From positions 1-64,000 of the forward strand of contig JAUIEP010000012.1 in assembly GCA_030428835.1 (NCBI GenBank): a DNA stretch of 64,000 bases. The letters run 5' to 3'. Made by a program: the position numbers and the translations under genes. This stretch comes from Gammaproteobacteria bacterium (GTDB lineage: Bacteria; Pseudomonadota; Gammaproteobacteria; Pseudomonadales; Halieaceae). This document shows, piece by piece, positions 1 through 64,000 of the stretch. The notes under the pieces were generated by a model. The model did not search any database and had not been told where the DNA came from. It saw only the letters and a list, made by a program, of their open reading frames with translations. Every line of letters begins with the position of its first letter. Positions within the stretch are counted from its first letter, which is position 1.

Positions 1-1
1 C

Positions 2-655
2 GCGCCGCTGGGCAACGTGTTCATGGTGCCGCCGGGCGAGAGCCTGCAGGCGCAGAGCGACGGCTGCTGCGAGCAGACCTCGCTGCTGTGCGAATTTGAA
101 CCCGACCAGATGAACGACTGGCTGGATACCGACATCCAGTGGTCCGACGGCAGCCTGCTCGCGGGCCTGGATATCCGCCACGGCAACATCCGCCTGCTGC
201 TGGAGCGGCTGGCCGCGGAGGCGCGGCACCCGGGCTTTGCCAGCGCAACCCTCACCGAACTGATCGCCGCGCAACTCGCGGTGGAGCTGGCGCGCTATCA
301 CCTGGCCTTGTCGGAAGAGGGCGGCAGCGGCGGTTTGCCCACCTGGCGCCTGCGCCTGATCGACGAGCGCCTGGAGGAGGGGGGCGAGATGCCCAGCCTC
401 GCTGAACTCGCCACGCTGTGCGGGCTGTCCGTGCGCCAGCTCACGCGGGGGTTTCGCGCGAGTCGCGGCTGTTCCATCGGCGATTACATGGCGGGGCAGC
501 GCGTGATGCGGGCGCGGGAGTTGCTGGCGACCGATACCAGCGTGAAAACCATTGCCTACACGCTCGGTTTTTCCTCGCCGTCGAGTTTTTGCTACGCCTT
601 CCGCCGCGCGACCGGGGAATCCCCGGGGCGCTATCGCCAGCGGCAGCGCGGCTGA
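2..655 (+). CDS. AraC-family transcriptional regulator, C-terminal part (5' end probably outside the window)
   Basis: ORF 17..655 with C-terminal HTH (SLAELATLCGLSVRQLTRGFRASRG...IAYTLGFSSPSSFCYAFRRATGESPGRYR); frame stays open to the left edge. Confidence 0.85.
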   Translation, partial: APLGNVFMVPPGESLQAQSDGCCEQTSLLCEFEPDQMNDWLDTDIQWSDGSLLAGLDIRHGNIRLLLERLAAEARHPGFASATLTELIAAQLAVELARYHLALSEEGGSGGLPTWRLRLIDERLEEGGEMPSLAELATLCGLSVRQLTRGFRASRGCSIGDYMAGQRVMRARELLATDTSVKTIAYTLGFSSPSSFCYAFRRATGESPGRYRQRQRG

Positions 656-668
656 CGCGCGCCGCGTA

Positions 669-1532
669 TCAGCGGTAGAGGTACCCCGCGTCGAGTCCCA
701 GCCGCACGCAGGCCTGGGCCGGCGGCGCGCTGCGAATCACCAGCCTGTCGAAGATCCTGCCGGTCAGCCTGATCATGCCGCGTTGCCAGCCGGCGAGGTC
801 GTACTGCGCGCCCAGCCCCAGCAGGTCGCGCACCTGCGGCGGCAGCAGCGTGACGGCGGCGCGCAGGTAGTATTTCTCCAGCGGTCGCAGCGGCCAGGGC
901 AGGCTGTGTGTGCGGCGCATGATGTCCAGGAATTCGAGCACGATGGGGTGCGCCTCCAGCGCCGTGAACATACGCTCGAACAGCGCCACCTGCTCCGCCT
1001 CGTTGCGCGGTGAACCCGGCGCGCCGTACAGCGCCGCGGCGGGCAGCGCCTCGGCGTAGAAGCGGTCCCGGTCTGCTTGCGACAAGGGCGCAACGAAACG
1101 GTGATACGCCTGCAGGAAGCCGTAGGACGCGGTCACCTGCACCCAGTCCATCAGCTCGGGCTGCAACGCCTCGTAGGGCTGGCCGTCGGGCGTCACGCCC
1201 GCCACGCGGCTGTGCATGCGCGTGATGCCGGCGATCATCTTCTCGGCGTCGCTCGCCGGACCGTACACCGTCATCATGGCGGCGAGACCCGTGCGCTGCA
1301 TGCGCGGCAGCGGGTCGGTGCGAAACGTCGTGTGTTCCCATACGCCCGTGCGCACGCGCGGCTCGGCCAGTTCCAGCAACACCGCCGTGATGCCGCCGAT
1401 ATACAGCGCCACCGGATTCTTGAAGACGCGCCAGGACACGGAGTCGGGCGCTGCCAGCGCGGGTTCGCCCGCGGGCTGTGTGAAGTCCACCTGTGGCATC
1501 GCGATGCGGCTGCGTTTCAGTGCGGCGGTCAT
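669..1532 (-). CDS. MpaB-like/DUF2236 family oxygenase
   Basis: 287 aa; pattern VALYIGGITAVLLELAEPRVRTGVWEHTTFRTDPLPRMQRT typical of DUF2236/MpaB. Confidence 0.75.
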   Translation of the reverse strand: MTAALKRSRIAMPQVDFTQPAGEPALAAPDSVSWRVFKNPVALYIGGITAVLLELAEPRVRTGVWEHTTFRTDPLPRMQRTGLAAMMTVYGPASDAEKMIAGITRMHSRVAGVTPDGQPYEALQPELMDWVQVTASYGFLQAYHRFVAPLSQADRDRFYAEALPAAALYGAPGSPRNEAEQVALFERMFTALEAHPIVLEFLDIMRRTHSLPWPLRPLEKYYLRAAVTLLPPQVRDLLGLGAQYDLAGWQRGMIRLTGRIFDRLVIRSAPPAQACVRLGLDAGYLYR

Positions 1533-1560
1533 GTCGGTTCCTCGTGTGCCGTGGGCGTTG

Positions 1561-4005
1561 TCAGAAGCGGTAGTCGAGCGTGACGCCCCAGGTGCGCGCC
1601 TTGCCCGGGAAGCGGATCGTGGTGTTGGCGCCCTGGGTCACCGTGAGCCAGTAGTACTCGTCCGTGAGGTTCGAGACCCAGGCCGTGGCGCCCCACTTGC
1701 CGTCCAGCGCCTGCAGGCCGACGCTCGCATTGATGATCGAGTAACTGTCGATGGCGTACTCGTCCGTGCCCGCGAGGTCGGCGTGTGCCTCGGACTGGTA
1801 GCGGCCGTTGGCCGTGGCCTGGATGCCGAGGTTTGCCGTCAGCGGCTGCGTGTAGAGCAGCGTGAGGCTGGCGGTCGTGTCCGGGCTGTACAGGAACTCG
1901 CTGCCGTCGAGGTCCACGAGTTCGCCGTTGAAGTCGATCCCCTGGTAGTCGTTGACCTGGGTTTCGAGGAACGTCGCCGCGGCGATCGCGGTGAGCTGCG
2001 GGGTGATCAGCCACGACACCTCGGTGTCGAGTCCGTAGGCCTCGGTGTCGGGGACGTTGTCCAGGCGCGGCAGGACGGTGTAGATGGGGTCTGCGAACAG
2101 CACCGCGAGTTGCTTGTCCTCGTAGTCGTAGTAGAACGCCGTGGCGTTGGCCTGCACGCGTCCCTCCAGCAGCGTGGCCTTGGTGCCGAGCTCGTACGCC
2201 AGCAGTTTCTCCTGCTTCACGGGGCGGTTCTGGAATGCGATGTTGGCGGGGTTGACCGGGGTCTCACCCGACTTGGCGCCGTGCGACACGCTGGCGAACA
2301 GCAAGATTTCCTCCTGCGGCCACCAGTTCAATGCCAGGCGCCAGGCGACGTTGTCCTCGTTCAGCTCGGACTCCACGAGCCCGAACCGGCCCTCCTCGAT
2401 GAAGAACGTGTTGCAGTCGCCCTCGTCGATCTCGTCGGCCAGCACACCGTAGTTCTGCAGGAACAGCGCCCGGTTGGCGATGTTCACGTTGGGCAGCATG
2501 TTACCGTTGAAGTCGCGCGAACAGCCGGCGTAGTCCTGCGTGTCCTCGGTGTAGCGCAGGCCCGTGGTGACCGAGAAGTCCTCGCGCAGGCGCCACTCGG
2601 CATTGGCGAACACGCTCCAGGACTCTGTGTCGAAGTTGGCTTCGTCGCGAAACGTGCGAAACGCCTGGCTGGCGTCCACGGCCGTGTAGCCGCGGGTGTT
2701 GAAGGGCGTTCCCAGCAACGACAGTGTGCCGGCGCGCACGAGGCCCACGTTGGCGTTCTCGCCCAGCAGCGTGCGGTTGGAGTCCAGCAGTTCGTCGTTG
2801 GCGTAGTAGGCGCCGAGCAGCCAGTTGACCTTGTCCAGGCTGCCCTCGAGCCGCAACTCCTGTGAGTAGCTCTCGATCTCCCCGTCCATGTCCTGCAGCA
2901 GCAGCTCGTAGGGCGCGCCGCTGAAATCCGTAACACCCCGGCGCTTGAGATCCTGGTAGGCGCTCAGTGACACGAGACGCATGGTGTCGGTCAGTTCATA
3001 ACTGACGTGCAGCGCGAGCGCGTGCAGGCGGCTGTCCTCGTCGAGGTCGCCCGGGATGCCCAGGCCCGTGCCGACATCCATGCTGCGCGGGCCGCGCGGG
3101 GCCCAGTCCGCCTCCGTGTTGTCGTTCGGCTGGTTCTGCGCCACGTAGTCGACGAGTCCGGGCGCGTTGAACGGGCTGTTGACCGTGGAGGGGCTGAGTC
3201 CGATCGCCTGCGCGGCGAGCATGTCGGACTTGTTTTCCCAGCCGTTGTAGGACGCCTCGATGAGCATCCGGTCCGTGGGTTGCCACGACAGGATGAGCCG
3301 CGCACCGCTGCGATCCACCTCGCCCAGCTCCTCGCCGCGGCTGTTCGATTCCTGCCAGCCCTCGCGGCTGCGCTCGGTGCGGAAGGCGAGACGGGCGCTC
3401 AGGCTGTCGCCCAGCGGGCCGCTGAGCATGCCCTCCAGGTTGGTTGTCTCGTAGTTGCCCAGTTCCCCGCGCACCATGCCCTCGAACTCGTCGCCCGGCT
3501 TGTTGGTCACGAGGTTGATCAGCCCCGCCGTCGTGTTGCGGCCGAACAGGGTGCCCTGCGGGCCTTTCAATACCTCGATGCGCTGCAGGTCGTACACGGG
3601 TCCGGCATTGAGCGAGGGGTAGGGGTACGCGACCTCGTCCACGTAGGTACCCACGGTCGACTTGGCCGAGACATTGATCGTGTTGAAGCCGATGCCGCGC
3701 AGCGTGTACGTGGGCACGCCCTGGTAGCTCTGCGCCACCGTGAAGCTGGGGATCACCGCCGTGATGTCCTCCACGTCGGTGATGCGCAGGCGTTCGATCT
3801 GCTCGCCGGTCATGGTCTGGATGTCCATGCCGACCTCGTTGGCCGACTGCTCGGTGCGCTGGGCGGTCACCATGATGACCTCCAGTACCGGTCGCGCCGT
3901 TTCCGCCGCGGCGGCGCTGTGGGGCGGCAGGCTGCCCAGGATTGCGGCGATTGCGATGGCCAGCGGGACGGGCCGGGAACACGGATTGCGGGATATCGGG
4001 CGCAT
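1561..4005 (-). CDS. TonB-dependent receptor
   Basis: ORF 1561..4122; likely start MRPISRNPCSRPV with signal peptide; plug domain and C-terminal barrel ending TWGVTLDYRF. Confidence 0.92.
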   Translation of the reverse strand: MRPISRNPCSRPVPLAIAIAAILGSLPPHSAAAAETARPVLEVIMVTAQRTEQSANEVGMDIQTMTGEQIERLRITDVEDITAVIPSFTVAQSYQGVPTYTLRGIGFNTINVSAKSTVGTYVDEVAYPYPSLNAGPVYDLQRIEVLKGPQGTLFGRNTTAGLINLVTNKPGDEFEGMVRGELGNYETTNLEGMLSGPLGDSLSARLAFRTERSREGWQESNSRGEELGEVDRSGARLILSWQPTDRMLIEASYNGWENKSDMLAAQAIGLSPSTVNSPFNAPGLVDYVAQNQPNDNTEADWAPRGPRSMDVGTGLGIPGDLDEDSRLHALALHVSYELTDTMRLVSLSAYQDLKRRGVTDFSGAPYELLLQDMDGEIESYSQELRLEGSLDKVNWLLGAYYANDELLDSNRTLLGENANVGLVRAGTLSLLGTPFNTRGYTAVDASQAFRTFRDEANFDTESWSVFANAEWRLREDFSVTTGLRYTEDTQDYAGCSRDFNGNMLPNVNIANRALFLQNYGVLADEIDEGDCNTFFIEEGRFGLVESELNEDNVAWRLALNWWPQEEILLFASVSHGAKSGETPVNPANIAFQNRPVKQEKLLAYELGTKATLLEGRVQANATAFYYDYEDKQLAVLFADPIYTVLPRLDNVPDTEAYGLDTEVSWLITPQLTAIAAATFLETQVNDYQGIDFNGELVDLDGSEFLYSPDTTASLTLLYTQPLTANLGIQATANGRYQSEAHADLAGTDEYAIDSYSIINASVGLQALDGKWGATAWVSNLTDEYYWLTVTQGANTTIRFPGKARTWGVTLDYRF

Positions 4006-4167
4006 GTAGTTATCCTTATTTGCGGAAGTTGCCGACGTGGGCGCCGGTGCTGTCGACAGTATGGACCTTCGCCGCGCTAAAACCATGACCGAATCCGGCA
4101 CAGGATTGACCGTCAGCGGCAAAATGCTCTACTTTCAATGCTTTGTAAGCGAGACGCGTGACTTGCG

Positions 4168-5184
4168 GTGACAGGGCGGACCTCCGTACATATCAGCACC
4201 GTGAACGCCATGCTGGCGGGCTGCCGGCGGCGCGGGGTCGAGCCGGGGCGCATCATGGAACGGATCGGCGAACCCGCCGCGCTGCTTGCTGACCCGGACG
4301 CGCGCTTTCCCAAGAGCCGTATCGGCGACCTGCTGGCGGCCATTGCCGTGGAGCTGCAAGACGAAACCCTGGGTTTCCTCGAGCGGGCCACGCCGCCCGG
4401 CGGCATGGCGATGTGGGTCCATGCCTCCATCACCAGCCGCACACTGCGCGAGGCGATCGAGCGCTGGATACTGTTCTGGCACATGGTGCACCGCGAGCAG
4501 CGCACGACCCTGGCACTGGACGGCGACCAGGCGCGCATCATGACCGTGTTCAACGATGCGAGCGATCTCGACCGCAGCGCGTTCGTCACGTGGCTGATGT
4601 TCCTCATGGTGCGTTTCTCGAGCTGGCTCATCGGCAAGCCGTTGCTGCTGGACCGGCTGTGCTTCACGTTCGGCCCGCCCGCCGACCCGGATGATTTCAC
4701 TGACATGTTTCCCGCAAGGCACTATTTCTCGCACACCTGCAACAGCGTCGATTTCAACCGGCGTTTCCTCGACATGGCGGTGGTCCGGACGCCCGACGAT
4801 GTGCGCGCGTTCGCGCGCCAGCTGCCACACCTGATGTCGGTGCAACGCGCGGACCAGAGCATGACGGCCCGTATTCGCCGCATGGTGCAGGCGACGGGTA
4901 GCGCGGAGGCGGCCTCGCTGCAGGCCGTGGCGGTGGAGTTGGGTGTGAGTGAGGACACCATTCGGCGACGGCTCAAGAAGGAGGGCAGCTCCTTCTCCGA
5001 GATACGCGAAAGTGTGCGCCGCGATATCGCGGTCTACCACCTGGAATCCATGCAGACGTCGATCAACGCGATCGCGGATATGCTCGGTTTTTCCGAACCC
5101 AGCGCGTTCAATCGTGCCTTCAAGCGGTGGACCGGCCAGACGCCCGGTGACTTCCGCCGTGAGCACACCGCTGCGCGGCCCTAG
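4168..5184 (+). CDS. AraC-family transcriptional regulator with N-terminal ligand-binding-like domain
   Basis: 338 aa; C-terminal HTH (VAVELGVSEDTIRRRLKKEGSSF...IADMLGFSEPSAFNRAFKRWTGQTPGDFR); divergent from the TonB receptor. Confidence 0.88.
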   Translation: MTGRTSVHISTVNAMLAGCRRRGVEPGRIMERIGEPAALLADPDARFPKSRIGDLLAAIAVELQDETLGFLERATPPGGMAMWVHASITSRTLREAIERWILFWHMVHREQRTTLALDGDQARIMTVFNDASDLDRSAFVTWLMFLMVRFSSWLIGKPLLLDRLCFTFGPPADPDDFTDMFPARHYFSHTCNSVDFNRRFLDMAVVRTPDDVRAFARQLPHLMSVQRADQSMTARIRRMVQATGSAEAASLQAVAVELGVSEDTIRRRLKKEGSSFSEIRESVRRDIAVYHLESMQTSINAIADMLGFSEPSAFNRAFKRWTGQTPGDFRREHTAARP

Positions 5185-5225
5185 TACCCGTCCTGTCCGC
5201 CCGGAATGCGATTCCCGGCGTACCT

Positions 5226-6488
5226 TCAGGGCGCGCCGCGGTAGATGTCGCCGTCCTTCATGATCATGACGATGCGCTCGCGCTCGGTGAGCAGGGCGAG
5301 GTCGGCCAGCGGGTCGCCGTCCACCAGCAGCATGTCGGCGAGCATGCCCTCGGCCAGCGTGCCGAGGTCGCCCTCGCGGCGCATGGCGAGACCGCCGTTG
5401 CGCGTGGCGCACACCAGCGCCTCGGCCGGCGAGTAGCCGTAGTAGTCCACGAAGTACTGCAGCTCGCGGGCCTGCGTGCCCTGCATGTTCCAGGTGAAGC
5501 CGTAGTCGCCGCCGATCAGGTGGCGGATGCCGCGCTTGCGCAACTCCGTGTGGGTCTTGACCGACTCCTCGATCAGGTGCCCGATGCCCATGGCCTCGGT
5601 CACCTCGCGCGGCATGCCGTGCGGCGCGCCCTCGTGCCACATGGTGTGGAAGAGGCCGATGGTCGGCGCCACGAACACGCGGTCCTTCGCTGCCTCCAGC
5701 ATGTCGAGGGTCTCCTCGTCGCTGTACTCCGCGTGGTAGATCATGTCGACGCCGGCGATCAGCGAGTTGCGGATGGCGCCGATGGAGCGCGCGTGCACGT
5801 TGACCATCTTGCCGAAGGCGTGGGCCGTGTCCACGGCCATCTGGATCTCCTCCAGAGACATGGTGGTGCAGTGCGCGGGAATGTCGGGGTAGAACGGGTC
5901 GCCGGACACGTCGAGCTTGATATTGTCGCAGCCCTCGCGGCAGGCGATGCGCACCGCCTTGCGCATCTCCTCCGGCCCGTTTACGACCTGTGACGGCGAG
6001 GTGCCGGTGGACGGTTCATAGCAGTTGCGCGGGTTGTGCAGGCGGCTCTCGTCTCCCAGGCCCCCGGTGACGGTGATCTCCAGCGAGCCCGCGCGGATGC
6101 GCGGGCCGGGCAGGCGCCCGGCGTCGACCTCGTTGCGCACCGCCACGCCGAGGCGCAACTTGGCCTCCGACGCGCCGTAGGCGCTGGTGAAACCGTGTTC
6201 CAGCAGTGTCTGCGCCACGCGCGCGGTGAGGAACGCGTGTTCCTCGGGCGGCGGGGCGATGAGGTCCTCGGTGCAGGTGAAGGCGTCGAAGGACAGGTGG
6301 GCGTGACCTTCCACCATGCCCGGCATGAGGAACTTGCCCGTGCCGTCGATGACGGTATCGGCCGTGGCGCCGCTGTCGCCGGCCACGACCGACGTGATGC
6401 GATTGCCGGTCACCAGCACGTCGCCGGTGAAGGTGTCCGCTCCGGTGCCGTCGAAGATGGTTGCGTTGCGTATCAGGGTGGTGGTCAT
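5226..6488 (-). CDS. Amidohydrolase family protein
   Basis: 420 aa; MPGMVEGHAHLS metal-binding motif, NIKLDVSG lysine region, C-terminal LAEGMLADMLLVDGDPL. Confidence 0.88.
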   Translation of the reverse strand: MTTTLIRNATIFDGTGADTFTGDVLVTGNRITSVVAGDSGATADTVIDGTGKFLMPGMVEGHAHLSFDAFTCTEDLIAPPPEEHAFLTARVAQTLLEHGFTSAYGASEAKLRLGVAVRNEVDAGRLPGPRIRAGSLEITVTGGLGDESRLHNPRNCYEPSTGTSPSQVVNGPEEMRKAVRIACREGCDNIKLDVSGDPFYPDIPAHCTTMSLEEIQMAVDTAHAFGKMVNVHARSIGAIRNSLIAGVDMIYHAEYSDEETLDMLEAAKDRVFVAPTIGLFHTMWHEGAPHGMPREVTEAMGIGHLIEESVKTHTELRKRGIRHLIGGDYGFTWNMQGTQARELQYFVDYYGYSPAEALVCATRNGGLAMRREGDLGTLAEGMLADMLLVDGDPLADLALLTERERIVMIMKDGDIYRGAP

Positions 6489-6604
6489 GGCGGAACTCCG
6501 GTCTGTCGCTGGTCGGTCCTGGCCTGCTATCTACGCACATGCCACGCCCGTGCGCGTGACTGTGCCGGTAACTGCTCTTGCCTGCCGCGGCGGCCCCGGG
6601 CGCG

Positions 6605-7132
6605 TCAGGCGCGCCCGCCGGGCGCGAATAAACGATGGCTGAAGAAGTCCTGTTCGGCGTCGCGCGTGACACAGCCGGACGTCGCCGGTTCCGGCGCGGG
6701 ACGGCGGCTGCGCAGGTCGTAGGACACGAGGCGCGCGGCGAAGCGCCAGCGACCGTCCGCGCAGCGCCGGTAGCGATCGAGGTAACGCACGCACATGAAG
6801 TCCTCCTGCCAGCCGTCCGCCCCGTCGGGGATGATGTGGTAGGCCAGCGCGTAGACCTCGCCCTGCGCCTCGTCGCCGTCCACCGATACGAGGTGATTGC
6901 ATACGTGGTGGCCGCTGTAGCGGATGTACGGAAAGCTCTGTTCGAGGAAGTCCACGTAGGCTCCGGCCGGGCCGTCGAACGTGTCGCCGTGGGTGTCGGT
7001 CCCGTCCTCGGTGTACAGCGAGCGCAGCAGCGCCGGGTCCTTGCGATCCACGCCGCGACAGTACAGCAGCGCGAGTTCGCGGATGTCCTCCTTCGCTTGC
7101 AGTACCGACAGGGCGTCTGGGTTGCCTGGCAT
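6605..7132 (-). CDS. NTF2-like/SnoaL-like protein
   Basis: 175 aa; IRELALLYCRGVDRKDPALLRSLYTEDGTDTHGD. Confidence 0.75.
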   Translation of the reverse strand: MPGNPDALSVLQAKEDIRELALLYCRGVDRKDPALLRSLYTEDGTDTHGDTFDGPAGAYVDFLEQSFPYIRYSGHHVCNHLVSVDGDEAQGEVYALAYHIIPDGADGWQEDFMCVRYLDRYRRCADGRWRFAARLVSYDLRSRRPAPEPATSGCVTRDAEQDFFSHRLFAPGGRA

Positions 7133-7154
7133 GCGGGTATCCTCGCCGGAGCGC

Positions 7155-7976
7155 TTACAGCGCGAATGAATAGCCGCCGTTCACGGGATAGGTCTGGCCG
7201 GTTATCCAGCTCGCGGCGTCGGAACACAGGAACACGACCATGCCGCTGACATCCTGCGGCTCGCCGTAGCGGCGCAGCGCGTAGCGCGACAACTGCGCCT
7301 TCGCGCGGTCGCTCTGCAGGAAGTCCTCGAGTTCCTGGCCTTCCAGCGGCGGCACCAGGGTGGACAGCGAGACGCAGTTGGCGGTGATGCCGTAGCGCCC
7401 GGTCTCACGCGCGAGCGCCCGCATGAAGCCCGCGGCGCCGGCCTTGGCGGCGGAGTAGGCCGTGAGGCGCGCATCGCCCACGCGGCCGGCGTCGGAGATG
7501 ATCGAGACGATGCGGCCGCGGCGCGCCTTGACCATGCCGGGCGCAATCGCGTGGCAACAGTTCATCACGCCGTACAGGTTGGTGTGGAAGAAACGCGCCC
7601 AGTCCTCGGGCTGTGTCTCCCAGAATTCCGGCGAGAAGCCCATGCGGCTGTCCGGTCCCGCGTTACCCGCGTTGTTGACGAGCAGGGTGATGGGTCCCAG
7701 CGCGTCGGTTGCGCCGGCCACGGCGGACGTCACGCTGTCGAGGTCGCCGACATCGGCCACGGCCGCCGCTGCGGGCACGCCGAGTGCGCGCACCTCCTCG
7801 ACCACGGCCTCCGCTTTTTCCGCATCGAAGTCGTTGATGGCCACGCCGCCGGCGTTGTGCCTTGCGAGCGCCAGGGCGATGTCGCGGCCCAGGCCCTGGC
7901 CCGCGCCGCTGACGAATGCGACCTGGCCACCGAGGTCCAGCAGGTTGTCTTCGCTCATGCGCCATCCCGTTGCCAC
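7155..7976 (-). CDS. Short-chain dehydrogenase/reductase
   Basis: 273 aa; FVSGAGQGLGRDIA, NNAGNAGP, YSAAKAGAAGFMRALA and C-terminal YPVNGGYSF. Confidence 0.92.
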   Translation of the reverse strand: MATGWRMSEDNLLDLGGQVAFVSGAGQGLGRDIALALARHNAGGVAINDFDAEKAEAVVEEVRALGVPAAAAVADVGDLDSVTSAVAGATDALGPITLLVNNAGNAGPDSRMGFSPEFWETQPEDWARFFHTNLYGVMNCCHAIAPGMVKARRGRIVSIISDAGRVGDARLTAYSAAKAGAAGFMRALARETGRYGITANCVSLSTLVPPLEGQELEDFLQSDRAKAQLSRYALRRYGEPQDVSGMVVFLCSDAASWITGQTYPVNGGYSFAL

Positions 7977-8073
7977 GAGGCAGACTGCGCGCCGACGTGG
8001 ACTTAAGAAAACAACAGTGATGTTTAGTTGACAGCGCCATGGTAAATGCAGCTAAATCGTTTGCCAACAGTTT

Positions 8074-8805
8074 TTGCGCGGCGGGAGCGGGACAGTGGCG
8101 ACATATGTGTTGGTGCATGGCGGCGGTCACGGCGGGTGGTGTTACCAGAGTGTGGCGCGCCTGCTGCGCGCGGCCGGTCACGAGGTGTACACACCGACAC
8201 TGACGGGCCTCGGCGAGCGCGCGCACCTGGTCAGTCCGCAGGTGGATCTCGACATGCATATCACCGACGTGGTGAACGTGTTGCATTACGAGGACCTGCG
8301 CGACGTGATACTCGTGGGCCACAGTTACGGCGGCATGGTGATGACGGGCGTGGCCGATCGCGCCACCGACCGCATCGGCCACATGGTGTACCTGGACGCC
8401 GCCACACCGGAAAACGGCCAGTCCCTCGAGGATGTCGCCGGCCTGTACATGGAGCTGGCGCGCGCCGACGGGCAGGTCATCGACGGCGTCGAACTCGTGC
8501 TCTTTCCGGGCAAGGACCCGATGAACTACTTCGGCATTACCGACCCGGCGCAGATCGAGTGGATGAAGCCGAAGCTCACGCCGCACCCGTACCGCTGTTT
8601 CGAACAGAAGCTGGTGCTGGAGAACGAGGCCGCGGTGCGCGCGCTGCCGGAGACGCACATCGTGTGTACCAACACGATGGAGACCCGCGACCTCGACGCG
8701 TTGCGCGAGGCGTCGCAGGGCCGCCTGTGGGATGTGGACACCGGCCACGACCTGATGATCTCGGAACCGGAAGCCGTTGCCGAACTGCTGCTGCGGGTAG
8801 CCTGA
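8074..8805 (+). CDS. Alpha/beta hydrolase (esterase-like)
   Basis: 243 aa; VLVHGGGHGGWCYQ, nucleophile elbow VGHSYGGMV, C-terminal DTGHDLMISEP. Confidence 0.88.
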   Translation: MRGGSGTVATYVLVHGGGHGGWCYQSVARLLRAAGHEVYTPTLTGLGERAHLVSPQVDLDMHITDVVNVLHYEDLRDVILVGHSYGGMVMTGVADRATDRIGHMVYLDAATPENGQSLEDVAGLYMELARADGQVIDGVELVLFPGKDPMNYFGITDPAQIEWMKPKLTPHPYRCFEQKLVLENEAAVRALPETHIVCTNTMETRDLDALREASQGRLWDVDTGHDLMISEPEAVAELLLRVA

Positions 8806-8842
8806 GTTTTCTTTCGCGGGCGGGCCGCCCGCTGGCGCGCGG

Positions 8843-10189
8843 TCAGCCGAGCAGCCGCACGATCGCCCGGGACGCGTTGATCTTGCCCTTCCCGAAGTAT
8901 TCCTCGTGGTTGATCTCGATGTTCTGCACGTCGTACAGGTAGTTGACCATGATGCCCGCCGACTGCAGCTTGCCGTTGCGCGTCAGGTCCGCGCCCCAGT
9001 GCAGTTGGTGCAGGCTGGCGCCGTTCCCCAGGTGAAAGCGCGCGACCGGGTCCACGGCCAGGCCGTTGCGTTTCTCGCGCAGCAGGTAGTGGGCGCACAA
9101 TCGCATCAGCGCGGCGCGCACCTCGTCGCCGACCACCGCGCCGATCGGCTGCCTGACTTTTTCCGCGGTGTCGGCATCGACGAGCTCGGACAGGTCGGTG
9201 TCCTGCAGCCATTTCCTGAAGCCGGGGATGGGCGAGAGGGTGACGAAGGTATTCAGTGAGTCGCTTTCGCTCGCGAGGATGCTCACCACGTTCTTGATCA
9301 GGAAGTTGCCGAAGGATATGCCCGCCAGGCCGGGATGGCAGTTGCTGATGGAGTAGAAGACGACGGTCGTGGCCTGCTCGATCGGCAGCGCCGTGCGCTC
9401 CACCGCGATCAGCGGCGCAATGGAGTCGGGTATCTGGTTGGTCAGCGCGACCTCGACGAACACGATCGGATCGTCGCCCATCGCGGGGTGCAGGAACGCG
9501 AAACAGCGGCGGTCGCCCTTGAGCCGCCCGCGCAGGTCCTCCCAGCCGTTGATTTCGTGTACGGCCTCGTACGCGAAGAGTTTTTCCAGCAGGCTGGCGG
9601 GCGAGGACCAGTCGATCTGCCGCAACTCCAAAAAGCCCTTGTTGAACCAGTACACGAACAGGTGCTTGAGGTCGGAATCCACGCCGGCCAGCTGCGGTTG
9701 TTCCGGTAGCAGGTCCAGCACGTCGCCCCTCAAGCCCACCAGGGTGCTGGTGCCGCCGGGCGCCATGTTGATGCGGCGAAACAGTTTTCTTCGCGGCGCC
9801 TCCACGGCGTGGGCAATGCGCTCGAGGTTCTTCTGCGTGGGGTCCTCGCTGTAATCCTGCGAGGCGCGCAGGATGGCCGCCTGGTCCACATCGAAGTCCT
9901 GCGCGAGGCTGTTGAGGAACTGCAGTTTCTGCTCGTCGTCGAGGTGCGTGTAGCCGCTCGCGATCTCCTCCGCCAGTGCGATGCCCGAGGCCTCCCCGCG
10001 GTGCTCGATGAGATCCTTGCACAGCGTTATGAGTGACTGCGCGGTGTTGTCGAACAGGGCGTTTGCCGGCAGTTGTTTGGCCAACAGTTCCCTGCCCACG
10101 CTGATCACGGATTTCAGGGCCCTGTAGAAGGGCAGGGTAGTGGTCGTCGGGTTGTCGCCCACGCTCTTGTCGGGGGTACCAAATGGCAT
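8843..10189 (-). CDS. Malonyl-CoA decarboxylase family protein
   Basis: ORF 8843..10570, likely start MPFGTPDKSVGD; VVFYSISNCHPGLAGISFGNFLIKNV, FVTLSPIPGFRKWL, FHLGNGASLHQLHWGADLT. Confidence 0.88.
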   Translation of the reverse strand: MPFGTPDKSVGDNPTTTTLPFYRALKSVISVGRELLAKQLPANALFDNTAQSLITLCKDLIEHRGEASGIALAEEIASGYTHLDDEQKLQFLNSLAQDFDVDQAAILRASQDYSEDPTQKNLERIAHAVEAPRRKLFRRINMAPGGTSTLVGLRGDVLDLLPEQPQLAGVDSDLKHLFVYWFNKGFLELRQIDWSSPASLLEKLFAYEAVHEINGWEDLRGRLKGDRRCFAFLHPAMGDDPIVFVEVALTNQIPDSIAPLIAVERTALPIEQATTVVFYSISNCHPGLAGISFGNFLIKNVVSILASESDSLNTFVTLSPIPGFRKWLQDTDLSELVDADTAEKVRQPIGAVVGDEVRAALMRLCAHYLLREKRNGLAVDPVARFHLGNGASLHQLHWGADLTRNGKLQSAGIMVNYLYDVQNIEINHEEYFGKGKINASRAIVRLLG

Positions 10190-10482
10190 GTGTGTCAGGC
10201 TCTCTCTTCCAGGCGGTTGCGCGTGTGGCGGTTCGCGGGTGAACAACAGCCGCCGGCTGCGGCGCGCGGCGGTGCGGAACTCAAATGTACACCATTGTTG
10301 TATAATAAAGCATGTGGTGACCCTGTCCAGTGCCGGGTCGGACAGGCCGCGCGGGGCGCCGCAGCGACCAACGTGTGAATTTTGCGGCATTGCAGGATTG
10401 ATGCCGGTCACGTGGTTCTCCGGGGGGGCCGGCCGGGGTACCCTGACGGCACAACGAATAAGAAGCCCAAGGGGATATCCGC

Positions 10483-12477
10483 ATGCCCAGTTCGCCAAGC
10501 GGTTCGCGCGCGCTGCCGGCGCTCGCGATCCTGTTCGCCGCCGTGTCATCGCCCTCCATTGTCCACGCACAATGCCTCCCCGACCCCGCCTCGCCCGGCG
10601 CGACCGTGACCTGTGGCGGTACCGACTCCGACGGCTTCACCTCGGCCTTTGACGATCTCACGATCAATGTCGGCGGTACCGTGAACTCCCCGGGTCCCGG
10701 CTCCGCGGCTTTCGACCTGTCCGGTGCGCGCAACAGCGTGAACCTGACCGGCTCGGCCAACATCACCCCGTCGTTTGCCGCCGTCGGTATCCGCTTCCAC
10801 GCCGATGACGGCGTTGCGGTCATCGGCAGCGGCGCGTCGATCAATGTCGATACCTTCACCGCGGGCGTTGTGCTGGAGGCCGATGACGCGCAGATCACCA
10901 TCGACGGCAGCATCACCGGCGTCAACCTGTTGGGTCACGGCGTGCTCACGTTCAACACCGACGGCACGCAGGTCACGGTGGGGGCGACCGGCTCCGTGAT
11001 CACGACGGGCGACGATTCCCGCGGCATCGACCTGCAGGCCAGCAATTCCAGCATCACCGTCGCCGGTACCGTCTCCACGTCGGGTGGGCAGACCACGGGT
11101 GACGCCGCGCACGCGCTCATCGTGGGTGACGGTAACTTCGCCACGACGGGCGGGATGATCGAGCTGCTGTCCACCGCGCAGGTCAGCACCTCCGGCGAGG
11201 GCGCGGGCGGGGTGCTGGTGGAGGGCAGTGGCCCGACCGTCAGTATTGCCCAGGGGGCGAGTGTTGCGGCGAACGGTGACATCGGCTCGATCAACGGCAT
11301 TCCCTCTTTCGGCGTCGGTATGAACGCGTCGAATGGGGTCGCACAGAATGACGGCAACATCGCCGCGAACCCGGCCACCGGGTCCCTCGCCGTGTTGCTC
11401 GCCGGCACCGATTCCGTGTTCAACAACAACGCAACCGGTGTGCTGGTCGGGGGTGGCCTCGCGCCGGTCCTGCAGGTGGCTTTCGCGTTTCTCGGCGGCG
11501 CGGGTACCACCGGCACGCTGAACAACCGCGGCACCATCACGGGGTCGGTACTCTCGTTCGACGCCGCCGATGCCGTGGTCAATCACCTCGCGGGCGGTAT
11601 CTCCGGTTCGATCCTGCTGGGGCCGGGTAACGATACCGTCGACCTGCAGGCCGGGGTCGGTGGCGATATCGAACTGGAGGATGGCAGCGACCGTTTGACC
11701 GTGGCGGATGCGGCGCTTACCAGCGGCACCCTGCGCGGCGGCGACGACAGCGCCCAGGCCGACGGGTTTGTCGACGTGCTCAGCGTGCAGTCCGGGGCGC
11801 GCAGTTTCGCGGCCGACCAGCTCACCGGCTGGGAGATCATCGAGCTGCCCGGCGACCCGGTTATCGGCCTGGATTTCCCGCTGCTCACGGTAAGTCCCGA
11901 TGCCGGGACAGACGGGGGCAGCGGCCTGCCCTTCGGTCTCAACATCGGCGGCGAAGCGACGCTGGAGTTATTCCAGTCACTCGTCGTCGCGGGCAATGTG
12001 CAGAACAGCGGCGAGATCCGGCTCACCGGCGACGGGGTGCCGAGCACAACGCTGACCCTCAACAATGCCTACTCCGGCAGCTCCGGAATCGTCGTACTGG
12101 ATGTCGTGGTGGGTGACGACGCCTCCGCCGCCGACCGGCTGGTCGTACCCGATGGCGCCGGCGTGACCGGCACTACCGGGTTGCGTATTGAAAACCTTGG
12201 CGGTCCGGGCGCGGCGACCACGGGTGACGGCATCCTCGTGGTGGAAACCCAGGGCAGCGGCGCGACCACCGCGGACGCGTTCACGCTCGACCGCCCGCTG
12301 CGCGTCGGGGACTTCGAGTACATGCTCTTGATGGGCGGGCTGGCCGACCCTGACGACGGCAACTGGTACCTGCGGTCGGCGCTGGTGCGGCCCGTGCCCG
12401 CGCTGCCGCCCGCTGGCTTACTGCTGTGCTGGCTGCTGCTGGTGCTGGCCGCGGCGCGTCGGCTGCGCGGGCACTGA
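10483..12477 (+). CDS. Secreted autotransporter-passenger-like beta-helix protein with C-terminal CTERM-like anchor
   Basis: 664 aa; signal peptide; repetitive G/N/T/S-rich beta-helix; passenger-end-like GDGILVVETQGSGATTADAFTLDRPLRVGDFEYMLLMGG...WYLRS; ends VPALPPAGLLLCWLLLVLAAARRLRGH with no barrel. Confidence 0.7.
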   Translation: MPSSPSGSRALPALAILFAAVSSPSIVHAQCLPDPASPGATVTCGGTDSDGFTSAFDDLTINVGGTVNSPGPGSAAFDLSGARNSVNLTGSANITPSFAAVGIRFHADDGVAVIGSGASINVDTFTAGVVLEADDAQITIDGSITGVNLLGHGVLTFNTDGTQVTVGATGSVITTGDDSRGIDLQASNSSITVAGTVSTSGGQTTGDAAHALIVGDGNFATTGGMIELLSTAQVSTSGEGAGGVLVEGSGPTVSIAQGASVAANGDIGSINGIPSFGVGMNASNGVAQNDGNIAANPATGSLAVLLAGTDSVFNNNATGVLVGGGLAPVLQVAFAFLGGAGTTGTLNNRGTITGSVLSFDAADAVVNHLAGGISGSILLGPGNDTVDLQAGVGGDIELEDGSDRLTVADAALTSGTLRGGDDSAQADGFVDVLSVQSGARSFAADQLTGWEIIELPGDPVIGLDFPLLTVSPDAGTDGGSGLPFGLNIGGEATLELFQSLVVAGNVQNSGEIRLTGDGVPSTTLTLNNAYSGSSGIVVLDVVVGDDASAADRLVVPDGAGVTGTTGLRIENLGGPGAATTGDGILVVETQGSGATTADAFTLDRPLRVGDFEYMLLMGGLADPDDGNWYLRSALVRPVPALPPAGLLLCWLLLVLAAARRLRGH

Positions 12478-12561
12478 TACGCTGATCATGCGACGGTCGG
12501 GGTTTCCGGCTCGCGCGCCTTGCCGGCCCGTCGGCGCGATTGTTCGGGGAGTCGATCCACA

Positions 12562-13761
12562 ATGAGGAAACTGCTTGTCGTCGCCGGCGTGGTTGTATGC
12601 CTCGCCGTGGTCAGTTCGCTGCTGCTGCGCACTGAACTGCAGCGCCTGGGTTTTGCGGTCACGCTCTTCACCGGCGCGGAACAGTACCAGAACTTCAACC
12701 GCGTGGCGCAGCTCTTCCCGACCAGCACCATGACCGCGGCGCCAACACCGCACGAGTTTCCAGCGGGGCCCGCTGCAACGCTCCCCGCGTCCTTCGACTA
12801 CCGTGGTAACCGCGTTGATGTCGAGACCTTCCTCGCCGAGACCGACACCAGCGCGCTGCTGGTGCTGCACGACGGCGCGCTGGTGTTCGAGCGCTACCTG
12901 TTGACGGGCGGTCGCGACGTGCACTGGTTGTCCATGTCCGTTGCGAAGAGTTTCATTTCGGCCGGCATTGGCATCGCCGTGGATGCCGGGCTGATCGATG
13001 TCGAGCAGCCGATGACGGCGTACGTGCCGGTGCTTGCCGGCTCCGCCTACGACGGCGTGCGCGTGAAGGACGTGCTGCAGATGTCCTCCGGCGCCGCGTG
13101 GGACGAGACGTATTCCGACCTGGGTTCCGATGTCAACCGGCTCGGCCGCGTGATGGCCCTGGGCGGTTCGACCACGGAGTTCGTGGCCAACATGACCCGC
13201 GAGTACGAACCCGGCACCGTGAACCGCTATAACTCGGGCGACACGCAGGCCCTTGGTATCCTGCTGCGCACCGTGACCGGTACGTCGATCGCGGACTACC
13301 TCGAACGCCACCTGTGGCATCCCCTCGGCATGGAAAGCCCGGGCTACTGGGTCATCGACAGCGACGGCGTCGAGATGGCGTTCTTCGGGCTCAATGCCAC
13401 GGCACGCGATTACGCCAGGCTGGGTGAGCTCTACCGCAACATGGGCAAGTGGGGCGACAGGCAGGTCGTTGCCGCCGGGTGGGTACAGGCGTCGGTGACC
13501 GCCGATGCGCCGCACCTGCAACCGGGCGTACACGAGGACTTCCCGCTGGGCTACGGTTACCAGTGGTGGCTGCCGGAGTCGGAAGAGGGCGAATACCTCG
13601 CGATCGGGGTCTACAACCAGTTCATCTATGTCAATTCCCGGCGCAACGTGGTCATCGTGAAACTGTCGGCGTTTTCCGACTACGCGACGTCGGACGATGA
13701 GGCGGCGTTCCGGGAAGTGGAGAGCATCGAGTTTTTCCGCGCGCTGGCGCGGCACCTGTAA
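12562..13761 (+). CDS. Beta-lactamase-family serine hydrolase (class C-like)
   Basis: SMSVAKSFISAGIG (SxxK) and RYNSGDTQAL; start MRKLLVVAGV. Confidence 0.85.
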   Translation: MRKLLVVAGVVVCLAVVSSLLLRTELQRLGFAVTLFTGAEQYQNFNRVAQLFPTSTMTAAPTPHEFPAGPAATLPASFDYRGNRVDVETFLAETDTSALLVLHDGALVFERYLLTGGRDVHWLSMSVAKSFISAGIGIAVDAGLIDVEQPMTAYVPVLAGSAYDGVRVKDVLQMSSGAAWDETYSDLGSDVNRLGRVMALGGSTTEFVANMTREYEPGTVNRYNSGDTQALGILLRTVTGTSIADYLERHLWHPLGMESPGYWVIDSDGVEMAFFGLNATARDYARLGELYRNMGKWGDRQVVAAGWVQASVTADAPHLQPGVHEDFPLGYGYQWWLPESEEGEYLAIGVYNQFIYVNSRRNVVIVKLSAFSDYATSDDEAAFREVESIEFFRALARHL

Positions 13762-13928
13762 CGGTTCGGGCGGCGCCCGGCGCGCAGCGCGAAAACGACC
13801 GGGGTGCCGTGGCGCGGCGTGGGGCCCGACGCCGTGTCCCGTCCCACGGGCACGACGGGGGCATTGCATAGCCGCCGGTTCTGACTTAGGTTGGCGGCTT
13901 GGTCATTTACCGCAACGAGAGGAAGATC

Positions 13929-14486
13929 ATGAAAGCGTTTGTACGTCACCTGGGCCTTGGTGCATTGGCATTGTTGCTCACGGCCTGCGCCTCGGCACCG
14001 AAGATTACCACCAACGTGAATCCCGAGACGGACTTCTCCGGCTTCAAGACGTATAACTTCGCGTCTCCCATGGGCACCGACCGGCCCAACGGCGTGCAGA
14101 CCCCTCTGACCAGCATGGCCAAGGCGAGCCTGAGCCGGGCAATGGAAAGTCGCGGTTATACGTTGTCGGATGACCCCGACCTGCTCGTGAACGCGTACGT
14201 CAGTACCGAGCAGCGCATGAGCGTCGTCGAGGTGCCGAGCGATCCCTACCTGTACGGTTATCGTTACGGGCGCTACAACACCTGGGGCGGCTACACTACC
14301 CAGGTCAACGAGTACACCGAGGGTACCCTGATCCTGGACGTCATCGATGCAAGGAAGAACATGCTCGCATGGGAAGCGCATGCGGAGAAGCGCCTGAAGT
14401 CCAACGCTGACCCCATCACGCAGGAGCGGGTGGACAGCGTTATCAACCAGGTGATGGCGCAGTACCCGTTCAGCGCCGCGCCCTGA
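13929..14486 (+). CDS. DUF4136-like lipoprotein
   Basis: MKAFVRHLGLGALALLLTACAS lipobox; VNPETDFSGFKTYNF and C-terminal QERVDSVINQVMAQYP. Confidence 0.75.
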   Translation: MKAFVRHLGLGALALLLTACASAPKITTNVNPETDFSGFKTYNFASPMGTDRPNGVQTPLTSMAKASLSRAMESRGYTLSDDPDLLVNAYVSTEQRMSVVEVPSDPYLYGYRYGRYNTWGGYTTQVNEYTEGTLILDVIDARKNMLAWEAHAEKRLKSNADPITQERVDSVINQVMAQYPFSAAP

Positions 14487-14511
14487 GGCCGCGGCTGCCC
14501 GCGGGGCGGGA

Positions 14512-15504
14512 ATGACGCGTAACCACGGCGCCTGGCTCGCCCGCACAACCGAGGCGCCACTGGAGCCCGACCGGCCGCTGGTCGACCCGCACCACCACCT
14601 GTGGGACTGGCCCGGGCACCGCTACCTGCCGGACGATTTTGTCGCCGACACGCGCGGCCACAACGTGTGCCACTCCGTCTTCATCGAATGCATGGCGGGC
14701 TATCGCGCACAGGGTCCGCAGGAGCTGCGCCCGGTGGGCGAGACCGAGTGGGTGGTGGCGGTCACGCCCGGGCAGCGGCCGCTGGTCGCCGCCATCGTCG
14801 GCTTCGCGGATCTCACCCTGGGCGGCGACATCGCGCCCGTGTTACGCGCGCACCGCGAGGCCGGGGCGGGGCGCTTCCGCGGCATCCGCCACTCCTGCAC
14901 CTGGGACTTCAGCGAGGAGGTGCCCAACTCACACAGCAAGGCGCCGCCGCACCTGTACCTGCGCGATGATTTCCGCGAGGGTTTCACGCAGCTCGCGCAG
15001 CAGGGCTTCCTGTTCGAGGCGTGGTGCTACCACACGCAGCTCTTCGAACTCGCGAGCCTCGCCAAGGCCTTCCCGCAGGTGACCATCGTGGCGGACCACG
15101 CGGGTGGTCCGCTGGGCATCGGCCCCTACGCCGGGCGCCGCGAGGAGGTCTTCGAACACTGGTGCCGCGGCATCGACGAGCTCGCCTCGCGGCCGAATGT
15201 CGTGATGAAACTCGGCGGCCTCGGCATGGAGATCAACGGCTTCGACTGGCACCGGCGCGAGCGCCCGCCCTCGTCGCGGGAGATGGCCGAGGCGATCAGG
15301 CCCTACGTGAGCTACTGCATCCGCCGCTTCGGTGTCGAGCGCTGCATGTTCGAGAGCAACTTCCCGGTGGATAACCTCTCGGGGCCGTACACGGTACTGT
15401 GGAACGCCTTCAAGCGGCTCGCGGGGCAGTACGGCAACGCGGCGGCGGATTTACTGCTCGCGGACAACGCGTCGCGTGTCTACGACCTGCCGGCCCGCCG
15501 CTGA
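14512..15504 (+). CDS. Amidohydrolase family protein (TIM-barrel hydrolase)
   Basis: 330 aa; LVDPHHHLWDWPGHRYLPDDF; CMFESNFPVD near the C-terminus. Confidence 0.88.
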   Translation: MTRNHGAWLARTTEAPLEPDRPLVDPHHHLWDWPGHRYLPDDFVADTRGHNVCHSVFIECMAGYRAQGPQELRPVGETEWVVAVTPGQRPLVAAIVGFADLTLGGDIAPVLRAHREAGAGRFRGIRHSCTWDFSEEVPNSHSKAPPHLYLRDDFREGFTQLAQQGFLFEAWCYHTQLFELASLAKAFPQVTIVADHAGGPLGIGPYAGRREEVFEHWCRGIDELASRPNVVMKLGGLGMEINGFDWHRRERPPSSREMAEAIRPYVSYCIRRFGVERCMFESNFPVDNLSGPYTVLWNAFKRLAGQYGNAAADLLLADNASRVYDLPARR

Positions 15505-15575
15505 GTCCCGCTCGCGCGGTCGGTGACCCTCCCGGCACCGGGCCGTGGCGGCGACAACAATAAGAAGGAGCAGGA

Positions 15576-17837
15576 ATGGACAAGCGATCACGGATGGCAC
15601 TGTTGGCCGCGGTTTTCGTGACGGCGCCGCTGCCGGGTGTCGCGGCACAGGGCGGCAAGCCCGCGCTCGAGGAAATCCTCGTCACCGCGACCAAGCGCAC
15701 CGAGCGCCTGCAGGATGTGCCGCTGTCAGTGAACGTGGTCAGCGGCGACGCGCTCGAGAAGGCGCTGGAGAACGAGATCTCCCGCCTCAGCAAGTTTGTG
15801 CCCAGCTTCCGCTTCATCGACGCCGCCAACGACGTTTCGCGCAGCGTCTCCATCCGCGGTGTCGGCACCAACACCTTCAGTCGCGGTGTGGAACAGTCCG
15901 TCGGCACGCTCGTCGACGGTATCGTGGCCGATTCGCTGGCCAGCTCGCTGCTCGACTTCGGTGACGTCGAGCGCATCGAGGTGTTGCACGGCCCCCAGGG
16001 CATGTTGTTCGGCAAGAACGCCTCCGCCGGCATCGTGAACATCATCACGCGCGACCCGCAGCGCGAATTGGGCGCGGGACTGAACGGCAGCTGGGACGAC
16101 GGCGACGAACGCAAGCTGAGCGGTTTCCTCACCGGCCCCCTCAACGACACGCTCGCGGGGCGCGCGTCCTTCTACGTGACGAAGCTCGACCCCTTTATCG
16201 ATAACATCGGCGGGCAGGATACGAGCGACCGGGACGAGTGGGGCGCGCGGGCGAAGCTCGAGTGGCTTCCCGCGCAGGACCTGCGCGTGTTGCTGACCTA
16301 CGCCCACGGCGAGCGCGAACCGCACTGCTGCGGGGCGCCCGCAATCGCGCTGACGCCCGGCGGCATAGCGGACACCGCGGGCGCGCCCACCGGCAACCAG
16401 AATGACAGGATTGCCAATAGCGCGGATTCCACCAACCACACGGAGGTCGACACCTACATCGCCAGGCTGGAGTGGACGCCGGGCAACTACAACCTTGCCA
16501 GCGTCACCTCCTTCACCGACGGCTCCGCCGATGCCGACGTGCGCCTGCTGTTCCCGCACGAGTCCGACGGCTTTCTCGATCCCAACCTCGCGCAATCCAC
16601 GGTGGAGCTGTTCACACAGGAGTTTCGCGTGACGTCGCCGGGCGATGAGTTCCTCGACTGGATTGCGGGTGCGTACTACTACGACAAGCAGGAGGACGCG
16701 ACACTGCTGCGCAACGCCGACCTGTTCTTCATCGGCACCGCACCCGTGCCGGACCTTATCGGCACGTCGTTGATCAACAATTCCACCTACCGGAACACGT
16801 CGGTCGCGCTGTTCGCAACGGTCACCGCGAATATCACCGATGCGTTTCGCGTGAACACCGGCCTGCGCTTCAACTACGACGACGTGCGCGTGCGACAGTT
16901 CGTGGATTTCGAGCCCACCGCGTTTCCCATCACGTCGCCGGAGGCGCCTCCCGGTACGCAGGATTCCGAGCGCGACGACACGGGCTGGTCCTGGCGCCTT
17001 TCCGCGGAGTACGACGTGGCGGACGACGCGATGCTCTATGCCAGCGTCGGCCAGGGTTACAAGGGGCCGGGCGGCAACACGTTGCCGACGGGTACGCGGG
17101 CGGCGGAACCCATCATCGACCCCGAGATCCCCACGAGCTATGAACTCGGCTTGAAGTCGCAGTGGTGGGACAGTCGCGTACGCGCCAATGTGGCGCTGTT
17201 CCACACGCGGTTCGAGGATTTCCAGACCGCGCAGGTGCGCCTCAATCCCTCCACGCAGACCCTCGATTTCTTCCTCGCCAACGCGGGCGAGCTGGAAACC
17301 CAGGGCGTGGAGCTGGACCTCGCCGTGCAGGCCAGCGACAAACTGTCGCTGACCCTGGTCGCGGCCTACATCGACGCCAAATATAACGAGTACACCGGCG
17401 CCCAGTGTTACCAGGGACAGACCGAGGCGCAGGGCTGCTTCGAGGTTGCGCCGGGTGTGCGCAGCCAGGACCTGTCGGGCACACCGCTGTGGAACTCGCC
17501 CGACCTGTCCTACACCCTCGGTGCGCAGTACGGCTTCAGCGTGTGCGATGACGTGGCGGGCTACGTCGTCGGGTCGTACACCTGGCAGGATGAGATCCTC
17601 TCGAGCGCCATCGGCAATCCCGTCTCGCGGGTCGACGATTACGGCTACACCGATCTCGCGATAGGACTGACGAGCACCGACGGCCGCTTCAGCGGCCAGT
17701 TGTTCGCCAAGAACCTGTTCGACCAGTTCTACCGCACCAGCACGGGCGAGGTGGAGGCGCTCGGCATCGCGCGCAACCACACACTGGCCTACACCTACCA
17801 GCGCAGGGTGGGGATCTCGCTGAGCTGGCGGTTGTAA
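15576..17837 (+). CDS. TonB-dependent receptor
   Basis: 753 aa; LEEILVTATKRTERLQDVPLSVNVVSGDAL; RIEVLHGPQGMLFGKNASAGIVNIITRDP; barrel end GISLSWRL. Confidence 0.93.
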   Translation: MDKRSRMALLAAVFVTAPLPGVAAQGGKPALEEILVTATKRTERLQDVPLSVNVVSGDALEKALENEISRLSKFVPSFRFIDAANDVSRSVSIRGVGTNTFSRGVEQSVGTLVDGIVADSLASSLLDFGDVERIEVLHGPQGMLFGKNASAGIVNIITRDPQRELGAGLNGSWDDGDERKLSGFLTGPLNDTLAGRASFYVTKLDPFIDNIGGQDTSDRDEWGARAKLEWLPAQDLRVLLTYAHGEREPHCCGAPAIALTPGGIADTAGAPTGNQNDRIANSADSTNHTEVDTYIARLEWTPGNYNLASVTSFTDGSADADVRLLFPHESDGFLDPNLAQSTVELFTQEFRVTSPGDEFLDWIAGAYYYDKQEDATLLRNADLFFIGTAPVPDLIGTSLINNSTYRNTSVALFATVTANITDAFRVNTGLRFNYDDVRVRQFVDFEPTAFPITSPEAPPGTQDSERDDTGWSWRLSAEYDVADDAMLYASVGQGYKGPGGNTLPTGTRAAEPIIDPEIPTSYELGLKSQWWDSRVRANVALFHTRFEDFQTAQVRLNPSTQTLDFFLANAGELETQGVELDLAVQASDKLSLTLVAAYIDAKYNEYTGAQCYQGQTEAQGCFEVAPGVRSQDLSGTPLWNSPDLSYTLGAQYGFSVCDDVAGYVVGSYTWQDEILSSAIGNPVSRVDDYGYTDLAIGLTSTDGRFSGQLFAKNLFDQFYRTSTGEVEALGIARNHTLAYTYQRRVGISLSWRL

Positions 17838-17930
17838 CCGGCCGCGGCGGGGCAGGTTACGGCCGCCTTGAATCCGCCGCGGCACACTGCTCGTATATAC
17901 TGCGTTGACTACAAATCGGAGCAACCGCCA

Positions 17931-19001
17931 ATGAGCCTGAACGTCGTCGTCTGGGGCACGGGGAACGTGGGGCGTCCCGCCATCCGGGCCGTCCTCTCCC
18001 ACGCCGATCTCAACCTGGCGGGCGTCATTGTCGCCAACCCCGACAAGGCGGGTCGCGACGCGGGCGAGCTGGCGGGCCGGCCGGCCATCGGGCTCGCGGC
18101 GACCACCGACTGGCGGGCGGTGCTCGACTCGGCCCCGGACGCGGTGATCTACACCGCCTCGGCGGACACCCGCCCCGAGGAGGCGCAGGCGGACCTGCTG
18201 GCCTGCCTGGAGGCGGGCGTCAACGTGGTCTCCACCGCTTTCTACACCTTCCTGCACCCGGGCTCCGCGCCCGACGAGGCGCTGGCGCCGATCAACGCCG
18301 CCTGCGCGAAGAGCGGCGCCTCGCTGTTCGTGTCGGGCATCGACCCGGGCTGGGTGATGGACATGCTGCCGGTGGTATTGAGCGGTGCGTCCTCCGGCAT
18401 CCGCGAGGTGCGCACGCGGGAGATCTTCAACTACGCCCTGTACGACCAGCCCCACGTGGTGCGCGAGGTGATCGGCTTCGGCAAGCCGCTGGACGAGCTG
18501 CCGCTCATGCTGCACGACTTCGCCATCGAGATGGTGTGGGCGCCGATGGTGCGCCTCGTCGGCGAGGGGCTGGGCAAGCCCGTCGAGGAGATACGCGTCA
18601 ACGTGGAGCGCCGGCCGCTGGAGCGCACGATCGAGGTCGCAGGCATGGGCACCTTCGAGCGGGGCACGCAGGGTGCGTTTCGCTTCGAGGTGCAGGGCCT
18701 GCACGGCGGCAGGCCGCTCTATGTGCTGGAGCATGTCACGCGCATCGACGACGAGTGCGCGCCGGACTGGCCCTACCCGGCCGAGGGGCGCGGCTGCCAC
18801 CAGGTGATCATATCCGGCAACCCGGACCTGCATGTCACCGTGCACGGCGAGGACCACTACGAGCCCGGCGCGGCCGGCGGCGGCAACGCCAGCGCCGCGA
18901 ACTGGGTGGTGAATGCGCTGCCCGCCGTGTGCGCGGCCCGCCCCGGCGTGGTGACCGTACTCGACCTGCCGCCGGTGACCGGCGCGGCGCAGCTCCTGTA
19001 G
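17931..19001 (+). CDS. Dihydrodipicolinate reductase-like NAD(P)-binding protein
   Basis: MSLNVVVWGTGNVGRPAIRAVLSHADLNLAGVIV; Rossmann motif GTGNVG. Confidence 0.75.
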   Translation: MSLNVVVWGTGNVGRPAIRAVLSHADLNLAGVIVANPDKAGRDAGELAGRPAIGLAATTDWRAVLDSAPDAVIYTASADTRPEEAQADLLACLEAGVNVVSTAFYTFLHPGSAPDEALAPINAACAKSGASLFVSGIDPGWVMDMLPVVLSGASSGIREVRTREIFNYALYDQPHVVREVIGFGKPLDELPLMLHDFAIEMVWAPMVRLVGEGLGKPVEEIRVNVERRPLERTIEVAGMGTFERGTQGAFRFEVQGLHGGRPLYVLEHVTRIDDECAPDWPYPAEGRGCHQVIISGNPDLHVTVHGEDHYEPGAAGGGNASAANWVVNALPAVCAARPGVVTVLDLPPVTGAAQLL

Positions 19002-19038
19002 GACACCGGATTGTGGAACATGAGCAGCGCGCGCGCCG

Positions 19039-19222
19039 TGTGGGGTCGAATTTATTCGACCCGCTGTGCTGCGTTCGACTCCTGCGGTCGAATGAATTCG
19101 ACCCCACAGAGGGGCATACCCGACCGGCTCTGTTGGGTGAGATGCACAACCTGTGGGGTCGAATTTATTCGACCTGCTGCGCTGCATTCGACTCCTGCGG
19201 TCGAATGAATTCGACCCCACAG
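19039..19222. repeat. Two tandem copies of an element built from GTCGAAT-TT-ATTCGAC and GTCGAAT-GA-ATTCGAC palindromes
   Basis: Palindromes at 19045-19060, 19087-19102, 19158-19173 and 19200-19215; flanks TGTGGGG...CCCCACA inverted. Confidence 0.9.
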
Positions 19223-19277
19223 GGGGCCGTTACACCCCACAGCGGCCAGATCAATAACGAAACAACGAGGTGAACCA

Positions 19278-19937
19278 ATGACTGACGAGGGTGCCATCGC
19301 CGAGGAGGCGACCGAGACCGCCGCGGAGCCGCAGGACATGGGCAGCGCCGCGGCGCAGCAGATTCCCGACACGCGCGGCATCCGGCTGGCCCGGATAGGC
19401 GGCGCGCACCTGCTGGCCTGGCTCGCGGCGATGGGCCTGTTCGCCGCGGCCGATAGCTGGAGTACGGTGACCGCGCTGCCGCTGGCCGGGTTCCTGTGCG
19501 TCATCGCCGGTGTAATCGCGGGTTTCGTCACGGCCACGCTCATCCACGAGTGGTTCCACTTCATGGGCGCGGCCAGCGCGCGGGCGGCCTACGACATCCC
19601 CGCCAGCCCGGGCCTGTTCATCTACGACTGGAAGTTTGACCAGAACAGCCTGGAGCAGTTCTACCGCATGAGCATCGCCGGCAGTATCGGCGGCGCCGTC
19701 GCGGTGCTGCTGGTCTGGTACAACCTGCCCACGGACAGCTGGGGCAGGGCGGCCTTCCACGGCGGTGCGCTCGCCGCCTTCGCTTTCGGCGCGGTGATCG
19801 AGTGGCCGGTGCTGCGCCGCACGCGCAGCAGCGGCGAACCGCTGGCGGAGTTGTCCAGGATCGATGGCGGGGTGTTGTTCAGGGCCCTGCTCACCGCCGC
19901 CGTGGCCGGCGTCGCCTGGGCCGCCTTGCTGCGCTGA
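19278..19937 (+). CDS. Membrane protein with HExxH motif
   Basis: 219 aa; several hydrophobic segments; TLIHEWFHFMGAASA. Confidence 0.7.
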   Translation: MTDEGAIAEEATETAAEPQDMGSAAAQQIPDTRGIRLARIGGAHLLAWLAAMGLFAAADSWSTVTALPLAGFLCVIAGVIAGFVTATLIHEWFHFMGAASARAAYDIPASPGLFIYDWKFDQNSLEQFYRMSIAGSIGGAVAVLLVWYNLPTDSWGRAAFHGGALAAFAFGAVIEWPVLRRTRSSGEPLAELSRIDGGVLFRALLTAAVAGVAWAALLR

Positions 19938-20066
19938 CCCTGCCGGGTGTAGAGCCCGCCCGGCCAGCCGCCCGATTCCCCGCCCGACGCCTTGGCCTCG
20001 CAACCCGGGCGCTGTACCCTGCATGCTCCAACCACGGGCGGCCGGTGCCGCGGGGAGTAGTGCGCG

Positions 20067-20795
20067 ATGAAGAGACTGTTGGCCAGGCTGGCGTTGGTGG
20101 CACCGTTGTTGCTCTTTACAGTGGGTACAGCGGCTGACGATGACCCCGGATCGCGCATCCTCGTTTCCGGACAGGGCAGTGCGGACCTGAAGCCGGACCT
20201 GGCTGTACTCAACCTCACCGTGATGCGCGAGGGCAAGACCGCCCGCGCCGCGCTCGATGCCAACTCCGCCGCGATGGCCGAGGTGCTGGCGGCGATGCAC
20301 AAGGCCGGCATCGAGGAGCGCGACCTGCAGACGTCGAACTTCAATATCCAGCCGCGCTACGCGCAGCCGCCGCGCCAGTCGGACGGCGAGCGCCCCCCGC
20401 CGCGCATCGTCGCCTACGTGGTGCGCAATTCCCTGAGTGTGCGGGTGCGTGACATCGACAACGTCGGGGCGATTCTCGACACGTCCGTCACGCTCGGCGT
20501 GAACGAGGGCGGCAATATCCTGTTCACCAACGACGATCCCGCCGCCGCCGTGACCAGCGCGCGCAGGGCGGCGGTCGCCGACGCACTGGACAAGGCGCGC
20601 ACACTGGCTGACGCCGCCGGCGTGAAGCTCGGCGACATCCTGGAAATTTCCGAGCATTCCCAGATGCCGCGCCCTGTGCCGATGATGGACGCGGAGATGG
20701 GGCTGATGCGCGCCGCCGCGGCGCCCGTGCCGGTGGCGGCGGGGGAAAACAGCTATTCGGTGACGGTGAACCTGTCTGTCGAGATTGAGCAGTAA
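20067..20795 (+). CDS. SIMPL (DUF541) domain protein
   Basis: ILVSGQGSADLKPDLAVLNLTVMREGKTARAAL; C-terminal SYSVTVNLSVEIEQ. Confidence 0.88.
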   Translation: MKRLLARLALVAPLLLFTVGTAADDDPGSRILVSGQGSADLKPDLAVLNLTVMREGKTARAALDANSAAMAEVLAAMHKAGIEERDLQTSNFNIQPRYAQPPRQSDGERPPPRIVAYVVRNSLSVRVRDIDNVGAILDTSVTLGVNEGGNILFTNDDPAAAVTSARRAAVADALDKARTLADAAGVKLGDILEISEHSQMPRPVPMMDAEMGLMRAAAAPVPVAAGENSYSVTVNLSVEIEQ

Positions 20796-20818
20796 CCTTT
20801 GGCGGCAACAACACCGTC

Positions 20819-20900
20819 GTCATTCCCGCGCAGGCGGGAATCCAGTGAACTATGAGTCCGGGCCGGGGCAATCCTGGATTCCCGCTTTCGCGGGAATGAC
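20819..20900. repeat. Inverted-repeat intergenic element (REP-like)
   Basis: GTCATTCCCGCGCAGGCGGGAATCCAG ... CTGGATTCCCGCTTTCGCGGGAATGAC. Confidence 0.85.
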
Positions 20901-20997
20901 AGTTCTCGCGTTTACGCCCGGGCATCTTGCGCTTCCCAACGTGTTACGCGATCCGGGTCAACGTTATTCAAACACCGATACGGCATAGTCCACCCCC

Positions 20998-22467
20998 ATG
21001 GGCATAGAAATAGAACAAACCACCTTCACACAAGACGAGTACAGCGCCTTCCGCGCCGCCCTGGAGAGCAATCTCGCGGAACTCGGCGCGCTGCTCGACA
21101 CCCCGGACTTCGCGGTCGGCCCCGGCTCCCTCGGCGCCGAGCTCGAGATGTACATCGTCGACGCCGGGGGTTACCCGCTGCACGCCAACCAGGAAATACA
21201 GGCCGCCCTCGCGGACCCGCAGCTCACGCTGGAGCTCAACCGCTACAACCTCGAGTTCAACCTGAGTCCCTACCTGCTCACCGCGCAGCCGTTCACCGCG
21301 ACCGAGCAGGAGATACTGCGCAAGCTGGAGGCCCTGCGCGCGGTCGCGGCCCGCTTCAACGGGCGCATCGTGCCCATCGGCATCCTGCCCACGCTGCGCG
21401 CCTCCGACTTCGGTCCGCACTGCATCACCGACCGCAAGCGCTATCACGCGCTGGTGGCGCAGTTGCTGAAACGGCGCGGCGGCAAGTTCCGCATCGATAT
21501 CCACGGCGAGGACCCGCTGCAGCTCGACATGGAGGACATCACCCTCGAGGGCGCCAACACGTCCTTCCAGGTGCACTACCGTGTCAATCCGCGGGACTTC
21601 GCCGACACGTTCAACGCCGTCCAGGTCATGACGCCGCTGGCGGTCGCGATCGGCGCCAATTCGCCGACGCTGTTCGGCCACAACCTCTGGCACGAAACCC
21701 GCGTGCCGCTGTTCAAGCAGTCGATCGATACGCGCAAGGTCGACCGCTACGGCTGGAACGAGCCGCCGCGGGTGAACTACGGCCAGGGCTGGGTGCGCGG
21801 CAGTGCGCTGGAGCTGTTCACGGAGGTGGTGCGCATCTACCCGCCGCTGCTGCCGGTGTGCGCCGCCACGGATGCCGCGGGGGAGGGGGCGCCGCCCCTG
21901 TCGGAGCTGCGCCTGCACCAGGGCACCGTGTGGCTGTGGAACCGGCCCGTGTACGACGACGTGGGCGGCGGCCAGTTGCGTATCGAGATGCGCGCGCTGC
22001 CGGCGGGGCCGACACCGCGCGACATGGTGGCCAACGCGGCGTTCCTGATCGGCCTGGCCGAGGGCATCAGGCCCCATGTGCGTGACATGCTGCCCGCCAT
22101 TCCCTTCGGCATCGCCGAGTACAACTTCTACCGCGCCGCCCAGTACGGCCTGGACGCGCAACTGGTGTGGCCCGTGCACGGGCAGTCGGGTTACCGCGAG
22201 CAGTCGGTGTGCGCGGTGATCGAACGCAACCTGCCGCTGGCGGCGGAAGGCCTGGCCCGCATCGGCATCGGCCGCGACGAGATCGAATTGTACCTCGGCG
22301 AGATCGAGCGCCGCCTGGCGCGCCGCCGCACGGGCGCGAGCTGGCAGCGCGCGCGGCTCGCCGCCCTGCAGCAGAAGATGTCGAGGGAAGAGGCGCTGCA
22401 CGCCATGCTGGAGGAGTTCATGACATTCAGCGCCGCCAACCTGCCGGTCGCGGAGTGGCAGCTGTGA
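20998..22467 (+). CDS. Glutamate-cysteine ligase GCS2-like carboxylate-amine ligase
   Basis: 489 aa; GAELEMYIVDAGGYPL, ELNRYNLEFNLSP, ANSPTLFGHNLWHETRV. Confidence 0.85.
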   Translation: MGIEIEQTTFTQDEYSAFRAALESNLAELGALLDTPDFAVGPGSLGAELEMYIVDAGGYPLHANQEIQAALADPQLTLELNRYNLEFNLSPYLLTAQPFTATEQEILRKLEALRAVAARFNGRIVPIGILPTLRASDFGPHCITDRKRYHALVAQLLKRRGGKFRIDIHGEDPLQLDMEDITLEGANTSFQVHYRVNPRDFADTFNAVQVMTPLAVAIGANSPTLFGHNLWHETRVPLFKQSIDTRKVDRYGWNEPPRVNYGQGWVRGSALELFTEVVRIYPPLLPVCAATDAAGEGAPPLSELRLHQGTVWLWNRPVYDDVGGGQLRIEMRALPAGPTPRDMVANAAFLIGLAEGIRPHVRDMLPAIPFGIAEYNFYRAAQYGLDAQLVWPVHGQSGYREQSVCAVIERNLPLAAEGLARIGIGRDEIELYLGEIERRLARRRTGASWQRARLAALQQKMSREEALHAMLEEFMTFSAANLPVAEWQL

Positions 22468-23501
22468 GACGCTTCAAGTTCCTGCGCGACCTCCAGCCCG
22501 GCGACCTCGGCGACAACGCCGAACAGTTCCTCGAGCGGCATGCGAGCCCCCTGTGCATCTTTATCGAGGGCGAGGACAGCGCGCGCACGCGCGCGTTCGT
22601 GACACTCTCCCACGGTAACGAGCCGTCCGGCCTGCTGGCGCTGTTCCGCTGGCTCCAGTCCGGCCGCCGGCCGGCCGTCAACGTGGTGTGTATCGTGCCC
22701 TCCGTGGCGGCGGCGCTGGCGGAGCCGCGCTTCACCCACCGCATGCTGCCGCGCGCCCGTGACCTGAACCGCTGCTTCAAGCCGCCGTTCGACGACGCCC
22801 AGGGCGCGCTGGCGGAGGAGATCCTCGAGATTCTCAAGGTGCACCACCCGGAAGCGGTGGTCGACATGCACAATACCTCCGGCTCCGGCCCGTCCTTCGG
22901 CGTGTGCACCTTCGAGGACCGGCAGCACGATGCGCTGGTGAGCCTGTTCACCCGGCGCCTCATCGTCTCCAACCTGGATCTCGGGGCACTCATGGATATC
23001 AGCGAGTACAGCTACCCCACGGTGACGGTCGAGGTCGGCGGCCGCGAGGACGAGGAGGCCCACGCGCTGGCCTGGGAGGGCCTGTGTCGCTACTTCGAGG
23101 CCGATGACCTGTTCGCCGTGCCCGACGCGGACTGGGGTATCGAACTGCTGCGCGACCCGATTCGGCTCGAGCTGCGCGACAACGTGACGCTCACGTACGA
23201 CGAGACCCCGCAGGTGAACTACGACGTCACCCTGCGCAAGGACATCGAGCACCACAACTTCGGCGCCGTCACGCCCGACACGGCGCTCGGCTGGGCGGAG
23301 GGCCCGGTCACGCGCCTGTTCACCGCGCAGGACATGGGCGGGCGCTGTGCGCTCGCGCAGATCGTGCGCCTCGAGAACGGCATCCTGTACCCCGCGCGTC
23401 CCCTGAAGCTGTTCATGATCACCACCAACGCGACGATCGCCGAGACGGACTGCCTGTTTTACGCCGTGGCCGACGACGGCACCGCGCTCGGGGCGGTGTA
23501 G
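22464..23501 (+). CDS. Succinylglutamate desuccinylase/aspartoacylase family protein
   Basis: GTG start overlapping the upstream TGA; SHGNEPSGLLAL, VDMHNTSGSGPSFG, VTVEVGGREDEEA. Confidence 0.85.
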   Translation: MRRFKFLRDLQPGDLGDNAEQFLERHASPLCIFIEGEDSARTRAFVTLSHGNEPSGLLALFRWLQSGRRPAVNVVCIVPSVAAALAEPRFTHRMLPRARDLNRCFKPPFDDAQGALAEEILEILKVHHPEAVVDMHNTSGSGPSFGVCTFEDRQHDALVSLFTRRLIVSNLDLGALMDISEYSYPTVTVEVGGREDEEAHALAWEGLCRYFEADDLFAVPDADWGIELLRDPIRLELRDNVTLTYDETPQVNYDVTLRKDIEHHNFGAVTPDTALGWAEGPVTRLFTAQDMGGRCALAQIVRLENGILYPARPLKLFMITTNATIAETDCLFYAVADDGTALGAV

Positions 23502-23506
23502 CGGCC

Positions 23507-23893
23507 GTGCGGTATGCGGGCAGCTGCCATTGCGGCGCGGTGCGTTTCGAGATCGAGGCGCCGCCGGTGCTGGAGGTGGAGCGCTGCAACTGTTCGATCT
23601 GCGCCAAGTCCGGTTACCTGCACCTGATCCTGCCGCTGTCGAAGTTCCGGTTGATCGAGGGCGATGCGTCGCTCACCACGTATACGTTCAACTCGGGCGT
23701 GGCGCGGCACACGTTCTGCAAGGTCTGTGGTATCAAGCCCTTTTACACGCCGCGTTCCAATCCCGACGGCGTCGACGTCAACGTCAATTGCCTGGATACC
23801 GAGCCCGAAGAGGTCAGGGTGGTCGACTTCGACGGCAGGCACTGGGAGCAACACGCCCACACCCTTGCGCACAAGAGCAAGGACACCGGCTGA
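23507..23893 (+). CDS. GFA-family (CENP-V/GFA fold) protein
   Basis: GSCHCGAVRFEIE, CNCSICAKSGYLH, FCKVCGIKPFYTPRS. Confidence 0.9.
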   Translation: MRYAGSCHCGAVRFEIEAPPVLEVERCNCSICAKSGYLHLILPLSKFRLIEGDASLTTYTFNSGVARHTFCKVCGIKPFYTPRSNPDGVDVNVNCLDTEPEEVRVVDFDGRHWEQHAHTLAHKSKDTG

Positions 23894-23918
23894 TTTTCAT
23901 TCAACACTGCATCGAGGT

Positions 23919-24842
23919 ATGACCATGCGCATCGGACTTTTTGTCGGCACCACCGAAGAAACCACCCACGGCCTCTCCGGGCTCGTGGACTTCGCGAAGG
24001 ACGCGGAGGCACGCGGCTTCGACACGCTGTGGGTGCCGAACATTTTCGGCCTCGACGGCGTGGGCGCCTGCGCGCTGCTCGGCTGGGAGACGGACCACAT
24101 CGAACTCGGCACGGCGGTGACGCCCACCTACCCGCGGCACCCGGCGGCGCTGGCGCAACAGGCGCTGACCACGCAGGTGGCGTGCTCGGACCGCTTCGCG
24201 CTCGGTATCGGGTTGTCGCACCAGATCGTGATCGAGGGCATGTTCGGCCTGTCCTACGACAAGCCGGCGAAGCACATGGCGGAGTACCTCGCGATACTGG
24301 CGCCGCTGTTGCGCGGCGAGGCGGTGGACTTTGCCGGGGAGCAGCTCACGGCCAAGCTGGCCCTGGCGATCCCCGAGGCGGGTGAGGTGCCGCTGCTGGT
24401 CGCGGCCCTCGGCCCCACCATGCTGCGACTCGCCGGCACCCATGCCCACGGCACCTCGACCTGGATGACGGGGCCGAACACGATCCGCGACTATATCGTC
24501 CCGCACATCAGCGCCGCGGCCGAAGCCGCCGGCAAGCCCGCGCCGCGTATCGTCTGCGGGCTGCCCGTGTGCCTCACCGACGACCCCGCCGCCGCACGGG
24601 CCAGGATCGCCGAGGATCTCTCCGTGTACGGCATGCTGCCGTCCTACCGCGCCATGCTGGACCGGGAGGGCGTGGAGGGGCCGGCCGACCTCGCGATCGT
24701 CGGCGACGAGGCGGCCTTGCGGGAGGCCATCCAGGGCCTGCGCGATGCCGGGGTGACCGACTTCAACGCGGCGGTCATCGCGGGTCCCGGCGGCAGCGTG
24801 GAGGCGACCCTGGACGTGCTGCAGTCGGAGTTGGGCGGCTGA
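23919..24842 (+). CDS. LLM-class flavin-dependent oxidoreductase (possibly F420-type)
   Basis: MTMRIGLFVGTTEETTHGLSGLVDFAKDAEARGFDTLWVPN; TYPRHPAALAQQALT; GIGLSHQIVIEGMFG. Confidence 0.85.
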   Translation: MTMRIGLFVGTTEETTHGLSGLVDFAKDAEARGFDTLWVPNIFGLDGVGACALLGWETDHIELGTAVTPTYPRHPAALAQQALTTQVACSDRFALGIGLSHQIVIEGMFGLSYDKPAKHMAEYLAILAPLLRGEAVDFAGEQLTAKLALAIPEAGEVPLLVAALGPTMLRLAGTHAHGTSTWMTGPNTIRDYIVPHISAAAEAAGKPAPRIVCGLPVCLTDDPAAARARIAEDLSVYGMLPSYRAMLDREGVEGPADLAIVGDEAALREAIQGLRDAGVTDFNAAVIAGPGGSVEATLDVLQSELGG

Positions 24843-24850
24843 ACGCCGCG

Positions 24851-26020
24851 ATGGCGGGTTGCACACTCTGGGGTGTGACCGCCTCGCCCTACCTCCTGAA
24901 GATGCAGGCGCTGCTGGATGGCGCCGGTGTCGACTGGCAGCGCTGGCCGGAGCAGGCGTCGCGACCACAGGCCCTGCGCACGGCGCTGCGCCTGCGCCGG
25001 GCACAGCGCGAGCGCGCCGTGCGCCGCTACCCCGCGATGGACCCCGCGCTCGACGAGTATCCCGCTGTGCCGTATTACACGTTTGACGGCACCACCTTCT
25101 ATTACGATTCGACCGGGCTGGCCCTGCACCTTGATGCCGAGGGTCGCGGCGACCACCCGGGCCCGGTGCCCGGGGACCCGGCTCTCGCGTTCATCTGCCA
25201 CCTCATCGACGAGGCGTTCGACGAGTTCGGCCTGTACATGGTGCACCACCAGCGCTGGGTGACCTCGGCGACCACCACGCGCATGGGGCAGCGCACGGCG
25301 CGCGAGTTCGCACCGCTGCTGCCGCCCGGCCTCGGCCCGCTTCTCGCGCGCAGGCTGTACCGGCGCCAGGCCAGGCGCTGCCCCTACCTGTTCAGCGTGG
25401 CGCCTGACGGCTTCGACTGCGGTATGCCGGCCGCGCGCACGCCGCCGGCGCGCCCCGGATTCCCGCCCACCCACACACTGCTGGAAGAGGCCTGGCGTGA
25501 CTACGTGGCGGCTGTCGAGTCGCTGCTGGCCGACCAGCCCTACCTGCTGGGGCAGCGCTTTACCCTGGCCGATGCCAGTGCCTACGGCCAGCTCGCCATG
25601 AACCTCGTCGACGGCATCACGGCCCGGAACCTGCGCCGGGACGCCCCGCGCACCCACGCGTGGCTGTGCGCCATAGCGGCGGGCGAGCACGCCGGTGCCC
25701 GCGGTGAGTCGCAGTGCAGCCCGGCGCTGCGGCCGCTGCTCGATGTTATCGGCGCCACCTTCATGCCCTTGATGGCGCAGAACAGCGCCGCCTGGGAGGC
25801 GGCCGTCGCCGCCGGGGAGACCATGTTTAACGAGGCGGCCTTCGACGCCGGTCGCGCCCTGTACGACGGCGCGCTGCGCGGCCACCCCTTTCGCGCCGTG
25901 GCCAAGACCTTCCAGGTGGCCGTATGGCGCGAGTTGCGCGGGCGCTGGGCCGCGCTTCCCGCGGCGGGCCGGCGCCAGCTCGTGGACCTCGGGCTACCGG
26001 CGACCGACCTGCTTGAGTAG
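24851..26020 (+). CDS. Glutathione S-transferase family protein
   Basis: GVTASPYLLKMQALLDGAGVDW; LLGQRFTLADASAYGQLAMN. Confidence 0.75.
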   Translation: MAGCTLWGVTASPYLLKMQALLDGAGVDWQRWPEQASRPQALRTALRLRRAQRERAVRRYPAMDPALDEYPAVPYYTFDGTTFYYDSTGLALHLDAEGRGDHPGPVPGDPALAFICHLIDEAFDEFGLYMVHHQRWVTSATTTRMGQRTAREFAPLLPPGLGPLLARRLYRRQARRCPYLFSVAPDGFDCGMPAARTPPARPGFPPTHTLLEEAWRDYVAAVESLLADQPYLLGQRFTLADASAYGQLAMNLVDGITARNLRRDAPRTHAWLCAIAAGEHAGARGESQCSPALRPLLDVIGATFMPLMAQNSAAWEAAVAAGETMFNEAAFDAGRALYDGALRGHPFRAVAKTFQVAVWRELRGRWAALPAAGRRQLVDLGLPATDLLE

Positions 26021-26102
26021 GGGACCTGTCGCCCCATCAGGCGGGTCTGTCGCGCTGCTCGAATTTAGTGGCTTTTAGGGCTTGCAATCCGATTCCAAAC
26101 CA

Positions 26103-26118
26103 CTGAGTATATATACAG
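26103..26118 (+). promoter_or_regulatory. LexA (SOS) box upstream of recA
   Basis: CTGAGTATATATACAG = CTG-N10-CAG, 168 bp upstream of the recA ATG. Confidence 0.8.
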
Positions 26119-26156
26119 TACTTTTACAGTGCAGCTGCACAGGCCTCCGGTTCGGC

Positions 26157-26198
26157 AGAGACAGAGAGACAGCCAGAGACAGAGAGACAGCCAGAGAC
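26157..26198. repeat. Tandem 18-bp repeat AGAGACAGAGAGACAGCC (two full copies plus a partial) in the recA leader
   Basis: Read directly: copies at 26157-26174 and 26175-26192. Confidence 0.85.
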
Positions 26199-26285
26199 AA
26201 GGCAGGGGCCGGCAGCATAAGAACAACAGGTCTTCGGGCAACAGTTGCATCACGCATCATTCAAAAGGCAAACGAGGGGTCAATC

Positions 26286-27336
<1,051 letters not shown>

Positions 27337-27347
<11 letters not shown>

Positions 27348-27366
27348 TCCTCCCTGTTTTTTCTTT
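27337..27366 (+). terminator. Intrinsic terminator overlapping the recA stop codon
   Basis: GGGAGGA-GTAA-TCCTCCC stem-loop then TGTTTTTTCTTTC; recA TAA lies in the loop. Confidence 0.75.
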
Positions 27367-27397
27367 CGAATCGTCCAGGTCCATGACGTTTCCCACT

Positions 27398-27451
27398 GGC
27401 GCCGGGTACCCACTTTACCCACCCTCGCACCCGGCGCCATTTTTTGTTTTT
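27398..27451 (+). terminator. Second intrinsic terminator between recA and recX
   Basis: GGCGCCGGGT ... ACCCGGCGCC (10-bp perfect arms) followed by ATTTTTTGTTTTT. Confidence 0.75.
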
Positions 27452-27467
27452 CCCAGCCACCGTGCAG

Positions 27468-27941
27468 ATGGTCGCTGACGCCTCCGACGAGATCACGCGG
27501 GACGACATCAACCCCGCGGACATCCGCCTTGCGGCGATGAACCTGCTGGCCCGCCGCGAGCATTCGCTCAGGGAACTGCAGCAGAAACTGCGCCGGCGTT
27601 TTCCCGACCCCGAACTGGTTGCCGCGGAGTTGGATCGCCTGGTCGAGGAAAACCTGCAATCGGACAGTCGCTATGCGCAGAGCTATGTACGCCAGCGCGC
27701 GGGCAGGGGCTTCGGGCCGTTGCGGGTGCGCGGGGAGATGCGCGAGCGGGGCATTGCCGACACCGCAATCGAACTCGCTTTCGCGGAGGCGGAGGTGGAC
27801 TGGGCCGCCGTCGCGCGCGAGGTGTACAGCAAGAAGTTCGGCAGCGCACCACCGGGAGACATGAAGGAGCGCGCGCGGCGCGCGCGTTTCATGCAGTATC
27901 GCGGGTTTTCCGCGGAAGAGTACGGCTGTCTCGATGAGTAG
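27468..27941 (+). CDS. recX: Regulatory protein RecX
   Basis: AAMNLLARREHSLRELQQKLRRRF...ELDRLVEENLQSDSRYAQSYVRQRAGRGFGPLRVRGEMRERGI; immediately downstream of recA. Confidence 0.93.
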   Translation: MVADASDEITRDDINPADIRLAAMNLLARREHSLRELQQKLRRRFPDPELVAAELDRLVEENLQSDSRYAQSYVRQRAGRGFGPLRVRGEMRERGIADTAIELAFAEAEVDWAAVAREVYSKKFGSAPPGDMKERARRARFMQYRGFSAEEYGCLDE

Positions 27942-27963
27942 GCCCCGTGAGTAGGTAAGCCGC

Positions 27964-28557
27964 TCACCCGCCCTGCAGGCGTTCCTCCACGAAATCCAGC
28001 CGGTCCTGGCCGAAGAACATCTCGTCGCCCATGTACATGGTCGGTGCGCCGAAGGTGCCGCGCGCCACGGCGGCCTCAGTGTTGTCGATCAGCGCCTGCT
28101 TGATTTCCGGGTCCTGGCTCAGTTCCAGCAGGGTGTGCGTATCGAGCCCGGCGTCGCCGAGAACCCTGGCGATCACCGCCATATCACCCATGTTTTCCTC
28201 CTGCTGCCACATCGCGTCGTAGACCACGTCAAGATATCGGTCGAAACAGCCCATGCGTTGCGCCGCGATAGCGCCGCGCATCAGCGGCAGGGTTTTGATC
28301 GGGAAGAATGGGTTGAAGTTCAGAGTCACGCCGTAGCGCTCACAGAAACGGGGCAGGTCGTGGGTCGCCATATAGGCGCCCTTGGCGGGTATGGTCACCG
28401 GCGAGACGTTGTCCGTCGCCTTGAACACGCCGCCAAGCAACATCGGTATGTACGTGATCTCGAGATCGTACCGCTGCCTGAGTTGCAGCAGCCGTTTGTG
28501 CGCGAGGTAGGCGGTGGGGCTGCCGAAGTCGAAATAGAAATCCAGTTGTTTGCTCAC
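27964..28557 (-). CDS. DsbA-family/2-hydroxychromene-2-carboxylate isomerase-like protein
   Basis: LDFYFDFGSPTAYLAHKRL; GTFGAPTMYMGDEMFFGQDRLDFVEERL. Confidence 0.88.
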   Translation of the reverse strand: MSKQLDFYFDFGSPTAYLAHKRLLQLRQRYDLEITYIPMLLGGVFKATDNVSPVTIPAKGAYMATHDLPRFCERYGVTLNFNPFFPIKTLPLMRGAIAAQRMGCFDRYLDVVYDAMWQQEENMGDMAVIARVLGDAGLDTHTLLELSQDPEIKQALIDNTEAAVARGTFGAPTMYMGDEMFFGQDRLDFVEERLQGG

Positions 28558-28598
28558 GGTCAGCTCCTCGTTGGCCTGACAGGGTGGACCGTGGCTGA

Positions 28599-28623
28599 AT
28601 ATAGTTCTAATTTAGAACCATAT
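28599..28623. promoter_or_regulatory. 25-bp near-perfect palindrome (putative operator)
   Basis: ATATaGTTCTAA-T-TTAGAACcATAT between divergent CDSs. Confidence 0.6.
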
Positions 28624-28733
28624 CAAGCGGCCCGACCGCGAGCGGCGGGAATGAGGTACGCTTGTCACAGGGCCGATTCCGGCGCGCTCGCAGTTCGGCG
28701 CGCGTCCGACCGCGGCTGAAGAGGTGTGATTCC

Positions 28734-29618
28734 TTGGAAGAGTTTTTACAGGACGACCTGGCGATCGTCGCCGTTCCCATCTACGCGCTGGCCATCTTCC
28801 TGGAGATGCGCTGGAGCAGGAAGCGTGATCCGTCGCTGTACCGGCGCGATGACCTGATCGCCTCGCTCGCCATGGGCGCGCTGTCGATCATCGTCGAGAT
28901 ACTGCCGCGGCTCGCGGCGCTCGCGGTGATGTGGCAACTGCATGAATGGAGTCCGCTCAGGGATGTCGTGGGGCGCCAGTGGTGGGCCTGGCTTGCGCTG
29001 TTCTTCCTGGATGACCTCTCCTATTACTGGTTCCACCGCAGCAATCACGAGGTGCGGCTACTGTGGGCGGGCCACGTCAACCATCACTCGTCGCAACATA
29101 TGAATTTCGGCACGGCACTGCGCCAGGGTGTGGGGGAGCGCCTGCACAAGTTTCTCTTCTGGTTGTGGCTGCCGCTGCTCGGTTTCGACCCGGCGATGAT
29201 CATCACCATGATCAGCCTCAGCCTGTTCTACCAGTTCTGGATTCACACCAAGGCCGTACACCGCCTGCACCCGTGGGTAGAGGCGGTGTTCAATACGCCC
29301 TCGCATCACCGTGTACACCACGGCTCCAACGTGCGCTATCTCGACCGCAATCACGGCGGTGTGCTGATTATCTGGGACAGGCTGTTCGGCACCTTCAGTC
29401 CCGAGCGGGACGATGAACCGGTGGTGTACGGACTCACCAGCAACATCGGGACCGACAGCATCCCGGTGGTCGCCACCCACGAGTACGTGTCGATCTGGCG
29501 TGACCTCAAGCGCGCCGACAACTGGCGCGACCGGCTGCGCTACCTGTTTCTCGCGCCGGGCTGGAGCCACGACGGGCCCGACAAGCGCGCCAATACACTG
29601 CGCGCGAAGGCCCTGTAG
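28734..29618 (+). CDS. Sterol desaturase/fatty acid hydroxylase superfamily membrane protein
   Basis: Histidine boxes: WFHRSNHEVRLLWAGHVNHHSS, HRVHHG; start codon uncertain (TTG 28734 proposed). Confidence 0.88.
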   Translation: MEEFLQDDLAIVAVPIYALAIFLEMRWSRKRDPSLYRRDDLIASLAMGALSIIVEILPRLAALAVMWQLHEWSPLRDVVGRQWWAWLALFFLDDLSYYWFHRSNHEVRLLWAGHVNHHSSQHMNFGTALRQGVGERLHKFLFWLWLPLLGFDPAMIITMISLSLFYQFWIHTKAVHRLHPWVEAVFNTPSHHRVHHGSNVRYLDRNHGGVLIIWDRLFGTFSPERDDEPVVYGLTSNIGTDSIPVVATHEYVSIWRDLKRADNWRDRLRYLFLAPGWSHDGPDKRANTLRAKAL

Positions 29619-29887
29619 GGTCGAATTCATTCGACAGGTAACCGGGCTTGCAGTGGCAGCAGGTGTTCGTATTGAGAGCGGCGTCCTGCGTCGAATAAAT
29701 TCGACCCTACGGGGAGCCGGGGTCGAGTGAATTCGATCCCACAGCGCGCGAGGCCCCTGTAGGGTCGAATTCATTCGACAGGTGACCGGGCTTGCACTGG
29801 CAACGGGTGTTCGTATTGAGAGCGGCGTTCCGCGTCGAATAAATTCGACCCTACAGGGTGCTCAGGTCGAATAAATTCGATCCCGCA
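29613..29887. repeat. Two tandem ~144-bp-period units with GTCGAAT-TC-ATTCGAC, GTCGAAT-AA-ATTCGAC and a third degenerate palindrome each
   Basis: Palindromes at 29620-29635, 29690-29705, 29722-29737 (degenerate), 29764-29779, 29834-29849, 29867-29882 (degenerate). Confidence 0.9.
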
Positions 29888-29905
29888 GTTTGTCTGCTGC
29901 CGGAT

Positions 29906-30154
29906 CTACTCAAGCGCCATCCCCGGCAGGAACTTGCTCACCAGCACGACCTTGCCGTGCTGCTCGCTGCACCAGCGCAGGCCGTCGCGCAGGGTGTCGA
30001 ACACGAGCTGGTCCTCCCCCGAGATGATCGTACAGGTGGCGTGGGTCTCGACGTGCAGGCCGTCGACGCCATTGAGGAACGCGATGAACGCCTTGATCGG
30101 GGGAATGTAGTCCGGGTTGAAGGGGTACAGGCTGAGTTCTGCGGTCAGGATCAT
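29906..30154 (-). CDS. Thiamine-binding/YkoF-like small protein
   Basis: 82 aa MILTAELSLYPFNPDYIPPIKAFIAFLNGVDGLHVETHATCTIISGE...GKVVLVSKFLPG. Confidence 0.65.
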   Translation of the reverse strand: MILTAELSLYPFNPDYIPPIKAFIAFLNGVDGLHVETHATCTIISGEDQLVFDTLRDGLRWCSEQHGKVVLVSKFLPGMALE

Positions 30155-30167
30155 TCGTATTCTCTTG

Positions 30168-31160
30168 TCAGTGCTCGGCCAGCAGCGGTTGCACGACCTG
30201 TTCCGCGTACAGCCTGATGCTGGCCCACGCGGCGTCAAGGGGCATGCCGCCGACGAGTGGGTGAATTGCGCCATAGAAATCGGGTCGGTCGCGGTGGCGT
30301 CGCCTGCACTCGGCAGGTGTAATGATCTCGTAGCGCTTCTCCTCGCGCAGCGCCGCCACGGAATCGGAATGGAACTCGAGCGGGCGCTTCACGCCCTCGG
30401 TCTTCCAGCTCGAGTATTCCACGACCTCGTTGAGGAAGTATTCGCCGTAGGCTGCCCACGCGGCGTCCGGGTCCTCGTGGATGAACAGAATGGAGAAGTC
30501 CTGCGGCGGTGAATGCGTGAAGCCGACCGTGCCGTGTTTCTCGCACTCGGCGTGGTAGTAGGCTTCCAGTTCAGGGTCGGCGACCGGTGGTGAAAAGGGC
30601 AGGCCGAGCCGCGCCGCGCGGCGCGCCGCGGGCCTGCTCATGCCGCCGACCAGGAAGAACGGGTGCGGCCGGGCGCAGGGTTTCGGCGTAACGTTCACCA
30701 TCCGGCCGTTGTACTCGAAGGGCTCGTCGCCCCAGGCCTTGAGCAGGGTCTCCAGCACATGGTCCATCCACTCGCCGCGCCCCTCGAAGGGCTTGTTGGC
30801 GATGTGGAACTCGATCTCGCGGTAGCCCATGCCGGCAATGAAGGTAAGCCTGCCGTTGCTTAACAGGTCGACCACCGCGATGTCCTCCGCCAGCCTGACC
30901 GGGTCGTACAGGGCCACCAGCAGCGCACCGATACTGATATTGCAGCGCTGCGTGCGCGCCGCGATGGCGGCGGCCAGGGTGAGGGGCGACGGCAGCCAGC
31001 CGTTCTCCGCGACGTGGTGCTCTTCGACGTTGACGCCGGAGAATCCCATGCTGTCGGCGTAGGCCGCCATTTCGACAGCGGCCTGGTAGCGCTGCGCCCG
31101 GCGCGCCGGGTCGGGTTCCGCGCCGGTCAGGTTGAGTCGCAGGTTCGCGCTGATGTCCAT
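30168..31160 (-). CDS. LLM-class flavin-dependent oxidoreductase
   Basis: YADSMGFSGVNVEEHHVAENGWLPSPLTLAAAIAARTQR; RLAEDIAVVDLLSNGRLTFIAGMGYREIEF. Confidence 0.9.
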   Translation of the reverse strand: MDISANLRLNLTGAEPDPARRAQRYQAAVEMAAYADSMGFSGVNVEEHHVAENGWLPSPLTLAAAIAARTQRCNISIGALLVALYDPVRLAEDIAVVDLLSNGRLTFIAGMGYREIEFHIANKPFEGRGEWMDHVLETLLKAWGDEPFEYNGRMVNVTPKPCARPHPFFLVGGMSRPAARRAARLGLPFSPPVADPELEAYYHAECEKHGTVGFTHSPPQDFSILFIHEDPDAAWAAYGEYFLNEVVEYSSWKTEGVKRPLEFHSDSVAALREEKRYEIITPAECRRRHRDRPDFYGAIHPLVGGMPLDAAWASIRLYAEQVVQPLLAEH

Positions 31161-31344
31161 GGGTCTTGTCTCTCGCAACGGGACGGGCAGTGTAGCAAAG
31201 CCGGTCGCCCGCCGGTGACCCCCAGGGCCCGGTGCCGAAGGCGCGCAGGTGTTTGCCTTGCGGCGCGGGTGCGCCGACGTCGAGACACGGCGCGTCGACT
31301 GGTCTATGGTTAGTGTTTCGCAATCGTTGAGGAAAAAGTCCGCC

Positions 31345-32439
31345 ATGTCGATGAACCGTCGTGAATTCACCCTGGGCACCGCAGCGGTGCTCGGAGCGCT
31401 CGCTTTCCCACCCGCCGGCCGCGCCGCGGAGGTCAACCGGCGCTGGGTCCTGGCCTCGCGGCCGGTGGGCAAACCCACCGTGGACAACTTCCGCCTGGAG
31501 ACAACACCTGTTCCGACCGTGGGCGACGGCGAAGTCCTGCTGAAGACGCGCTACCTGTCGCTCGACCCCTACATGCGCGGTCGCATGAGTGCGGGGCCCA
31601 GCTACGCCGCCAACGTCAAGCTCGACAACGTGATGGTGGGCGGTACGGTCAGCGAGGTGGTGGAGTCCAACATCCCGCGCTTCAAGCAAGGCGACCTGGT
31701 GAACGCCTTCTCCGGCTGGCAGGACTACGCCGTGTCCAGCGGCGTCGAATTGCTCAAGCTCGACAAGCGTATCGAGAAGCCCTCCTACGCGCTCGGCGTG
31801 CTTGGCATGCCCGGCCTCACGGCCTACGTGGGGCTGCTCGATATCGGCGAACCGAAGGAGGGCGAGACCGTGGTGCTTGCCGCATCGACCGGCGCTGTGG
31901 GCTCCGTGGTCGGCCAGATAGCAAAGTTGAAGGGCTGTCGCGTGGTGGGAATCGCGGGCGCGAAGGAGAAGTGCGAATACGCCGTCAAGGAACTGGGATA
32001 CGACGCCTGCATCAGCCATTACGACGACGATATGGCGGCGCAACTCAAGGCCGCGTGCCCCGACGGCATCGATGTCTACTTCGAGAATGTCGGCGGCAGT
32101 TCCTGGGAAGCGGTCATGCCGTTGCTCAACACGTTTGCGCGGGTGCCCGTCTGCGGTCTGATCGCGCATTACAACCAGACGGAATTGCCGCCCGGGCCGG
32201 ATCGCATGGTCGCGCTGCAGCAGATGATCCTGACGCGCAGCATCAAGATGCAGGGTTTTATTGTCAGCAATTACTACAACCGCCTGGGCGCTTTCACGCA
32301 GGATATGACCAACTGGCTCGCGCAGGGCAAGATCACCTACCGCGAAGACGTGGTGGAGGGCCTTGAAAACGCGCCCGACGCCTTCCTCGGCCTGTTCAGC
32401 GGCGCCAACTTCGGCAAGCTGGTGGTCAAGGTCAGCTAG
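31345..32439 (+). CDS. MDR-superfamily NADP-dependent oxidoreductase with N-terminal Tat-like signal
   Basis: MSMNRREFTLGTAAVLGALAFPPAGRAAEV then RYLSLDPYMRGRM, AASTGAVGSVVGQIAKLKGCRVVGIAG, VDVYFENVGG-type motif. Confidence 0.88.
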   Translation: MSMNRREFTLGTAAVLGALAFPPAGRAAEVNRRWVLASRPVGKPTVDNFRLETTPVPTVGDGEVLLKTRYLSLDPYMRGRMSAGPSYAANVKLDNVMVGGTVSEVVESNIPRFKQGDLVNAFSGWQDYAVSSGVELLKLDKRIEKPSYALGVLGMPGLTAYVGLLDIGEPKEGETVVLAASTGAVGSVVGQIAKLKGCRVVGIAGAKEKCEYAVKELGYDACISHYDDDMAAQLKAACPDGIDVYFENVGGSSWEAVMPLLNTFARVPVCGLIAHYNQTELPPGPDRMVALQQMILTRSIKMQGFIVSNYYNRLGAFTQDMTNWLAQGKITYREDVVEGLENAPDAFLGLFSGANFGKLVVKVS

Positions 32440-32479
32440 GCACCATGCCCACGGAGCAAGCGGCGACAGCCAGCGCCAC

Positions 32480-33418
32480 GTGAGTGCCACCCTGCACGTC
32501 GCGACCACGCCGTGGTCATGGTCAGCCGTCGCGGACGCCGAGGCGCTGTGTCGCCAGGCGGAACAGGCGGAGGCCCTCGGCCTGCATTCCCTGTGGTTGC
32601 CGGAAAACCATTTCAGCGGCGAACGGGCCATCCCGTCGCCGGTCACGCTGCTGGCGGCCGTGGCGGCGCGCACCCGGCGCATCGGCCTCGGTACCACCTC
32701 TTACCTGTTGCCCATCCGCAACCCCATCCTCGCCGCCGAGGAGATCGCGGTACTGGATCGCCTGTCGGGCGGTCGCGTGATCCTGGGGGTCGGGCGCGGC
32801 ATACAACCGGAGATGTTCGACGCGTTCGATATCGACACGGCGGACAAGCGCAGCCTGTTCGCGCGCCACCTGGCCGTCATGCAGGGGGCCTGGCGCGGCG
32901 AAGCCCTCACCGCGCATGAGGGCGGCAAGCCGGTCACCCTCGCGCCGCTGCCCGTGCAGCGGCCCTCGCCCCCGATCTGGGTCGCCGCGTTCGGCCCGCT
33001 GGCGCTGCGGCAGGTGGCCTCGCTGGGCCTGCCGTATCTCGCGTCCCCCGTCGAATCGCTGCACGCACTGGAGAACAACTACCGCGTTTACCACGAGCAC
33101 ATGGCACAGGCGGGCATGGCGCGACAGGACGTCGTGCCCGTGATGCGCACGGTCTATGTCAGCGAGAGCGACGCGGTGACGCGCGGTTTGCGCGAGCGAC
33201 TCGACCGCGCGGTCCCCGCGGCCATGCGCGAGAAGGCCGCGGGCGTCGAGCAGTGGAGCATCGTGGGTGACAGCGCCTACGTGCGGGAACGCCTGGCGCA
33301 GTACCGCGAGAGCCTCGGCGTCAGCCACCTCATCCTGCGCGGCGGCTTACCGGGTATCGACGAGGCGGACGAGGTGCGCAGCGCCGCCCGGGTGGTGGAA
33401 CTGGCGGCGTCGCTCTAG
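32480..33418 (+). CDS. LLM-class flavin-dependent oxidoreductase
   Basis: AEALGLHSLWLPENHFSGERAIPSPVTLLAAVAARTRRIGLGTTSYLLPIRNPILAAEEIAVLDRLSGGRVILGVGRG. Confidence 0.9.
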   Translation: MSATLHVATTPWSWSAVADAEALCRQAEQAEALGLHSLWLPENHFSGERAIPSPVTLLAAVAARTRRIGLGTTSYLLPIRNPILAAEEIAVLDRLSGGRVILGVGRGIQPEMFDAFDIDTADKRSLFARHLAVMQGAWRGEALTAHEGGKPVTLAPLPVQRPSPPIWVAAFGPLALRQVASLGLPYLASPVESLHALENNYRVYHEHMAQAGMARQDVVPVMRTVYVSESDAVTRGLRERLDRAVPAAMREKAAGVEQWSIVGDSAYVRERLAQYRESLGVSHLILRGGLPGIDEADEVRSAARVVELAASL

Positions 33419-34308
33419 TCCGCCCGCCCCGGCGTGTGCGGCCGGTACTTCTCCAGCGCGGGTGCCAGCCGGTCGAACCCCTTGTAGTGCGCAAGCGGCG
33501 CGGGCGTCGCGGCAATGGCGTCGAACAGCGCCCGCAGCGCGCCGGGTGTCTGTGCCAGGCTTGCGAGCGGGTGCAGGTACACCCGGATGGTAAAGGCGAT
33601 GGCGCCGCTTGCAGGCAGGCGGCGCAGCGACTGCCGCTCTGTGCGGTAGAACAGCGGCGTCTGCGCCCCCGCGGGTGCGCGCGTGTCGGGGTCGGGGTGC
33701 AGCGCGTCGTCACCCTGCAGTGACCAGTTGTAGCGCACCACGGGATGTTCGGGCCGCAGGTGCGCCAAGAAGCGTTTCACGCTCGGCGTCAGCGCCGCAT
33801 CGAAGCCCGGAATCGGCCCGTGGATGGCGGCGAGGGAGCAGCCGAATTTCTCGGCCAGTCGCCAGTGACTCGGGCTGCACAGGGTGGCCGCCACGAGGCG
33901 GTAATCGTCGCCCGCGGGCGCCATGAGCACGATGTCGTCCGCTACCCAGAGGCCGGCCTGCCACAGCGGCTCGTCCCCGGCGAGCGTGAACGCGAGCCCG
34001 GCCGGCAGGAACAGCAGTGCGCCATCGCGGATGGCGAACCAGTCGCGCTGTTCGCCGGTGAGGTGGGCGAGCAGCAGGTCCGCGAACTCGCGCTGCGCCG
34101 GCAGGGAGGCCGGGTCGCTGCGGTACACGTCCGCCGCGCAGCGCTCACGCTCGGCCAGTTTGTGGGCGTGGTACCGCGGCAGGTCGCTGTCGGTCTCTAT
34201 CCACGGCCTGTCGCCGAGGGGTGACAGGCCCATCTGCAGCACGTGGGGCGACTCGAGATGTGGCAGGTAGGGCGGCGCGCGCAGATCCGGCGGCTCGACC
34301 GCGCTCAC
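33415..34308 (-). CDS. Heme-dependent oxidative N-demethylase-like (DUF3445) protein
   Basis: Reads LQMGLSPLGDRPWIETDSDLPRYHAHKLAERE; LCSPSHWRLAEKFGCSLAAIHGPIPGF; VVRYNWSLQGDDALH; GTG start. Confidence 0.8.
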   Translation of the reverse strand: MSAVEPPDLRAPPYLPHLESPHVLQMGLSPLGDRPWIETDSDLPRYHAHKLAERERCAADVYRSDPASLPAQREFADLLLAHLTGEQRDWFAIRDGALLFLPAGLAFTLAGDEPLWQAGLWVADDIVLMAPAGDDYRLVAATLCSPSHWRLAEKFGCSLAAIHGPIPGFDAALTPSVKRFLAHLRPEHPVVRYNWSLQGDDALHPDPDTRAPAGAQTPLFYRTERQSLRRLPASGAIAFTIRVYLHPLASLAQTPGALRALFDAIAATPAPLAHYKGFDRLAPALEKYRPHTPGRAD

Positions 34309-35540
34309 AGGATCAGCGCCACCATGCAGCCCGTCATGCAGGTGGCCAGCAGGCCCGAGAGGATGGAGCGCGGCGCCAGCGCGAGGATGTCCGCGGTGCG
34401 CCCCGGGCAGAGCGCCGTCAGTCCCCCGATCATGATGCCGAGGCTGCCGAAGTTGGCGAAACCGCAGAGGGAATAGGTCAGGATAAGCTCGCTCTTTGCG
34501 CTGAGTACCCCCGGTTCGACGCCCGCGAGGTTCAGGTAGGCCACCAGCTCGTTGATGAACAGCTTGGTCGCCAGCAGTTCCCCCGCGGCGGTGGCTTCGG
34601 CCCACGGGATGCCGGTGAGCCAGGCCAGTGGCGCGAAGACTTTGCCAAAGACTCCGATCAGTGTCAGGGGAGCGCCGCCCGTCGGCACCAGGCCCAGGAC
34701 CAGGTCGACGAGATGCACCAGCGCCACGAACACGATCAGCATGCCGACGATGTTCGCGAGCAGGCGCAGGCCCTCGTTCGTGCCGCTGACGATCGCGTCC
34801 ATGCTGCCCTTGTAGGGCGAACCGGCGGAGAGCGGTTCCTCGCTCGCGCCGCGCGCTGGCGGCACCATCACGGCGGCGAGCAGGATGGCGGCCGGCGCAC
34901 TGATCAGCGACGCGACCAGGATGTGGCTCAGCGCCGTCGGTATCGTGGCGGCGAGTATGCCGGCGTACAGGCCCAGCACGGTGCCCGCCACGGTCGCCAT
35001 GCCGCAGCTCATCAGCATGAACAGCTCGCTGCGCGACATCGTGGCCAGGTGCGGCTTCACGAGCAGCGGCGATTCCACCATGCCGACAAACACGGAAGCC
35101 GCGCTGCCCATGCTGACGGCGCCGGACAGGCCCATGGAACGGCGCAACAGTTTCGCCAGGGCACCGATCACGACGGGTATGACCCGCCAGTGCCAGAGCA
35201 GGGCACTCAACGCGGCGAACACGATGACGATGGGCAGTGCGCGAAACGCCAGCACGAAACTGCTCGCGGCATCGGTCACGGTATAGGGCGCCGGGCCGCC
35301 GCCGAGGAAGCCGAACACCATCGCGGTACCCTTGCCGGTTGCCTCCTCGATAGCGAGCACCAGGCGGTTGATGACGAGCAGGGCATCTTGCAGCAGGGGC
35401 ACTTTCAGCAGCAGTGCGCCGAGGGCCACCTGCGCGATCAGTCCCGTGACGACCAGCCGCAGTGGAAAAGACCGCCGCCGCTCGCTCACGAGCCAGGCGA
35501 TCAGGATGATGACGGGCAGTCCCAGCAGGGCCTGGTTCAT
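34305..35540 (-). CDS. Concentrative nucleoside transporter (NupC/CNT family)
   Basis: FVFGFLGGG-like region MVFGFLGGGPAPYT; MGSAASVFVGMVESPLLVKPHL; LTYSLCGFANFGSLGIMIGGL. Confidence 0.9.
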   Translation of the reverse strand: MNQALLGLPVIILIAWLVSERRRSFPLRLVVTGLIAQVALGALLLKVPLLQDALLVINRLVLAIEEATGKGTAMVFGFLGGGPAPYTVTDAASSFVLAFRALPIVIVFAALSALLWHWRVIPVVIGALAKLLRRSMGLSGAVSMGSAASVFVGMVESPLLVKPHLATMSRSELFMLMSCGMATVAGTVLGLYAGILAATIPTALSHILVASLISAPAAILLAAVMVPPARGASEEPLSAGSPYKGSMDAIVSGTNEGLRLLANIVGMLIVFVALVHLVDLVLGLVPTGGAPLTLIGVFGKVFAPLAWLTGIPWAEATAAGELLATKLFINELVAYLNLAGVEPGVLSAKSELILTYSLCGFANFGSLGIMIGGLTALCPGRTADILALAPRSILSGLLATCMTGCMVALIL

Positions 35541-35718
35541 GGCGTGTTCTTCCGTGCTTGTTCGCACGACGTTAGATGACGGTCCTGTAAAAGTCCACCG
35601 ACGGGGTCGCAGTTCGAGAGTTTGAATTACTAGCCGCCCGGCTCCTGATTTGCGCTGCGGGTTGTTGCCGCGGCGGCGCTGGTTCATGCTTGCGCGTCTG
35701 AGATCAGGAGGAACGGCC

Positions 35719-36846
35719 ATGCTATCCAGGTTCGACGACTATCCCATTCACCAGACCGCCGACCCGGTTTTCCACACGGCTACCAGCGACCGCTTTCACT
35801 ACGACCGCTACTGGTACAACGCGCATGCGCGGGACGGCAGTTTCTACTTCGGTGTGGCGATGGGACGCTATCCCAACCTGGGCGTACTGGACTGCGCCCT
35901 GAGCCTCGCCATCGGCGGTGAGCAGTTCTGTTTTCACGGCTCGCGCCGGGCGCCCAGTGAACCCACGGACACCACCGTCGGCCCCTTTACACTGGAGATT
36001 CTCGAGCCGATGGGGCGGCACCGCGTCGCCATTGCGCCGAATGATACAGGCATCGAGTGCGAGCTGATCTTCACACCCCGCACGGCGTGCATAGAAGAGG
36101 GCAGGCAGACCCTGCGCAACGAGCGCCACGTGGTGATGGATGCGACGCGCCTGGACCAGTTCGGGTTCTGGTCCGGCTGGATTCGCTACGACGGCAGGGA
36201 ACTCACCGTCGACGGCAGCACGACCTTCGGGCTCAAGGATCGCTCCTGGGGCATACGGCCCGTCGGCGAGGCGTACTCCGGCGGCGCTCCGCTGGCCCAG
36301 TTCCAGGCGGTGCACTTCTGCTGGATGCCGATCCACTGGGAAGACGAGTGCAGCCTGGCGGGCTGGTTCGAAGACGAGTCGGGCCACCAGTGGCACGCCG
36401 ACCAGGGCTTCCTGCCGGTCTACCCGGGCATGGGGGATATCCCGGGCACCGTCGACCCGGCGTCACGCACCTGGCAGGGCGTGGTCGATTACGACTTCGA
36501 CCTGCACCCGGGTACGCGGCGTGCGCGTGCGGCCACCGTGACCATGAACGATCGCAGCGGCGAGAGCATGGTGGTAACCCTGGAGCCCGTGATGGTGCAT
36601 CGCATGAAGGGCCTGGGTTACCAGCACCCCAAATGGGGTCACGGCAAGTTCCTGGGCGAGCTCGTGTTCGAGGGCGAACACTTCAAGGACAGCGACCTCG
36701 ACCCGCTGGCGTTGGAAAACCTGCATATCCAGCAGGTCGTGAAGGCCACCTGCGGTGATCGTGTCGGTCACGGCGTGCTGGAACAGATGCATATCGGCCC
36801 ACACGCGAAGCTCGGCTTTGCCGATTGGTTCGACGGCGCGAAATAG
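35719..36846 (+). CDS. Uncharacterised protein, possibly AttH/CrtC-like lipocalin-type fold
   Basis: 375 aa; LTVDGSTTFGLKDRSWGIRPVG and paired beta-rich halves; family call tentative. Confidence 0.5.
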   Translation: MLSRFDDYPIHQTADPVFHTATSDRFHYDRYWYNAHARDGSFYFGVAMGRYPNLGVLDCALSLAIGGEQFCFHGSRRAPSEPTDTTVGPFTLEILEPMGRHRVAIAPNDTGIECELIFTPRTACIEEGRQTLRNERHVVMDATRLDQFGFWSGWIRYDGRELTVDGSTTFGLKDRSWGIRPVGEAYSGGAPLAQFQAVHFCWMPIHWEDECSLAGWFEDESGHQWHADQGFLPVYPGMGDIPGTVDPASRTWQGVVDYDFDLHPGTRRARAATVTMNDRSGESMVVTLEPVMVHRMKGLGYQHPKWGHGKFLGELVFEGEHFKDSDLDPLALENLHIQQVVKATCGDRVGHGVLEQMHIGPHAKLGFADWFDGAK

Positions 36847-36924
36847 AAAAGTGCCCTCGCGCGACGGCGCGCGTTTCCCTATACTGCCGTCCACACGCGT
36901 GTACTGCTGACGGGAGAAATCGCC

Positions 36925-37827
36925 ATGGCTTCATCATCGCTGGCGCTAAGGCTGCTCAAGTGGCTGTTCATCCTCTTTCTCCTCTGGCTCGCGTTCTCTC
37001 TGTTCATGGCCTGGCGTATAGGCGCCTGGAACCTGATTTTCCCCAATACCGATCACGACACGGTGGCGCCCGCGCTGCCGAGTGACCTGGCGTCACCCGC
37101 GGTCCTCGTGTTCACGAAGACCAATGGCTTCCGCCACAAGGACGGCATCGCCGGTGGCAGCGAAGTGCTCGCCGAACTGATCGGCAAGCGCGGCTGGGGC
37201 CTCTTCCACACCGAAAACGGCGCGGTGTTCAACAGCGAGGATCTCGCGCGCTTCGATGCCGTGGTGTTCCTGAATGCCTCCGGCGACATGCTGGACGGTG
37301 CGCAGGAGAAGGTGTTCGAGCGCTGGATGGAGGAGGGCGGCAGCTGGCTGGGCGTGCACGCCGCGGGTGACGGGTCGCACCTCACCTGGCAGTGGTACCG
37401 CGACAACCTGATCGGGGCGGATTTCACGGCGCACATCATGGGACCGCAATTCCAGTTTGCCAATGTGATTCTCGAGAACCACGGACACCCGGTACTGGCC
37501 GGCGTCCCCGATGTCTGGCAGCACGAGGAGGAGTGGTATTCCTGGGCGAGCAGCCCGCGCCTGGAGGGCTTCACCGTTCTCGCGACCCTGGACGAGGACT
37601 CCTACTCCCCCGTGCAGAACATGTGGTGGAGTGAAACGGATCTCAGTATGGGCGATCACCCGGTGGTGTGGTCCAACTGTGTCGGCGCCGGGCGTTCAGT
37701 CTACGCCGCCATGGGACACAAGGCGGAGGCCTTCCGCCAGCCCCAGGTGAAGCGCATCATCGCGAACGCCCTCGACTGGCTGGTGACCGATGGGGGCACC
37801 TGCGAGGCCGCCGCGCTCGCGGAGTGA
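36925..37827 (+). CDS. ThuA-domain protein with N-terminal TM
   Basis: VLVFTKTNGFRHKDGIAGG; GSWLGVHAAGDGSH; MWWSETDLSMGDHPVVWSN. Confidence 0.88.
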   Translation: MASSSLALRLLKWLFILFLLWLAFSLFMAWRIGAWNLIFPNTDHDTVAPALPSDLASPAVLVFTKTNGFRHKDGIAGGSEVLAELIGKRGWGLFHTENGAVFNSEDLARFDAVVFLNASGDMLDGAQEKVFERWMEEGGSWLGVHAAGDGSHLTWQWYRDNLIGADFTAHIMGPQFQFANVILENHGHPVLAGVPDVWQHEEEWYSWASSPRLEGFTVLATLDEDSYSPVQNMWWSETDLSMGDHPVVWSNCVGAGRSVYAAMGHKAEAFRQPQVKRIIANALDWLVTDGGTCEAAALAE

Positions 37828-37831
37828 CGCG

Positions 37832-39022
37832 CTAGAGTTCTATCACCTGCGTCGTGAGCGGCGCGATCTCTTCTTCCGCCAACTGGAAGCGCCAGAACAT
37901 CACGCCGTACGGCCGGCCCTCCGTGTCGAGCCAGTTCGGCCTGCCCGGGTCCCGGTGCGCCACGATCATCTCGAAATTGCCGTCGGCATCCTGCTGCGTC
38001 TGCAAGCGGTTCAGCGAAATGTTGCGCTCCTCGTAGTTGAGGGTCTGCAGGAAGCGGTTGAACAGCACCACGTTGGCGAAGCGGCACTTCGGGAAGCGAC
38101 CGCGGATCACCAGCGCCTGCTTCGGACCCAGCACCCAGGGCGCCATGGCGTAGACATTGTCGCGGGCGGCGTAGCTGATGTTCGCGTTGGAGTCATCCTG
38201 AACCATGGGCGCAAACGTGTTGGGCACACGGGACACCCATGACGGGCTGTTGCCGTCGTTCATGCTGGTCGTGTTGCCGCGAACGAACTCGGTAACGCGG
38301 CGGATGCCCGCGGCGATATCCGCGTCGGTTGGGGCGGCGCGCGGGGGAATTTTCGCGGTGTTCTGGATGTCGATGGGGATGTGGTGCATGCGATCCCGAT
38401 TGATGCTGTCCTTGCGCTCGTAGTAGTGGCGCGTCGTGAGGCTCACCGCGCCGGCCGGCAACCGCATCCAGTTGCCAGGTACCTTGTCGCGGCTCAGGGT
38501 GATTTCGTAGTCACCATTCTTGTCCGCCTCAAATTCCGTGTCATTCAGAGTGGAGCCGAGGCCCTTGCCCCCGCCCCCGTCGGTGCCGGTGCCGAGTTCC
38601 ACGGTGAAGCTGGTGTACGTGGCGCCCGCGAGATTGCCGCGGATGCGGTAGGTGTGCGAGTCGTCAATCGCCGCGGAGAAGTAGCGCGCGTCCGGGTTGT
38701 CGCCCAGCAGTTTCTTGTGCTGGTTGATGAAGGATACGAAGAACGGTCGCGCCGGGTCGGCCTCGAACCAGGTCTGAAGGCCATGCATGAGCGTGTGCAA
38801 CAGTACGCGGCGAACTTCGGCGAAATCCGCGGGCGTGCGCAGGCGCCATTCGGGCTTGTGGAAGTCCTGTTCCAGTTGGTCAAGCGCCTGTTGCAGTTCC
38901 GCGAGCGCCGCCTCGGCCTCGCTCCTGGTTGCTCCGGGTGGCATTGCGTGTACCGTCGGGCCGAGCAGTGTGGTGGCTGCGCCGCCCAGTACGGCACCTT
39001 TTATCAGTTCCCTGCGTTGCAT
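37832..39022 (-). CDS. DUF1214-like protein with Tat-like signal
   Basis: MQRRELIKGAVLGGAATTLLGPTVHA; VLGPKQALVIRGRFPKCRFANVVLFNRFLQTLNYEER. Confidence 0.7.
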   Translation of the reverse strand: MQRRELIKGAVLGGAATTLLGPTVHAMPPGATRSEAEAALAELQQALDQLEQDFHKPEWRLRTPADFAEVRRVLLHTLMHGLQTWFEADPARPFFVSFINQHKKLLGDNPDARYFSAAIDDSHTYRIRGNLAGATYTSFTVELGTGTDGGGGKGLGSTLNDTEFEADKNGDYEITLSRDKVPGNWMRLPAGAVSLTTRHYYERKDSINRDRMHHIPIDIQNTAKIPPRAAPTDADIAAGIRRVTEFVRGNTTSMNDGNSPSWVSRVPNTFAPMVQDDSNANISYAARDNVYAMAPWVLGPKQALVIRGRFPKCRFANVVLFNRFLQTLNYEERNISLNRLQTQQDADGNFEMIVAHRDPGRPNWLDTEGRPYGVMFWRFQLAEEEIAPLTTQVIEL

Positions 39023-39038
39023 GGTGCTCTTCCTTATG

Positions 39039-39461
39039 TCAGTTGGTGGGAGGGCGTTGGCCGCCGCACAGGATGTCGGTGACGCGCTCGGTGTCCATGT
39101 ACTCCTTCAGGCGGACTAACCTGCCTTCCCGGAGGATGAACAGGAAGTGGTACTCGTTGCTGTAGACCTGCCCGGAGGCGTGCAGGCCTTCACTGGTGGC
39201 CTCCACCGCCACCTTGTCGCCCTCCGCCACCATGTCGATGACGGTAAAGGTCAGGCCATCGGGGAAGGCCTCGTAGATGCCACCAGCGGCGGCATTGACC
39301 TGTTCCTTCGTATACACGCCGGAGATCAGCGTGCCGCCCATGGTCTGCAGGCAGCCGTCCTCGGCATAGGCGTCGACGATGAACCCGACGTCGCCCTCGT
39401 TCATCGCCTGGAAGAAGCGTCGCACGAACGCCTTGTTCGATTCCGGGGTGTGTTCGCTCAT
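39039..39461 (-). CDS. NTF2-like/SnoaL-like protein
   Basis: NKAFVRRFFQAMNEGDVGFIVDAYAEDG. Confidence 0.82.
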   Translation of the reverse strand: MSEHTPESNKAFVRRFFQAMNEGDVGFIVDAYAEDGCLQTMGGTLISGVYTKEQVNAAAGGIYEAFPDGLTFTVIDMVAEGDKVAVEATSEGLHASGQVYSNEYHFLFILREGRLVRLKEYMDTERVTDILCGGQRPPTN

Positions 39462-39568
39462 GGTGGCGGGGGTTCCTTGCTGGTGTCCGACGGGGAATAT
39501 CTTAGCCCGCCGGCAGCGGCACGTTGCGCGCCCGGGAGAAACTCCGGGCGCCGGTTCAACATGCTGGG

Positions 39569-39985
39569 TCAGTAGTCGACCTTCGAGCGCAGTGACTTGA
39601 GCTGGCCGCGGCGCGTCTTGTTGTCCACACGTTTTCTCGCGCTGGCGCGCGTGGGGCGGGTGGCCTTGCGCGGCTTGTCGGTGTGTGCCGCGCGGCGGAT
39701 AAGTTCCGCCAGGCGCTCCATGGCGTCCGCCCGGTTCTTTTCCAGTGTGCGAAAACGCTGCGCCTTGATCACCACGACGCCGTCGCGGCTGACGCGGCGA
39801 TCGGCCTGCTCGAGCAAGCGTTGCTTGATCGGCTCCGGCAGCGACGAGGCGGCCACGTCAAAGCGCAGGTGCACGGCGGATGCCACCTTGTTGACGTTCT
39901 GGCCGCCGGCGCCCTGCGCGCGAATGCCCTGGATCTCAATCTCGCTGAGCGGTAGGCGCAAGTGCTGGTCGACAACAAGGTACAT
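39569..39985 (-). CDS. arfB: Peptidyl-tRNA hydrolase ArfB (YaeJ)
   Basis: GAGGQNVNKVASAVHLRFD GGQ motif; basic C-terminal tail. Confidence 0.93.
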   Translation of the reverse strand: MYLVVDQHLRLPLSEIEIQGIRAQGAGGQNVNKVASAVHLRFDVAASSLPEPIKQRLLEQADRRVSRDGVVVIKAQRFRTLEKNRADAMERLAELIRRAAHTDKPRKATRPTRASARKRVDNKTRRGQLKSLRSKVDY

Positions 39986-40082
39986 GGCGGCGGCGGGCGC
40001 TAGGGGGCGCCGAAGGGAATGTGTGCGGTTGGCAGGATGATGGTCGGCCGGTTCATGGCAGCCAGTCTACCAGAGAGCGTTT

Positions 40083-40655
40083 TCAGAAACCTATATAGCG
40101 GGGTACGCGCTGCTTATACGCGGTGTAGAGATTCCCGTGACTACTCTCGAGGAAGGCCTCCTCCTTGAGAATCATCGCGTGGGTCGCCGCCATGCAGGCC
40201 AGCAGCAGGCCGAGCAGGGCGGCGCTCTGCAGCAGGATACCGTAGGCGGCGAAGCCCACGAGGTAGGCGAGAAAGAACGGGTTGCGGCTGAATCGGTAGA
40301 TGCCGCGTTCGACCAGTTCGGTGCGCGCCTCCTCTATCACCCCGACGCGCCAGGCGTCGCCCATGTCGCGCAGCGCCGCCCGCGCGAGCAACAGGCTGGC
40401 GAGCAACAGTGCGAGGCCGCCGGTGTGGGTGACGCCCGCGGGTAAGGGCGCGTCCCCGCCCGGTGCGGGTGTGAGAAAAGCGATGGCGAGGGCGCTGGCG
40501 ATGAATACGACAAAGAGCGCGATCGCCAGGTTGGCCTCCAGGTTGTTGCCGCGAATGGGGCCGCCGATGCGGCGTTTCAGTCGTATGTTCTTGGCGAAGA
40601 ACATGCTCTGGAAAATACACTGGTGCAGCACGATGATCCACGGCAGCTCGTTCAC
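40083..40655 (-). CDS. Isoprenylcysteine carboxyl methyltransferase/PEMT-like membrane methyltransferase
   Basis: LVERGIYRFSRNPFFLAYLVGFAAYGI; ILKEEAFLESSHGNLYTAYKQRVPRYI. Confidence 0.85.
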   Translation of the reverse strand: MNELPWIIVLHQCIFQSMFFAKNIRLKRRIGGPIRGNNLEANLAIALFVVFIASALAIAFLTPAPGGDAPLPAGVTHTGGLALLLASLLLARAALRDMGDAWRVGVIEEARTELVERGIYRFSRNPFFLAYLVGFAAYGILLQSAALLGLLLACMAATHAMILKEEAFLESSHGNLYTAYKQRVPRYIGF

Positions 40656-40900
40656 GGCGCGGCTCCCCGGTGCGATAATTGCTGTGCTGTGCGGCCGGTG
40701 CCGTCGATGTGCCGGCTGCGTGTTGTCCTCACCTGTTGCCTCCCCAAGCATCGGCTGCCTTGAAACTACGCGCTTCCACCCGGCCGGTCAACGCGAGGCC
40801 GCAGTGCCCGGATTATTGAACCAATCATCATGCGAAGGTGTTACCCTCCGGGGCTACACTTGCTACAGTTTGCCGCCTTCTGGTCACCGCGGAGCCTGTT

Positions 40901-42508
40901 ATGCGCCCACTTCTCCTTTTTATTGCGCTGCTGCTTGCACCGTGCCTCGCTCTGGCTGTGGATGACAGGCCCAACATTATCGTCATGGTCGCCGATGACG
41001 TAGGCTGGGCGGATGTCGGCTTTCACGACGGTGAAATCGACACACCCTCGCTGGATCGCCTCGCGCGGGAAGGCGTCGAGCTGTCGCGCTTTTACACCAC
41101 GCCGATCTGTTCACCCACGCGGGCGGCGCTGATGACCGGGCGCGACCCCATGCGCCTCGGGGTTGCCTACGGCGTGATCATGCCGTGGATGAACCACGGC
41201 ATTCACCCGGACGAGCATTTCATGCCGCAGACATTCCTCGCGGCGGGCTACCAGACGGCCATGGTCGGCAAGTGGCACCTGGGTCACGCGCTGCAGGCCT
41301 ATCACCCCAACAACCGGGGTTTTGAACACTTCTTCGGCCACCTGCACACGGAAGTGGGTTACTTCCCGCCGTTCGGCAACCAGGGCGGCAAGGACTTCCA
41401 GGAGAACGGCGTCTCCATCGAGCGCGACGGCTATGAGACCTTTATCCTGGGCGACGAGGTTTCGCGCTACATCCGCGAACGCGACAGGAGCAAGCCGTTC
41501 TTCATCTACATGCCGTTCATTGCGCCGCATACGCCACTCGATGCGCCGCAGGCACTGCAGGACAAGTACAAGGACCTCGCGGATACCCGCGAGAAGGCGC
41601 GCAGCAAGAATACGGACCAGACACGCATGATCGCGAGGCTGATGCTGCGGCCGAGCGCGCGGCCCATGTACGCGGCGGTGGTCGACGGCATGGACCAGGC
41701 CATCGGCAAGGTGCTGGCGACGCTGGACAGCGAGGGGCTGGCGGACAATACCATCGTGCTGTTTTTCAGCGACAACGGCGGGGCCGCCTATGCCAGCGGC
41801 GGCGCCTACAACGCGCCGTTGCGCGGCGGCAAGGGCGAGACATGGGAGGGCGGCATTCGCGTGGTATCCGTCATGCGCTACCCGGACAAGCTCAAGGCGG
41901 GCACCGACATGGGCCAGATCATGACGGCGATGGATGTCTTCCCCACGCTCGCGGCCGCCGCCGGCCTGGCGCTGGGCAACGACTCGTTCGACCTGGACGG
42001 CCGGGACATGTGGCCGGCTATTGCGCGGGGCGCGCGGATACCGCGCGACGACCTCGTATTCTTCGCGTCGGAAACGCCCATCCGCGGTTCCTTCATGCTC
42101 ACCGCGTTCAACGACGAGTGGAAGCTGGTGCAGGAGGTGCAGCAGGGCCTGCTGGCCGCCGACGTCACCAACTACCTGTTCCGTATTAGCGAGGACCCCA
42201 ACGAGTACAACAATCTCGCCGCGGCCCATCCCGAGGTGGTGGAGGAACTGGCGGGTGCGATCCACTACTGGCGCACGCTCTACCCTGTGTCCGGGGTGCG
42301 CAACGAACTGGTCCCGCCCCCCGGCTGGCGCGCGCCCAGGGACTGGGCGACCTACCCGCGTTCGCTGGAAGTAACCCAGGACATCGCGGCCCCGGGTATG
42401 CCACCGCCTTACGCCCTCAAGTCACTGGACTGGCAACACGGCGAGGCGGGCCGCCTGATCTACAACTGCGAGCCCTACGGTTTCATCGGCGGCGGTCTCT
42501 GCAAGTAG
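40901..42508 (+). CDS. Secreted sulfatase (arylsulfatase-like)
   Basis: Signal peptide; RPNIIVMVADDVGWADVG; CSPTRAALMTGR sulfatase signature; GKWHLGH. Confidence 0.94.
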   Translation: MRPLLLFIALLLAPCLALAVDDRPNIIVMVADDVGWADVGFHDGEIDTPSLDRLAREGVELSRFYTTPICSPTRAALMTGRDPMRLGVAYGVIMPWMNHGIHPDEHFMPQTFLAAGYQTAMVGKWHLGHALQAYHPNNRGFEHFFGHLHTEVGYFPPFGNQGGKDFQENGVSIERDGYETFILGDEVSRYIRERDRSKPFFIYMPFIAPHTPLDAPQALQDKYKDLADTREKARSKNTDQTRMIARLMLRPSARPMYAAVVDGMDQAIGKVLATLDSEGLADNTIVLFFSDNGGAAYASGGAYNAPLRGGKGETWEGGIRVVSVMRYPDKLKAGTDMGQIMTAMDVFPTLAAAAGLALGNDSFDLDGRDMWPAIARGARIPRDDLVFFASETPIRGSFMLTAFNDEWKLVQEVQQGLLAADVTNYLFRISEDPNEYNNLAAAHPEVVEELAGAIHYWRTLYPVSGVRNELVPPPGWRAPRDWATYPRSLEVTQDIAAPGMPPPYALKSLDWQHGEAGRLIYNCEPYGFIGGGLCK

Positions 42509-42631
42509 CCAGGCGCGGCACATCGCCCTGTCTGCCGAAATCACCCAGGCTGAGCCAGTGGCGCACCCATGCTGCCCCGTGCGGGACCCAACCATCGTCG
42601 CCCCCGCGTAGGCGGTGGTACGGCATCCCGT

Positions 42632-42824
42632 GGCCTAAAGGCCCCGATTACCGAACTGGCGTTGGATTCTTTAGGCCCACCCAGGCCCCGGCCCGCGATA
42701 TCTCTTCGCTCGCTGTCGGCCCCGCTGAAGCGGTGCCCTCGGTCAGTTGCGAGCCCCCTGCGGGGTCTCGCGCCATTCCCTCGGTGCCTCCCTGACGGCT
42801 ACGCGAAGAGATATCCCGGCCCGG
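42632..42824. repeat. Nested inverted repeats in non-coding DNA
   Basis: GGCCTAAAG/CTTTAGGCC (42632-42640, 42669-42677) and GATATCTCTTCGC/GCGAAGAGATATC (42697-42709, 42803-42815), with GCGAGcCCCC-tgc-GGGGtCTCGC inside. Confidence 0.85.
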
Positions 42825-42926
42825 GTCCTTCATATCGCGCCAGGACATCACCAGGGTTCTGCGCGAACGTGTGTCAGGCACCGCACATCGAGGCCCACAA
42901 AGTCGGTAGGGTGACGCGTTATTGGG

Positions 42927-42961
42927 AAACTTTTTTCGGGCCTTGCGCCCGTAAAAAGTTT
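42927..42961. terminator. Bidirectional intrinsic-terminator-like hairpin
   Basis: AAACTTTTTTCGGGC-CTTGC-GCCCGTAAAAAGTTT, 15-bp arms with one mismatch. Confidence 0.5.
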
Positions 42962-43010
42962 CACGATGGCGCGGCGCCCGGGTGCCACTCTCGCGAGCGC
43001 TGAACACCCT

Positions 43011-43096
43011 CGTCCGCTAGGTACTCAACCAACTCTCCGCCCAACGTACCTGTGGAATCCCAGCGTCCGCTAGGTACTCAACCAACTCTCCGCCCA
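43011..43096. repeat. 33-bp direct repeat, two perfect copies 53 bp apart (degenerate third copy after)
   Basis: CGTCCGCTAGGTACTCAACCAACTCTCCGCCCA at 43011-43043 and 43064-43096; related CGTCGGCTAAGCACTC from ~43122. Confidence 0.9.
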
Positions 43097-43147
43097 GATT
43101 CTCGCGAGCTCTAAACCCCCACGTCGGCTAAGCACTCCCGCCAGCGC

Positions 43148-44980
<1,833 letters not shown>

Positions 44981-45075
44981 GGCATGCCAGTATACCGGGC
45001 CTTTGCCCGTTCGCATGCCCCTGCGGGTAAATGATAGAATCCGCCGCCATTCACACTTGCAGGGGATTCACGGCC

Positions 45076-45342
45076 ATGGCCGACAGGGACCAGATTCACC
45101 AGGAGGCGGTAAACCGCATCATCGAGCTCGCCAACCAGATGCACGAGGAGGGGATTGCGCGAAATCTCGTGGGTGCGAGCCTGCTCACCGCTGCGGGGCT
45201 GTATTCCAGCTACGTGGTAGGCGGTAACACGGGCGGCCTGACGGAATCCGGTATCGAGAAAGTCACGCTGATGTTCAAGCGCGAACTCGAGCGGGTGGAA
45301 GCGCTGAAAAAGGCCCACACGCCGCCCCAGGCCGAGGCCTGA
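45076..45342 (+). CDS. DUF3144-like small protein
   Basis: MADRDQIHQEAVNRIIELANQMHEEGIARNLVGASLLTAAGLYSSYVV. Confidence 0.7.
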   Translation: MADRDQIHQEAVNRIIELANQMHEEGIARNLVGASLLTAAGLYSSYVVGGNTGGLTESGIEKVTLMFKRELERVEALKKAHTPPQAEA

Positions 45343-45348
45343 TACGCC

Positions 45349-47673
45349 CTACATCGGCAGGTCGCGGATCTGCTGTTCGAAATACCCGGGCGCCAGCACG
45401 CCTTTCAACTCGTCGAAGGGCAGCGGCTTGCTGAAGAGGTAGCCCTGGATGACGCTCGCCCCGTGCCGGCGCAGGAAGCGGTACTGCTCGTGGGTCTCGA
45501 CGCCCTCCGCGACCAGCGCCAGGCCCAGGCTCTTCGCCATCGCGATGATGGCAACGACCAGGCTGGCGTCGTTGACGCTCTTGTCGAAGTCGACGACGAA
45601 GCTGCGATCGATCTTGAGTTCGTCCAGCGGGAAGCGGCTCAGGTAACTCAGGGAGGAATAACCCGTACCGAAGTCGTCGATCGACAGTTGCACACCCAGT
45701 TCCTTCAGCGCGGCGAGTGACTCGGTAGCGCTCTTGCTGCCGTCCATCATGATGCCCTCGGTCAGCTCCAGTTCCAGGCGCTCGGGCTTGAGGCCCGAGG
45801 CGGCCAGCGCATTGTAGACCTGCGGCACCAGCCCGGCGTTGAACTGCAGCGCCGAGACATTGACCGAGACCTTCGGCAGGACCAGGCCCGCGGCCTGCAG
45901 TTCCACCATCTGGCGGCACGCTTCCCGCAGGCCCCACTCGCCCATTGTGCTGATCAGCCCCATCTCCTCGGCCAGCGGGATGAACTTGAATGGCGGTACC
46001 AGCCCCTGTTCCGGGTGCTGCCAGCGCATCAGGGCCTCGGCGCCGATCACGCGGCCGGTCGCGGTGTCCACCTGCGGCTGGTAGTGCAGGACGAGCTCGT
46101 TGCGCTCGATCGCCTTGCGCAGGTCGTTTTCCAGGGTGAGGCGCTCCACCCCGGCCGCGTCCATGTCGCTGGAATAGAACATGAAGTTGTTCTTGCCCGC
46201 GCCCTTGGCGTGGTACATCGCCGTGTCCGCGGCCTTCAGCAGATCCTCGACGGTCTCCGCATCGCGCGGCGCGATGGCGATGCCGATGCTCGGTGTGACC
46301 ACGAGTTCATGGCCCCCGATGATCATTGGATCCCCGAGCGTTTTCAGCAGGCGTTGTGCCACCTTGCTCGCCGACTCCGGCGTGTCCAGCCGGTTGAGCA
46401 CCAGGGTGAACTCGTCGCCACCGAGTCGTGACACGTCGATCTCGGCGCGGGAATCGGAAAAATGCCCCGCGAGATCACTCTCGCGAATACTCTGGGTCAA
46501 CCGCTTCGCCACCTCGCGCAGGAGGAGGTCGCCGGCGCTGTGCCCCAGCGAGTCGTTGATCCGCTTGAAATTGTCGAGGTCGATGAAGATCAGGCCCAGT
46601 GTCTCGCCGTGGCGCCTGCCCAGGCGCAGCAACAGGTCGAGTTGCTCCGTGAACAACCGCCGGTTGGGCAGCGCGGTGAGGCTGTCGTAGTAGGCGAGGC
46701 GGCGCATCCGGTCCCGGGTCTGGGTGACCTCGCGCACCGCCTGGTTCAATTCCTCGTTGCGGCGCGTCAGCTGGGCGGTGCGCTCCTGCACCTTCATGCT
46801 GAGCAACTGGTGGTCCACGTCCATCTGCGTCTTGTAGGTGTTGAGCCCGCCTATGATGGAATTGAGCAGTGCGACGATGTCGCGGAACTCGGCGTTTTTC
46901 TCCAGCCCCCTCGTCTTGATCTCACGACCGGCGGACACGTCGTCCGCCACCTGCACGAGGGTGCGGAATGGCGCACTGATACGCCGGGTCACGACCAGTC
47001 CCAATGCCATGCACAGCAGCGTGAACGCCCCCGCCAGCAGCAGTACGCTGCTGACCGCGGGAATCGCATTGCGCACGAGCATCGCGCGGCTGAGTCCCAC
47101 GTGTATGTAGCCGACCACGTGGCGGCTGGAACCCGCGCGCGGGGCGACCAGTGTGGCTGCGTAGTTGGCGCGGCTGATACTCCTGTCCTGCGGGTTCACC
47201 AGGGAAAACACCGGTATGGTCATGTCCCACAGCTTGTCGCCGCGCAGGAGTGGGTTGAGCAGGGCGCCGGCCGCGCCGGTCGCTTGCGGCAAATCGGGTA
47301 CCCGGCGCTCGGTGAGGCCGGTTTCCACGGGTGAGGTAGTGCCACGCAGGTGGGGGAAGGCGACCTCCTGCAGCGGGGTGTGCGGGTCAACCACCTGCGC
47401 CATCGGCGTGCCGACCGTGTCGCGCACCACGGCGTAACGCAGCGCGGTGGAACCGGCCATCAGGTGTTCCAGGAACTGCTCCTGGTCGCGGGTGTCGCGA
47501 AAATGGATCGCCGCCGGCAGGGTTAGCCGGCTCTGCACCCGGTCGTAAGTTTGCTGGATGAGGTGGCTGCGCGCGTAGCTGTATTCACGCTGGATAGTGA
47601 TGGCCGCGAAGAGCGTGGCGCCGATCAGAGCGATGGCGATGACCAGCGTGTTGATCTTGCCCGCGACGGTCAT
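45349..47673 (-). CDS. GGDEF/EAL domain membrane protein
   Basis: RLGGDEFTLVL; EALMRWQHPEQGLVPP, ELTEGIMMD, IDDFGTGYSSLSYLSRFPLDELKID. Confidence 0.95.
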   Translation of the reverse strand: MTVAGKINTLVIAIALIGATLFAAITIQREYSYARSHLIQQTYDRVQSRLTLPAAIHFRDTRDQEQFLEHLMAGSTALRYAVVRDTVGTPMAQVVDPHTPLQEVAFPHLRGTTSPVETGLTERRVPDLPQATGAAGALLNPLLRGDKLWDMTIPVFSLVNPQDRSISRANYAATLVAPRAGSSRHVVGYIHVGLSRAMLVRNAIPAVSSVLLLAGAFTLLCMALGLVVTRRISAPFRTLVQVADDVSAGREIKTRGLEKNAEFRDIVALLNSIIGGLNTYKTQMDVDHQLLSMKVQERTAQLTRRNEELNQAVREVTQTRDRMRRLAYYDSLTALPNRRLFTEQLDLLLRLGRRHGETLGLIFIDLDNFKRINDSLGHSAGDLLLREVAKRLTQSIRESDLAGHFSDSRAEIDVSRLGGDEFTLVLNRLDTPESASKVAQRLLKTLGDPMIIGGHELVVTPSIGIAIAPRDAETVEDLLKAADTAMYHAKGAGKNNFMFYSSDMDAAGVERLTLENDLRKAIERNELVLHYQPQVDTATGRVIGAEALMRWQHPEQGLVPPFKFIPLAEEMGLISTMGEWGLREACRQMVELQAAGLVLPKVSVNVSALQFNAGLVPQVYNALAASGLKPERLELELTEGIMMDGSKSATESLAALKELGVQLSIDDFGTGYSSLSYLSRFPLDELKIDRSFVVDFDKSVNDASLVVAIIAMAKSLGLALVAEGVETHEQYRFLRRHGASVIQGYLFSKPLPFDELKGVLAPGYFEQQIRDLPM

Positions 47674-47819
47674 GCCCGAGCCCCCGGTTTTACTGTGCTG
47701 CTTGTACGTGCTCCCGGTCCGTTCGAGTACCCGGGAATACGCGCCCCAGAGTAGAAGCTAGCATGGGCGTTTTTGCCGGTGCAATCTTGAAAAATACCGT
47801 AAAAACAGCCGGTTGCGAG

Positions 47820-48083
47820 TCAGTTGGAGGCGGCCCTGCGATCCGGCAGGACGCGTCGGTCGTGGGCTATCAGAATACCGTTGACTGTGAGGGGAAAGGT
47901 GACCGGCCGGCCGCTGCGGCGATCTACCGGACTGCGTTCCACGTAGTGGGCGGGGTCGCGCCCGCTGCCGTAGCGCTTGTGATCCTCGGAGACGTAATTC
48001 CTGGCGGCCACGGTGAACACATATGCCGAGACCACGATTGCCCCGCAGCCCATGATACCGAGGATGATCAGCACGGCGTCCAT
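47820..48083 (-). CDS. Small single-TM protein, uncharacterised
   Basis: 87 aa, N-terminal TM MDAVLIILGIMGCGAIVVSAYVFTVAARNYV; position between GGDEF/EAL and sugar transferase on the same strand. Confidence 0.5.
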   Translation of the reverse strand: MDAVLIILGIMGCGAIVVSAYVFTVAARNYVSEDHKRYGSGRDPAHYVERSPVDRRSGRPVTFPLTVNGILIAHDRRVLPDRRAASN

Positions 48084-48260
48084 TGGATGTTACAGTTCCT
48101 TGGCCCGATTGGCGGAATGTGTAACAGCTATGCAAAATTCGCGCCGGTTTTTGTAATGCGTATTTTTTTCCGGCGGCTGGACGCTATGTTAACGAGGGTT
48201 GGTAAGGCCAACAACAGCGCGCTGTATAATTTCCTGACACATTTGGGTCAGGGGTTTCGG

Positions 48261-49673
48261 TCAGCGCGCGCCTTTGCCGAACAACACCACTTCGACGGTG
48301 TTGAGGGTGATCATGAAGTCCAGGAAGAGACTCTGGTTCTTCACGTAATAGAGATCGAACTGTAGTTTCTGGCGCGCGTCCTCTTCCGACGCGCCGTAGG
48401 GATAACACAGTTGCGCCCAGCCGGTGATGCCGGGCTTCACCGCGTGCCGCGAATTGTAGTACGGGATTGTCTCGGCGAGCTGGCGGACGAACTCGGGCCG
48501 TTCCGGACGCGGTCCGATAAACGCCATGTCACCCGCCAGTACATTGAAGATCTGCGGCAGCTCGTCGATCCGCGTGCGGCGGATGAATGAACCCACCTTC
48601 GTGACGCGGCTGTCGTTCTTGGTCGCCCAGCGCGCCTTGCCGTCGCCCTCGGCGTCCACGCTCATCGAGCGGAACTTGATGACCTTGAAGGCCTTTCCGC
48701 CCAGGCCCACACGCTCCTGCGAGAAGAACACGGGCGACCTGAAGCCGTCTTCCACCCAGATCGCCAGCGCGGTGATGAGCATGATCGGCCAGGTACCCAG
48801 CAGCAACACAAAGCTCGCGGTAATGTCGAAGCAGCGCTTGGTCAGGCCGGAGGAGGCATTACTGCGCAGGTCCTCGGTCAGGGTCATCCAGCCCGGTGTC
48901 GCGAAGTCGACGAGAATCTTGCCGGCCTCGCGCTCGAAGAAGTTGACGAGGTTCAGGACCTTGATGCCCTGCAGGCGGCACTTGAAGAGTTCGTCCGAGG
49001 GGGTGTGATCGCGCTTGTTGTCCAGCGCCACGACGATCTGGTCGATCTCGGTCTGTTTGGCGTACTCGGCGAGCGGCTGGCGCAGGTTGATGATGCGTTC
49101 GCCCGTGATACGAGGCTCCTCCCCGGCAACACGCACAAAGCCGACGATGCTGAAACCCTGGCGGTCTGTCTTGCGGCGCATGGAGCTGGTGATCGTGGAG
49201 GCGGCGGAACCGGAACCGTAAACCAGGACGCGGCTCTTGAACTGGTCGAGATCAGTCAGGTTGGTGAAAGCCTGGTGGCTGATGAGGTTGGCGGCAAAGG
49301 ACGCCACCGTGGCATACAGCAGAACGCCGCTCCAGAGGCTGAAGTCGGGCAGCAGGAGGAAGATACCGCTCATTAACAGCAGAGAGGCGCTGAAGCCGCC
49401 CATGGTGCGGATGAGAATCCCGGAACGGCCTTCGCGCATGCGCGGCTCGTACAGTCCCATCGCGCCCAGGCACAGGACGGAGAGGATGCCGAACGTCAAT
49501 GCGCGACCGGGAATTTCCTGGAAGTGCGCCTGGAACGCGCCGGGTCCCATCTCGATGAAGCAGTGGATGTAGGTGCCGCCGTAGAACGCGAGGACCAGCA
49601 GGGCGACATCAATCAGGGCGAGCCAGTAGAAGGACGTATGTACGTGATGGTTGAATACCCTGACGGTGGCCAT
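48261..49673 (-). CDS. Polyprenyl-phosphate sugar-1-phosphate transferase (EpsB/WcaJ type; resembles PEP-CTERM/XrtA-system transferase)
   Basis: N-terminal TMs, CoA-binding-like domain, C-terminal KRCFDITASFVLLLGTWPIMLITALAIWVEDG...FKVIKFRSM...GSFIRRTRIDELPQIFNVLAGDMAFIGPRPERPEFV. Confidence 0.9.
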   Translation of the reverse strand: MATVRVFNHHVHTSFYWLALIDVALLVLAFYGGTYIHCFIEMGPGAFQAHFQEIPGRALTFGILSVLCLGAMGLYEPRMREGRSGILIRTMGGFSASLLLMSGIFLLLPDFSLWSGVLLYATVASFAANLISHQAFTNLTDLDQFKSRVLVYGSGSAASTITSSMRRKTDRQGFSIVGFVRVAGEEPRITGERIINLRQPLAEYAKQTEIDQIVVALDNKRDHTPSDELFKCRLQGIKVLNLVNFFEREAGKILVDFATPGWMTLTEDLRSNASSGLTKRCFDITASFVLLLGTWPIMLITALAIWVEDGFRSPVFFSQERVGLGGKAFKVIKFRSMSVDAEGDGKARWATKNDSRVTKVGSFIRRTRIDELPQIFNVLAGDMAFIGPRPERPEFVRQLAETIPYYNSRHAVKPGITGWAQLCYPYGASEEDARQKLQFDLYYVKNQSLFLDFMITLNTVEVVLFGKGAR

Positions 49674-49792
49674 CGATGGATCCCTTAATCTCCCCGCTTC
49701 CCGTTGCACCGAAGGTGAATAAGCCGCCACGCCCCCGTGTAAAGGGCGCTTGATCTGTGTGTTACGGGTCGTCTACCGCGCTGGAAACTGGC

Positions 49793-49849
49793 GATGGCTT
49801 GAACTAGCCATCAGTCACTTATACACAGCGTGTACCACACTTATCCACA
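49793..49849. promoter_or_regulatory. Inverted repeat plus two DnaA-box consensus sequences upstream of the sugar transferase
   Basis: GATGGCT-TGAACT-AGCCATC (49793-49812); TTATACACA (49819-49827); TTATCCACA (49841-49849). Confidence 0.6.
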
Positions 49850-50074
49850 AACCGGCTGATGCAATAATTAAAGTAGCATGGCTAGTTGTTTCGTGCCCGC
49901 GAAATTAGCAGAAATGTGACTTTGTTCGCCAGCCTACGCCACGTGTATTACGACCAGATGACGCGGGTATCGTTCTGTCGCAACCGGCCGGCCGTCGGTG
50001 GTTGCGTAGCGGGAGTGCAAATCTCCTTTGGCGACATCAACTTAGGGAGACTAGCTCAGTTCGGCCTTAACTGT

Positions 50075-51322
50075 TCACGCGGGTGGCAGGAAGATTTCGC
50101 GCGGCTCCGGGTGGCTCAGGAAGCCACGGGGACTCGCGCTGAAACCGTACGCCCCGGACTGGTAGACCACCACGAGGTCGCCGGGCGCCGCCCGGGGCAG
50201 GCGCATTTTTGCGCCGAGGATGTCCAGCGGCGTGCAGAGGGGGCCGACCACGCTGACCTCCTCCATTTCAGGGGCCCGCACGCGGTTGCCGAGGCACAGC
50301 GGGTAGTTCTTGCGGATGACCTGGCCGAAATTCCCCGACGCCGCGAGGTGGTGGTGCAGGCCGCCGTTGGTGATGAGGAACACCTCGCCGCGGGACTCCT
50401 TGCGGTCCACCACCTGACAGACGTAGGCGCCGGCCTCCGCGGTGAGGTAGCGGCCCAGTTCCATCACGATCTCTGCGCCGGGCAGTTTCTCGGCTGCCTC
50501 CGCCAGCAGGCCGCGCAGGCCGGCGGCGATAGGCGCCAGGTCGAGGCGTTGTTCACCGGGAAAGTAGGGCACGCCGAGGCCACCGCCGATATTGAGCCAC
50601 GTGACGGCTCGCGGCGCGTCGGCGGCCAGGCGGTATGCGAGTTCGAAGGTGCTCGCCTGCGCCTCCACGATAGCCTCCGGTCGCAGGTTCTGCGAGCCTG
50701 AGAAGATATGGAAGCCGACAAACTCCAGTGGCAGTTCGCCCAGTGCCCGCAGCATCGCGGGCACGCGCTCGGCGTCCACGCCGAAGGGTTTGGCGCCGGA
50801 CCCCATCTTCATGCCCGCCGCTTTCAGTTCGAAGTCGGGGTTGACGCGTATCGCCACCGGCGGCGTCCTGCCCGTGGCTGTCGCCAGCGCGGCGACGCGC
50901 TGCATCTCGCCCTCGGATTCCATGTTGATGATCACACCTGCGTCCACCGCCAGGCGCAGGTCCTCGTCTGACTTGCCGGGTCCGGCGAAGCTGATCGAGC
51001 GCGGCGCGGTGCCCGTGGCCAGGGCGATGCGCAGTTCCCCCGCGGAGGCTACATCCAGCCCGTCGGTGAGGCCGGCCAGGTGGGCGACTACCGCCGGCAT
51101 GGGGTTGGCTTTCATGGCGTAGTGCAGGTGCAGGCCGGCCGGCAGCTCGCGCCGCAGTTTCTCGACCTGCGCCGCCATCACCGCGCCGTCGTACGCGTAG
51201 AACGGCGTCGTTCCCATCTCGCTGGCGATGGCCGTCAGCGGCCGGCCACCGATCTGCAGGCAGTTGTCCTCGACCGGGAACTGCTCCATCGGCGCGTGTT
51301 CCGGCGGCTTCTTGTCACTCAT
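50075..51322 (-). CDS. PLP-dependent decarboxylase, exosortase A system-associated type
   Basis: TPFYAYDGAVMAAQVEKLRRELPAGLHLHYAMKANPMPAVV; GLDVASAGEL; FHIFSGSQNL; NIGGGLGVPYFPGE. Confidence 0.88.
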   Translation of the reverse strand: MSDKKPPEHAPMEQFPVEDNCLQIGGRPLTAIASEMGTTPFYAYDGAVMAAQVEKLRRELPAGLHLHYAMKANPMPAVVAHLAGLTDGLDVASAGELRIALATGTAPRSISFAGPGKSDEDLRLAVDAGVIINMESEGEMQRVAALATATGRTPPVAIRVNPDFELKAAGMKMGSGAKPFGVDAERVPAMLRALGELPLEFVGFHIFSGSQNLRPEAIVEAQASTFELAYRLAADAPRAVTWLNIGGGLGVPYFPGEQRLDLAPIAAGLRGLLAEAAEKLPGAEIVMELGRYLTAEAGAYVCQVVDRKESRGEVFLITNGGLHHHLAASGNFGQVIRKNYPLCLGNRVRAPEMEEVSVVGPLCTPLDILGAKMRLPRAAPGDLVVVYQSGAYGFSASPRGFLSHPEPREIFLPPA

Positions 51323-52917
51323 GTGTCGGCTTCCAGGAAGAGGTCGTGGTACTCCTGCGCGAGCGCGCGGCGATCGATCTTGCCGTTCTGGTTCTGCGGC
51401 AGCGTGTCCCGCGCGATCACCTGCAGCGGCACCATGAAGTTGGGAAGCTCCGCCCGGCAGTGTGCGAGTACCCGTTCCACGAGCGCCTCGGCCGCGCCGT
51501 CCGCGCCCGGGGTGAGCAGCAGCAGGATCGCCTGGCCGAGCGCGCCATGCGGCAGGCCGACGGCCGCCACCTGTGTGCTGCCGCCGGCGGCGTGTGCCAC
51601 TTCCTCCACCTCTGTCGGGCTGACGCGGTAGCCGGACGTCTTGATCATCTCGTCCTTGCGGCTGATGAAGTAGAGATAGCCGTCCTCGTCGCGCACCACC
51701 TGGTCGCCGGAGAACACGGCCAGTTCCGGGGTGGGAATCTCGCCCGGCCGCGTGGGGCAGGGTTTGAAGCGCTCGGCCGTTTTTTCCGGGTCGTTCCAGT
51801 AGCCCATGCTCACCAGCGCCCCGCGATGCACGAGTTCGCCCGGCTCCCCGGCGGCGCATTCGCGGCCGTCCTCGGCCACCACCAGGATCTCCGCGTTGGG
51901 GATAGCCCGGCCGATTGATTCCGGGCGCGCATCGACCTCCCCGGGTGGCAGGTAGGTGGAACGAAAGGCCTCCGTCAGGCCGTACATGAGGAAGACTTGC
52001 GTGTTCGGCAGCGCCTTGCGCAGCGTGCGCGTCGTGGCAACCGGCATGGCGCCGCCGGTGTTGGTGATGTAGCGCAGTCCGGCCACGGCCTCCTCCGGCC
52101 ACGGCAGGTCCTTCAACTGGTTCCACAGCGGCGGCACCGCCGCGAGCCCGGTCACGCGGTAGCGCGCCAGGGCCTTGAGTACGTCCCGCGGCAACAGGTA
52201 ATCCATGAGCACCGCCGAGGCACCCACGGAGAACGCCGTGGTGAGCTGGCTCAGCCCCGCGTCGAAACTCAGCGGCAGTACGGCGAGCAGGCGATCCTCC
52301 GGGGTATTCTCCAGGTAGCTGGCCACGCTGTTGGCGCCGGCGACCATGTTGCGATGGGAGAGCACCACGCCTTTCGGGTTGCCGGTGCTGCCGGAGGTGT
52401 ACAGGATGGCGGCCATGTCCGCATCGATACGGCGGTGTGGTGACCGTGCCGCACCACCGGCAGTGAACTCGCGAAAACTCATGAGCCGGACACCGTCGAG
52501 CGCGAGGTCCTGCGGCAGTTCATCCTCCACCAGCACGACCGTGTGCAGGTCGGGGCAGTGGGCGAGCACCTCCACCAGCGCATCCAGCCGCGGTCGCGCG
52601 GTGAGCAGCACGCGAACGTTGCAGTGCGGCAGGATGTGCGCGAGCTGGCGGGGCTTCAGGAGCGGGTTGACGGGAACGAAACAGGCCCCCGCGGCGGCCG
52701 CGCCGAACAGGCCGAACACGGTCTCGGGCTGCTTGGGCAGGTAGATCGCCACACGCTCTCCGGCACCCACGTCCAGTGCGAGCAGGCCCTGCGCCACGGC
52801 GCGCACCTGCGCGGCGAGCTCCGCGTACGTAAAGGTGGCGTCCTTGTGCAGTAGTGCAGTAGCGTCGGGGGTGACCTCAGCGCTGCGTTCGATGAACTGG
52901 TGAATGAGGTCGGCCAT
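51319..52917 (-). CDS. AMP-dependent acyl-CoA ligase/synthetase, exosortase A system-associated type
   Basis: LYTSGSTGNPKGVVLSHRN; YGLTEAFRSTYLPP; overlaps the decarboxylase by 4 nt. Confidence 0.88.
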   Translation of the reverse strand: MADLIHQFIERSAEVTPDATALLHKDATFTYAELAAQVRAVAQGLLALDVGAGERVAIYLPKQPETVFGLFGAAAAGACFVPVNPLLKPRQLAHILPHCNVRVLLTARPRLDALVEVLAHCPDLHTVVLVEDELPQDLALDGVRLMSFREFTAGGAARSPHRRIDADMAAILYTSGSTGNPKGVVLSHRNMVAGANSVASYLENTPEDRLLAVLPLSFDAGLSQLTTAFSVGASAVLMDYLLPRDVLKALARYRVTGLAAVPPLWNQLKDLPWPEEAVAGLRYITNTGGAMPVATTRTLRKALPNTQVFLMYGLTEAFRSTYLPPGEVDARPESIGRAIPNAEILVVAEDGRECAAGEPGELVHRGALVSMGYWNDPEKTAERFKPCPTRPGEIPTPELAVFSGDQVVRDEDGYLYFISRKDEMIKTSGYRVSPTEVEEVAHAAGGSTQVAAVGLPHGALGQAILLLLTPGADGAAEALVERVLAHCRAELPNFMVPLQVIARDTLPQNQNGKIDRRALAQEYHDLFLEADT

Positions 52918-53256
52918 GTAATGGGGCTTCTGTCGAGACGGCTCGTCGGCAGTGGGGTGGTAGTGTAGTTTACATAAATGAAGGCTATAAGGCCGATTGT
53001 CCGATGAATGGGGCGGGCGAACAACGCCGGTCGCTGCGAACTGTGAATGAGCGCACAGCGGGTGGACGAGGCCGCCGTCGGCATGTCGCAGCCGGCTAAT
53101 CGCGCATGCCTGGCGGTGCGGTGCCACGTGTCCCATCGGTGGCGGCGCGCCTTTGCGGCACACTGTGACCCTGTTGGCAGCTCCTCGGTGCCCCTGGCCG
53201 TCGGGCGGCGGTAAACTGTCCGCAACGGGGCATTCCATGGGACTCGAGGGGACGCG

Positions 53257-53748
53257 TTGGGCCTGTTCAAGCACAAGCACCGCATACTGTTCGTGTGCAC
53301 GGAAAACCTCTGTCGCTCGCCGATGGCGGAGGGACTGCTGCAGCACTACTTCCGCGAGATGGGCGTGGACAGTGATTTCGAGGTGGCGTCGGCGGGCACT
53401 TCCGCGAGCCAGCCGGGACGGCGACCGGATCCGCGTGCGCAGAAAGTCGCCGGCCAGGCAGGGATCGACCTGTCGCGCATGCGCGCGCGGCGCTTTTGTG
53501 AGCGCGACTTCGACCGCTGCGACATGATTGTGGCCATGGACGAAAACAACCTGCGCGAACTGCAGCGCACCTGCCCCCCTGTGCATCGCGACAAGCTGAG
53601 TTTGTTACTGGACTACCATCCCGATGGTGATCTGACCGAAGTGCCGGACCCGTACTACGGGAGCGCCGAGGCTTTCCAGGACGTTTTCGAGATCATTGAC
53701 GCGGCCGTGTACGGCCTGGTACCGCATATTTCGGCGCGTTTCGCCTGA
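53257..53748 (+). CDS. Low-molecular-weight protein tyrosine phosphatase
   Basis: ILFVCTENLCRSPMAEGLL (CX5R) and VPDPYYGSAEAFQDV. Confidence 0.92.
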   Translation: MGLFKHKHRILFVCTENLCRSPMAEGLLQHYFREMGVDSDFEVASAGTSASQPGRRPDPRAQKVAGQAGIDLSRMRARRFCERDFDRCDMIVAMDENNLRELQRTCPPVHRDKLSLLLDYHPDGDLTEVPDPYYGSAEAFQDVFEIIDAAVYGLVPHISARFA

Positions 53749-53844
53749 CCCAGCTTTACTACGCCTGGGGCAGACGGTACTGTACTGAAAACACGCGGGG
53801 CGCAGTCTTATGACTCCAGAACGTTTGGTTGCCAAGGCCTGTAG

Positions 53845-54657
53845 GTGAGTCCAATGGAGAAAACGAGTACGTCCCTGGTGGAAGACTTCCAGCGTTATTT
53901 CAATCTCGAACTCGCCTCGGATCCGGCCACGCTGGCCGATGTCTACCGCATCCGCTACCGCGTCTACTGCGAGGAATTCGAGTACGAGAACGCCGAGCGG
54001 TTTCCCGACGGACTCGAGACCGACGAGTACGACGGCATATCGCGCCATACCCTGGTCTCCCACACCGCCACCGGCATGCCCGCCGGCTGTGCCCGCCTCG
54101 TGCTGGTGGATGAAGACACCCTGATGCCCATGGAGGAGCACTGCGGCAGCGCGATCGACCAGGACATCCTGCGCGCCTACGACGGGCGCCGCGATTCGAT
54201 CTGCGAATTTTCCCGGCTGGGAGTGGACGGTGCGTTTCGCCGCCGCGCGGGGGAGAAGGCCTCCCGTTTCGGTGAGATCGACGCGATCAACTGCAGCCAC
54301 CGGGAGCAGCGCACCTTTTCCCTGATTGCCGTGGCCACGATTCTCTCGGGGCTCGCCCTGTCAGAGGTGCTCGAGCGCACCCACTGTTTCGCGATGATGG
54401 AGCCGTTCCTGCCGCGCCTGCTCAAGCGCTCGGGGTTGATCGTGCACCTGGCCGGTGACGAGGTCGACTACCACGGCCTGCGCAGCCCCTACTACTGGGA
54501 GACCCGCGAGATGGTTTCCGGCATGGTCGACGACCTGCACGAGTTCTACGAGCACATCCGCACCTCCTTCGAGCAGGGCAACCCGGTGTCCGCCGCCCTG
54601 AACGAGGGTGCGAACGGCCAGCCGGACGTGCGCATCGCCCCGGATTCCATTCCCTGA
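53845..54657 (+). CDS. Exosortase/PEP-CTERM system-associated GNAT-like acyltransferase, copy 1
   Basis: VYRIRYRVYCEEFEYENAERFPDGLETDEYD; CEFSRLGVDGAFRRR; start GTG 53845 or ATG 53854. Confidence 0.82.
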   Translation: MSPMEKTSTSLVEDFQRYFNLELASDPATLADVYRIRYRVYCEEFEYENAERFPDGLETDEYDGISRHTLVSHTATGMPAGCARLVLVDEDTLMPMEEHCGSAIDQDILRAYDGRRDSICEFSRLGVDGAFRRRAGEKASRFGEIDAINCSHREQRTFSLIAVATILSGLALSEVLERTHCFAMMEPFLPRLLKRSGLIVHLAGDEVDYHGLRSPYYWETREMVSGMVDDLHEFYEHIRTSFEQGNPVSAALNEGANGQPDVRIAPDSIP

Positions 54658-54734
54658 AGCCCGGCAATATGTAGTACGGATTCGCGGGTTAGTTCCCCGC
54701 CGTCCGCAATTATTTTCCACGCGCCGCCCCGATG

Positions 54735-54756
54735 CCTGAAAGTCTGTATTTTCAGG
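54735..54756. promoter_or_regulatory. Inverted repeat between the two acyltransferase genes
   Basis: CCTGAAA-N8-TTTCAGG; TTGACT-like -35 hexamer at 54771. Confidence 0.35.
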
Positions 54757-54911
54757 GCGAAATCGCTGATTTGACTTTACTCCACACGGGCTAGGCTTTA
54801 CTGTTGCGCATAGGGGTAGTGTGAATTAATCACGCGGTCATAAATGCTCGGTACTGTTGGCTACCAGCGGCTGTGTCAGTACCTGTTTAGGGGAACCCGA
54901 GTACATCTCGA

Positions 54912-55703
54912 GTGGCAGAATTTCACCGTTATTGCAATCTCTCTCTAGCGAATTCTCCCGGTCAGCTGGATGACGTATTCCGCATCCGCTACAGGGTCTA
55001 TTGCGAGGAATTCGGCTACGAGGATCCGGAAAACCATCCCCATGGGCTGGAATCCGACGAATTCGACGCCTTTTCCCGGCACACACTGGTGACGCACGCG
55101 GCGAGCGGCGTGCCCGCCGGCTGCGCCCGCCTTGTGTTAGCGGACGAGGAGCGGGAACTGCCGATGGAGCGGTTCTGTGGCGCCGCCATCGATGACGACC
55201 TCCTGCGCGCCTTCGACGGCTGTCGCGAGACTATCTGCGAATTTTCGCGCCTGGGCGTCGACGGCGCCTTCCGCAGGAAGACCGGTGAGAGAGTCTCCCG
55301 GTTCGGTGAGATCCGCGGCATCGACTGGAGCCGCCTCGAGCGGCACAAATTTTCCTCGCAACTCGCCATCTCCACCATCCTGTCGGGGCTCGCCCTGTCC
55401 GAGGTCCTCGAGCGTACCCACTGCTTCGCCATGATGGAGCCCTTCCTGCCGCGCCTGCTGCGCCGCTCCGGGCTGGTCGTGCACAAGGCCGGTGACGAGA
55501 TCGACTACCACGGCCTGCGCCGTCCCTACTACTGGGAGACGTGCGAGATGGTGTCGGGGCTGGTGGAGGAGCTGCAGGAGTTCTACCAGCATATTCGCGA
55601 TGCCTTCGCGGAAAACGAGCCTGTCCTCGCGGAGCTGAACACGACCTCCGCGGGGTTGCCGGACGTACGCATCGGCGACGCACTCCTGGCGGGCGCCAGC
55701 TAG
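54912..55703 (+). CDS. Exosortase/PEP-CTERM system-associated GNAT-like acyltransferase, copy 2
   Basis: VFRIRYRVYCEEFGYEDPENHPHGLESDEFDAFSRHTLVTHAASGVPAGCARLV; colinear with copy 1 throughout. Confidence 0.82.
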   Translation: MAEFHRYCNLSLANSPGQLDDVFRIRYRVYCEEFGYEDPENHPHGLESDEFDAFSRHTLVTHAASGVPAGCARLVLADEERELPMERFCGAAIDDDLLRAFDGCRETICEFSRLGVDGAFRRKTGERVSRFGEIRGIDWSRLERHKFSSQLAISTILSGLALSEVLERTHCFAMMEPFLPRLLRRSGLVVHKAGDEIDYHGLRRPYYWETCEMVSGLVEELQEFYQHIRDAFAENEPVLAELNTTSAGLPDVRIGDALLAGAS

Positions 55704-55845
55704 CCAGTCCCGCGCTATCCACTCACCACTATCCGGTGGCCAGCTTGTAAAGCCGGTGGGCGCTGCATACTATTGTCGGGTCCCTTCGGGCCGTGTTGGT
55801 CCTTAAAGGAGCATCGGGGCTAGCACGCTGTCACAGGGGAGCAGA

Positions 55846-57807
55846 GTGTCGGGCATGTCCTTCGACTATCAAGAAGCCTTTTCGCGCAACCTGGGCTGGG
55901 TGACTCTCGCCGAGCAGGAGCGGTTGCGGGGTTTTCGCGTCGCTATCGCCGGTCTGGGGGGGGTCGGGGGCAGTCACCTGACGACGCTCTCGCGCCTCGG
56001 GATCGGGGCGTTCAATATCGCGGACTACGATCGCTTCGAACTGCCCAACTTCAATCGCCAGGCGGGAGCCAACGTCAACACGCTGGGCCGCGAAAAACTC
56101 GACGTCATGAGCGCGGCCGCGAGAGCCATCAACCCCCATATCGACATCCGGCGGTTCCCCGAGGGTGTGACGGAAGACAACCTCGACGACTTTCTCGAAG
56201 GTGTCGATATCTATGTCGATTCGCTTGATTTTTTCGCCCTCGATATCCGCGCCCGCGTGTTCGCGGCATGCCGTGAGAAGGCTATCCCCGCGGTTACCGC
56301 CGCACCCCTTGGCATGGGTTCGGCCCTGTTGTGTTTCATGCCCGACGGCATGAGTTTCGAGCAGTATTTCCGGCTGGACGGGCAGCCCCCCCAGGAAAAG
56401 GCGCTGCGCTTCATGCTGGGGCTTGCACCGTCTTCCCAGCACATGGGCTACATGGTGCAGGACGCCATCGACATGGCGGCAAAGAAGGGCCCCTCAACGG
56501 CGATGGGCTGTGAGCTCTGCGCGGGTTTTGCCGGCACCTACGTGCTGAAGATACTCCTGGGGCGCGGCGAGGTGTTCGCCGCGCCCTACGGCGTTCACTT
56601 CGATGCCTACCATAACCGGGTGACCACCACATGGCGGCCGTGGGGCAATAACAATCCGCTGCAGCGCATCGGCCTTGCGATTGCGCGCAAGCGTGTCATG
56701 GGCGGCGGTGCCGGGGAACCCTCGCCGCCGCGCGAACGCGCGGTGGAACGCGTGCTCGACCTCGCGCGGTGGGCACCGAGCGGCGACAACGAACAGCCCT
56801 GGCGCTTTGAGATCACCTCGGATACCACGTTCACAGTGCATGGCCACGACACGCGCGACTGGTGTGTGTATGACCTCGACGGCACTTCCAGCCAGATCGC
56901 CATCGGCGCCATGCTGGCGACCGCCGCGATAGCCGCGAGCGGCGAGGGATTGCGCCTCGACTGGCAGTTGCGCGCCGGCGCGCCCGAGGAAAAACCGCTT
57001 GTCGACGCAACGCTCACACCGGATGGCGACATCCGGCCCGATTCCCTGTTGCCGTTTATCACCGAGCGCACGACACAGCGCCTGCCGTTCACGCAGCGAC
57101 CCCTGAGTCCCGGCCACAAGGCGCAACTCGAGGCGGCGGTGGGGGAGGGCTACCGCGTGCTCTGGCTGGAGGGCGAACAGCGCAAGCGGGTGGCGAAGCT
57201 GTTGTTTCACAACGCGCACATCCGCCTGAGTACGCCCGAGGCCCACGCGGTGCACCAGCGCAACATCGAGTGGGGGGCGCGCTTCAGCGAGGATCGCCTG
57301 CCCGAGTTCGCGCTCGGCATCGACGCGCCCACACGCAAGGTCATGCGCTTTGCGCTCGGCAGCTGGCAGCGTGTGCAGTTCCTCAACCGCTTCTTTGCCG
57401 GCACCTGGTTGCCGCGATTACAAATGGACCTGCGCACCGGGCGCAACTGTGCCGCCCATTTCGTCATTCTGGCGGAGCGCGCGCCGCAGGGTATCGCGGA
57501 CTATTTCGCCGCCGGCGCGGCGATGCAGCGCTTCTGGCTGCGCGCGACAGCGCTCGGCCTGCAGTTCCAGCCCGAGATGACCCCGCTGATTTTCTCCCGC
57601 TACGTGCGCGAGGGACTGCGCTTCACCGTGGTTGCGGCCGAGCAGGAACTGGCAGGCAAGCTGGCGAACGACTTCAACAAGCTGGTCCCGGACGACCACG
57701 AACCCGCCCAACGCGTTTATATGGGCCGCGTCGGGTTCGGACCGACGCCCACCTCCCGCTCCATTCGCCCACCGCTGGAAAAGCTCCTGGTGCAGCCGGG
57801 CGGATGA
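55846..57807 (+). CDS. ThiF/E1-like adenylyltransferase fused to nitroreductase-like domain
   Basis: N-half: VAIAGLGGVGGSHLTTLSRLGIGAFNIADYDRFELPNFNRQAGANVNTLGREK; C-half: ERAVERVLDLARWAPSGDNEQPWRFEI...GIADYFAAGAAMQRFWLRATALGLQFQPE. Confidence 0.87.
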   Translation: MSGMSFDYQEAFSRNLGWVTLAEQERLRGFRVAIAGLGGVGGSHLTTLSRLGIGAFNIADYDRFELPNFNRQAGANVNTLGREKLDVMSAAARAINPHIDIRRFPEGVTEDNLDDFLEGVDIYVDSLDFFALDIRARVFAACREKAIPAVTAAPLGMGSALLCFMPDGMSFEQYFRLDGQPPQEKALRFMLGLAPSSQHMGYMVQDAIDMAAKKGPSTAMGCELCAGFAGTYVLKILLGRGEVFAAPYGVHFDAYHNRVTTTWRPWGNNNPLQRIGLAIARKRVMGGGAGEPSPPRERAVERVLDLARWAPSGDNEQPWRFEITSDTTFTVHGHDTRDWCVYDLDGTSSQIAIGAMLATAAIAASGEGLRLDWQLRAGAPEEKPLVDATLTPDGDIRPDSLLPFITERTTQRLPFTQRPLSPGHKAQLEAAVGEGYRVLWLEGEQRKRVAKLLFHNAHIRLSTPEAHAVHQRNIEWGARFSEDRLPEFALGIDAPTRKVMRFALGSWQRVQFLNRFFAGTWLPRLQMDLRTGRNCAAHFVILAERAPQGIADYFAAGAAMQRFWLRATALGLQFQPEMTPLIFSRYVREGLRFTVVAAEQELAGKLANDFNKLVPDDHEPAQRVYMGRVGFGPTPTSRSIRPPLEKLLVQPGG

Positions 57808-59069
57808 CCAAGCCGTCGGGAAGGGGCGGCCCGCGCCTGCTCGTATTCTCCGAAGCCGTCACACTGGCCCACATCGCGCGACCCTACGCCCTGGGCGCGG
57901 AACTCGCCCAGGCCGGCTGCGATGTGCACCTCGCGCGGCACCCGCGTTACGACCAACTGTTGGGCAACGCGCTGCCGCAGCGCCACGCGATCCACTCCAT
58001 CAGCCCCGGGGCGTTCACAGGCGCGCTCGCGCGCGGCGCCCCCCTGTACGACCTGCAGACGCTGCAGTCCTATGTTGAAGACGACCTGCGGGTAATCGCC
58101 GAGGTCGGGCCGGACGCAATACTGGGTGACTTCCGGCTGTCCCTCGCCGTCAGCGCCGCGGTCGCGGGCGTGCCGTACCTGGCCATCGCCAACGCCTACT
58201 GGTCACCCTATTGCCGCCAGCGTTATCCCGTGCCCGAGTTGCCCTTCGTCAGGGTGCTGGGGCCGGCGGCCGGGCAGTTGCTGTTCGACGCGGTGCGGCC
58301 GTTCGCCTTCGCACTGCACTGCCTGCCGATGCACCGCCTGCGGCGGCACTACGGACTGCCCAGCCTCGGCGCCGACCTGAACCGCGTGTACACCCACGGC
58401 GACTACACCCTCTATGCCGACGCGCCGGGCCTGTTCAGCATGCGCGCGCTGCCGGCCGCTCATCGCTTCATCGGCCCGGTGAACTGGTCGCCGGAGGTCG
58501 CGCCGCCGCCGTGGTGGCACGAGGTGCCGGCCGCCACGCGATGCGTCTATGTCACGCTCGGCAGTTCGGGGCGGGCCGACCTGCTGCCGACGGTGCTCGC
58601 GGCGCTCGCCGAACTGGATGCCACGGCGCTCGTGTCGACGGCGGGGGCGCCATTGCCCGCCGACCTGCCGGACAATGTCTATGCGGCGCCCTACCTGCCC
58701 GGCGCCGACGCCGTTGCGCGCGCGGACGTCGTGTTGTGCAACGGCGGCAGCCCGACCAGCCAGCAGGCTCTCCTGCACGGCGTGCCCGTGCTCGGCCTGC
58801 CGGGCAATCTCGACCAGTACCTCAACATGTCCGCTGTGGTGCGCGCGGGTGCGGGGCGGATGCTGCGTTCCGGCAGGCTTCGCGCCGATGAACTGGCACG
58901 CCAGTTGCGTGGCCTGCTTGACGATACGGGCAGCCGCGCCGCCGCGGGCAGGCTCGCCGCCTCCTGGCGCGCGCTCGACCCGGCCGCCGCCTGCGGCGAG
59001 GTCCTGCGCGAGGCCCTCGGCCGCGGTACGGTGGCGCATGCGACGCCCGGCACGGAGGTCTACCGATGA
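57804..59069 (+). CDS. UGT-like (GT1-type) glycosyltransferase
   Basis: CVYVTLGSSGRADLLPTVLAAL; APYLPGADAVARADVVLCNGGSPTSQQALLHGVPVLGLPGNLDQYLN; ATGA overlap with upstream CDS. Confidence 0.85.
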   Translation: MTKPSGRGGPRLLVFSEAVTLAHIARPYALGAELAQAGCDVHLARHPRYDQLLGNALPQRHAIHSISPGAFTGALARGAPLYDLQTLQSYVEDDLRVIAEVGPDAILGDFRLSLAVSAAVAGVPYLAIANAYWSPYCRQRYPVPELPFVRVLGPAAGQLLFDAVRPFAFALHCLPMHRLRRHYGLPSLGADLNRVYTHGDYTLYADAPGLFSMRALPAAHRFIGPVNWSPEVAPPPWWHEVPAATRCVYVTLGSSGRADLLPTVLAALAELDATALVSTAGAPLPADLPDNVYAAPYLPGADAVARADVVLCNGGSPTSQQALLHGVPVLGLPGNLDQYLNMSAVVRAGAGRMLRSGRLRADELARQLRGLLDDTGSRAAAGRLAASWRALDPAAACGEVLREALGRGTVAHATPGTEVYR

Positions 59070-61366
59070 CCGCGCGGCGCGACCTGCCCGACCTGTTGGT
59101 GCGGCGGGCGTACCTCATCGCGGCGTTCAACCTGGCGCTGCTGGCGCTGGTCGCCCTCGGCGCCGGCCAACTGGAGGTGCACGCCGGGATCAGGGTGTTG
59201 TTCAGCGCGGATGACCCCAACCTGCTCGCCGAGATCCACATAGAGGAGACCTACGGCAAGGAGGACAACATCCTGGTCGTCGTGGATGGCGGGGAGCGCA
59301 CGCTGTTCCGCCCCGGCGGACTGCGACTGCTCGACACACTGACCACACAGGCGTGGCAGATTCCGCACTCCCGCCGCGTCGATTCACTGGTCAACTACCT
59401 GCACACCCAGGTGGACGGCGACGACCTGATGATCGAGGCGCTGGTGCCGGATGTCACGGCGCTGGACGCCCCCGCCATCGAGCGTGTGCGCAGCATCGCG
59501 CTCGCGCAGCGGACGCTGGTCGGCCGGCTGGTATCGGCCGACGGCCACACCGCCGCGGTCAACATCAGCCTGAACCTCGATGAGGCCGGCAAGGCGCAGG
59601 CGCTCGCCGAAGCGGTGCAGGCCGCGCGCGAACTGGTGGCGGCGGCGGCCGCGGAACACCCGGACGTCGAGTTGCACCTGGCGGGTCTTGCGCTTACCGA
59701 ACAGACGCTGGCGGAGGTGACGGCAACGGACGGCGCGTCGCTCATCCCGTTGCTGTTCGTCATTGTGCTCGTGACTGCCGCGCTGTTCCTGCGTTCGCTG
59801 CTCGCCGCGCTGTGTACCCTCGTGACCGTGCTTCTCAGTATCGCGGTGGGCATGGGAGTTGCCGGCTGGCTGGGTTACGGTATCAACAGCGTCAGCGTAT
59901 CGGCGCCCACGATCATCGTGACGCTGGCGGTGGCCGACTGTATTCACCTGCTCAGCGCCTTCCTCGCGCGGTTGCGCGCGGGGGATGACCGGCGCGCCGC
60001 GCTGCTTGCGAGCCTGCGGCACAAGCTGTACCCGATCGTCCTCACCAGCGTCACGACCGCCGTCGGTTTCCTCAGCATGAACTTCAGTGACTCGCCCCCG
60101 TTCGGCCAACTCGGCACGATCTCCGCCGCGGGTGTCCTCGGCGCCCTGTGGGTCACTCTCGGCGTGTTGCCCGCGCTGCTGTTATTGCTGCCGTTCCGCG
60201 CCGCGGCGGGCGCCGGGCGGGGCTGGCAAATGCGCTGGCTCGCGGACTGGGTGACGCGGCACAGTGCGCTCGTACTCGTCGTGGGGGGCGTCGTGATCGC
60301 GGTGTTAGTCAGCATTATCCCGCGCATGGAACTGAACGATGACCCGGCCGGCTATTTCTCGGAGGATATCGCGCTCACGCGAGCTCTCGCCGTCGTTGAA
60401 GAAGAGCTGGCCGGTACCCAGCATGTCTACTTTTCCCTCGATTCGGGGGAGCCCGAGGGCGTCGCCGACCCCGCCTTCCTCGAACGCGTGGCCCGGTTCG
60501 TCGCGTGGTTGCGCGCACAGCCGGAGGTGACCAACGTCGACGCCTTTACCGACACCCTGCAGCGTCTCAACCAGGTGATGCACGGGGATGATCCGGACTG
60601 GTACAGGTTGCCCGATTCGCGCGAGCTGGCCGCCCAGTACCTGTTGTTGTACGAGATTTCCGTGCCCTATGGCCAGGACGTTACCTACCAGGTGAGCACG
60701 GACAAGTCGTCGCTCAAGGTGTCGGTCGTGCTGCATAACCAGAAATCACGCGTCGTCGACTTCGAGCGGCGCGCACGCGAGTGGCTGGCGGCGCACGCGC
60801 CGCAACAGGTTACACGCGGAGCGGGCCACGCCGTGAGTTTTGCCAGCGTCGGGCTGCGCAATATCTACAGCATGCTGTACGGCGCGGCGTTCGCGATTGC
60901 GCTGGTTTCGCTGTGCCTGCTGCTGGCGTTTCGCTCGCTGCGCTTCGGCGTCGTGAGCGTGGTTCCCAACCTGTTTCCGGCCCTGCTGGCGCTGGGGCTG
61001 TGGAGCGCGTTCGTGCAGGAGGTGAACATGGCGGCCTCGGTCGTCTTCGCGGCCACCCTCGGCATCGTCGTGGACGACACCACGCACCTGCTGGTCGCCT
61101 ACCGCGAAGCGCGCCTGCGCGCGGGATTGACCGCGGTCGAGGCGCTGCGCGCGACCTACGCCAGTGTGGGGCAGGCGCTGGTGACCACCAGTCTCGCGCT
61201 CGCCGCGGGTTTCGCGGTGCTCACGCAGTCCGACTTTTCCGTCAATGCCACCAGCGGCAGCCTGATGGCCATGACCATTCTCATCGCGCTGCTCATGGAC
61301 CTGTTGTTCGTGCCGGCGCTGTTGCTGCGCATCGATCGCTGGCTGGTGCCCGCGCGCCCCGGTTGA
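59066..61366 (+). CDS. RND/MMPL superfamily transporter
   Basis: 766 aa, about 12 TMs in two blocks; ADCIHLLSAFLARLRAG, IVVDDTTHLLVAYREARL; ATGA overlap with upstream CDS. Confidence 0.9.
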   Translation: MTARRDLPDLLVRRAYLIAAFNLALLALVALGAGQLEVHAGIRVLFSADDPNLLAEIHIEETYGKEDNILVVVDGGERTLFRPGGLRLLDTLTTQAWQIPHSRRVDSLVNYLHTQVDGDDLMIEALVPDVTALDAPAIERVRSIALAQRTLVGRLVSADGHTAAVNISLNLDEAGKAQALAEAVQAARELVAAAAAEHPDVELHLAGLALTEQTLAEVTATDGASLIPLLFVIVLVTAALFLRSLLAALCTLVTVLLSIAVGMGVAGWLGYGINSVSVSAPTIIVTLAVADCIHLLSAFLARLRAGDDRRAALLASLRHKLYPIVLTSVTTAVGFLSMNFSDSPPFGQLGTISAAGVLGALWVTLGVLPALLLLLPFRAAAGAGRGWQMRWLADWVTRHSALVLVVGGVVIAVLVSIIPRMELNDDPAGYFSEDIALTRALAVVEEELAGTQHVYFSLDSGEPEGVADPAFLERVARFVAWLRAQPEVTNVDAFTDTLQRLNQVMHGDDPDWYRLPDSRELAAQYLLLYEISVPYGQDVTYQVSTDKSSLKVSVVLHNQKSRVVDFERRAREWLAAHAPQQVTRGAGHAVSFASVGLRNIYSMLYGAAFAIALVSLCLLLAFRSLRFGVVSVVPNLFPALLALGLWSAFVQEVNMAASVVFAATLGIVVDDTTHLLVAYREARLRAGLTAVEALRATYASVGQALVTTSLALAAGFAVLTQSDFSVNATSGSLMAMTILIALLMDLLFVPALLLRIDRWLVPARPG

Positions 61367-62272
61367 TCAGGCGGGCCTGCGCCACAGTACCGAGGGTTCC
61401 ATCGCCGACGGCAGGAAGTAGCCGAACAATGCCCAGAACAGCAGTTGCGGTCGCCGCGCGACGATGCCTGCCGCGTCTGGGGCGAGGGCCGCGTCCAGGT
61501 TGTGGCCGTGGGCGCGGTTGAACTCGTCGAGGAAGCGGTAGTTGGAGAAGGGCATGAAGGTGTCCATGTAGGAGCGTCGCCGTGTCTGCACCAGTTCCAG
61601 GCCGAGTTCCAGGCCCACGTCGATCAGGCTCTGCTGCGTCAGGATCACCCGGTGAAAAGGCTGGTGCAGGCGCATGATGTGCGGCGTGAGGTCCGCCATG
61701 TCGTCCACGCCCTGTGCGTCCGCGGTGCCGACATAGAGCAGTCCGCCCGGCCGCGTCAGCTCGAGGCACTCGCGCATCATCGCTTTGGGGCTGTCCACGT
61801 GTTCGATGACATCGTTGGCTATCACGCAGTCGTAGCCGCCCTCCGGCGGTTCGGGTCGCGCGGCGTACTCGCGCACGAAGGGGTCGTAGCCGGTGATATT
61901 GTTGAAGCCCTGTTCGCCCAGGAACCGGAGGAAGACGGCGTTGCCGCAACCGAAGTCGAGGATGCTGTCAGCGCTCGACACTCCGTGGGCCGTGAGCCGC
62001 CCCAGCAGGTTGCGATACGTCCCGCGCGCGAAGATGTCCAGCGTGCGGTCGCGGTTCAAGGGATAATCACTGTAAATGTCCGCCATGTCCACCGGGTCCA
62101 TCGCATGCAGCGCGCGGCACCCGGGGCAGCGCCAGATGCGGAACACCTCGCCCTTGAAGCGCTCGGTATTGCCGCGCACGGTACCGCAGTGCGCACTCTC
62201 GACGGGGTCCGCCACGTGGCCGCAGACCAGGCAGGTCATGGCGTCGCTCTGGCGGTCTGTCGCATCTTGCAT
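61367..62272 (-). CDS. Class I SAM-dependent methyltransferase with N-terminal zinc-ribbon-like Cys motifs
   Basis: CLVCGH...CPGCRALH; SILDFGCGNAVFLRFLGEQGF; CVIANDVIEHVDSP. Confidence 0.88.
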   Translation of the reverse strand: MQDATDRQSDAMTCLVCGHVADPVESAHCGTVRGNTERFKGEVFRIWRCPGCRALHAMDPVDMADIYSDYPLNRDRTLDIFARGTYRNLLGRLTAHGVSSADSILDFGCGNAVFLRFLGEQGFNNITGYDPFVREYAARPEPPEGGYDCVIANDVIEHVDSPKAMMRECLELTRPGGLLYVGTADAQGVDDMADLTPHIMRLHQPFHRVILTQQSLIDVGLELGLELVQTRRRSYMDTFMPFSNYRFLDEFNRAHGHNLDAALAPDAAGIVARRPQLLFWALFGYFLPSAMEPSVLWRRPA

Positions 62273-62277
62273 CGTTG

Positions 62278-63897
62278 TCACCTTGCCGTCAGCTTGCCTG
62301 CCAGTCGCAGGCTCAGCGCCGCGACTGTCAGCGAGGGATTGATGCCGCCGCTCGAGGGAAACACCGAGCTGTCGGCGATGTACAGGTTGTCGACACCGTG
62401 GACGCGATGCTCCGCGTCGCAGACGCTGTCGCGGGCGCTGCTGCCGAAGCGGCAGGTGCCGCACGCATGGGCGAGGCGCTCGTTGTTTTCCGCCTGCTTC
62501 AGCAGCAGGTACCGGTAGGGCTTGAGCTGCCGCGCCATCACGGCGCGAAATTGCGCGATGCGCTCCCGCTCCCCCTGTCCCGGCCGATACTGTAGCGCCA
62601 GGCGGTGGTGCCCGTCCTCCGCCAGGGTAACGCGGTTGTCGGGGAAGGGCAGGTCTTCCAGGGTGCTCGCCAGCAGCACGCTGCGCGCGAGCAACTTGCC
62701 GAGGCCGAAGCGCACGGCGGGACTGGCGAGGCCGAACAGGGCGGCGACCAGGCGGCCCGCGTCGCGCCGCAGCTCGCGTTGCATGTCCGCGACCAGCAAC
62801 GCGGCGGGGGGCAGGTAGCCGAAGGACTGCACCGAGCCCAGCTTGCCCGACTCGCCCTGGTAGAAGTCATTCCAGGCGATCTGCTTGATCAGCTCTCCCG
62901 GCACCGGCCGTTGCCGGGTGAACACCGCGTAGAGATCGACGTAGTGGCGCATCAGGTACCTGCCCACGAGGTCGGACTGGTTGCCCAGCCCGCGCGGCCA
63001 CGCGCTGCAGGCGGAGGCGAGGAGGAGCCGCGGGCTTTCCAGTGCGCCGGCCGCCAGGAAATAGCGCTCCCCGCGCAGCGCCAGCGGTGCGCCGTCGCGC
63101 ACACAGTGCAACTGCTGTACGCGCTCGCCATCGGCCTCGATACGCGTGACCTCGCAGTCGTCGAGCAGGACCGCGCCGTGCTGCCGCAACGCGGGTACCA
63201 GGCAGGTGCTCGCGCTGTCCCGCTTGCAGGGCCTGTCGCAGAGGTAGCTCTGGCAGGTGCGACAACCCGCGCTGAAGTCACAGGCCAGCGGCAGTGCATA
63301 GGGATGCAAACCGCGCTCGGCGAAAAAGTCGAACAGCTCGCGGTTGGGCGGCGACAGCGCCGGCGCCGCGGGGAATTCGCCCTGGTCCGGGCCGCGCATC
63401 GGGTCTCTGCCGCCGCGTACCCCGTAAAGCTGTTCCGCCGCGGCGTAATACTCGCGCAGCTCCGCGTGGCCCACGGGCCAGCGCTCGGGCAGCGCCGCGC
63501 CGGCGGCCGGGTGGTTGCCCGCCGGCGCAAAGTCTTCGGGGAAAAATCGTTCGAGGGCCATACCGTACAGCGCGGTTGAGCCGCCGGTGCCGGTACCGAT
63601 AAAGGGTGTGAAGGCGCGGGGGCGGGCGGCCGCGCTGCTGTCGACGATCTCATCCGGGTAGCGGCCCCCGGCGCGCAGCGCCTGTGTGGTTGACTCCCCG
63701 GCGGCATCCGGGTGGCGTTCAGGAAAGTCGCCGCGCAGGGCGCCACCCTTGTCCAGGTGGGAGCGGCCGCGCTCCACGAAGAGCACACGGCGCCCGGCCC
63801 TGGCCAGCGCATAGCCCAGCGTGGCGCCGCCCATGCCCGTGCCCACAATGATGTCGTCCCAGCGCGCGCCGGCGATGTCCTGATAGGAAATTGGCAT
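62278..63897 (-). CDS. GMC-type FAD-dependent oxidoreductase
   Basis: DDIIVGTGMGGATLGYALARAGRRVLFVERGR; CGTCRFGSSARDSVCDAEHRVHGVDNLYIADSSVFPSSGGINPSLTVAALSLRLA. Confidence 0.93.
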   Translation of the reverse strand: MPISYQDIAGARWDDIIVGTGMGGATLGYALARAGRRVLFVERGRSHLDKGGALRGDFPERHPDAAGESTTQALRAGGRYPDEIVDSSAAARPRAFTPFIGTGTGGSTALYGMALERFFPEDFAPAGNHPAAGAALPERWPVGHAELREYYAAAEQLYGVRGGRDPMRGPDQGEFPAAPALSPPNRELFDFFAERGLHPYALPLACDFSAGCRTCQSYLCDRPCKRDSASTCLVPALRQHGAVLLDDCEVTRIEADGERVQQLHCVRDGAPLALRGERYFLAAGALESPRLLLASACSAWPRGLGNQSDLVGRYLMRHYVDLYAVFTRQRPVPGELIKQIAWNDFYQGESGKLGSVQSFGYLPPAALLVADMQRELRRDAGRLVAALFGLASPAVRFGLGKLLARSVLLASTLEDLPFPDNRVTLAEDGHHRLALQYRPGQGERERIAQFRAVMARQLKPYRYLLLKQAENNERLAHACGTCRFGSSARDSVCDAEHRVHGVDNLYIADSSVFPSSGGINPSLTVAALSLRLAGKLTAR

Positions 63898-64000
63898 GTT
63901 GCGCTATAACCAATAAAAATGCTTATAATCTAGCCACATGCCCGATTGGCATAGAGGTCGCGGTTTACCCCGTCTGCGGACCGGAAGGGACGGGCAGCGC

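Follow-up and report, generated by a model that had tools for sequence, protein, structure and literature searches.

The window, a stretch of 64,000 nucleotides from a member of the Halieaceae, contains a block of genes that opens with a low-molecular-weight protein tyrosine phosphatase gene (Wzb-like; 53257–53748, + strand; PF01451, E 2.6e-42), found at the same position in 12 related loci. The + strand continues with two genes for N-acyl amino acid synthases, AT1 (53845–54657, LuxI/FeeM fold; the ATG at 53854 is a possible alternative start) and AT2 (54912–55703), a gene for an oxazolone-synthetase-like fusion of a ThiF cyclase and an FMN-dependent oxidase (55846–57807), a GT1-like glycosyltransferase gene (57804–59069) and an MMPL/RND exporter gene (59066–61366). 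Stop-start ATGA overlaps join the synthetase and glycosyltransferase genes (57804–57807) and the glycosyltransferase and exporter genes (59066–59069). Converging on these from the other side, on the − strand, are genes for a SAM methyltransferase (Methyltransf_23; 61367–62272) and a GMC-family FAD oxidoreductase (62278–63897). Apart from the phosphatase gene, all of this had been described in an earlier note on this DNA: two acyltransferases preceding an E1-nitroreductase fusion, a UGT-like glycosyltransferase and an RND/MMPL pump, with ATGA overlaps and a converging methyltransferase and GMC oxidoreductase; each of these features is present.

To the left of the block, the genes are exosortase A markers, located on the − strand. 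They encode a GGDEF-EAL c-di-GMP protein (45349–47673), whose place is conserved across related XrtA loci, the undecaprenyl sugar transferase EpsB2 of the XrtA/PEP-CTERM system (48261–49673; TIGR03013, 537.8 bits, cut-off 393), and two exosortase A-associated enzymes, a PLP-dependent decarboxylase (50075–51322; TIGR03099, 591.7 bits, cut-off 478) and an AMP-forming acyl-CoA ligase (51319–52917; TIGR03098, 765 bits, cut-off 592). About 340 bases past the GMC gene, on the same contig and just outside the window, a PEP-CTERM protein is encoded. The whole neighbourhood has the make-up of an exosortase A (XrtA) locus, a connection to the exosortase/EPS system that had earlier been named only as a possibility. 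No sigma-54 site was found before the acyltransferase-synthetase block; matches in the window occur at a chance number and elsewhere. A perfect sigma-54 site precedes the PEP-CTERM gene downstream.

Both acyltransferases score above the cut-offs of TIGR03694 (198.9 bits for AT1 and 187.3 for AT2, cut-off 111.95) and PF21926 (33.4 and 36.9, cut-off 27), and the fold matches of the AT1 AF2 model are AHL synthases and FeeM. In the phylogenetic tree, AT2 is an in-lineage tandem duplicate of AT1 with a longer branch (support for the pair 99/97). That AT2 might be a decaying copy was ruled out, as it retains the invariant residues of the family. In Nitratidesulfovibrio vulgaris, FeeM, ThiF and nitroreductase form a single polypeptide of 989 amino acids, encoded next to XrtA EPS and PEP-CTERM genes.

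The fusion protein contains 653 residues, of which about 1–285 form the ThiF cyclase and about 293–650 the FMN-dependent oxidase. The first part matches PF00899 (residues 13–261), the second the nitroreductase family PF00881 (293–323) and the Acg family NF047509 (303–580). Acg (PDB entry 2ymv) is the top match of the AF2 model, followed by ThiF. In sequence, TcdA and ThiF are nearest, and TcdA itself uses an E1 fold to cyclise a carboxylate. The adenylation-site residues (GxGGxG, N68/N70/R71/Q72, K84 and D128) are invariant in 26 homologues, with D128 located in a stretch aligning to the DAID of TcdA; in TrzS, the ATP-contacting aspartate is D217. Arg460 and Gln575, also invariant, have a spacing similar to that of the FDO residues R540 and Q651 of TrzS, as judged from spacing rather than from direct alignment. 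The protein scores below the MoeB/ThiF equivalog cut-offs, and an E1 role in molybdopterin or thiamine synthesis was rejected on these grounds; it does exceed the cut-off of the curated model PRK08223. Its score with the Rv1355c/TrzS equivalog NF005901 is 201.7 bits, below the cut-off of 476; it therefore represents a related family rather than a TrzS orthologue, and its substrate may differ from that of TrzS. A search for OxzB/TrzS in a plasmid collection gave matches only to N. vulgaris and Bdellovibrio relatives. A literature search on AclA (fold match 9egb) gave nothing relevant.

The glycosyltransferase is UGT/MGT-like, with an EryCIII-like carboxy-terminal domain (PF06722) and CalG1 as top PDB match. 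Its catalytic histidine and nucleotide-sugar motifs (H23, D109, NGG and N-x-D-Q) are invariant in 15 sequences. The exporter (PF03176) is encoded adjacent to it in our locus, but about 8–9 kb away in Halioglobus-type loci. A LolA-like gene is present in 14 of 30 loci with full flanks and is always accompanied, by MMPL in eight and by FtsX-type permeases in six. In the genome studied here, the sole strong LolA-like gene lies on another contig (C76), together with XrtA, PrsK, PrsR and two copies of PrsT.

How often these genes co-occur, a check suggested in the earlier note, was analysed in 60 related loci, and the result does not refute the note's proposal. Support is strong for the acyltransferase and the ThiF-nitroreductase, 38 loci having an acyltransferase gene no more than 1.5 kb from that for ThiF; the gene order is not a matter of chance, since this pair is found again in most of these loci from other species. 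It is moderate for the glycosyltransferase family (20 of 60; directly 3' of the fusion in 12, from several families) and lower for MMPL (9 of 60). The GMC oxidoreductase and methyltransferase rarely stand alongside the acyltransferase-ThiF core, with one clear case, the L016 operon, which has a methyltransferase homologue and the same order, GMC then methyltransferase. A conserved GMC partner was not found in congeners (best identity 38–39%), and the two enzymes are therefore considered accessories.

Among 339 genomes of the class, 62 contain XrtA and 33 a match to the ThiF(-nitroreductase) profile, with XrtA present in 31 of the 33 (Fisher OR 137, p=2.5e-24, a value that ignores common descent and overstates independence; 25 families are involved). 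As the profile was built from relatives of the fusion, this statistic is valid for the fusion's clade only. When genomes with an "exosortase-associated" acyltransferase are compared, XrtA occurs in 23 of 25 with the ThiF gene and in 3 of 17 without it; in this class sample, the ThiF(-FDO) gene follows XrtA far more closely than the exosortase-named acyltransferase does. The two genes share a contig, at most 50 kb apart, in 12 other genomes, and of six matches in a sample of the phylum, four come with XrtA above the cut-off, one with a weaker exosortase match and one with none. The XrtA of the genome studied here (G000:C76:28509-29258; 333.4 bits, cut-off 208) and the block are on different contigs. 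The one carrying the block (C264) supplies a PEP-CTERM protein of EDSAP-1 type and, in the TIGR03013 transferase, an XrtA-specific partner; PrsK, PrsR and PrsT are further such partners on C76, which opens with PrsT-AMIN-LolA, as seen downstream in relatives.

ThiF-nitroreductase fusions encoded next to N-acyltransferases are the oxazolone synthetases OxzB and TrzS (PMC10404671, PMC12856293). The OxzA/OxzB and TrzA/TrzS pairs N-acylate an aromatic amino acid, then cyclise the product in an ATP-dependent step and desaturate it in an O2-dependent one (PMC12856293, PMC10404671); dehydrotyrosine lipid clusters have these activities as well (PMC12479983). Our core has the architecture of these pairs, and the statement in the earlier note that no characterised product was known for the combination fails for this part. 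By published description, OxzA/OxzB of Pseudoalteromonas rubra, which produce tyrazolones and phenazolones, have the N-acyltransferase and the fusion in common with our locus, but an exosortase locus, a glycosyltransferase and MMPL, all present here, are absent from those descriptions. In Mycobacterium TrzA/TrzS (Rv1356c/Rv1355c), the acyltransferase is likewise 5' of the ThiF-FDO fusion, and the nearest solved FDO is the same Acg structure; they differ in their short-chain tryptophan products, and have c-di-GMP genes nearby with no PEP-CTERM genes described. TyzA/TyzB/TyzC of M. tuberculosis (Mtb) have the same three activities and an adjoining MMPL gene, mmpL9 (PMC10404671), but ThiF and FDO are separate proteins there and no glycosyltransferase is mentioned, whereas ours are fused and accompanied by one. 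The stieleriacine (Stieleria), thalassotalic and kyonggic clusters also contain NAS, ThiF and nitroreductase, that of Stieleria with a methyltransferase as here; their ThiF and nitroreductase genes are separate, their products are open-chain, and a glycosyltransferase and MMPL are not described. The cluster of Stieleria maiorica contains a PEP-CTERM gene and is near EPS genes (PMC7293339, PMC12479983).

With gene order, domains, folds, conserved motifs and XrtA co-occurrence observed directly, and characterised homologues as guide to the first three steps, the + strand block is likely to encode the synthesis, glycosylation and export of an N-acyl amino acid lipid belonging to an XrtA/PEP-CTERM envelope-matrix locus. 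AT1 and/or AT2 would N-acylate an amino acid with a fatty acyl group supplied by CoA or ACP; gene order and conservation suggest that this amino acid is probably aromatic. The ThiF domain would adenylate the carboxylate with ATP, leading to cyclisation to an oxazolone, and the flavin oxidase domain would desaturate the alpha-beta bond with O2. Gene order and conservation, from which the acyl chain and the sugar are also deduced, suggest that the GT1-like enzyme may then O-glycosylate this product, or its hydrolysed dehydro-amino-acid form, and that the MMPL pump may carry it across the inner membrane. Onward transport may fall to a LolA-like protein whose gene lies in another part of the genome, and the GMC oxidase and methyltransferase may introduce strain-specific modifications. 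On the best reading, what is exported, to the envelope or the matrix and as part of the XrtA system, is inferred to be a glycosylated N-acyl (dehydro)aromatic amino acid or the corresponding oxazolone. An N-acyl-amino-acid-derived metabolite with its carboxylate activated by the E1 domain had been proposed before and agrees with the oxazolone-pathway homologues; glycosylation and MMPL export, part of the same proposal, both appear probable.

The oxazolone ring may be no more than an intermediate, because the dehydrotyrosines of stieleriacine-type producers are open and an oxazolone was not observed there (PMC12479983). The end product could then be an open-chain N-acyl-2,3-dehydrotyrosine of the thalassotalic, kyonggic or stieleriacine type, O-glycosylated on its phenol, with a transient oxazolone that eases desaturation and then hydrolyses, an alternative that is somewhat less likely than not. 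None of the producers of these three lipid types has yielded an oxazolone, although they possess NAS, ThiF and nitroreductase genes, and M. umbonata, lacking the ThiF and nitroreductase genes, makes kyonggic acids in saturated form only. TrzS forms the ring first and desaturates afterwards, its oxazolone hydrolyses readily (PMC12856293), and a GT1-like enzyme requires a hydroxyl or similar group as acceptor. However, the oxazolone itself has been detected in P. rubra, Mtb, M. smegmatis and RHA1, and acid or methanol extraction may explain why it is missing from other producers (PMC12856293).

It is rather unlikely that the glycosyltransferase and exporter are mere neighbours with other functions in the XrtA locus, for example EPS modification, in which case the N-acyl oxazolone or dehydro-amino acid would be the end of the pathway. 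Roughly two in three loci lack the glycosyltransferase and the exporter is distant in Halioglobus-type loci, but the ATGA overlaps, the recurrence of the same glycosyltransferase family immediately 3' of the fusion, the constant pairing of LolA-like genes with MMPL or FtsX-type permeases, and the position of mmpL9 beside the Mtb tyz cluster all argue for a functional connection. Activation of a ubiquitin-like or RiPP-like protein or peptide carrier by the E1 domain, instead of a lipid, seems very improbable: although UBA5, MccB and PaaA share the E1 fold and appear among the fold and sequence matches, the called genes of at least 60 amino acids beside the fusion are those for the acyltransferase and the glycosyltransferase, neither of carrier type, most loci have the acyltransferase gene as the neighbour of the ThiF gene and N. 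vulgaris has the two fused, and the profile scores favour PRK08223 over MoeB/ThiF.

Beyond the likely glycosylated, exported lipid, a more speculative and doubtful idea is that an N-acyl oxazolone or dehydro-amino-acid glycolipid is an integral exosortase A component, for example an envelope lipid or matrix partner of XrtA-processed PEP-CTERM proteins or EPS, delivered by MMPL or FtsX-type permeases and LolA-like carriers. A reactive oxazolone might acylate an amine on such a PEP-CTERM or EPS partner.

The core oxazolone chemistry is already known; here its genes are placed in an XrtA locus with a glycosyltransferase and an MMPL exporter. Acyltransferases of the TIGR03694 kind were noted near exosortase genes in 2011 (via PMC4897644, PMC11072679, PMC7293339); in the available passages that cite this link, no mechanism is given, and the ThiF-FDO partner and its stronger tie to XrtA are not mentioned. 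In Methylomonas sp. LW13, the NAS gene has been disrupted before. That the ThiF(-FDO) gene is the closer follower of XrtA suggests that, within N-acyl amino acid metabolism, it is the oxazolone-type branch that belongs to XrtA systems. What acyl-oxazolones do physiologically has been called a major unresolved question (PMC12856293). Their setting here, in a biofilm-matrix locus that also encodes a glycosyltransferase and a lipid exporter, points to a function for these lipids, to which none has yet been assigned.

The gene block that the earlier note had placed at 53257–63897 is present in the window, with the genes and gene order it described. On the plus strand, an LMW phosphatase gene, starting at 53257, is followed by two TIGR03694 acyltransferases (N-acyl amino acid synthases AT1, 53845–54657, and AT2, 54912–55703), a 653-residue ThiF-nitroreductase fusion (55846–57807), a GT1-like glycosyltransferase (57804–59069) and an MMPL pump (59066–61366). 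The last three genes are joined by ATGA overlaps, as was also claimed. A GMC oxidoreductase (62278–63897) and then a methyltransferase (61367–62272) are encoded on the minus strand. The same genome contains a GMC paralogue (G000:C309:17476–19032), 38% identical, with an in-frame TAG inside the match. Left of the block are exosortase A (XrtA) markers: a TIGR03098 ligase, a TIGR03099 decarboxylase, a TIGR03013 sugar transferase and a GGDEF-EAL protein. Just past the window, an EDSAP-1 PEP-CTERM protein is encoded (64239–65270; 206 bits, cut-off 100), close to the contig end at 65309. A perfect sigma-54 type site (TGGCAC-N5-TTGCT, 64144–64159) is located about 80 bases upstream of this gene (C264 64144–65270, equivalent to L069:4144–5270).

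Both acyltransferases are predicted to have the LuxI/FeeM fold; the model of AT1 (pLDDT 84.5) matches AHL synthases and FeeM (PDB entry 2g0b). They are in-lineage tandem duplicates, paired in the tree with support of 99/97. The branch of AT2 is nearly fourfold longer than that of AT1 (0.37 versus 0.10), while the family-invariant residues are kept in both, so that AT2 may have changed its substrate. The model of the fusion protein (pLDDT 85.4) is matched best by Acg (2ymv), then by ThiF, AclA, UBA5 and PaaA; in sequence comparisons, the closest proteins of solved structure are ThiF and TcdA, which cyclises a carboxylate.

In the published oxazolone pathways an acyltransferase adjoins a ThiF-FDO protein, the same arrangement as in the window. 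OxzA/OxzB produce tyrazolones and phenazolones, TyzA/B/C a C12 tyrazolone and TrzA/TrzS tryptazolones; in the TrzA/TrzS pathway, cyclisation requires ATP and comes before desaturation, which requires O2 (PMC10404671, PMC12856293). Producers of 2,3-dehydrotyrosine lipids contain the same three activities (PMC12479983). In the profile search, the window fusion did not reach the TrzS equivalog cut-off and is therefore a relative of TrzS, not an orthologue.

A profile derived from this clade was used at a strict threshold; matches to the fusion, ThiF-only genes among them, were found in 33 of 339 genomes of the class, from 25 families. XrtA is above cut-off in 62 genomes and accompanies a fusion match in 31 (odds ratio 137, p = 2.5e-24, the genomes being related by descent); in 12 genomes the two lie less than 50 kb apart on one contig. 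TIGR03694 synthases occur in 42 class genomes; XrtA is present in 23 of the 25 that have a ThiF gene versus 3 of the 17 that do not (p = 1.2e-6, again among related genomes). Six of the eight ThiF genomes lacking TIGR03694 contain a FeeM-type acyltransferase. The converse was not borne out, half of the XrtA genomes in the class sample having no ThiF match. In a phylum sample (279 genomes), XrtA is above cut-off in four of six matches, three of the matches being common to the class sample; of the other two, one is accompanied by a weaker exosortase match, the other by none. A ThiF homologue outside the class (G495:C1:2895910–2896773) comes from a genome in which the XrtA model finds no match.

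The neighbourhood was compared in 60 loci with a related ThiF(-nitroreductase) gene. No more than 1.5 kb separates this gene from a TIGR03694 or FeeM-type acyltransferase in 38 of them, loci cut by contig ends included. The glycosyltransferase family is present in 20, directly downstream in 12, and strong MMPL homologues (>150 bits) in nine. Where the flanks extend 8 kb or more on each side (30 loci), XrtA-system markers are present in 26, acyltransferases in 22, LolA-like genes in 14 and the glycosyltransferase in 11. Eight of the 14 LolA-like loci have an MMPL gene and the other six FtsX-type permeases, without overlap. These six (L025, L031, L034, L037, L043 and L065) also contain a DUF1302 gene and, in five cases, an ABC ATPase; from their gene content, they appear to encode an alternative exporter.

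The GMC and methyltransferase genes recur only in the Sedimenticola locus L016, where they form an operon with the fusion gene (48–52% identity). Since the methyltransferase is otherwise very rare in the class sample (two genomes out of 339, this one counted), its recurrence beside the fusion gene is unlikely to be due to chance. On the N. vulgaris plasmid pDV, FeeM, ThiF and nitroreductase domains form one 989-residue protein (DVU_RS16045, L070:7062–10031), annotated only as a ThiF family adenylyltransferase, with XrtA chain-length, export, TIGR03013 and PEP-CTERM genes as neighbours. In a Candidatus Contendobacter locus (L040, 485–3484), the fusion gene is followed by repeated nitroreductase-domain fragments, which may stem from a duplication or an assembly fault. 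In a Bizionia MAG labelled Bacteroidota, another phylum (L066), a fragment shares 64% identity with the fusion and may reflect a misbinned contig or transfer.

A linkage of N-acyl amino acid synthases to exosortases was already noted in a 2011 paper, as cited in PMC4897644, PMC11072679 and PMC7293339. For Stieleria, a link to EPS-associated sorting was suggested earlier (PMC7293339), a ThiF gene is tabulated in the Rubrivivax PEP-CTERM EPS cluster (PMC3684757), and in Methylomonas a synthase of this type is required for polysaccharide band formation (PMC11072679). In the literature searched, neither a general tie between oxazolone synthetases and XrtA nor the glycosyltransferase and MMPL/LolA additions to such loci were found described.

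The remainder of the XrtA system is located on contig C76 of the host genome, which encodes XrtA, PrsK, PrsR, two copies of PrsT and an AMIN protein. It also has the genome's only strong LolA-like gene. C76 starts with PrsT-AMIN-LolA; in L010 and L011, from Halioglobus and a relative, the synthetase is followed by a glycosyltransferase, a hexapeptide acyltransferase, PrsT, EDSAP PEP-CTERM, AMIN, LolA and MMPL genes. We therefore infer that C264 and C76 are probably one locus, in which the MMPL gene adjoins the glycosyltransferase gene in the host lineage.

The exported species could be an intact oxazolone or a dehydro-amino acid formed by its hydrolysis, because oxazolones are hydrolysed by acid (PMC12856293) and in stieleriacine-type producers no oxazolone was found (PMC12479983). 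By homology to the characterised systems, the pathway would proceed through acylation, cyclisation and desaturation; gene order, conserved motifs and co-occurrence suggest that glycosylation and export would follow.
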